From the IMG/VR virus record IMGVR_UViG_3300049489_000089, positions 1-29,295 of that record: 29,295 nucleotides of DNA, one strand, 5' to 3'. Below, in pieces: positions 1 through 29,295 of the stretch (its first letter is position 1; each line of letters starts with the position of its first letter). Made by a program: the position numbers and the translations under genes. Origin of the DNA: a virus. The notes beneath the pieces were generated by a model. It ran no database searches, had not been told where the DNA came from, and was given only the letters and a program-made list of their open reading frames with translations.

Positions 1-2331
1 GGATATAACTTCGGGTCTATTCGCCCCCGTGGAACCCCTATTAAAACCCTTGGGAGCGCCGCCAGTGGCCCAATCAGCTTCATGCACATCTTCGATGCCG
101 TCTGCAAGACAGTAAGCTCTGCAGGCCATCGTAGGGGCGCACAGATGGGCATCCTTCCGGTATCCCACCCTGACATCTTCGAGTTCGTGGAAGCCAAGCA
201 AAACACCCATGCCCTTACGGCCTTCAATATCTCCGTTGGCATTACGGACGATTTCATGGAAGCCCTTGTCCAGAAGAAGCCCTACACCCTTCGTTTCGAG
301 AATGTCCCGTACAAGACCATTAATCCGGAAGACCTCTGGAACAAGATCATGATGTCTACGTGGGATTACGCTGAACCGGGTGTGATTTTCCTTGACCGCA
401 TCAACGACATGAACAACCTGTGGTATTGCGAGAAGATCGAAGCCACTAACCCATGTGTTCCTGCAGGTACTCCTATTCTTACGGACAAGGGGTATGTGAA
501 CATTGATGATGTCATGGGACACAAGGTAAATGTCTGGAACGGAGTTGCCTTTACTGAAACAGTGCCTTTTGTGTCAGGGTACAACAAGAATTTGCACTTT
601 GTTGTCCTTAGCGACGGGCGTTACTTGGAATGCACCCCTAATCACGAATTTGTGATGAGAGACGGTACTCGTAAGAAAGCAGATGATCTTGAGGTAGGTG
701 ATTTTCTTACTAAGTGGAATGCCCCTATTATTCCCGGGGGTATTTATGCCGAAGGTATGTATCAGCAGGGCTTTTATAGTGGTGACGGTTGGATTGATAA
801 TCGTCGTCGCCAGTACATTGGGCTGTATGGTGAAAAGAAGAAGCTTGTCGATAAATTCAAGTATCAGACTATTCACGAGTATGATATCAGTGGTGGCTAC
901 GAAGGTACCAATCTTGACGAAACGCGCATCTACCTGAAGGTGGAAGATATGTTGTCGAAGTCCTTTGTTCCTTTTGTACCGCACGATATTCGGACTCGAC
1001 TGGAGTGGTTCGCTGGTCTTTGCGACTCAGATGGTACAGTGTCCCGCAGCAACTCCAACAGTGTAAGTTTGCAGGTGTCTTCGAAGGATAAGAACTTCTT
1101 GGACAATGTAGCTCTTATGCTGAATACTCTTGGCGTTATTCCGACAGTTAATAAGGCTAATACGTGTTTTAGACTGACTGTAACTGCAACCGATTTGAAT
1201 ACTTTGATTGGTCTTGGGTTTGTTACACATCGTCTGGATATCTCCAATAACAACCCAGACAGAGACGCACGTAGATTCCCTAAGGTGGTTTCTGTTGAAA
1301 AGAATGTTCGTGCTGTTGGTGAAGTTTATTGCTTTACAGAAAGTGAATTCCATCAGGGTGTATTTAACGGCATTCTTACCGGGCAGTGTTCGGAACAGCC
1401 GTTGCCGCCCAACGGGGCTTGCTTGCTTGGTTCGTTTAACCTTGTCAAGTACATCAATCTGGACAGGGAAACCGAAAAGTGGGCATTCAACTATGCCAAG
1501 CTGTGTGGTGACATCCAGACCATTGTCCGTGCCATGGACAACGTAGTGGACATCTCCCTTTACCCGTTGGAAGCCCAGCGCGAAGAAGCCCACGCCAAGC
1601 GTCGTATGGGCTTGGGTATTACCGGATTTGCCAATGCCAGTGAAATCCTTGGCAAGCCTTACGGCTCCGAGAAGTCCAAGGAATTCCTGCGAGCGGTTCT
1701 TAAGGTTCTGATGGAAATGTCCTATCACACGTCGGCGATGCTGGCTAAGGAAAAAGGCGCATTTCCGCTGTTTGACAAGAAGAAGTACCTTCAGGGCAAG
1801 TTCATCCAGAAGCTTTCCCCAGAAACGCGCAAGCTTATTGAACAGTACGGTATTCGAAATTCTCACTTGATTTCGATTGCCCCCACTGGCACTATTTCCC
1901 TGTGTGCCGATAACGTGTCGTCTGGCATTGAACCCGTGTTCTCGTATGGTTACGAACGCACAATTGTCACTCCAGACGGTCCTATTGTCGAATTTATGTC
2001 GGATTATGCCTACAGGGAGTACGGAGTTAAAGGAAAGACGGCTGACAGTCTTACCGCCAAGGAACACCTTGAAGTTCTTTTGGTCGCGCAGGAATACACC
2101 GACAGCGCAGTCAGCAAGACGTGTAACGTGTCTCCAGAGATGCCTTGGGAAGAATTCAAGGACCTCTATTTGCAAGCTTGGAAAGGTGGTGCAAAGGGCC
2201 TCAGTACATTTAACGTCGGCGGTAAACGCATGGGAATTCTTACCGCCAAGAAAGAAAAAGAAGATGAACCCGAAGTAGCAGGTGAAGCGTGTTATATAGA
2301 CCCGCTTACAGGAACCAAATCTTGTGGCTAA
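1..2331 (+). CDS. nrdJ: Class II (adenosylcobalamin-dependent) ribonucleotide reductase, 5'-partial, split by an intein
   Basis: Reduces ribonucleotides to deoxyribonucleotides for phage DNA synthesis in the cytoplasm. The frame is open from base 1, so the N-terminus lies outside the window; the first ATG at 82 is internal to the conserved domain. Visible family signatures are SAASGPISFM and HRRGAQMGI (about 55-150), TAFNISVG, the radical-cysteine region C-SEQPLPPNGACLLGS after the intein, and IAPTGTISL. The C-terminal tail carries two cysteines (ACYIDP...SCG) suited to redox exchange. The overall pattern fits the B12-dependent class and not NrdA. An in-frame intein (454-1386) must be spliced out to give an active enzyme; the extein join is NP/CSEQ. 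Hand-counted G+C is about 57% in the extein (1561-1680) against about 42% in the intein (1021-1260). The stop overlaps the next gene's start by 8 bases. Enzyme call is firm; class II is likely. Confidence 0.9.
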   Translation, partial: GYNFGSIRPRGTPIKTLGSAASGPISFMHIFDAVCKTVSSAGHRRGAQMGILPVSHPDIFEFVEAKQNTHALTAFNISVGITDDFMEALVQKKPYTLRFENVPYKTINPEDLWNKIMMSTWDYAEPGVIFLDRINDMNNLWYCEKIEATNPCVPAGTPILTDKGYVNIDDVMGHKVNVWNGVAFTETVPFVSGYNKNLHFVVLSDGRYLECTPNHEFVMRDGTRKKADDLEVGDFLTKWNAPIIPGGIYAEGMYQQGFYSGDGWIDNRRRQYIGLYGEKKKLVDKFKYQTIHEYDISGGYEGTNLDETRIYLKVEDMLSKSFVPFVPHDIRTRLEWFAGLCDSDGTVSRSNSNSVSLQVSSKDKNFLDNVALMLNTLGVIPTVNKANTCFRLTVTATDLNTLIGLGFVTHRLDISNNNPDRDARRFPKVVSVEKNVRAVGEVYCFTESEFHQGVFNGILTGQCSEQPLPPNGACLLGSFNLVKYINLDRETEKWAFNYAKLCGDIQTIVRAMDNVVDISLYPLEAQREEAHAKRRMGLGITGFANASEILGKPYGSEKSKEFLRAVLKVLMEMSYHTSAMLAKEKGAFPLFDKKKYLQGKFIQKLSPETRKLIEQYGIRNSHLISIAPTGTISLCADNVSSGIEPVFSYGYERTIVTPDGPIVEFMSDYAYREYGVKGKTADSLTAKEHLEVLLVAQEYTDSAVSKTCNVSPEMPWEEFKDLYLQAWKGGAKGLSTFNVGGKRMGILTAKKEKEDEPEVAGEACYIDPLTGTKSCG
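454..1386 (+). mobile_element. Intein with two-motif LAGLIDADG homing endonuclease, inserted at the reductase catalytic cysteine
   Basis: This in-frame protein-splicing element has 311 codons. Intein residue 1 is Cys (CVPAGTPILTDKGY, block A). Block B is seen as CTPNH (Thr61, His64). Block F is VYCFTESEFHQGVFNGI and block G is GILTGQ, followed by extein Cys+1. The last residue is Gln rather than Asn and the penultimate is Gly rather than His, a known but less common variant. Two LAGLIDADG-type motifs lie in the middle: GFYSGDGWI (residues 106-114) and FAGLCDSDG (186-194). Both keep their acidic residue, so the endonuclease could be active. Insertion falls immediately before the conserved NPC cysteine, which in this family is the thiyl-radical residue. 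The lower G+C than the extein supports separate ancestry. Confidence 0.92.
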
Positions 2332-2581
2332 CAACACAACCAACAAAAGGAATGTAACTGATTGGTATGGCTTTATGGACAACTCGTGGATTCCAGACGC
2401 TCGTCGCCTGACCCACGAGTTGGCCGAGATGACTCGACATTTTCAGCTCAATAGTATGTTGACAGAACAGCAAGTTCGGGAGTACACTGGCAAAATTGAA
2501 TCGCTTCGAGAGAAGATGGCTAACGTGGAAGACAACCTGAATATCATCATGCTGAGGGAATACGTACGCAATGACAAGTAA
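2324..2581 (+). CDS. Small hypothetical phage protein (85 aa)
   Basis: Function is not recognised. The GTG start at 2324 overlaps the reductase stop by 8 bases, with AGGA about 10 bases upstream as a plausible ribosome site. The protein is hydrophilic, with two predicted helical stretches (around DARRLTHELAEMTRHFQ and EYTGKIESLREKMANVEDN) that could form a short coiled coil. No signal peptide, membrane segment or cysteine cluster is seen. Its end overlaps the DUF3310 gene start by 11 bases, so the three genes are probably translationally coupled. The position beside nucleotide metabolism genes hints at a role there, but this is only context. Confidence 0.7.
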   Translation: MANNTTNKRNVTDWYGFMDNSWIPDARRLTHELAEMTRHFQLNSMLTEQQVREYTGKIESLREKMANVEDNLNIIMLREYVRNDK

Positions 2582-2924
2582 GAAAACAACACGCCAGACC
2601 CAAGTCGGCGGGACTCATTACAAGGCTCTTGAGATTGAGCCAGTAGATTTCATTACAAAGAATCAACTTGACTGGCTTAGTGGACACATTGTAAAGTACG
2701 TGTGTCGTCACAAGCTTAAAGGGGGAGCAGTGGATATCAAGAAAGCTATCCACTACGCTCAGATGCTTCTTGAGGACGTTTACGGTGTATCCAGTGAAGT
2801 AAAGTACACCGACACGCAGGAAGCCCCCGCTGTCAAGAAAAGGAAAAAGAGAAAGAAGAATGGGAATTTACAACCCGAACCCACAACAGGAACAACAGAC
2901 GAGCACGCAGCCCCGGAAAGTTAA
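2571..2924 (+). CDS. DUF3310 family protein (phage nucleotide-kinase-like small protein)
   Basis: The pattern GGTHYKALEIEPVDFI followed by HIVKYVCRHKLKGG and DIKKAIHYAQMLLE is the DUF3310 signature, common in phages next to nucleotide metabolism genes. Some members are related to the phage T7 gp1.7 nucleotide kinase; whether this one has such activity cannot be told. The conserved domain covers about residues 10-70. The C-terminal tail (about 80-117) is low-complexity, with a lysine/arginine cluster (KKRKKRKK) followed by a Pro/Thr/Glu-rich end. The DNA for that tail also encodes the first residues of the downstream glycosyltransferase in another frame (65-base overlap). Confidence 0.85.
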   Translation: MTSKKTTRQTQVGGTHYKALEIEPVDFITKNQLDWLSGHIVKYVCRHKLKGGAVDIKKAIHYAQMLLEDVYGVSSEVKYTDTQEAPAVKKRKKRKKNGNLQPEPTTGTTDEHAAPES

Positions 2925-3702
2925 CGTATTCATTGGATACGACGAACGTCAGGACTTGGCGTATCGTGTTTGCAAACACTCAATTGAAAATCATCTTTGG
3001 CAGTCAGATAACCCAGTCAAAATTTACCCTCTTAAGCATCGGGAATTGAGAAAAATAGGACTATTCAACCGTGAATGGAAAATGGATCGAAACGGGCTTG
3101 TTATTGATGCTTTGGACGGTCGTCCTTTCAGCACTAATTTTGCTTTTACTCGGTTCCTTGTACCAACCTACGCTGAGTATCTGGGGATTCTCCCTGACGA
3201 GCCTTGCGTTTTTGTTGATTCTGATTTTGTATTTACTCGGTCGATTTTTGATATCTTCACTGAAATAAAGTACACTGACAAGCCACTTTGGGTTGTCAAG
3301 CACAACTACCTTTCTCCCTACATGGTCAAGATGGACGGACAGCATCAGGAAAACTACAATATGAAGTTGTGGTCTTCCTTGATGGTGTTCAACCGTCTTG
3401 CACCGAGTGAACACCTGCCTACCGTAAAGCAGGTTAATGAAGAAACGGGGAACTGGTTGCACACCTTCAAGTGGCTTCCGGATGACAAGCGTAACTACCT
3501 TCTTGGCAGTCTGTTTGAAGGTTGGAATTTTATTCCCAATCACTCGGATGCCCGTGTTATGTATAACCACATTCGAGCAGTCCACTACACCGAAGGGGTG
3601 CCTTTGCTGAAGCCGGATTGTAAGTATGCTGAACTCTTTAACGACAATCTTTCGAACTTCTTGCGTATAGCAAGTCGTGATCCGATCAAGGCATTCTCAT
3701 AA
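2860..3702 (+). CDS. GT-A-fold glycosyltransferase (GT8-like)
   Basis: Probably transfers a sugar from a nucleotide-sugar donor. After a 19-residue polar leader (Asn/Pro/Gln-rich) the fold begins at KVNVFIGYDERQDLAY. The metal-binding DxD motif is seen as FVDSDFVF (Asp120-Ser-Asp122), preceded by FTRFLVPTYA, as in GT8-like and related enzymes. No membrane segment or signal peptide is seen, so it should act in the cytoplasm. The start at 2860 lies inside the DUF3310 gene behind a purine-rich AAAGAAGA; no later in-frame ATG precedes the fold. It is the first of seven adjacent genes that look like a sugar activation, transfer and methylation cassette. Acceptor and donor are unknown. Confidence 0.78.
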   Translation: MGIYNPNPQQEQQTSTQPRKVNVFIGYDERQDLAYRVCKHSIENHLWQSDNPVKIYPLKHRELRKIGLFNREWKMDRNGLVIDALDGRPFSTNFAFTRFLVPTYAEYLGILPDEPCVFVDSDFVFTRSIFDIFTEIKYTDKPLWVVKHNYLSPYMVKMDGQHQENYNMKLWSSLMVFNRLAPSEHLPTVKQVNEETGNWLHTFKWLPDDKRNYLLGSLFEGWNFIPNHSDARVMYNHIRAVHYTEGVPLLKPDCKYAELFNDNLSNFLRIASRDPIKAFS

Positions 3703-3703
3703 A

Positions 3704-4486
3704 ATGAAAGTCAAAGTCATTACTTCCTTTAACAAGGATTTGTGGGATCGGTACGCCAATCGCACAATCGGCAAGTCTTGGGTCGAACACCTTGATTTGG
3801 GACCGGATTCGATAATCGAAGCTTGGATTCTTGGTCCGTTCCCCGAACATCTTCCTCAAACGACAGCAAAGGGAACTCCAATCAAATACAAGATGGTGGA
3901 AACGCAGTCGCCTGCTTGGGCGTCTTTCTACCAAAATCATGTAAACCATCCGAGACCCAAGACAGAATCCGGTCAGGAATATCGGTTTAACTTCATCCCG
4001 TTCTCAGTCAAGGTGTTTGCCCTTGCTGAAGGGGTGTTCCCCATTGCAGAAGGTATTGAACAGTTCGACTATGTTGTTTGGCTTGATGCGGACGTAATGC
4101 TTACGGAACAGGTTACTTGCGACTTCCTTCGCGAGGCAGTTATCGGCAATGCTGACCTTGCGTGGCTTAACCGAGGAGCCCCTTGGGGACACGGAGAGAC
4201 GGGCTTCATGATGCTCAATGCTCGCCGAAGGGAGAACCTTGATCTTTACCTGCAGCAGGCCAATATGTACGGTTCTGGACAGCTCTTTTACTTTGCCGAA
4301 TGGCACGATGCTTTTGTCTTCACGTCGCTTGTTTACCTCAAGGAATACATGGAGCCAGAATTCAATGTCCGTAACTTGAACTTGGACATGGATTCCAAAC
4401 ACAAGAACGGTCTGTATCCTTTTGAGACAAGCATTCTGAACACCAAAATGGTGCACTACAAAGGAAACACAAAGCAGAATGTCTAA
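3704..4486 (+). CDS. Putative glycosyltransferase (DxD-type, 260 aa)
   Basis: A GT-A-like fold is suggested by the N-terminal strand MKVKVITSFNKDLW, the DxD motif in YVVWLDADVML (Asp128-Ala-Asp130) and a later acidic/aromatic segment FYFAEWHDAFVF. I chose the ATG at 3704, two bases after the upstream stop, because it places the first beta strand at the N-terminus; an in-frame ATG at 3677 would add nine residues overlapping the previous gene. It has no membrane segment. Together with the preceding gene it may add successive sugars to one acceptor. The end overlaps the nucleotidyltransferase-cupin gene by 8 bases. Substrate is unknown. Confidence 0.72.
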   Translation: MKVKVITSFNKDLWDRYANRTIGKSWVEHLDLGPDSIIEAWILGPFPEHLPQTTAKGTPIKYKMVETQSPAWASFYQNHVNHPRPKTESGQEYRFNFIPFSVKVFALAEGVFPIAEGIEQFDYVVWLDADVMLTEQVTCDFLREAVIGNADLAWLNRGAPWGHGETGFMMLNARRRENLDLYLQQANMYGSGQLFYFAEWHDAFVFTSLVYLKEYMEPEFNVRNLNLDMDSKHKNGLYPFETSILNTKMVHYKGNTKQNV

Positions 4487-5198
4487 TAAGAACAACATCA
4501 TTATGGTCTCGGGCGGGTTTGATCCGATCCACCCGGGACACATCAATCTGTTCAAGAACGCCAGCAAGCACGGCAAGCTTGTTGTCATTCTTAATTCCGA
4601 CGATTGGCTTCTTCGCAAGAAGGGTTTCTTCTTTCAGTCGTGGAAGGAACGGGAACGCATCATCAGTGCCCTTAAGTATGTAGATTACGTTGTCCCTGTG
4701 GACGATACGGACGGCACTGTCTGCGATGCTCTTAAGAAGTACCAGCCCCAGTTTTTTGGCAACGGAGGCGACAGGAAGGCCGATAACACCCCTGAAGTAG
4801 CCTTGTGTAACGAACAGGGTACTGAGCTTGTCTGGAACCTTGGAGAGCCTGATACGGACTCCATGCACTCCTCTTTCGTTGTTCGCAGCAATGTGGTAAG
4901 ACGTTCGTGGGGTCAGTATGAAGTCCTTGTTGACAAGCCTTGGATCAAGGTCAAGCGGCTCCTTGTGGACCCGGGTGGTCAAACTTCAGTCCAGTACCAC
5001 ACTGAACGTACTGAATTTATGTTCTCGGATGAAGCACAGTTGATGATTAAACCGGGCCAACGACACCAGATTGTCAATCACCATACAGACAAGGTTCTTG
5101 AGATCATTGAGGTCCAGACAGGTGATTGTAGGGAAGACGATATTGTGCGGTTGGAAGACACATCGTCTTTGCTTAAGGTGAAACAAAATGTTAATTAG
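4479..5198 (+). CDS. Nucleotidyltransferase (HxGH type) fused to a ManC-type cupin
   Basis: Residues 6-140 match the cytidylyl/adenylyltransferase fold: VSGGFDPIHPGH (catalytic HxGH at 18-21), LVVILNSDDWL, and a GNGGDR loop, closest in appearance to RfaE2/heptose-phosphate and TagD-like enzymes that make nucleotide-activated sugars or polyols. Residues about 148-230 look like the cupin half of type II phosphomannose isomerase: KVKRLLVDPGGQTSVQYH then IKPGQRHQIVNH. The fusion suggests one protein that both isomerises or epimerises a phosphosugar and activates it, or a cupin used only for binding. It overlaps the genes on both sides, consistent with one operon. The domain calls are good; the reaction is inference. 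Confidence 0.8.
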   Translation: MSNKNNIIMVSGGFDPIHPGHINLFKNASKHGKLVVILNSDDWLLRKKGFFFQSWKERERIISALKYVDYVVPVDDTDGTVCDALKKYQPQFFGNGGDRKADNTPEVALCNEQGTELVWNLGEPDTDSMHSSFVVRSNVVRRSWGQYEVLVDKPWIKVKRLLVDPGGQTSVQYHTERTEFMFSDEAQLMIKPGQRHQIVNHHTDKVLEIIEVQTGDCREDDIVRLEDTSSLLKVKQNVN

Positions 5199-5745
5199 TC
5201 CAGAAATGAAAGCTTTGAATGAAGAATTGCATCAACGAATGGATAAATTCGGAACTGCAGCAGGCAAGCACGCAAAACAGATTTTTGACGAATTCGTCAA
5301 TCACTACGGAATTACTGATATTTTGGACTATGGTTGCGGTAAGAATCATTTCTTTATTGAGATGCAAAAACTGAACAAAGATGTAAAGATTACATCGTAT
5401 GATCCTGGAATGCCAGAGTTTTCCATCAAACCGGAAGGTACATTTGAAGCAGTTCTTTGTCATGATGTTCTTGAACACGTCGAGCCTGAACTTATCGACA
5501 ATGTATTGCAAGACATCTTTCAGTATGGTAATAAGCTGTTCTACCTTAGTATTGGTTTAGGACCTTGCACAAAGAAATTGGCTGACGGACGAGACAATCA
5601 TTTGATTCAAGAACCTCCTCCGTGGTGGTTTGCCAAGCTAAAAAAACATGGATTCATTTTAAAGAAGTACAAGCAAATAGATGAAATCCTAGGTGCTGAA
5701 AAAATTGTCAGACCCTATGTCCTTATTTGTATTTGCACCAAGTAA
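5188..5745 (+). CDS. SAM-dependent methyltransferase (class I), A+T-rich
   Basis: The Rossmann SAM-binding motif I is LDYGCGKN (about residue 46), followed by an acidic strand end SYDPG and by CHDVLEHV, which is typical of class I small-molecule methyltransferases. The protein is 185 aa, short for the fold but plausibly complete. AAGGTG lies seven bases before the ATG, and the gene overlaps its predecessor by 11 bases. Hand-counted G+C over 5221-5460 is about 38%, well below the neighbouring nucleotidyltransferase gene (about 53% in 4501-4560), so it may be a recent acquisition. The expected target is a sugar or peptide product of the cassette, but DNA or protein cannot be excluded. Confidence 0.8.
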   Translation: MLISPEMKALNEELHQRMDKFGTAAGKHAKQIFDEFVNHYGITDILDYGCGKNHFFIEMQKLNKDVKITSYDPGMPEFSIKPEGTFEAVLCHDVLEHVEPELIDNVLQDIFQYGNKLFYLSIGLGPCTKKLADGRDNHLIQEPPPWWFAKLKKHGFILKKYKQIDEILGAEKIVRPYVLICICTK

Positions 5746-5761
5746 ATAAAGGAAATATTTA

Positions 5762-6469
5762 ATGTACAATTTTGATTTCAGGGACAAATTCCTTCAGGGA
5801 GTTGACTTGAAGGTGTCTCAGAACTACAAGGAGTTTACCCAGTTTTTGGATTGGATAAAGAATCACGTTGCCAATACTTGCCCTAACGGAGAGCCGTACA
5901 AGTACATCGAAGTAGGTTCTTACGCAGGAGAGTCTCTTTATTACGTTGGAAAACTGCTTCCGAAGGGCAGTCTCATGACCATCATCGACCTTGGTGACAA
6001 TCTTGTTGCCAATAACATCTTGGAAAACAAAACAATTCCTTATCTTCGTTCGATGGGGCTTGAAATCCATTATGTCAAAGGGGATGGACGTAGCAAGGAA
6101 AGTGTTCGTGCTGCCTTTGAAAAGGCTCCGTATAACCTTTGTTTTATTGATGCCAACCATAATTTTGAGTTTGCTTTTCCCGACTTTTTGAATTACGGTA
6201 GGTTGGCTCATTGGATCAGTTTCCATGACATCAGTAAGTTCAACACGTACAAGACAATCGTAAAACACAAGGTATTTCAGGCTAACGCTAATCATCTTTG
6301 GGAGTGTATCAAGGTTCTTTGGCCGCGTAAGCTTCCTACGGGTGAACAGACAATGTTTGAATTTGTTGACTACGACAACGACCCTTATTTCTTTAAGAAG
6401 GGTGCTGATCTTGAAAAACCACGTGGCTTCGGTATTGTCTACAATTTCTTTAATGAGGTATCCCCGTAA
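5762..6469 (+). CDS. SAM-dependent methyltransferase (Methyltransf_24-like)
   Basis: A second class I methyltransferase fold. Motif I is YIEVGSYAGESLYYVGKLL, the second strand is LMTIIDLGDN, and the later strand LCFIDANHNFE with WISFHDI downstream resembles cephalosporin hydroxylase/Methyltransf_24-type enzymes, several of which modify sugars. AAGGAAA is 8-10 bases before the ATG, in the 16-base gap after the previous gene, which is one of the few true gaps in this block. The stop overlaps the next ATG by one base (TAATG). With the preceding gene this gives two methyltransferases in the sugar cassette, possibly for different positions of one glycan. Substrate not known. Confidence 0.75.
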   Translation: MYNFDFRDKFLQGVDLKVSQNYKEFTQFLDWIKNHVANTCPNGEPYKYIEVGSYAGESLYYVGKLLPKGSLMTIIDLGDNLVANNILENKTIPYLRSMGLEIHYVKGDGRSKESVRAAFEKAPYNLCFIDANHNFEFAFPDFLNYGRLAHWISFHDISKFNTYKTIVKHKVFQANANHLWECIKVLWPRKLPTGEQTMFEFVDYDNDPYFFKKGADLEKPRGFGIVYNFFNEVSP

Positions 6470-7206
6470 TGACTATTGAAATCTGCTCATTCTTCTGGAA
6501 CGACCCCAATGCAAAGCACAAAGGAACTTATGAGTTTACTCCCAAGCACGTCAACCGATTGGCACGAGGACTACGTGAAAATCTCACAATCCCTTATCGT
6601 TTTACGTGTATCACTGACAATCCTGATGGTCTTGATGTTTCTAACATCCGTGTGCTTCCTCTTTGGAATGAATTCCGTGATATTGGCCGTTGTTTCGTTC
6701 GTCTGCCTCTTTACGCTAGTGTTATGCGTGATGTCATTGGTGAGCGTATTGCTAATATTGACCTCGATGTTGCAATTGTTGGAAACGTCGATCACATATT
6801 TGGAAGAACAGAACCCTTCGTAGGATACAAGGATACAAAGAACCCGCGTTGCTACTCAGGGGCTTTGTACATGATGGACGCGGGGGCAAAGGCGCAGGTC
6901 TATAACTCATTCAAGCGAATGTATTACATGATCCCTCCTGAAGCTCGTCAGCAGATGTTTCGAACCGAATACAACAAGCTATCATCCTTTGTCGGCTCCG
7001 ATCAGTCGTGGCAGACAGAAGTCCTTGGTGAAGGTCTGCCAAAGATCACTCAGGAAGATGGTGTGTGGGATTATTGGTCCATTGAGAATCTCCCTGACAT
7101 TCCAAAGAATGCAAGAATTGTGTTTTGTAATGGAATGCGAAGAGACTTGTCCATGCCCTCTATTCAAGCAAAACATAAGTGGGCATCGGAGTACTGGAAT
7201 AACTAA
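6469..7206 (+). CDS. Putative glycosyltransferase (DLD motif, 245 aa)
   Basis: The third glycosyltransferase-like gene of the cassette. The N-terminal strand is MTIEICSFFWN, followed by YRFTCITDN and the DxD-type motif ANIDLDVAIVGN (Asp98-Leu-Asp100). The sequence CYSGALYMMDAG matches the acceptor-side region of GT8-like folds, where a Gly-x-hydrophobic stretch follows the DxD. It has no signal peptide or membrane segment. AGGT lies about ten bases upstream of the ATG, which itself overlaps the preceding stop by one base. It differs clearly from the other two glycosyltransferases here, so a distinct linkage or donor is likely. Donor and acceptor are unknown. Confidence 0.75.
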   Translation: MTIEICSFFWNDPNAKHKGTYEFTPKHVNRLARGLRENLTIPYRFTCITDNPDGLDVSNIRVLPLWNEFRDIGRCFVRLPLYASVMRDVIGERIANIDLDVAIVGNVDHIFGRTEPFVGYKDTKNPRCYSGALYMMDAGAKAQVYNSFKRMYYMIPPEARQQMFRTEYNKLSSFVGSDQSWQTEVLGEGLPKITQEDGVWDYWSIENLPDIPKNARIVFCNGMRRDLSMPSIQAKHKWASEYWNN

Positions 7207-7208
7207 CT

Positions 7209-8171
7209 ATGAAAATTAACCCCAACGAGCCTCAAGGGCTCATCAAAAGTACTGCTGACGGTCTTGGTATCCGGGTCACTCCTCGTGACTCGGTACCAAA
7301 GGAAGAAATCATCAACAACGCCTTGGAGAATATGAAGCTGTTTCCAAAGAACTGCTTTGTAGATAAATCAAGGCTGCATGATGAAACTGCTTGGATCGTC
7401 AGTGCAGGACCATCTCTTGAACGTCTGTTGAAGATGGGTTACTTGCAAAAGGAATGGTTCGAAGGCGACAACACTGGTCACAAGCTGTTCACTGTCAAGC
7501 ACGCCCTACCGATCCTTGCCAAGTACGGATTCAAGCCTCACTTCTGTGTTGTTCTTGACCCTCGTCCAATCCAAGGTGTCAGCACGCACGGTTACATTCG
7601 GGAAACCCTTTATTCAAAGGCACCGAAATCCACCAAGTTCCTTGTAGCGTCCATGACGCACTCAAGTGTTACCAAGTGGCTTATCCGTAACGGTTACGAA
7701 GTCTACGCTTGGCACAGTGCAGCCAACGGCTTAGTACCCACCAAGGAGGCTCCTAGCCCTCTTCCGGGCGTCAAAACCTTTATCCAAGGCGGTACTTGCA
7801 GTGCAACCCGAACCATCTCCCTAGCCCACTATATGGGCTTCAGGAAGGCCAATTTGGTTGCCTTTGACTCCTCCCTTGCAGGAACCCCTGCGAACAAGGA
7901 TGAGGTTGACATTATTGATGGCAAAGAGGTAAAGAAGTTCTGGACAACTTCCATCGGTGACTCCAAGGAGTTTTGGACCACCGGGGAGCTTATTGCCCAG
8001 CTTCAGGACCTTCAGATGTTCTTTTCCGATAACGTAGCGGATGTTGAACTCAACCTCGTGGGTACGGACAAGGATGATTCCCTTGCTGGTGCCCTTGCTG
8101 AGTCAATTCCAAACAAGACCAAACTTGGTCACTACAGGGACTTGTTCAAGACGTGGCAAAAAAGCACGTAA
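7209..8171 (+). CDS. DUF115/Maf-like protein (putative glycosyl- or phosphotransferase)
   Basis: The motif AWIVSAGPSLERLL (GPSLE at 67-71) and the strand CVVLDPRPIQG match DUF115, a family that includes the flagellin glycosylation factor Maf and the pterin pyrophosphokinase MptE. A second typical element is TFIQGGTCSATRTISLAHYMGF with LVAFDSSL downstream. In bacteria the Maf branch transfers nonulosonic acid sugars to flagellin; several phages carry orphan members of unknown role. Here it ends the sugar cassette and overlaps the phosphoesterase gene by 19 bases. The ribosome site is weak, so coupling to the upstream gene is likely. Family call is fairly firm; enzymatic activity is inference. 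Confidence 0.75.
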   Translation: MKINPNEPQGLIKSTADGLGIRVTPRDSVPKEEIINNALENMKLFPKNCFVDKSRLHDETAWIVSAGPSLERLLKMGYLQKEWFEGDNTGHKLFTVKHALPILAKYGFKPHFCVVLDPRPIQGVSTHGYIRETLYSKAPKSTKFLVASMTHSSVTKWLIRNGYEVYAWHSAANGLVPTKEAPSPLPGVKTFIQGGTCSATRTISLAHYMGFRKANLVAFDSSLAGTPANKDEVDIIDGKEVKKFWTTSIGDSKEFWTTGELIAQLQDLQMFFSDNVADVELNLVGTDKDDSLAGALAESIPNKTKLGHYRDLFKTWQKST

Positions 8172-8914
8172 CCCACTTGGTAATTGGAGATGCACACAGC
8201 ACTCCAAAGGTAAGTAATCGTAGATTTGATTGGTTAGCTAATTTCATCGAGGACAAACGTCCTGATGTCATTATCGATATAGGAGATTGGGGTGATTTTG
8301 ATTCTATCGGAAAGTACTCTAAAGGTACTAGAGCAGCTTGGGGACTCTCATTTAAAGAGGATGTTGCGTGTTTCAAAGATGCAACGAAGCGAGCTTTTGG
8401 AAGAATTGGATCAATTAAAGGATACCGACCTCGCATCATCCGTATTGGCGGAAATCATGAAGAGGGAAGAATTGATAAGTTTGTTAACGAAAATCCTGAA
8501 CTACTCGGAACAGTATCCCTTGACCTACTGGAACTCGGAGCGTATGGAGCACGATATGTACCTTTTCGTGAAGTCGCGATCATCGACGGAATCGCCTACA
8601 GCCACTACTTCTACGACAAGGATTCCCGATACTCAATAACCAATGCCAAGACTTTGTTGCAGCGTAAGTTCATGTCTTGTACGTGGGGACATTCCCACGT
8701 TCGTGACATGTGGGAAGGAGTAAGCGCAGATAAACGAAGGATTATCGCCTTGAATGCCGGGTGTTTCCTTGACCCGGATCAGCAAATGGGCTATGCAGGA
8801 CCACAAGGGAATGCCCGCTGGTGGTCTGGTCTGGTGCTCAAACAGGATGTCAACAACGGGTCGTATGACCCTCAATTCTTTGGTATCGACTATTTGAAGA
8901 GGAATTACTCATAG
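8153..8914 (+). CDS. Calcineurin-like metallophosphoesterase
   Basis: All metal-binding motifs of the family are visible: GDAH (Asp13, His15), DIGDW (Asp45), GGNHE (Asn101, His102), His151 in AYSHYF, and GHSH (His180, His182). It should hydrolyse a phosphoester using two metal ions in the cytoplasm; the substrate could be a nucleotide, nucleic acid end or phosphosugar. The GTG start at 8153 lies inside the DUF115 gene with AGGGA upstream; starting here places the first strand and Asp13 correctly. The stop shares one base with the next gene's GTG. The first half of the gene appears more A+T-rich (about 35% G+C in 8221-8280). Confidence 0.88.
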   Translation: MAKKHVTHLVIGDAHSTPKVSNRRFDWLANFIEDKRPDVIIDIGDWGDFDSIGKYSKGTRAAWGLSFKEDVACFKDATKRAFGRIGSIKGYRPRIIRIGGNHEEGRIDKFVNENPELLGTVSLDLLELGAYGARYVPFREVAIIDGIAYSHYFYDKDSRYSITNAKTLLQRKFMSCTWGHSHVRDMWEGVSADKRRIIALNAGCFLDPDQQMGYAGPQGNARWWSGLVLKQDVNNGSYDPQFFGIDYLKRNYS

Positions 8915-9336
8915 TGACACGAATTCTTGTATGCGGGGGTAGAAACTTTGGCATTACCAAGACAGAACGTGACTATATATTCGAATGTCTCGATAATTTC
9001 TGTCTACAGAATGGTTTTGTCACTGAAGACCACAACAAAGATGCCGTTTGGTTGCCTGTTGTTACTGTAATTGCAGGTGCAGCAAAGGGCGTAGATACTG
9101 CTGCTGTCGATTGGGCCGTTACCAATTGGTGTGACTTTGTTGAATTTCCCGCTGATTGGGAAACCTACGGAAAACGAGCAGGATACCTTCGTAATGTACG
9201 AATGCTTGAAGAAGGAAAACCTGACTATGTAATCGCTTTCCAAGGAGGTAAAGGAACTGCAATGATGATTGAACTTGCTAGAAAGAAAGGTGTATCTGTA
9301 ACTGAATTTGTAAAGGATTTGACAAAAAATGCTTAA
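8914..9336 (+). CDS. SLOG-superfamily protein, YspA/DUF2493 type
   Basis: The N-terminal RILVCGGRNFG, then VIAGAAKGVDTAAVDWA, FPADWETYGKRAGYLRNVRML and VIAFQGGKGTAMMI form the full DUF2493 (YspA-like SLOG) pattern. SLOG domains bind nucleotides or nucleotide-derived ligands, and some act as sensors or processing enzymes in conflict systems. At 140 aa this is a single-domain version. The GTG at 8914 overlaps the preceding stop by one base with AGAGGA upstream. Tight coupling to the phosphoesterase suggests that both act on related nucleotide ligands, which is inference. It is common in phages, usually without a known function. Confidence 0.85.
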   Translation: MTRILVCGGRNFGITKTERDYIFECLDNFCLQNGFVTEDHNKDAVWLPVVTVIAGAAKGVDTAAVDWAVTNWCDFVEFPADWETYGKRAGYLRNVRMLEEGKPDYVIAFQGGKGTAMMIELARKKGVSVTEFVKDLTKNA

Positions 9337-9538
9337 GATCGTACTTATTATCGTGATGTTTGGTTTTACCCCCGGTAAGGAAGAAACCATGTATTACGAA
9401 TTCAACACTCTGGATGAATGTAAAGCTGCTGCAGAGATTGCCATCAAGGCTATGGCTGAACAGAAAGAAATCAAGGACGGTTTCGCTGTCTGCACCGGAA
9501 AGGTTCGGTTGGTTCGTGAAGGAGAAATTACAGCTTGA
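9329..9538 (+). CDS. Small protein with a hydrophobic N-terminus (69 aa)
   Basis: Function not recognised. The first 14 residues (MLKIVLIIVMFGFT) are strongly hydrophobic, followed by a polar body with two cysteines (Cys31-region and GFAVCTG) that could form a disulfide. This fits an exported or membrane-tethered small protein, although the hydrophobic stretch is short for a full membrane span and no clear cleavage site follows. It overlaps the DUF2493 gene by 8 bases. A lysis-related role (spanin- or holin-like) is conceivable because the endolysin lies 1.3 kb downstream, but nothing in the sequence proves it. Confidence 0.65.
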   Translation: MLKIVLIIVMFGFTPGKEETMYYEFNTLDECKAAAEIAIKAMAEQKEIKDGFAVCTGKVRLVREGEITA

Positions 9539-9819
9539 CATCGGGAAAGAACTTCACGATCAAAGTGGAGTTTGATTACTACGATGATCCCGAAGGTGAC
9601 AAAATACGGGAGAAAGCCATTCGAACTGGTGTCTTTCCCGTACCCACCGGAGGGTTCTGGCGGTACTCAATCTCCAAGGTTCTGGATCATTCAAGCGGCA
9701 AAGACTTGGCAACTGTAAGTGTCCTGCAGATTGAAGACAAGGAACTAAAGAATCTAATCAAGGATTTGTTTAACAGACTGCCTCGTTTCTTGGACGAGAA
9801 TGGATTAAGGAGCAAATGA
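9535..9819 (+). CDS. Hypothetical protein (94 aa), TTG start
   Basis: Not recognised. The TTG at 9535 overlaps the preceding TGA in a TTGA arrangement, with GGAG about ten bases upstream, which supports this rare start. The protein is acidic and mixed alpha/beta in appearance (FTIKVEFDYYDD, then GGFWRYSISKVLD, then a helical C-terminal half KELKNLIKDLFNRLPRFLDE). There are no cysteines, membrane segments or known motifs. The stop overlaps the next ATG (ATGA). Probably a small cytoplasmic phage accessory protein. Confidence 0.65.
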   Translation: MTSGKNFTIKVEFDYYDDPEGDKIREKAIRTGVFPVPTGGFWRYSISKVLDHSSGKDLATVSVLQIEDKELKNLIKDLFNRLPRFLDENGLRSK

Positions 9820-10319
9820 TTCACATGACCTACATGATTGAAGCTTTGAGGAAAGTAGCACAGCGTCTTGCTGAAGCAGAAAAGAATACCTTTGAGTTCA
9901 AGCAACTTATCAACGCTGAGTTGGAAAAGCAAAAGAAAGCATTTCCTTGGATGTTCTCGCACGAAGTGCTTCGTCTGGAAAGCCCACCACCGGGAGCTGT
10001 TTCAGTCGTTACACCACCTGAAGAGTTGTACGACATTCCTACCTATACAACCGCTGCTTATGGCAGTGAGAAACTGTACTGGTCTGTACCCGCCGATGAA
10101 ATTACCAGTTGGGAAACTACTCGCGACATTACTGACGAGGAAGTCCGTGGGTACTGCTACGGTAATGGTTACTGGATCAACATTCAGGCTCCAAAAACTC
10201 TTAAGGAATTGGATGACGGAACGCACATTATTGAAGACGAATATGGTAATGTGTATACTATGAAACCTACGTGGAATTGCATTTCACTTACGGTAAAGGG
10301 AGACGAGAATAATGACTAA
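9816..10319 (+). CDS. Hypothetical protein (167 aa)
   Basis: Not recognised. The start at 9816 overlaps the preceding stop (ATGA). AAGGAG lies only three bases before it, so the in-frame ATG at 9825 with a 12-base spacing is an equal alternative. Residues 1-45 are probably helical and charged (ALRKVAQRLAEAEKNT). The rest is rich in Pro, Tyr and Trp with several predicted strands (YGSEKLYWSVPADEI, GYCYGNGYWINIQAP, DEYGNVYTMKPTW). No membrane segment is seen. Its end overlaps the HNH-like gene by 8 bases. Confidence 0.65.
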   Translation: MIHMTYMIEALRKVAQRLAEAEKNTFEFKQLINAELEKQKKAFPWMFSHEVLRLESPPPGAVSVVTPPEELYDIPTYTTAAYGSEKLYWSVPADEITSWETTRDITDEEVRGYCYGNGYWINIQAPKTLKELDDGTHIIEDEYGNVYTMKPTWNCISLTVKGDENND

Positions 10320-10557
10320 GAAGCGTAAGCGTAATTACAAGGAAGAGTACGAAGATTTTCACGCAAAGCCCGAGCAGATCAAGCGCAGGGCTGGTCGCAA
10401 CAAGGCCCGGGCAATCATGGAAGAAAAGGGCTTGGTGCACAAGGGTGACGGCAAGGATGTAGATCACGAAAACCGTAATACCTTGGACAACGACGAAGAA
10501 AACCTCCGAGTTCAGTCTCGACGAAAGAACCGTGCGCGTAATTCGCACCGTTCGTAA
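10312..10557 (+). CDS. Small HNH-endonuclease-like protein (81 aa)
   Basis: The C-terminal half contains DVDHENRNTLDNDEENLRV, which matches the His-Asn core of the phage HNH pattern (DHxxxNxLDNxxxNLR), followed by a basic stretch SRRKNRARNSHRS. The N-terminal half is highly basic (MTKKRKRNYKEEYE) and holds a GRNKARAIMEEKG helix, suited to DNA contact. No zinc-binding cysteine pairs are present, as is usual for this small phage subgroup. It might nick or cut DNA in packaging or act on host DNA; activity is inferred from the motif only. AGGGAGA is 7-9 bases upstream of the ATG. Confidence 0.68.
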   Translation: MTKKRKRNYKEEYEDFHAKPEQIKRRAGRNKARAIMEEKGLVHKGDGKDVDHENRNTLDNDEENLRVQSRRKNRARNSHRS

Positions 10558-10579
10558 TAACGGAAACCTCGATAACACT

Positions 10580-10864
10580 ATGGAAACTTATTTTCTGACA
10601 GAGTATGACGAAGGCTTTCAGATTCTTTACGGCAACCCCAAGATTCCCGAAAAGGCGTATGTAATCGGTATGGCTTATAACAAGGCCGATGCCGACATCT
10701 TCCTTGAAGCGATTCTTGCAAAGGGTACTGGTGTGTCCTCGCAGGAAGACTTCGAAGAGTTCATGATGAGCCGCGAAGAGGAAGAAATCATTGAAGTGGA
10801 ACAGATTGACGATCTGGTGGACGAGCTTGAAAGAGGGTTTGGGTATGAGCGATACGACGGTTAA
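10580..10864 (+). CDS. Hypothetical acidic protein (94 aa)
   Basis: Not recognised. I prefer the ATG at 10580 over the GTG at 10532: the GTG lies inside the HNH-like gene and would add 16 residues of basic sequence unlike the rest. Neither start has a strong ribosome site. The protein begins METYFLTEYDEGFQILYG, has a helical segment YNKADADIFLEAILAKG, and ends in a very acidic region (SREEEEIIEVEQIDDLVDELE). No cysteines or membrane segments. The acidic character could suit a DNA mimic or a protein-binding inhibitor, but that is only a speculation. It overlaps the endolysin start by 20 bases. Confidence 0.62.
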   Translation: METYFLTEYDEGFQILYGNPKIPEKAYVIGMAYNKADADIFLEAILAKGTGVSSQEDFEEFMMSREEEEIIEVEQIDDLVDELERGFGYERYDG

Positions 10865-11498
10865 AGTAGTTGATTACGAATACCTGAGCCAGCGTTCCAA
10901 GGACTTCGTGGAAGCCATCAAGCGTGTGGAAAACAACTACACCATTGCCAAGCGCAGGGGTGAATACAAGCAGATCAATGGCTCAAGTGAGTGGCGCTGG
11001 TTCCCCGGAGCTTCTCCTGAAGGTGGTCTGCCTACCCTTGCTTGGGGGCACAAGCTGACTCAGAAAGAGTGGGCTGAGAAGAAGGTCACTTTCTTTGACG
11101 AGACTTTGAAGCAGCACGTTTCAAAGAACTTCAACTACGGTCTGACCGACGAGCAGGTTACTTATCTGCTCATGGATGACCTGAAGACGTCTGAAGACCT
11201 AGCTCGAAGTGATTGGAACAAGTACATTGGATGGGACCAGAAGCGTCCCTTTGAAGGACTCCCGGACAAGTATAAGGGTGTTCTGATTAATCTGACCTTC
11301 AATGCGGGAGCCTTGGCTAAGAAAGGCAAGTTTGTCTGGACTACAGTTGCCAAGGGTATTCTTGCCAACGACGACGTTACCGTCACAAAGGGGATGGTTA
11401 CGTCCTACAAGCGTCCTGACGGTGTTCGGGTAAGGCTTACAACCCGGGCAGTTGAAATTGCGAAGGGGCTTGGTCTACCTTGGCAGGCCCTTCAGTAA
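10845..11498 (+). CDS. Endolysin, T4-lysozyme-like (GH24-type muramidase)
   Basis: Cleaves host peptidoglycan at the end of infection. The N-terminal helix FVEAIKRVENN supplies the likely catalytic Glu29, and GLPTLAWGHKLT (Thr64, Gly68-His69) corresponds to the TIGxGHxLT motif of GH24 lysozymes. LTDEQVTYLLMDDL and LPDKYKGVLINLTFNAGAL are the usual following helices. About 20 extra residues lie between Glu29 and the GH motif compared with T4 lysozyme, and the middle catalytic Asp is not obvious. The ATG at 10845 is preceded by AGAGGG at good spacing; an upstream in-frame ATG at 10791 lacks support. There is no signal peptide, so a holin is needed. The 3' end overlaps the convergent PAS gene by 62 bases. 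Confidence 0.8.
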   Translation: MSDTTVKVVDYEYLSQRSKDFVEAIKRVENNYTIAKRRGEYKQINGSSEWRWFPGASPEGGLPTLAWGHKLTQKEWAEKKVTFFDETLKQHVSKNFNYGLTDEQVTYLLMDDLKTSEDLARSDWNKYIGWDQKRPFEGLPDKYKGVLINLTFNAGALAKKGKFVWTTVAKGILANDDVTVTKGMVTSYKRPDGVRVRLTTRAVEIAKGLGLPWQALQ

Positions 11499-12126
11499 AG
11501 TAAATGATTCCATTCCAGCCTATGACCTCTTTGTTGAAGTTGTAGGCTGGAGTGGCTACTCCGTGTACCGGAACGGGTTTTTCCGTAGCCAGATTGATTA
11601 GTCTGTAATAAAGATTGAAGTCTCTTTTCTGGGATATTGCCCGTTCCCACTCCCGCCCAACCAGCTCCCTGTCTTCTGGGTGGATGACATTCTCCCAATT
11701 GGTTCCAATAAAGTCGCTTAGGGAAGCTCCTGTGGACTTCCTAAGGGCTTCGTTTACCCACGTACAACGTCCTTTGACATCGCTGGACCAGATACCTGTC
11801 GTAACCGAGTCCAAAAGAAGCATACGCTGGGCTTCACTGATACTTACAGACGTCTCCAACCGATTCAACTGATCCTTGATCGAAGAACCCCCGTTGGGCT
11901 TGAGTTCTTTAATGATCTCGTCCAGCTTGGTATCCAAATGCTCCAACCGAGTAGGGGAACGGTAGATACTTGACACGAGATCGACAACGGGTTTGACTGT
12001 TGAATTGTACATGGGTATTGCCACCTGTTTGTAAAACGTAAATAGTATGGTTAAAAATGTAAGCAAAGCACCGATGGATGCAATACTCAAATGCTCCAGT
12101 AAGTAAGCCCAAATATTCTCTGGCAT
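11437..12126 (-). CDS. Membrane-anchored PAS-domain protein without an output domain
   Basis: Three parts are visible. Residues about 13-35 form one transmembrane segment (SIASIGALLTFLTILFTFY). Residues about 58-100 are a charged, probably coiled-coil region (LEHLDTKLDEIIKELK, then KDQLNRLETSVSISEAQR). Residues about 100-212 form a PAS domain: LLLDSVTTGIWSSDVKGRC, then WENVIHPEDRELV, then FNLYYRLIN and the closing strands VIGWNGIIYFTEG. No histidine kinase, GGDEF or DNA-binding domain follows. The PAS could sense a ligand, redox state or membrane state and signal through the membrane helix. It is the last gene of the minus-strand virion block and overlaps the endolysin tail-to-tail, so a role in lysis timing is one possible reading (inference). 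Confidence 0.82.
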   Translation of the reverse strand: MPENIWAYLLEHLSIASIGALLTFLTILFTFYKQVAIPMYNSTVKPVVDLVSSIYRSPTRLEHLDTKLDEIIKELKPNGGSSIKDQLNRLETSVSISEAQRMLLLDSVTTGIWSSDVKGRCTWVNEALRKSTGASLSDFIGTNWENVIHPEDRELVGREWERAISQKRDFNLYYRLINLATEKPVPVHGVATPAYNFNKEVIGWNGIIYFTEGPAKVDQAPSQFQLPGL

Positions 12127-12132
12127 AGAAAG

Positions 12133-15100
12133 CTACTCTTTTTCACCTAAGGTAATCGGATAACGACGTTCTTGTGCTGTAGGCTTCTTGATCTTTCCCG
12201 GATGTTTCTTCTGCCACAGACGCTCTTGAACGCTTGTGCGGAAGCCTCTCCAGAACTTGGAATCGAGCTTGATGTCATTTGCCTTGGCAAACTCCCTTAG
12301 CTCTTTTGTCATCTGATTACGAAGTTCCCTTCCGTATTTGTACTTCTCCGGGTCATCGTTAATCGTGCCTTGGTGCATGTAGAACTCGGCAGTAGCCACG
12401 GATTCGGCCAGACGGGATTTCCAAAGATTGAACTCCTGATTGGCACGCTGTTGGTAAAACAGCTTTTCTCGGGCTTCTGTCTGCTCTAGGGTTGTGAACC
12501 CAAGGGCCTTTGCACTGGTGTCAAAAGCCGTAATTTCATCAGGGTCTTTAAGTATTTTACCAGATTTGGTCTTGTAGGCTGACTCTGGGTCAACTACCGT
12601 CTGTACGGCCTTCATAGCGTCCTTGGCGGTCGAAGGGACCACGGACTGTGCCTTGTCCCACCAAGACCTATTCGGGTCTGTGAGGGCTCCCATGGCGTCT
12701 GTAAGGGCACGTCCCGGGACACCGCCGATATCCCCGAACTTCAGTTCGTCCTTCATAAGGCCAATCAGAAGGCTCTGGGCAATGACATCTTGGGCCATGC
12801 GGTCTGCCACATCGACCCCCGTAAGGGTGCTCAGGGTGCCTTTACGGAGCCACTGGGGGATTCCTGCCTCGGTCATCTGCATGTTGAGGTCCACGGCACG
12901 TCCGTTAACCTTCTTCTCGTACTCTTCGTACAAGGTTTTCCAAAGCTCGTAGGCAGGGATACCCGCTACGCCAGCAAGGCTTACGTAGGCGGCTGTGGTG
13001 TACAGACCCGCTATCACGCCTGCCTGCCCTTTGCGCCCACTGATCTGGTCAAAAAGAAGCTCAAGCATCTGCTGTGGGTAAGTCATGAATGGGAAGAACA
13101 CTGAACCCGGAAGACCACGCTGTAGTTCACCTCGACCAATCTTGCCAAATTCGGCATGGACAAGTCGCATGTTGTACATCGCAAGAGCCTGCTCTACGCG
13201 CATCTTGTCCTTGTTGTTTTCCCAGAAATACTGCCAATCATATTCCTTTTCGAGGTCTTTCAGAGCCTTGCGGGTAATCTCCGGGCTTTCGTCAAACATG
13301 CGACGGTAGGCCATGAATGTAGTTTTGCGGGTAAAGTTTTCCGCTGCAGAGATAAAGATACCTGCGTTGTTGACAATACCTCGGACCCCAGCTTCCACTG
13401 TTTGTGCAGTCTTGCCCATGTGTTCAGTGAAGTCAGTTTCAATCTCACGAGCAATAGCATCTTCAACCATCGAATGGCGGAAGTAAGCCGGATGATCGTT
13501 AAAGAACTGGAAATCTTCGTTCTCCCGGGTACGGTAGAAGTGGGCCTTGCGGCCTTCCGGACTCCTGCGTTCTACAAAGCTTGCGTAATCCTTCATTGCC
13601 TGAGACATGTACTTCAGTGAAGACAAAGGGTTCTTTGTGTAACCAATAAGGTTAGCCATAGACTGTGTAGGAAGCGTCACAAGCTGCAAAAGGGCAGACG
13701 AAGGACGATAACCCATTGTCCAGAAGAAGTTGAACCCGCGAAGGTATCCAAAGTCACTGGAAGGATCGTTCATGTAGTCGATGTAGTTGTTGGCAATATC
13801 TTTCAGCCTCGGGTCAATACCAGTTGACCTCAAAACATCTTTTTGATATTGTGACATGTCTAACGAGACAGCCTTACGGGCAATGGAGTTCTTCCAAGAG
13901 TTCTTGTAAGCATCCATAACCTTATCCCAGTTCTTGTTATAACCATCCACAAGAGGTTCATTCTCAGGGAGCATGTACTTGCCACGACCTTGTGCAAGAA
14001 TGTACTTCATGATATGGCTTTTGGTTGATCCAGCCTCATTGGAAAGGTCCTTAAGGAACTGGACCGGATCGTCTACTCCCGTGGCAAGCTTGTTAGCCAG
14101 CTTGATGTTGCCTTCAAGTCCAGTAGCAAGAAGGCTCTGGATCAGTTCCATTGAAAGCATACCGCGCTGAATGAACTTTGCAGCATCGTTGTGGGTAAGC
14201 TGACCGTGCGTAATTTCATAATCCTTTGGATTGTACTTGTTACGCAAGCCCATCTTGTCAATCTTTGATTGGACAAACTTGTCGTCAGGCAAACTCTTCA
14301 TCTTGAAACCAAAGACGTTATCTGTGTTGTCGATAACCTCCATGTGTTTAAGATCACCTGTCTTCTTGTCCTTCACCCAAATGACATAGTTACCCAAACG
14401 CATGTGGGGTACGTAAGCCTTCTTCGGATCAAGGATGTTGTTGATTGCACTAATTTCCGAATGAAAGGCTTCCAAGACTCCTTTGTCTCGAAGATACTTA
14501 TTCCTGAATTCAGGCAACGGATTACCGTCAATGCGATCACTCAGATTGGTAATCACATCCTTAAGCTGTTCAAGTGAAGAATTCTCGTCAAGGTTGTATT
14601 CTTTCTTGTAGTTGTTCAACAAACTACGAGTAACTTTGAGGTCTTCCCTTGGTCCTACCTTGTAGTAATCATTCAGATACTTAAGCATCTGGCTTGCGTC
14701 GTCATCCAAGACAATCTCGTTTCCGTTCTCGTCCTTCAGGATAACGCGATCCAAAGAATCCATTACCAAGTCCTGCTTCGTGTTACGAAAATGGTCAAGG
14801 ATGTCGTGAGCCTTATGAACCTTGTCCCAATCCTTGTTGGCAATGTTCTCAAAGATATTACGGAAACGGGTTGTGAATTCATCATCAACCTGCGCAGCAA
14901 TATCCTTCTGTTTAACAAAGATGTTGTGTGCTTTACCCATAAGAGGGTACTGGCGAGCCAGCTTCGGGATTGAGAAGATAAACGAAAGCTTTCCGATCAT
15001 TTCCCCCAACTGGTTCTTTTCAGCCGAAAGGAACGGGTCCTTGCCATCCCGACCACCACCTCCGGTCTTCGGAGGATTGGTAAAGCGGGGAGGAGGAGTT

Positions 15101-18100
15101 CCCCCGTTATCCATCGCAGCAGTTTCTTTGACTTGCTCAGCCTTGGCTTTAATACCAATATCGTCTGGATCGTTATTGCGATTGGCTTCTTCCACGATGC
15201 GGTCAAACATGACACCGCCTTGGCGAGCCTCGGGAGGCACTGCCTTGGAGTTGACTTCGAAAGTCTCTTGGCTGTCGTTGTATTCCAAGATGTCTTCAAG
15301 CTTGTTGAACTTGAGGTCTGCAAACTCCTTTTTCATCTTCTTGAAGGAGTTCTCGAAAGCATTGAATATCTTGTACTGACGAAGTTCCTTGAAGTCCTTG
15401 ACGTTTGCAGCAAACTCGTTCTTGAGGTACTTGGCAAAGGCAAGGGCTTCCATGTCGTCGGTAGAGAAGTTACGGGTATCCTTTTCAGACATACCGTCAA
15501 CCGTCTTGTACCAATCTTCAATGAACTTCCTGTTCTTGTTCAAGGCTTCAATGGTCTTTTCCGGAAGGAAAGAACGCATGTCCTTGTACCAGTTGACCAG
15601 ACCTTCTTCATTCAACTTACCCGGCTTGTCGATATTGAAAGCCGTGTGAAGCGAAGTCATAAGCTGATTGAAGGTAGCCTTTGGGAGTTCCTTGCCCGCA
15701 AGAAGCATGTTGAAGTTATCCTTGAACACCTTCGCAAGGTTAGGATGAACTTTCTGGAAGGCAGTCTCGATGATCTGCAACATCTTGACCCGCTGGATAA
15801 CAGCATCCTGCAGCTTCTTGGTTGCCTTGACAATTCGAGGCTTCTCGGGAATCTTGACGTTGGCCGACATTTCGGCAAAGGTCTTGAACATCTGGTTCAA
15901 GGCTGGACCTAAGTCCGGATTGGCTTTCAGGATGTCAGCATTGCGCTCTTGGGCAATCTTGTACAGCTCTGAACGCAAAGCATCCAAAGCCTGTCCCGCA
16001 ACACTATCCGGATCAGCTTCAGACCAAAGCTGCTTGGCTGTCTTGCCCTTTGGCTGGTTCTTTACGGGCTTGAATGAACTGTCGGACATCTCTTCAAGCT
16101 TCGGTTCATTCACAGATTTCTTGCGTGAATAGACGTACTTGCGTGCAATTTCACGAAGTTCTTCCGTGGATTTAGTCCCGGTCTTCAAAAGGTCTTGGAT
16201 CAACGGAGTCTTCATGATGCCGTCTACAACCTGCGCTTTGGTAAGCTTAGGGGTAGCTTTGGTTCCCGGCATGTTTGCAGCCTTGGTAAGAACCGTAGCA
16301 ATTTCTTTCGGTTTGTATTCCAGTAACCCTCGGATGTTTGGGTCACGACGCATACCCGCATACGGACCAAAGGGCTCTCCATCGACAGGAGGCTCTTCAA
16401 TGAACCTAGGCGGCTTAGTGTCATCAAACGCACGAATAGGCGGATCACCGGGACGTGTACGTATTTTTTTGTAAAGACTAGGACTAACAATATCGTGATT
16501 AAACACAATAAATTGACCGTCTGTTAAATTATTCGTGTAAGGCGCTCTCTGTTTGTTGAATTGTTTGGAGTCATAAAATCCTTCCGCAACATCAATAGCG
16601 TCAATACCTAGTCTTTTTAACTTATCCTTTAGTGTAGACATTCTTGCTTGTTCGGCTTTGGTGCCGTGCGCGTTCCAATTAACATCATCCATCATTTTAT
16701 GAACAGCGTCTTTTAAACGTGGTTTGCTAACAGGACCTACCAATCGATCATCTACACGACCTTTAGAGTCTACAAAAAAATCTGCTTCTCCCGGTGTTCC
16801 CTTTTTAATAATTTCTTCGTAAAGAGTAAATGGTTTAGTAACCTCGTCCGTGTAGCCCAGCATTTTGGCAAGTTTTTGAGCATCTTCAAAAGTGGAAATT
16901 TTGAAAATTCTAGCACTTGATTTCAAATATGATTTCAAAACTGTTTCATATTCAGCAGCACGTCGATCTCCTGCTGTTTCTCGGTCTAACCAAAATGAGT
17001 TAGGGTCTTTGGTGAAGTATGAACTGAAGTCGCCAAAATCACTATAGGCGTAGTGACGTTCTCCGGCCTCCGGGTCAAACTTGCCAGACTTTTTAATGCT
17101 ATCTGCATTTTTCTTGCTAGTGCCGTGATAAATATGAATAGGGCGCTCACCATCAAAAACGTGAGCCACATCTTCCACAGGTACACCCTCTTGTGCTGCG
17201 TATTGTTTCTTTTCGGCTTCATCCCTACGACGCTTCATAAGAGCCTCTGCAAGCTTCTTGCGAGGGTTCTGGGAAAGCATCTGGTTGGCATTCTTGATGT
17301 TGTTGCGTATACGCTCTTCGGCTACTGGGCGACGGTACAGGGAGCCATACTGGTTGACTTCTTCAATGACATTCTTGTCTACGAAGTTCTCAAACTGGTC
17401 AAAGACCTGCTTCCTGATCTGTTCCGGGTACTTAGCTCCATTCTTTTCAAGATCACGTTGGACATTCATCTTGTACAGCTTGCGAATGATGTCGTCCGAG
17501 AACCCCTTGACCACAAGGTCGTTGTAACCGAACTGGTCAGCCAGTGCAGCAGCCTTGGTAAGGATTTCTTCAGTGCTTGAGTGCTTCTGAGGAAGAGCAT
17601 CTTGGTCTTGGTAAAGAACACCATTCTTGGTGCGCTTCAGGGCATCTTCACGAGAACGGACAAACTTGGCCTTGCGGGCGGCGTCAATGAGGTCTTGGTC
17701 CGTCCAAGCCTTCGGAGACTCCTTACCCATCATCTGCCGCCAATGGTTATCAAAAGCCGTCAGGCCATCCGTGTCGTTGCCGTTAGGGTCCTTGTATTTG
17801 ATGTTTGCAAGGTAGTCCGCCGCTTCCACTCGATTGTTAATACCCATAGTATCTGTAGGGTTTCTAAAGATCAAGTTCTCTGGCTTGGGCAACGCAAGGG
17901 GTTCTGGTCCTGATTCGTCGGTTCCGTAGATAATCGGTCCCGTATCTGCTTCCATTCCCTTTGCCGCTTCGGATACAGGGGTAGATTCCCTGCGCTCAGG
18001 GGCAGTAGGCCCCGATGGAGGAGCCTTCTTTGGAGGTGCTTGGTATTTATAGCCCTTGTAGACGCCAAAGGGAACGCCTACAAGGGTGCCTCTTACAACC

Positions 18101-19158
18101 GAGTCCAAGTACTCCAACTTGGCGTTGTCATCCAACATGGGCATGTCAGCGTTAAGCCGTGACAGCCCTGAAGCCCCAAGAGAAGCAAACGCATTCGTTC
18201 CAGTTACATCTGCAAGGTTACCTAAAACTTTACGGCTCATTGACGAGCCAAGGCCCACACCCCACTTTTCAAGGGTCTTGAGCACGGGACCAGCATAAAG
18301 GATAGAGTCGATGGGAAGGGACTGGAACCCGGCTGCAGCAGTACCTAGTACCCCGGCCTTGACCCAATCAATGTTGTCCCGAGGGTTCTCAACCCCAGCC
18401 AGCTTCATTTGCTCCACCTGACGGTCAGCAAACTGGGCAATGGTAATGGGAGCAGTGATGCCTGTAGCCCCTAGGAAGGTCCCTAGGCGGGCTGCACCTT
18501 GCCCTGCGGCATACCTACCAGCGGCACCACCAACGCCGCCTACGGCCAAGTATGGGGCTGCTGCGCCCATGGTTTGAAGGGCATAGTCGTAAAGCTTCCC
18601 TTCGTCCCAAGCAGCAGTGACATCCGGGACCATAAACTGGCCGTAATTCTTGTTATATTCCTCTTTAAGGGAGTCTGCGTACTGGTGCCATTCTTCTCCC
18701 AAGTCCTCCAGACCTACCCCGGAAAGAGAATGGGCAAGGATGGACGAAGCAGCCGCAGGGAGGTTGTAAAGAGCCTCCCCTTTGGTTGCCCCCCAAACTC
18801 CGGGGGAATTGTGGTCCCAGATGGCCTCCAAGACCTCTTCAGGGGACTTGTTGGCGTCAATGTTGTACCGCTTGCCGTCCCCTGCAAACTCGTAGATCAT
18901 CTTGCTCGGGTCGGATTTAAGGGGTTCGATGGGCTTAAGAATCTGGTCCGGGGAGTCTACTCCAAAGAAACGCTTGGAGAAAGCGGGAGCCAAATCTTCT
19001 TCTTCGGAGGCAGTAACATTAGGATTAGCAGCAGATGGCATTCCCTTGAGGACTTCTTGAAGAGGATCAACCGTTGCGGGGCGGGCTGGAAACGTAGATG
19101 AAAGTACGTCGTTAACAACCCCTTGTGCAAAGGGACTCAAATCAGTAGGAGATGCCAT
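12133..19158 (-). CDS. Giant polyvalent-type internal virion protein (2341 aa) with ADP-ribosyltransferase-like domain
   Basis: Probably packaged in the virion and injected with the DNA. The N-terminal third includes an Ala/Gly-rich hydrophobic stretch (about residues 190-245), as seen in ejection proteins. Residues about 670-895 look like an ADP-ribosyltransferase of the H-Y-E/Q group: IYHGTS (His678), SSYFTKDP (Tyr714) and GQFIVFNHDIVSP (Gln882). The middle is long, helical and charged, with a GGGGRDGKD linker. The C-terminal part has a membrane-suited segment (AGVIAGLYTTAAYVSLAGVAG, about 2050) and the GFNFFWTMGYRPSSALLQ region typical of large polyvalent phage proteins. AAGGAA lies about ten bases before the ATG. 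G+C is markedly lower in the ART-like part. Polyvalent assignment is good; the domain's activity is inferred. Confidence 0.8.
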   Translation of the reverse strand: MASPTDLSPFAQGVVNDVLSSTFPARPATVDPLQEVLKGMPSAANPNVTASEEEDLAPAFSKRFFGVDSPDQILKPIEPLKSDPSKMIYEFAGDGKRYNIDANKSPEEVLEAIWDHNSPGVWGATKGEALYNLPAAASSILAHSLSGVGLEDLGEEWHQYADSLKEEYNKNYGQFMVPDVTAAWDEGKLYDYALQTMGAAAPYLAVGGVGGAAGRYAAGQGAARLGTFLGATGITAPITIAQFADRQVEQMKLAGVENPRDNIDWVKAGVLGTAAAGFQSLPIDSILYAGPVLKTLEKWGVGLGSSMSRKVLGNLADVTGTNAFASLGASGLSRLNADMPMLDDNAKLEYLDSVVRGTLVGVPFGVYKGYKYQAPPKKAPPSGPTAPERRESTPVSEAAKGMEADTGPIIYGTDESGPEPLALPKPENLIFRNPTDTMGINNRVEAADYLANIKYKDPNGNDTDGLTAFDNHWRQMMGKESPKAWTDQDLIDAARKAKFVRSREDALKRTKNGVLYQDQDALPQKHSSTEEILTKAAALADQFGYNDLVVKGFSDDIIRKLYKMNVQRDLEKNGAKYPEQIRKQVFDQFENFVDKNVIEEVNQYGSLYRRPVAEERIRNNIKNANQMLSQNPRKKLAEALMKRRRDEAEKKQYAAQEGVPVEDVAHVFDGERPIHIYHGTSKKNADSIKKSGKFDPEAGERHYAYSDFGDFSSYFTKDPNSFWLDRETAGDRRAAEYETVLKSYLKSSARIFKISTFEDAQKLAKMLGYTDEVTKPFTLYEEIIKKGTPGEADFFVDSKGRVDDRLVGPVSKPRLKDAVHKMMDDVNWNAHGTKAEQARMSTLKDKLKRLGIDAIDVAEGFYDSKQFNKQRAPYTNNLTDGQFIVFNHDIVSPSLYKKIRTRPGDPPIRAFDDTKPPRFIEEPPVDGEPFGPYAGMRRDPNIRGLLEYKPKEIATVLTKAANMPGTKATPKLTKAQVVDGIMKTPLIQDLLKTGTKSTEELREIARKYVYSRKKSVNEPKLEEMSDSSFKPVKNQPKGKTAKQLWSEADPDSVAGQALDALRSELYKIAQERNADILKANPDLGPALNQMFKTFAEMSANVKIPEKPRIVKATKKLQDAVIQRVKMLQIIETAFQKVHPNLAKVFKDNFNMLLAGKELPKATFNQLMTSLHTAFNIDKPGKLNEEGLVNWYKDMRSFLPEKTIEALNKNRKFIEDWYKTVDGMSEKDTRNFSTDDMEALAFAKYLKNEFAANVKDFKELRQYKIFNAFENSFKKMKKEFADLKFNKLEDILEYNDSQETFEVNSKAVPPEARQGGVMFDRIVEEANRNNDPDDIGIKAKAEQVKETAAMDNGGTPPPRFTNPPKTGGGGRDGKDPFLSAEKNQLGEMIGKLSFIFSIPKLARQYPLMGKAHNIFVKQKDIAAQVDDEFTTRFRNIFENIANKDWDKVHKAHDILDHFRNTKQDLVMDSLDRVILKDENGNEIVLDDDASQMLKYLNDYYKVGPREDLKVTRSLLNNYKKEYNLDENSSLEQLKDVITNLSDRIDGNPLPEFRNKYLRDKGVLEAFHSEISAINNILDPKKAYVPHMRLGNYVIWVKDKKTGDLKHMEVIDNTDNVFGFKMKSLPDDKFVQSKIDKMGLRNKYNPKDYEITHGQLTHNDAAKFIQRGMLSMELIQSLLATGLEGNIKLANKLATGVDDPVQFLKDLSNEAGSTKSHIMKYILAQGRGKYMLPENEPLVDGYNKNWDKVMDAYKNSWKNSIARKAVSLDMSQYQKDVLRSTGIDPRLKDIANNYIDYMNDPSSDFGYLRGFNFFWTMGYRPSSALLQLVTLPTQSMANLIGYTKNPLSSLKYMSQAMKDYASFVERRSPEGRKAHFYRTRENEDFQFFNDHPAYFRHSMVEDAIAREIETDFTEHMGKTAQTVEAGVRGIVNNAGIFISAAENFTRKTTFMAYRRMFDESPEITRKALKDLEKEYDWQYFWENNKDKMRVEQALAMYNMRLVHAEFGKIGRGELQRGLPGSVFFPFMTYPQQMLELLFDQISGRKGQAGVIAGLYTTAAYVSLAGVAGIPAYELWKTLYEEYEKKVNGRAVDLNMQMTEAGIPQWLRKGTLSTLTGVDVADRMAQDVIAQSLLIGLMKDELKFGDIGGVPGRALTDAMGALTDPNRSWWDKAQSVVPSTAKDAMKAVQTVVDPESAYKTKSGKILKDPDEITAFDTSAKALGFTTLEQTEAREKLFYQQRANQEFNLWKSRLAESVATAEFYMHQGTINDDPEKYKYGRELRNQMTKELREFAKANDIKLDSKFWRGFRTSVQERLWQKKHPGKIKKPTAQERRYPITLGEKE
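16450..17150 (-). other. ADP-ribosyltransferase-like domain region of the giant protein, low G+C island
   Basis: Within the 2341-residue gene, this segment encodes about residues 670-900. The candidate NAD-binding triad is His678 (IYHGTS), Tyr714 (YFTKDP) and Gln882 (DGQFIVF). Hand-counted G+C is 182 of 480 bases (38%) for 16501-16980, against 32 of 60 in each of three flanking samples (15901-15960, 15961-16020, 17281-17340). The frame is unbroken through both edges. The boundaries given are approximate. Confidence 0.7.
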
Positions 19159-19177
19159 AGTTGCTTATTCCTTTCCG

Positions 19178-22100
19178 TTATAAGGATGTGCCCGGGTCCT
19201 GAACAGGGGTGATCGGCCAACCTTCTTGTTGTAAATATTCAACTTCCTCAGGAAGCAAACTTGATGGGTCATCTACGGCTTTCTTGATAAGTCCTTCAAG
19301 GATAGCCCTTTTGCTTCCTGCAGCACCTTTCAAGTCAATCATGTCAAGAGCATTCTTAAGTTTCAATTCCTGAAGGTCCTGACGATACCCGGCTTGCGCC
19401 TGAGCCAAGGCCAGCTTGTTGGACGGGTCCATGGCGTCCATCTGGGCTTGCTTGTATCGGATATCGAGAATTTCCTTGAGTTTATCAGATTTTTCTTTCT
19501 GATCCCGGAATTGTTCGATTTCACGATCCTTTAAAGAGGCAAGCCCCGCTTCACCAAGGGCTTCGCCAAAACTGCCCTTTGAGGCAAGAAGGGACAGACC
19601 AAGCTTCAGCAGGGGTTCGTTGACGTCGCTGAACAACCCAAAGACCTTGCCCTTTTCTGGCTTCTTGTACGCAAGATACTCTTCAAGCATCTTGTTGTAC
19701 TCATTCTCCAAGGGACTTCCATCGCCTGAAGGACCTCCAGAGGAGCCTCCCGGAGCACCCGGAGCACCCGGAACGCCACCACCACCGGGGACTTCTTCGC
19801 CCTGCTGCTCTCCGGTCGGATAACCGATCTTGTCACCCATTTCCTTGTAGAAAGCGTCTACGGGGTCTTCATTAGGTCCCCACTCTCCGAGAGCATCCAT
19901 GTAAAGGTTCGGATTGGGCTTGTAGTCCCAGCCCTTTTCGTCAATAGGAAGAACAATCTTCTGGTCAGTCGGACGCTTACCGCTTGTGGAAGGTGTTGCC
20001 CAACCACCCGTGATGTCGTGCATGAAGTCATCCATCCAACCACCAATCTTAGGGTCTCTTGCACGTTCAATCGCTTTTTCAAAGATGCCCGGTTCGCGAG
20101 TCTTCCAATCCGCCGGGTTTTCAGGCATACGTAGAATGTTAGGACCACGCTTCGGCTTTTCCGGAATGGTTACATTCGGGTTAGTAACTACATTGACCTT
20201 GTTTGGAGTCAAGTTAGCCCTGTTGCCTTTCGGAATGGACTTGTACAGATCAATCTCGTCGGCTGTAACCTCCGGAGGAGCAGGCATGAACTTCTCCCAA
20301 TCTTCCAAAGGAAGGACAAGAGAGTCGTCACCATACTGCCTACGGAAGACTTCATCCCAATCTTCAAGAGGTGCACGATAAAGGGGTTCGTCAGTTGAAC
20401 CGCCTTTGGCGAACTTCTTGACATAACCGCCACCGGAGAAGCCCATACCACCTTTGGTATAAGAGTCACCAATGATCTTGATCGGATTAAAGGTCGTAGT
20501 ACCACCGTCAATGGTTTCACCGCCACGAGAAGGATCGTTCAAAGGAATGTCCTCGGGGGTAAGTTCATCAAGGGTCTTCCCTTTGTACTTCTCCCGAAGA
20601 TTATTGTAAGCCTTCTCCTTCATTGCGCGATACTGTGCAAACGTAAGATTCGGGTTTTTATCGTATGACCAAGGGTTTCCTTTACGAGTAGCCGCAGATT
20701 TTAACCCAGCCTTGTACAAAACGTCCTTCATGGGAGTGTCTTTGTACTTCTCATCGTAGAGCAAAGGAATGGCACTAGGCGCACCATTGTACCCAAGATG
20801 ATGTGCAAGATACAAATTCAACTCTGTAATTGGTACATTTGCTTTTTTCAAGTTGTTATAAGACTGCGGCAGGTAATCAGTTTTGTAGACGTAATCTACT
20901 GCTTCCTGACTAGGGAGAACGCTGGCAAGACGTTCATCACCGCTTTCGTACTTTTTAATCTCGCTACGAACAACAGGGTTGATATTCAGCTTTTTTCGTA
21001 TCTCTGGATCAATCCTTGATACAGCTTCGTTCCAAGTTTTTGGAGTGAATTGATACTGAGAAAAAGCCTGTGTATCTGGGTTCGTGGAGAGCAGTTTGTT
21101 CTTAATACGATTATCCTGCTCGTTAGCCTTCGTACCTTCAAGGAAAAGGTCTTCGTTGACATTATCCCACATACGCGAATTAGAGTAAGTACGCGGTACT
21201 ACTGGCGTAGACGACATACCCTGCTTTTCAACGTTAGGGTCCATTGGAAGTGAATCAATCACAGCTTGTGGTGATTCAAAGCGCGGGGTTTGAGCGGCGC
21301 TAGCGCGACCTTGGTTACGAGCTTGCGCTTTCGTAATGGTACCTTCGCCAAAGCTTTCGGCTGCTACGTCAGCAAGAACGTCATCACGACCAAGGTTCTC
21401 GAAGTCAGGCTTGAAAGTACCGTGATTTGAGTTCATCCCATAGTAAATAGCGGCCAAAGGGTCGATACCCTCCGCAGGTACTCGCGCTTGGGATTTCTTG
21501 CGTCCTTTGAAGCTGCTGCCGCCTTCTACGAAATTGCCTTCCTGAAATTTCTTTACCGCACCACCTTCGCGGTACTTGAAATTAGCGCGAGTATTTTCAT
21601 TGTCGTACTTGCTTGGTCGTCCCGGACCATTCAGTCGTTTCTTATCAAGCTCTTCTTTCGGTGAAGGATTGAAATACTCCATTACCGGATTGGGATTACG
21701 CTTGGTGAATTCAGGAAACGGATTACGCTGGTCTAGTGCTTCGACTGCGCGCAAGTGGTTCATGACGGCACGCACTTCACGTTCGTCAATGGGGCCTGCA
21801 AGGTTTCCATCAGCACCGACATCCAAAGGTCCCATTTCGGGCTGCGGTTCTTTGAGCATGTCAGCAATCATTGCATCCAAAGGATTGGCTGATTTCTTCG
21901 GAGCAGTGCTAAGACGCTTTTCAATCTCATCGTTCTTGGACAGAAGAGGACGCTTTTTAACATAATCCTTTTGCTTGGCAATTGTCTTGAGCAAATCCAA
22001 GTCAGCCTGAAGATACGACAAATCCCCCAACTCTTCTCCATAACGCGGATAGTCATTGCGAATGTGGCTCTGGAGACCACGATAAGGTTTCTTCTTTGGT

Positions 22101-23641
22101 GCTGCATCGAGACCAAGAAGCGCAAGCCAGTTTGAGTCATCTTCCTCAGGAACATTCAATTCCCAACCTTCTTGGGGACCTACGTGACCACCGCCCGCAA
22201 AGTTTACATTGGCAGGACCACCGGGACCGGGAATACCCGGGTTCAACGGAGTCACATTGACATTTGGAGCTTGTGGTGTAAAAGTCTGTGTACGCGGGCG
22301 CAGGAAGTTCGGGTTCATCTGATTAAACGAATCCAGCGGAGAACGTCCCGGTGCAGCCTGACCAACTTGGTTCAAGCGCATGTTCTGGATAAACGAATCC
22401 CAGTTAAAAGGTTGTTTCTGAACTACAGGCAGCAGCTCCGCTTCTTGCTCTTGCGGGTTTTGGTTCTTTTTTCCTTTTGTAAACCAAGTTGCCAACGGAC
22501 CAAACTTCGGTTCCATTTTATAACCCGAAGCTAACATACCGCCAATGAATCGTTTATTCTCGGGCTCTACGCTGTCCATCCAATCTTGATAATCAGAATA
22601 CGCAGCAAGAGGGTCTTCCCCAGCAGCAATGGAAAGCCCTGCTTTAATCATTCCGCCGTCAGCGTACTTCTTTACAAGACCACCTTTGGCAATCTTATTT
22701 ACTGGCGCATCAGGACGATACGTAGTTTGCTGACCAACAGATTGTGCACCTGCGGCCAAACTTGCAGCAGCAGCCGGGTTGCCACTCATGATGCCTGCAG
22801 CGGCAAGACCGATACCAGCAAGGGTCTTGATCGGAGAGTCAGTCTGGGTTGTCTCAGTAGTGCTGTTCTTGGTGAAAAGATCGCGAGGATACTGAGCTGC
22901 AATGGTACTAAGGAACGACGCCTTGTTGATGTCGTCCTGATCTTCTCGCATGAATTCGGAGTAACCAAAGTCCAAAAGGGCCTGATCCCGGGTACGCCCC
23001 GTAAGCCCCGTAGACATAAGGTTCTGGATGTCCTGTGTGTTATAAGCCTGACCTTGGCGGGCTACGTTAAGAGCATCAGAGATATTGCCACGCTGGAGGT
23101 CCTTGGACTTGAACCAGTTGCCCATGCCCTTGTCAAAGGCATCGGAGTACGTAGAACTGGATACGTCACGGGCTGACTTCAACAGTTCAGCCAGATTGGC
23201 TCCTTCAAGGACACCGTGACGCAGACCACCAAAAGCCCCCGACATAGCTGCCGTAGAGCCAATCTTGGTCATGTTGGTGTCAGAGGTCTCGCGAAGTCGA
23301 TCAAGCGAATTCCCAAGTACGTAATTAACGTAAGGGTTAATAAATTGGTCTAGTTCAGGTTGTGTAGGCGCACCGTTGGAAGCAAGGTTGTTAGCTGTGG
23401 CTTGTCCCGCCATGTCAACAAGAGGCTGGTACATCCCGGCATTCATTGCTGCTGCCTGTGTACCTGCCTGCTCGTTTGCACTCAGTTCGGCAATGCGCGG
23501 AGCTTGATATTGAGTAAAGCCCTGCGAACCAGCCGAAGCGGCTTTGTCAAGCGACATATTCAGGAAGTTCTGAAAGTTCTGAGGGACCTTCGTGCTCTGT
23601 GTAGTAGAAGATTTTGTTTTAGAACTGAATAATCCGCTCAT
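19178..23641 (-). CDS. Large virion/ejection protein (1487 aa) with lytic-transglycosylase-like domain
   Basis: N-terminal residues 1-260 (TAAMSGAFGGLRHGVLEG within) match a common podovirus internal or tail protein start. A motif of the kind GGxVKK(F/Y)AxGG recurs at scattered sites: AKGGLVKKYADGGMIK (about 315), REGGAVKKFQEG and SGGGYVKKFAKGGS. Residues about 835-1010 look like a lytic transglycosylase: Glu835 in FLEGTKANEQD, YQFTPKTW (863-870) and LNLYLAHHLGYNGA (about 945), suggesting local wall digestion during DNA ejection. A Gly/Pro collagen-like linker lies near 1280-1305, and the C-terminus is coiled-coil. AAGGAG lies six bases before the ATG. It shares an operon with the polyvalent protein. 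The LT-like segment is lower in G+C (about 40% in 20821-21060) than 21361-21420 (50%). Confidence 0.8.
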   Translation of the reverse strand: MSGLFSSKTKSSTTQSTKVPQNFQNFLNMSLDKAASAGSQGFTQYQAPRIAELSANEQAGTQAAAMNAGMYQPLVDMAGQATANNLASNGAPTQPELDQFINPYVNYVLGNSLDRLRETSDTNMTKIGSTAAMSGAFGGLRHGVLEGANLAELLKSARDVSSSTYSDAFDKGMGNWFKSKDLQRGNISDALNVARQGQAYNTQDIQNLMSTGLTGRTRDQALLDFGYSEFMREDQDDINKASFLSTIAAQYPRDLFTKNSTTETTQTDSPIKTLAGIGLAAAGIMSGNPAAAASLAAGAQSVGQQTTYRPDAPVNKIAKGGLVKKYADGGMIKAGLSIAAGEDPLAAYSDYQDWMDSVEPENKRFIGGMLASGYKMEPKFGPLATWFTKGKKNQNPQEQEAELLPVVQKQPFNWDSFIQNMRLNQVGQAAPGRSPLDSFNQMNPNFLRPRTQTFTPQAPNVNVTPLNPGIPGPGGPANVNFAGGGHVGPQEGWELNVPEEDDSNWLALLGLDAAPKKKPYRGLQSHIRNDYPRYGEELGDLSYLQADLDLLKTIAKQKDYVKKRPLLSKNDEIEKRLSTAPKKSANPLDAMIADMLKEPQPEMGPLDVGADGNLAGPIDEREVRAVMNHLRAVEALDQRNPFPEFTKRNPNPVMEYFNPSPKEELDKKRLNGPGRPSKYDNENTRANFKYREGGAVKKFQEGNFVEGGSSFKGRKKSQARVPAEGIDPLAAIYYGMNSNHGTFKPDFENLGRDDVLADVAAESFGEGTITKAQARNQGRASAAQTPRFESPQAVIDSLPMDPNVEKQGMSSTPVVPRTYSNSRMWDNVNEDLFLEGTKANEQDNRIKNKLLSTNPDTQAFSQYQFTPKTWNEAVSRIDPEIRKKLNINPVVRSEIKKYESGDERLASVLPSQEAVDYVYKTDYLPQSYNNLKKANVPITELNLYLAHHLGYNGAPSAIPLLYDEKYKDTPMKDVLYKAGLKSAATRKGNPWSYDKNPNLTFAQYRAMKEKAYNNLREKYKGKTLDELTPEDIPLNDPSRGGETIDGGTTTFNPIKIIGDSYTKGGMGFSGGGYVKKFAKGGSTDEPLYRAPLEDWDEVFRRQYGDDSLVLPLEDWEKFMPAPPEVTADEIDLYKSIPKGNRANLTPNKVNVVTNPNVTIPEKPKRGPNILRMPENPADWKTREPGIFEKAIERARDPKIGGWMDDFMHDITGGWATPSTSGKRPTDQKIVLPIDEKGWDYKPNPNLYMDALGEWGPNEDPVDAFYKEMGDKIGYPTGEQQGEEVPGGGGVPGAPGAPGGSSGGPSGDGSPLENEYNKMLEEYLAYKKPEKGKVFGLFSDVNEPLLKLGLSLLASKGSFGEALGEAGLASLKDREIEQFRDQKEKSDKLKEILDIRYKQAQMDAMDPSNKLALAQAQAGYRQDLQELKLKNALDMIDLKGAAGSKRAILEGLIKKAVDDPSSLLPEEVEYLQQEGWPITPVQDPGTSL
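20614..21139 (-). other. Lytic-transglycosylase-like domain within the 1487-aa protein
   Basis: Covers about residues 835-1010. The candidate general acid is Glu835, with QYQFTPKTW and AHHLGYNGA as the matching core motifs of virion-associated transglycosylases. The usual Ser-Ala-x-Gly between the Glu and the QFTP motif is degenerate here (NPDTQAFSQ), so substrate binding may differ. Boundaries are approximate. Confidence 0.65.
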
Positions 23642-23653
23642 CTAAGCTCCTTT

Positions 23654-24172
23654 TTAAGGTGGAGGCATATAAAGAGCCTTGAACCCTAGGTTCTTGAAGC
23701 CTTTCATAGCCAAATACCTGACCTGCTTTTCGCTTTTACCCGAGTTGTCAAAGATATCGATCAAAAGCGGAATCTTTGTACTGTTAGAGAAATCCTTTAC
23801 GACTTCCAGCATCTTGCCCTGAATGTTGTATCCCTTGCGGTATTCCGGCGTTACGTAGAAGGCGACGTTCGTAAAAAAGCCTTGTTTTGACCACCAAAGT
23901 TCGGTATAACCAAGGACCATTGCACCGACAATTATACCATCTTCGCCAGCGCAGGATGCGCGCTGACCGCCCTCGCGGGCTTCTAGGGCCAATAGGACAA
24001 CCCCCCGATTATCCTCGATAATTTGGTCTATGGTCTCCTTGATAAGAGGTACATCGTGCTGCAGGATGTCACCAATGTTGTTCTCGTTGGTGACGTTGGT
24101 AAGGAAAAGAGTGAGACCTAAAGTGTCTTCTTTTGTGGCATTTCTGTAGGTGATGCCTTTGTGCGAGTACAT
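23654..24172 (-). CDS. GNAT-family N-acetyltransferase
   Basis: The fold is shown by an N-terminal ITYRNATKEDTLGL, the strand GIIVGAMVLGYTELWW, and the acetyl-CoA binding segment NVAFYVTPEYRKGYNIQGKMLEV (the family's R/Q-x-x-G-x-G/A loop is RKGYNIQGK). It ends with the usual closing strand GFKNLGFKALYM. It should transfer an acetyl group to an amine; the target may be a virion or host protein. AAGGG lies seven bases before the ATG. It sits within the virion operon between a small structural gene and the 1487-aa protein, a recurrent location for such enzymes in podoviruses, but the role is not established. Confidence 0.8.
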   Translation of the reverse strand: MYSHKGITYRNATKEDTLGLTLFLTNVTNENNIGDILQHDVPLIKETIDQIIEDNRGVVLLALEAREGGQRASCAGEDGIIVGAMVLGYTELWWSKQGFFTNVAFYVTPEYRKGYNIQGKMLEVVKDFSNSTKIPLLIDIFDNSGKSEKQVRYLAMKGFKNLGFKALYMPPP

Positions 24173-24174
24173 TT

Positions 24175-24453
24175 TTATCCCTTCGTAAGTGGCGGTGCCT
24201 GCTTGCCTTTAGCTAGATGAGCGCCCTTTTCCTTGCGAATCTGGGCAATGAACTGTTCAAGAATCTTGGCTCCTGCATCGGAATTACCATCCCCAAGCAT
24301 CGAAACGACGTCTGCTGGGATAACGAATTCACCTTCTGAAAGAGCAGCAGGTGTGGTTCCGTTAATACTTGCAGGCACATCGTCGGACATTCCTTTTCCG
24401 GGAGTCCCTTTGTGGATGCTTTTCATCAGCTTCATAATAGCGCCTTTGTTCAT
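24175..24453 (-). CDS. Small virion-associated protein (92 aa) with the GEFVIPADVVS motif
   Basis: Function not recognised. The central stretch DDVPASINGTTPAALSEGEFVIPADVVSMLGDGN matches a recurring motif (GEFVIPxDVVxxLG) seen in small or large structural proteins of many podoviruses; split here as ALSEGEFVIPADVVSMLG. The N-terminus is basic and the C-terminus is helical and Lys-rich. AAGGAG lies nine bases before the ATG. The stop is three bases before the acetyltransferase start. The neighbours on both sides are virion or virion-linked genes, so a structural or assembly role is likely. Confidence 0.72.
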   Translation of the reverse strand: MNKGAIMKLMKSIHKGTPGKGMSDDVPASINGTTPAALSEGEFVIPADVVSMLGDGNSDAGAKILEQFIAQIRKEKGAHLAKGKQAPPLTKG

Positions 24454-24471
24454 AGTGAAACTCCTTGTGGG

Positions 24472-24738
24472 TTATGAAATCTTACCCGATTCTTGCAGTT
24501 GAGTCAAAAGGGTCCCCAGAACAGCCCTTACGTCCGCTAGGGTGCCCGCTGAGGCATCCAAGGTGTATTGGGGGGTCAGTCCAGTTACCTTGATCCGATC
24601 CTTTGTAAAGGGCGTCTCTGGGAGCCTTTCGATGGTCCTTTCCAAAGCTTGAATAAGCTTGTAAAGGTAATCCGTCAGTTCTTCCAAATCGGCTTCTTTT
24701 CTGAATTTCTTGGGTGGTTGTGGGAGTCTTATTCTCAT
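24472..24738 (-). CDS. Hypothetical virion-operon protein (88 aa)
   Basis: Not recognised. I chose the ATG at 24738 (MRIRLPQPPKKFRKEADLEE), six bases after the nozzle gene stop, over an in-frame ATG at 24780 that would extend 14 basic residues into that gene. The body is helical with a likely coiled coil (LTDYLYKLIQALERTIERL), then VTGLTPQYTLDASAGTLADVRAVLGTLLTQL, a pattern resembling small trimerising tail or fibre accessory proteins. No membrane segment. It lies between the nozzle and the small GEFVIP protein in the same orientation. Confidence 0.65.
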   Translation of the reverse strand: MRIRLPQPPKKFRKEADLEELTDYLYKLIQALERTIERLPETPFTKDRIKVTGLTPQYTLDASAGTLADVRAVLGTLLTQLQESGKIS

Positions 24739-24743
24739 TGTTG

Positions 24744-26555
24744 TTACTGGTCTCCGTCGGGCATTATACCTGCACGCCACAGTCCGAGACGATAATTACT
24801 CATGGCATTAGACACTTCAATACGAAGGGACATTTGACGCGCTCTTCCACGAAGAGAGATTTTCTCGGTATTCGGTCCAATTGTATAAGGCCCTTTAACC
24901 GTAACTTGTCCCATGGGGCTGCGCTTCAGCTTGATGTACGCACGCATGTAATTGCCGTCCAACTCCGTTACGTCAGGGATAATACGATCAATAAAGGTCA
25001 TAGGCTGACCTTCTTCAATGTCAAAGAACCCGCTTTCGATGTAACTTGGCAGCTCTGCACCGTCTGCGTCGTGTCCGTATTCGTGGCTAAAAGCTGCCTC
25101 AGATACAGCCGTAGCAATGGGGTAGTCCAAAAGATTTGAGTCAACCCACGTAGAACGAGCAAGATTGCCGTCCGCCCAAGTACCGTCTACGTAGTTATAA
25201 ATAACGTAGCGATTGTTTTCGTTGGAATTGACAGTTGGGTAGAACCACCAAATTTCATTGAACTCGGAATTGGTACCACAATAGATTTTCTCTTTTTGGT
25301 CATAGTTGATTGCGTAGTCAGAACCGGGTTCAAACACAGCCTTGTGGATTGAACAAGGAAGATTCTGAACTGAACCGTCGTATCGAAAGAACGAACGCTT
25401 GCCCATCCAGTGCACCACACCATTGACATCGACCGCTGCATTCGGAGCAATCAGACCGCAAGCAATACCTACACGATCTTGGGTGAAATAGAACGGAGCA
25501 CCTTTGTACGTAATGACGTGTGCGCCTTCATCGGTAAAAGCCACGATTTCTTTCTTTGATTTGACTGCACCGACTACGTAAGAGCCTGAATTGAAGCGGA
25601 AGCCACCCGCTGCGTTTGTGACGGCAGGAGACCATTCAGTATAGTTTTCTTGCTGGGACCAACGACCTACAAGCGGATCGAAATCACCACCGAAAGCACT
25701 TGTACCAAGAAGCATCATGTGTCGTGCTTCTTCAGTAATCAACATCACATTGCTTTGTGTGGGAATTGCAGAACTGGCAACGGAGCACCGAGTATTCAGT
25801 CCATCAGACTTATCCCAACGATAAACCTTGCCTCCTTTCAGAAGAGCCAAAAGGTCTTCGCCCCACGTATCAAAAGTCCACAGACGCATGTTGTCTGTCA
25901 AAGACCCAGCAACACCTATACCGTAAGCACCTGCACCGTAAGCGCCTGAGCCGTAGCCCGAGGCAGGTTCGTTGTTCTGCCTTCCTGTTTCAAGAAGGTA
26001 CGAGACAGTAAGAGCGCCTCCGATCTTTGTCTTGGCTGTTGTATTGGCAATAGAACAGTTTCCATTAACCGAGACAACGTAATTGTTGGCATTGGCGCTG
26101 GTAACTTCCATAATGCCGTGAAGGTCAAGCCCTGCATCAGAAACAGAAGTGAAAACTACGTAGTCGCCTGCTACGGCTTGATGACCCGCATCGGATACTT
26201 TTACCCGGGTAGTATTCGAAGCGTAGGTATTGATTGCAGAAGTTTCAGTTCCCGTAGCTCGTATAGGAGTTACGTCATACCAATCTCCTGAGTTGTAGAT
26301 AAACAACCCTTTGTGAGTACCAATACCGTAGTACTTGTCACCGTCAAGAGCTGCCCACGTTAAGGCTTCGCGAGCAACACCTCGGAAGTTATTGTCGTGC
26401 GAAAGCGACAACCAACCACCGAGCTTCTCGGGGTTTCCTTTGTGGAATCGTACTTTATCTCCGTCTACCCATTGCCCCTTGGCTTGATATGTCGTGATGT
26501 CACGATTAATACCGTTCTGGATTTCAATGGGTTTAAGTTTGGTGTCGCCGGGCAT
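24744..26555 (-). CDS. Tail nozzle/hub protein, P22 gp10-like
   Basis: Forms the lower tail of short-tailed phages and keeps packaged DNA in place. The N-terminal INRDITTYQAKGQWVDGDKV with KLGGWL matches the packaged-DNA stabilisation protein family. A Tyr/Gly repeat (GYGSGAYGAGAYGIG) and successive strand-turn units with Trp/Asp-Gly (LWTFDTWGEDLLAL, VVHWMGKRSFFRYDG) suggest a beta-propeller body. The length of 603 aa is in the range for such nozzle proteins. The ribosome site is weak; the start at 26555 lies ten bases after the upstream stop. Neighbouring fibre and adaptor genes support the call. Confidence 0.78.
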   Translation of the reverse strand: MPGDTKLKPIEIQNGINRDITTYQAKGQWVDGDKVRFHKGNPEKLGGWLSLSHDNNFRGVAREALTWAALDGDKYYGIGTHKGLFIYNSGDWYDVTPIRATGTETSAINTYASNTTRVKVSDAGHQAVAGDYVVFTSVSDAGLDLHGIMEVTSANANNYVVSVNGNCSIANTTAKTKIGGALTVSYLLETGRQNNEPASGYGSGAYGAGAYGIGVAGSLTDNMRLWTFDTWGEDLLALLKGGKVYRWDKSDGLNTRCSVASSAIPTQSNVMLITEEARHMMLLGTSAFGGDFDPLVGRWSQQENYTEWSPAVTNAAGGFRFNSGSYVVGAVKSKKEIVAFTDEGAHVITYKGAPFYFTQDRVGIACGLIAPNAAVDVNGVVHWMGKRSFFRYDGSVQNLPCSIHKAVFEPGSDYAINYDQKEKIYCGTNSEFNEIWWFYPTVNSNENNRYVIYNYVDGTWADGNLARSTWVDSNLLDYPIATAVSEAAFSHEYGHDADGAELPSYIESGFFDIEEGQPMTFIDRIIPDVTELDGNYMRAYIKLKRSPMGQVTVKGPYTIGPNTEKISLRGRARQMSLRIEVSNAMSNYRLGLWRAGIMPDGDQ

Positions 26556-26564
26556 AGCAGTTGA

Positions 26565-28001
26565 TTAAAACTCAGCAACAATAACAAGAGCCCAAGAAGC
26601 TGCCGTTAAATTACCTGTTGCGCCTGTTGTTTTATTAAAAACACGGGCAGGACCACCGCTACCAATAGCATAAAAAAGATTTGTTGAATTTGCCCCAAAA
26701 CTCAAACCTAAGGTACCTCCCGAACTAGCATCATTCCAAGAAGCCACGCGATCACCGACAGACCATCCATATTCAGATGATAAACATACATAAAAAGCTC
26801 TTACGCGAGTTGGTGCTGACGGTTGTCCGTGCGCAATACTTGCATCATCACCAGCAGCAACAGTTTGTTGTGGGGTGATTACAACCCAAGTCCCACAAAC
26901 GGTTTTCCAACCCCCGCTAATTGCCATAAGACCAATCCGTGTCCCAGACCAAGCCTTACGAGTCGTCTGTCCATCAATAGTCTCCGAAGCGTTACCATCA
27001 AACGTAACAGCGTACGCCGGATCAATGCCCGTATCTTCGTGGGAGAACCAGAAGATATTACCAATACCAAAAGTAGCTGCAGCCGGAAGAGTCAGCGTTG
27101 CATCAGCAGACATACCTGAATACGTAATAGAACCATTACGGTCACCAGTTACGACTGTGTAGTTGCCCGTCTTGGTCCCAGAGTTACCAAACTTGGTTGC
27201 ATTCTGAACTGAAAGCTTTCTTACATTACCTACACTGGTGTTGTACGCAAGCAAGTAATCTACGGACACTTGCGGAGTTGTCTCTTCAGTAAGGGTATTG
27301 ATTGATTTCAATACAGACTGTACGTTTGCCTTGACAACTTGTGTACCAGACTGATCGTAAAGGACGAAGGCGTCCGACACAGCAACGGCTGTTTCTTCAG
27401 TCAATCCATTGATTGCGTTACCAAAGAAAGTTGAAACGCGAACATTGTTTCTTGCACCGTTTTCAGAAGTATCAAAAATCTGCATAAGATCATTTGGGTC
27501 ACCCCCGGTAGCATCTGTCGTTACGTTAGACACTGCTGCCAGAATTGTGGAAGTAATCCCCGGGAACGCATTGATGGATACGGTGCGCGCAATCTCTCTT
27601 ACATTCGTTCCGTCTGAAATAACAATACCCTGCTCTGCACCCGAACCCGCGCCTGAGAAGTCAACACCAATGGTGCCGCCGTTGTTCTTAAGGGTGACCT
27701 TGTTTGAGCCCGTCATCTTGTTACGGACAAAGTAGAAGCTTTCTACGGCAGGGACAAACAGACTTACGTTGGATGTAGGAGCCCCCGTAAGCACAAGCTG
27801 AGAGTTGCGACCTTCGTCAGTAGCCCCCGAGTTGGTACTCAGTGTAGAGTCTCCTGCTGTAGTCATGGCTACGCAAACAAGACCAAAGCATTCGTCAATC
27901 ATGTCGATCATGTTGGAATTAAGAACAGAACCCCACGTGTTGGAGTTTTCTCCGGGGGTTTGCTTTTCTAGGCGTTTACGAGCGGTAAATGTTGAAACCA
28001 T
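26565..28001 (-). CDS. Tail fibre-like structural protein (478 aa) with an internal repeat
   Basis: The N-terminal KQTPGENSNTWGSVLNSNMI matches a virion-attachment motif (GxNxxTWGxxxNxN) found at the start of many phage tail fibre or tail appendage proteins. The rest is Ser/Thr/Asn/Gly-rich and beta-prone, as in fibre shafts. Residues 197-270 are two tandem 37-residue copies beginning INGLTEET and INTLTEET. The C-terminal portion (WSGTRIGLMAISGGWKTVCG, then GWSVGDRVASWNDASSGG) resembles a globular receptor-binding tip. CGGAG lies about ten bases before the ATG. It probably contributes to host recognition. Confidence 0.72.
   Translation of the reverse strand: MVSTFTARKRLEKQTPGENSNTWGSVLNSNMIDMIDECFGLVCVAMTTAGDSTLSTNSGATDEGRNSQLVLTGAPTSNVSLFVPAVESFYFVRNKMTGSNKVTLKNNGGTIGVDFSGAGSGAEQGIVISDGTNVREIARTVSINAFPGITSTILAAVSNVTTDATGGDPNDLMQIFDTSENGARNNVRVSTFFGNAINGLTEETAVAVSDAFVLYDQSGTQVVKANVQSVLKSINTLTEETTPQVSVDYLLAYNTSVGNVRKLSVQNATKFGNSGTKTGNYTVVTGDRNGSITYSGMSADATLTLPAAATFGIGNIFWFSHEDTGIDPAYAVTFDGNASETIDGQTTRKAWSGTRIGLMAISGGWKTVCGTWVVITPQQTVAAGDDASIAHGQPSAPTRVRAFYVCLSSEYGWSVGDRVASWNDASSGGTLGLSFGANSTNLFYAIGSGGPARVFNKTTGATGNLTAASWALVIVAEF
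27192..27413 (-). repeat. Two tandem 37-residue protein repeats in the tail fibre gene
   Basis: Unit 1 (27303-27413) begins INGLTEETAVAVSDAFVLYD and unit 2 (27192-27302) begins INTLTEETTPQVSVDYLLAY. Both share the pattern IN-x-LTEET-x(3)-VS and a later V-x-K/R-x(4)-V core, with a spacing of exactly 111 bases. They are diverged, so this is a protein-level repeat of a fibre shaft and not a recent DNA duplication. Confidence 0.75.
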
Positions 28002-28007
28002 AAATTG

Positions 28008-28688
28008 TTACTCCGGTGAAATCGGCCCGTTAAGGGTGTTCATGTTTGACTGTGTGTTGGCTGGCTCAAGTCCTTGATCCCTGCGTTCTCGTCGGTTTTC
28101 GTTCACAACGTCACGCAAGCAAATCTGGTAGTTACCCTCAAGGGTATTTACTACCGAGAAATTCTTGGCAAACTTGGCCTGTTCAATCAGGGTAGCGTAA
28201 TATAGCATATCGCTGAAATTCGATGTAAATACGTTAACACTTAGGGTCGCAGAAAGGGGCTCCGGACGACCTGCGTATGAAAGCTTGAAATCCCCTGCAT
28301 TAGAGCACGTGGGGGCAATGATGAACTGGGAGGACGAGTAGTCAGCGTAATATTCCGGCTCCCCTACTGAAGTGGCTCCAAAAGGCCAATAATCCTCACA
28401 GAAGGAGTCTGTGGATTTAAAAAGTGTCTTCAAAGTTCCGTCAGGACGAACGTATCGAAGATTGAACCCGAAACGGTATCCATTGGGTTTGTTTACAGTA
28501 AAACCACTGGCTGCGCACGAGACGTTGGTGTTAAGTCGCAGATGTGACGAATCAATCTCGCGCGTGAGTCGCTGCTCTGCGAGGTCTACTGCCACCGGGA
28601 TGTACGCCTTGAATTCTATACCGTCGTCCTCAAAGTAGGATTGGACAGCAGAAACAAGGGTTGAATAGGATGTAACTGGATTTACCAT
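28008..28688 (-). CDS. Putative head-tail adaptor protein (226 aa)
   Basis: The N-terminal VTSYSTLVSAVQSYF and YIPVAVDLAEQRLTREIDSS form helices like those of podovirus adaptor proteins that dock on the portal. It continues with a strand-rich central part (FNLRYVRPDGTLKTL, GEPEYYADYSSSQFIIAP) and a C-terminal helix pair (FSDMLYYATLIEQAKFAKN). This layout resembles the adaptor family of short-tailed phages such as SU10 and the T7 gp11 role. The gene order of adaptor, fibre and nozzle supports it. AGAAGG lies 12 bases before the ATG. The call rests on general pattern only. Confidence 0.58.
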   Translation of the reverse strand: MVNPVTSYSTLVSAVQSYFEDDGIEFKAYIPVAVDLAEQRLTREIDSSHLRLNTNVSCAASGFTVNKPNGYRFGFNLRYVRPDGTLKTLFKSTDSFCEDYWPFGATSVGEPEYYADYSSSQFIIAPTCSNAGDFKLSYAGRPEPLSATLSVNVFTSNFSDMLYYATLIEQAKFAKNFSVVNTLEGNYQICLRDVVNENRRERRDQGLEPANTQSNMNTLNGPISPE

Positions 28689-28708
28689 GTGACCATTATA
28701 CCTTCTTT

Positions 28709-28738
28709 AGAGCGCATAGCGCGATGCCATAAAATGGC
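28709..28738 (-). repeat. Two short adjacent inverted repeats in the 50-base gap
   Basis: In the gap between the Gly-rich gene and the adaptor gene, the minus strand reads GCCAT-TTT-ATGGC (28726-28738) and then GCGC-TAT-GCGC (about 28711-28723). No run of T follows, so this is not a standard rho-independent terminator. It may be an RNA processing or translational spacer element, or chance. Confidence 0.35.
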
Positions 28739-29295
28739 TTAAAAATACCAATAAAACCTAACTTCACCACGCGCCCCAGCACCTCCCGTAGTAAGTCCTT
28801 GGTCTCCACCAGAGCCTCCCGCACCGGGCAGAAAAGCTGGATCACCATTACCTCCTGTACGAGTATTACCGCCACCATCGTTATACAATACAGAATTAGC
28901 TCCCGCACCGCCCAATAAACCCGCGCCTGCACTACCTGTATAGCCTGCAATACGCCCAGATTCTGCGGACCCTAAGGTTTGTTTTCCACCAATAGAACTC
29001 CCTGCAGTTCCCGCAGCTCCCCCCGCTCCTCCGGTTCCTCCGCCTCCTCCGCCTAATCCTCCGACACCACCTGATGTAGACAATGTACCCGTTGTAGCAC
29101 CATTTAAAGTAACCGCAGTTATGCTAGATGCGCTTCCCGTTGTACCTGTTGCACCTACAGCACCTCCGCCTCCCCCCACACCACAGGTAAAATTTATTGT
29201 TTTACCCCAATCGTCACTTCTGACTGCAAAAGACGCTATAGTAACGGAACCAGAACCACCCCCACCTCCATCATCGGCGGCACCTGTGTTTCCAC
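28739..29295 (-). CDS. Glycine-rich tail fibre/adhesin protein, 5'-partial
   Basis: The frame is open from the window edge to the stop at 28739; an internal GTG at 29179 is probably not the true start, because the in-frame sequence upstream continues in the same style (GSGSVTIASFAVRSDDWGK). The protein is extremely glycine-rich, with many GGxGG and GxxG runs (GGLGGGGGGTGGAGGAAG), and ends in the aromatic tail ARGEVRFYWYF. This design (polyglycine sandwich-type adhesin, with a C-terminal hydrophobic plug) is seen at the tip of phage fibres and tail appendages. It begins the visible part of the minus-strand virion block and may determine host binding. Confidence 0.78.
   Translation of the reverse strand, partial: GNTGAADDGGGGGSGSVTIASFAVRSDDWGKTINFTCGVGGGGGAVGATGTTGSASSITAVTLNGATTGTLSTSGGVGGLGGGGGGTGGAGGAAGTAGSSIGGKQTLGSAESGRIAGYTGSAGAGLLGGAGANSVLYNDGGGNTRTGGNGDPAFLPGAGGSGGDQGLTTGGAGARGEVRFYWYF

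What the first reader, a model, noticed from the sequence alone, without database searches (positions are those of the whole stretch)
16450..17150. ADP-ribosyltransferase-like module spliced into a giant polyvalent virion protein
The H-Y-Q candidate triad (His678, Tyr714, Gln882) and a clear drop to about 38% G+C, with 53% in flanking samples, point to a mobile effector domain inserted into a conserved ejection protein. If injected, it would modify host proteins or nucleic acids at the very start of infection.
Basis: partly seen in the sequence, partly recalled or inferred. Interest (0 to 1): 0.78.

Follow-up and report, generated by a model that had tools for sequence, protein, structure and literature searches.

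The report
Toxin-like enzyme module in phage protein
A giant protein of an uncultured phage, probably carried in the virus particle and injected into the bacterium, contains a previously uncatalogued enzyme-like module (an ADP-ribosyltransferase) that also occurs as a separate gene in other phages; the general theme is known, and the module is an old resident of this protein rather than a fresh insertion.

Summary
The 2341-aa gene at 12133-19158(-) contains an ART-like region (aa ~670-905) with His678, Tyr714 and Gln882. GC3 drops to 0.29 there against 0.525 expected (z -7.2).

The ART reading is well supported by sequence. All three residues are invariant in a family found here: a full-length relative (58% identical) with the domain at the same site, and ~365-aa standalone proteins (11 contigs, ~28% identical, E ~1e-24) encoded beside portal genes in other phages. 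The family aligns in register with polyvalent-protein ARTs. It lies below Pfam's ART-PolyVal cut-off, and AlphaFold/Foldseek was inconclusive.

"Recently spliced in" is not supported. The relative has the domain at the same site with the same low GC3, although synonymous sites are nearly saturated. The standalone genes are also AT3-rich relative to their neighbours, so low GC3 travels with the ART family and is no insertion scar. Mobility over longer times is supported: distant giants lack the ART, and the relative carries a ParB-like module next to it that the window lacks.

Best explanation: a virion-borne polyvalent protein delivering an H-Y-Q ART at entry. Delivery, activity and target are inferred. 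New member of a known kind.

The parts
12133..19158 (-). Giant gene, 2341 aa (P0001): large polyvalent-type virion protein
   Evidence: single open frame; C-terminal part matches NCBIfam PLxRFG tail protein, E 4e-17, below its whole-protein cut-off; 58% identical full-length relative L009:8042-15781
16441..17187 (-). ART-like domain, aa 658-906 (core 670-905, 16444-17151)
   Evidence: conserved in L009 at 49-50% and in standalone proteins at ~28%; profile comparison with polyvalent ARTs score 43 vs at most 19.7 in 200 column shuffles
17125..17127 (-). His678 codon (strand-1 YHGT motif)
   Evidence: invariant in A5
17017..17019 (-). Tyr714 codon (strand-2 YFT motif)
   Evidence: invariant in A5
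16513..16515 (-). Gln882 codon, position of the catalytic Glu in H-Y-E ARTs (QFIVF)
   Evidence: invariant in A5; equivalent position is E, Q or H in polyvalent ARTs
16423..16998 (-). Low-GC3 segment aa 721-912
   Evidence: change-point analysis, GC3 0.26 inside, 0.56 outside
16402..16407 (-). Junction aa 918/919 where relative L009 carries ~245 extra residues including a ParB-like domain
   Evidence: alignment; PF02195 ParB_N E 4e-4 on the L009 segment, below cut-off
12370..13206 (-). C-terminal conserved region aa 1985-2263 (PLxRFG/tail-700 match)
   Evidence: NF032893 E 4e-17; shared with Vibrio phage VS-ABTNL-3 gp24, 22% over 485 aa, and L083
14392..14409 (-). PLxRFG-like motif PHMRLG, aa 1584-1589
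   Evidence: aligned with PRMRFG of the Vibrio phage group; reading it as the PLxRFG motif is inference
19178..23641 (-). Upstream 1487-aa gene, N-terminal match to DNA ejection protein
   Evidence: phrog_4287 E 3.9e-11 over aa 5-292
24744..26555 (-). Virion structural / stabilization protein gene that places the phage near DSL-LC04, HTVC023P and CRP-902
   Evidence: phrog_3287 E 2e-62; 33.7% over 98% to DSL-LC04; 79% to the L009 phage

Best explanation
The giant gene encodes a polyvalent protein of the internal virion/ejection class in a podovirus-like phage of the HTVC023P/DSL-LC04 kind. Its C-terminal PLxRFG-type part and its N-terminal part are the conserved scaffold. Residues ~670-905 are an ADP-ribosyltransferase module of the H-Y-[EDQ] type with Gln at the third position, belonging to a subfamily without a Pfam or PHROG model. 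Most likely it is packed in the head with the other ejection proteins, enters the cell with the DNA, and transfers ADP-ribose from NAD+ to a host protein or nucleic acid early in infection. The module was present in the common ancestor of this phage and its relative, and is exchanged between phage lineages over longer times. Shown: the domain, its conserved residues, its family, its occurrence in two gene contexts, its age relative to L009, and its low GC3. Inferred: fold, catalysis, packaging, injection and target.
For: Triad invariant across three contexts. Standalone homologues at E ~1e-24, encoded beside the portal gene and, in L106, between terminase and portal, a position that PMC9503650 links with head-packaged ARTs. 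Profile-profile match to polyvalent ARTs with landmarks in order (YHGT, YF, GIDAID/GYDG, QFIVF), score 43 vs at most 19.7 in 200 shuffles. Scanning the whole giant, only windows covering aa ~670-720 match the ART profile. PF18760 finds the L009 domain weakly (13.1 bits, E 0.0065; 13.8 bits), and KptA-family models, also ART superfamily, find the window's YHGT region weakly. Upstream gene is ejection-protein-like; C-terminal PLxRFG match. Precedent: ARTs are the commonest protein-modifying domains in polyvalent proteins (PMC5512222).
Against: The window domain itself does not match PF18760 and the standalone proteins do not either. The ART set used for profile comparison was chosen with a YHGT...YFT pattern taken from this window, so those two motifs are not independent (the GxDG and QFIVF landmarks are). 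The standalone sequences alone score no better than column shuffles against that set (22.7 vs a shuffle maximum of 23.0). The AlphaFold model is weak (pLDDT 59, pTM 0.59), with no significant Foldseek match. Gln in place of Glu can lower catalysis in other ARTs (own knowledge). No virion proteomics for this phage.
Confidence: 0.72

Rival explanations
1. A degenerate ART fold: the Gln882 form no longer catalyses transfer and serves as a binding or structural module (for example binding NAD+, ADP-ribose or nucleic acid) within the ejection apparatus.
For: Third position is Gln, not Glu or Asp; other polyvalent ARTs have His there. No fold or activity is proven.
Against: His, Tyr and Gln are all kept across three gene contexts at 26-50% identity, as are other YHGT and YF residues; unused active sites usually drift. 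Gln is an accepted variant of the H-Y-[EDQ] clade (PMC9503650).
Confidence: 0.17
2. A recently acquired foreign cassette: the low G+C marks a domain freshly inserted from an AT-rich donor into this phage's ejection protein.
For: Sharp GC3 drop, z -7.2.
Against: The relative has it at the same site with the same low GC3, z -6.2; fourfold sites are as diverged in the domain as in the flanks (0.39 vs 0.33-0.43 identical, 0.27-0.30 expected by chance); standalone homologues are AT3-rich relative to their own neighbours, also in a 52% GC contig.
Confidence: 0.06
3. Not an ART: an unrelated conserved structural domain with chance YHGT and YF motifs.
For: No Pfam hit over cut-off; fold search without significant match.
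Against: Several landmarks in the right order with shuffle control, location-specific match within the giant, weak PF18760 and KptA-model hits at the same place, triad conservation.
Confidence: 0.05

Closest known systems
ART domains of polyvalent proteins (Tox-ART-HYD2 clade; Pfam PF18760 ART-PolyVal; Iyer et al. 2017, PMC5512222)
   Same: Module inside a giant, probably injected phage protein; YHGT, YF, GxDx and xVF landmarks in order; neighbouring polyvalent-type modules (ParB-like in the relative, PLxRFG part)
   Different: Third residue Gln rather than the Asp described for that clade; long insert before the GxD strand; below the PF18760 cut-off
T4 Alt (injected ADP-ribosyltransferase)
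   Same: Proposed logic: virion ART delivered with DNA, acting at entry
   Different: Alt is an R-S-E clade ART (PMC5512222) and a separate protein, not part of a polyvalent ejection protein
Giant last structural gene of Synechococcus phage MinM2 (2803 aa, LPD38, weak ART-PolyVal)
   Same: Giant gene at the end of a related structural cassette with an ART-like region
   Different: No detectable overall similarity at E 1e-3; HExxH sites present
Vibrio phage VS-ABTNL-3 gp24 (1790 aa) and L083 giant
   Same: Homologous C-terminal region
   Different: No ART match; carry an HEMGH putative peptidase site instead
KptA/Tpt1 RNA 2'-phosphotransferase
   Same: ART superfamily; weak match around the YHGT strand
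   Different: H-H-h clade; here the second residue is Tyr, as in macromolecule-modifying ARTs

Membership tests
ART superfamily, H-Y-[EDQ] clade | His in strand 1, Tyr in strand 2, E/D/Q in the last core strand | tested here: met
   H678, Y714, Q882 invariant in 9 sequences
ART superfamily, H-Y-[EDQ] clade | Homology to known ARTs over the core | tested here: met
   profile comparison, score 43, probability 86, 0 of 200 shuffles above 19.7; template set motif-selected, a partial circularity
ART superfamily, H-Y-[EDQ] clade | ART fold (split beta sheet) | tested here: inconclusive
   model pLDDT 59, pTM 0.59; no Foldseek match at E <= 0.001
ART superfamily, H-Y-[EDQ] clade | NAD+-dependent ADP-ribosyl transfer | not testable with these tools
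   needs a bench assay
Pfam PF18760 ART-PolyVal | Score above the curated cut-off (31.2 bits) | tested here: not met
   no match in the window; 13.1-13.8 bits in L009; none in standalone proteins
Polyvalent protein (Iyer et al. 2017) | Very large phage protein combining disparate domains | tested here: met
   2341 aa with ART-like region and PLxRFG C-terminal part; relative adds a ParB-like domain; each domain rests on below-cut-off matches
Polyvalent protein (Iyer et al. 2017) | Virion-borne and injected with DNA | not testable with these tools
   inferred from position after an ejection-protein-like gene
KptA/Tpt1 | H-H-h active site and score above cut-off | tested here: not met
   second residue is Tyr714; 12-16 bits against cut-offs of 26 (Pfam) and 231-239 (NCBIfam)
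T4 Alt/VIP2 | R-S-E active site | tested here: not met
   H-Y-Q here; R-S-E definition from PMC5512222

The most novel reading that the evidence does not exclude
AT-rich third positions are an actively maintained property of phage-delivered ART effector modules, independent of phage composition and of gene context: a GC3 deficit of about 0.2-0.3 is kept inside a giant ORF and in stand-alone genes, through near-saturating synonymous divergence and across backgrounds of 40-52% GC. This would reflect selection on translation or mRNA of an effector sequence (or perpetual exchange within an AT-rich effector pool) rather than recent transfer, and would mean that low G+C cannot be read as an insertion scar in such proteins.
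Probability: 0.3. Interest if true: 0.6.

Novelty: new member of a known kind. Interest (0 to 1): 0.42.

Why it matters
It adds an ART subfamily without a Pfam or PHROG model, seen both as a module of a giant polyvalent protein and as a gene beside the portal gene, which makes it a good case of a phage effector reused in two virion contexts. It also cautions that an abrupt low-G+C block inside a phage gene need not be a recent insertion: here the composition belongs to the module and is kept over long times. If confirmed biochemically, it would extend Alt-like first-minute ADP-ribosylation to a group of aquatic podovirus-like phages.

Tried and rejected
Direct Pfam, PHROG, NCBIfam and PDB sequence searches of the domain gave no significant ART hit. 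tblastn of the domain against cultured phages and plasmids found nothing, nor did the standalone protein. Patterns from the giant found no close relative by single sequence; only the L009 contig by ART sequence and by alignment. No relatives in 84,980 bacterial and archaeal species genomes (pattern-based, so only moderately sensitive). AlphaFold with two sequences failed (pLDDT 35). The second job was sent with general ART rows just before the closer standalone family was recognised, so the better alignment (A5) could not be folded. Foldseek gave nothing in the PDB; in BFVD several top hits were polyvalent or ART-PolyVal-like proteins, but at E >= 0.019 and with a model whose alignment already held such ARTs, so I give it no weight. 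A profile of A5 against the PDB gave no ART; the A4 profile, mostly PF18760 members, did reach PARP12/15 and other H-Y-E ARTs weakly. Considered and rejected: recent insertion and KptA membership (Tyr in place of His).

Full report
What is there. The window is the whole of a 29,295-base IMG/VR virus record. On the minus strand it carries a structural cassette: a virion/stabilization protein (24744-26555, phrog_3287 E 2e-62), an acetyltransferase-like gene, a 1487-aa protein whose N-terminus matches a DNA ejection protein family (E 3.9e-11), and then the 2341-aa giant gene 12133-19158. The nearest cultured phages by the stabilization protein are DSL-LC04, HTVC023P, CRP-902, HTVC027P and MinM2 at 29-38% identity. 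In MinM2 and in Vibrio phage VS-ABTNL-3 the tail/ejection region also ends with a giant gene.

Checking the observation. His678, Tyr714 and Gln882 are at the stated places. GC falls to 0.38-0.40 over about 600 bases. The fall is at third positions: GC3 0.293 in aa 671-905 against 0.525 expected, z -7.2; best segment aa 721-912. The quoted 53% flank holds on the N-terminal side; the other side is 0.47-0.49.

Relatives. Direct searches gave no ART hit, so relatives had to be found by patterns. The domain and the whole giant each found one contig, IMGVR_UViG_3300011116_000448, with a 2579-aa homologue of the giant, 58% identical overall. It has the ART-like region at the same site (49-50%) and, directly behind it, about 245 extra residues with a ParB-like domain (PF02195 E 4e-4, below cut-off); the window runs straight on at that point. 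Its stabilization protein is 79% identical to the window's, so the giant evolves faster than that neighbour.

The ART family. A pattern for Y-H-G-T-x4-A-x2-I-x2-S-G-x-F found 11 contigs with a protein of about 365 aa (one copy cut off by the contig end) that matches the window/L009 profile at E about 1e-24, about 28% identical. In the two contigs examined, the gene next to it encodes a portal protein, and in L106 it lies between the terminase large subunit and the portal; other contigs show neighbours of the same sizes. His, Tyr and Gln are invariant across the nine sequences aligned. I could not detect the portal and major head proteins of L106 in the L009 phage or the cultured relatives, nor the window's stabilization protein in the standalone contigs, so they look like a different lineage; these searches have unknown sensitivity and most contigs are short.

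Is it an ART? For: (a) a profile of 19 polyvalent-protein ARTs, scanned over the giants, hits aa 671-721 of the window giant, and in hhalign scans only windows covering that part stand out; (b) the whole family against 25 such ARTs gives hhalign score 43, probability 86, while 200 column shuffles reach at most 19.7, with strand-1 YHGT, strand-2 YF, GIDAID/GYDG and QFIVF in order; (c) PF18760 finds the L009 domain weakly, E 0.0065 per genome, and KptA models find the window's YHGT region weakly. Limits: the ART set was picked with YHGT...YFT, so these two motifs are partly circular; the window lies below any Pfam detection; the standalone sequences alone score no better than shuffles against this set, their link being through the window/L009 profile; the model is weak and fold searches empty. 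I put the ART assignment at about 0.9, as an H-Y-Q subfamily outside PF18760 as now drawn.

Is it inserted? Not recently. Site and composition are shared with L009 (GC3 0.275, z -6.2), and fourfold third bases are 39% identical in the domain against 33-43% elsewhere, chance being 27-30%: domain and flanks have been apart about equally long. In L009 the low GC3 extends beyond the ART, through the ParB-like insert (best segment aa 647-1228). The standalone genes are AT3-rich against most neighbours: 0.16-0.26 against 0.39-0.48 for the flanking terminase and portal genes, and 0.33 against 0.63-0.68 in the 52% GC contig L115; some more distant genes in these contigs are also low, 0.25-0.31. Among 19 non-redundant polyvalent ARTs, 14 have lower GC3 than their own ORF (Wilcoxon p 0.014; six below z -3, one above +3; not corrected for phylogeny). 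So low GC3 follows the module. Within one ORF the expression level is the same, so weaker translational selection on a lowly expressed gene cannot explain the window case; maintained selection or repeated exchange within an AT-rich pool remain open.

Modularity over longer times is supported: the Vibrio phage and L083 giants share the C-terminal part but lack an ART match and have an HEMGH site, and the ParB-like module is present or absent beside the ART between the two closest giants.

How it probably works. By the precedent of polyvalent proteins (PMC5512222) and head-packaged ARTs (PMC9503650), the giant is carried in the virion, enters with the DNA, and the ART modifies a host macromolecule with ADP-ribose at entry. 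Packaging, injection, activity and target are inferred. The Gln at the third position is within the H-Y-[EDQ] definition but leaves room for a non-catalytic binding module, the main rival.

Novelty. The theme, an ART inside an injected giant phage protein, is known since 2017. New here are the subfamily, its two gene contexts, and the lasting AT3 bias. I file it as a new member of a known kind.

Noticed in passing
window 82-2331 (+): Ribonucleotide reductase large-subunit gene interrupted by an intein with a LAGLIDADG homing endonuclease (PF14528 E 9e-13, intein splicing domain E 3e-5). The reductase match starts at profile position 60, so the N-terminal part is missing or encoded elsewhere.
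   Followed up: partly
window 11437-12126 (-): Gene directly downstream of the giant encodes a PAS-fold domain (PF00989 E 7e-12) with a part matching phrog_9869 and, weakly, a holin family; a PAS sensor at the end of a phage structural operon is unusual.
   Followed up: no
window 4479-8914 (+): Cluster of sugar-nucleotide-type genes: cytidylyltransferase fused to a mannose-6-phosphate isomerase C-terminal domain, methyltransferase, MptE-like protein, and a sub-threshold calcineurin-like phosphoesterase.
   Followed up: no
L009 giant protein aa ~919-1162: ParB-like domain (GEGNHRL motif, PF02195 E 4e-4) directly behind the ART in the relative, absent from the window; a possible module-exchange site.
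   Followed up: partly
L102, L105-L108, L112, L113, L115, L117-L119: Standalone H-Y-Q ART genes of ~365 aa next to portal genes have about half the GC3 of the flanking terminase and portal genes, in AT-rich and GC-richer contigs alike.
   Followed up: partly
L037, L062, L054: Other polyvalent ART modules with very strong GC3 deficits against their own ORF (z -7.7, -8.2, -6.0).
   Followed up: no
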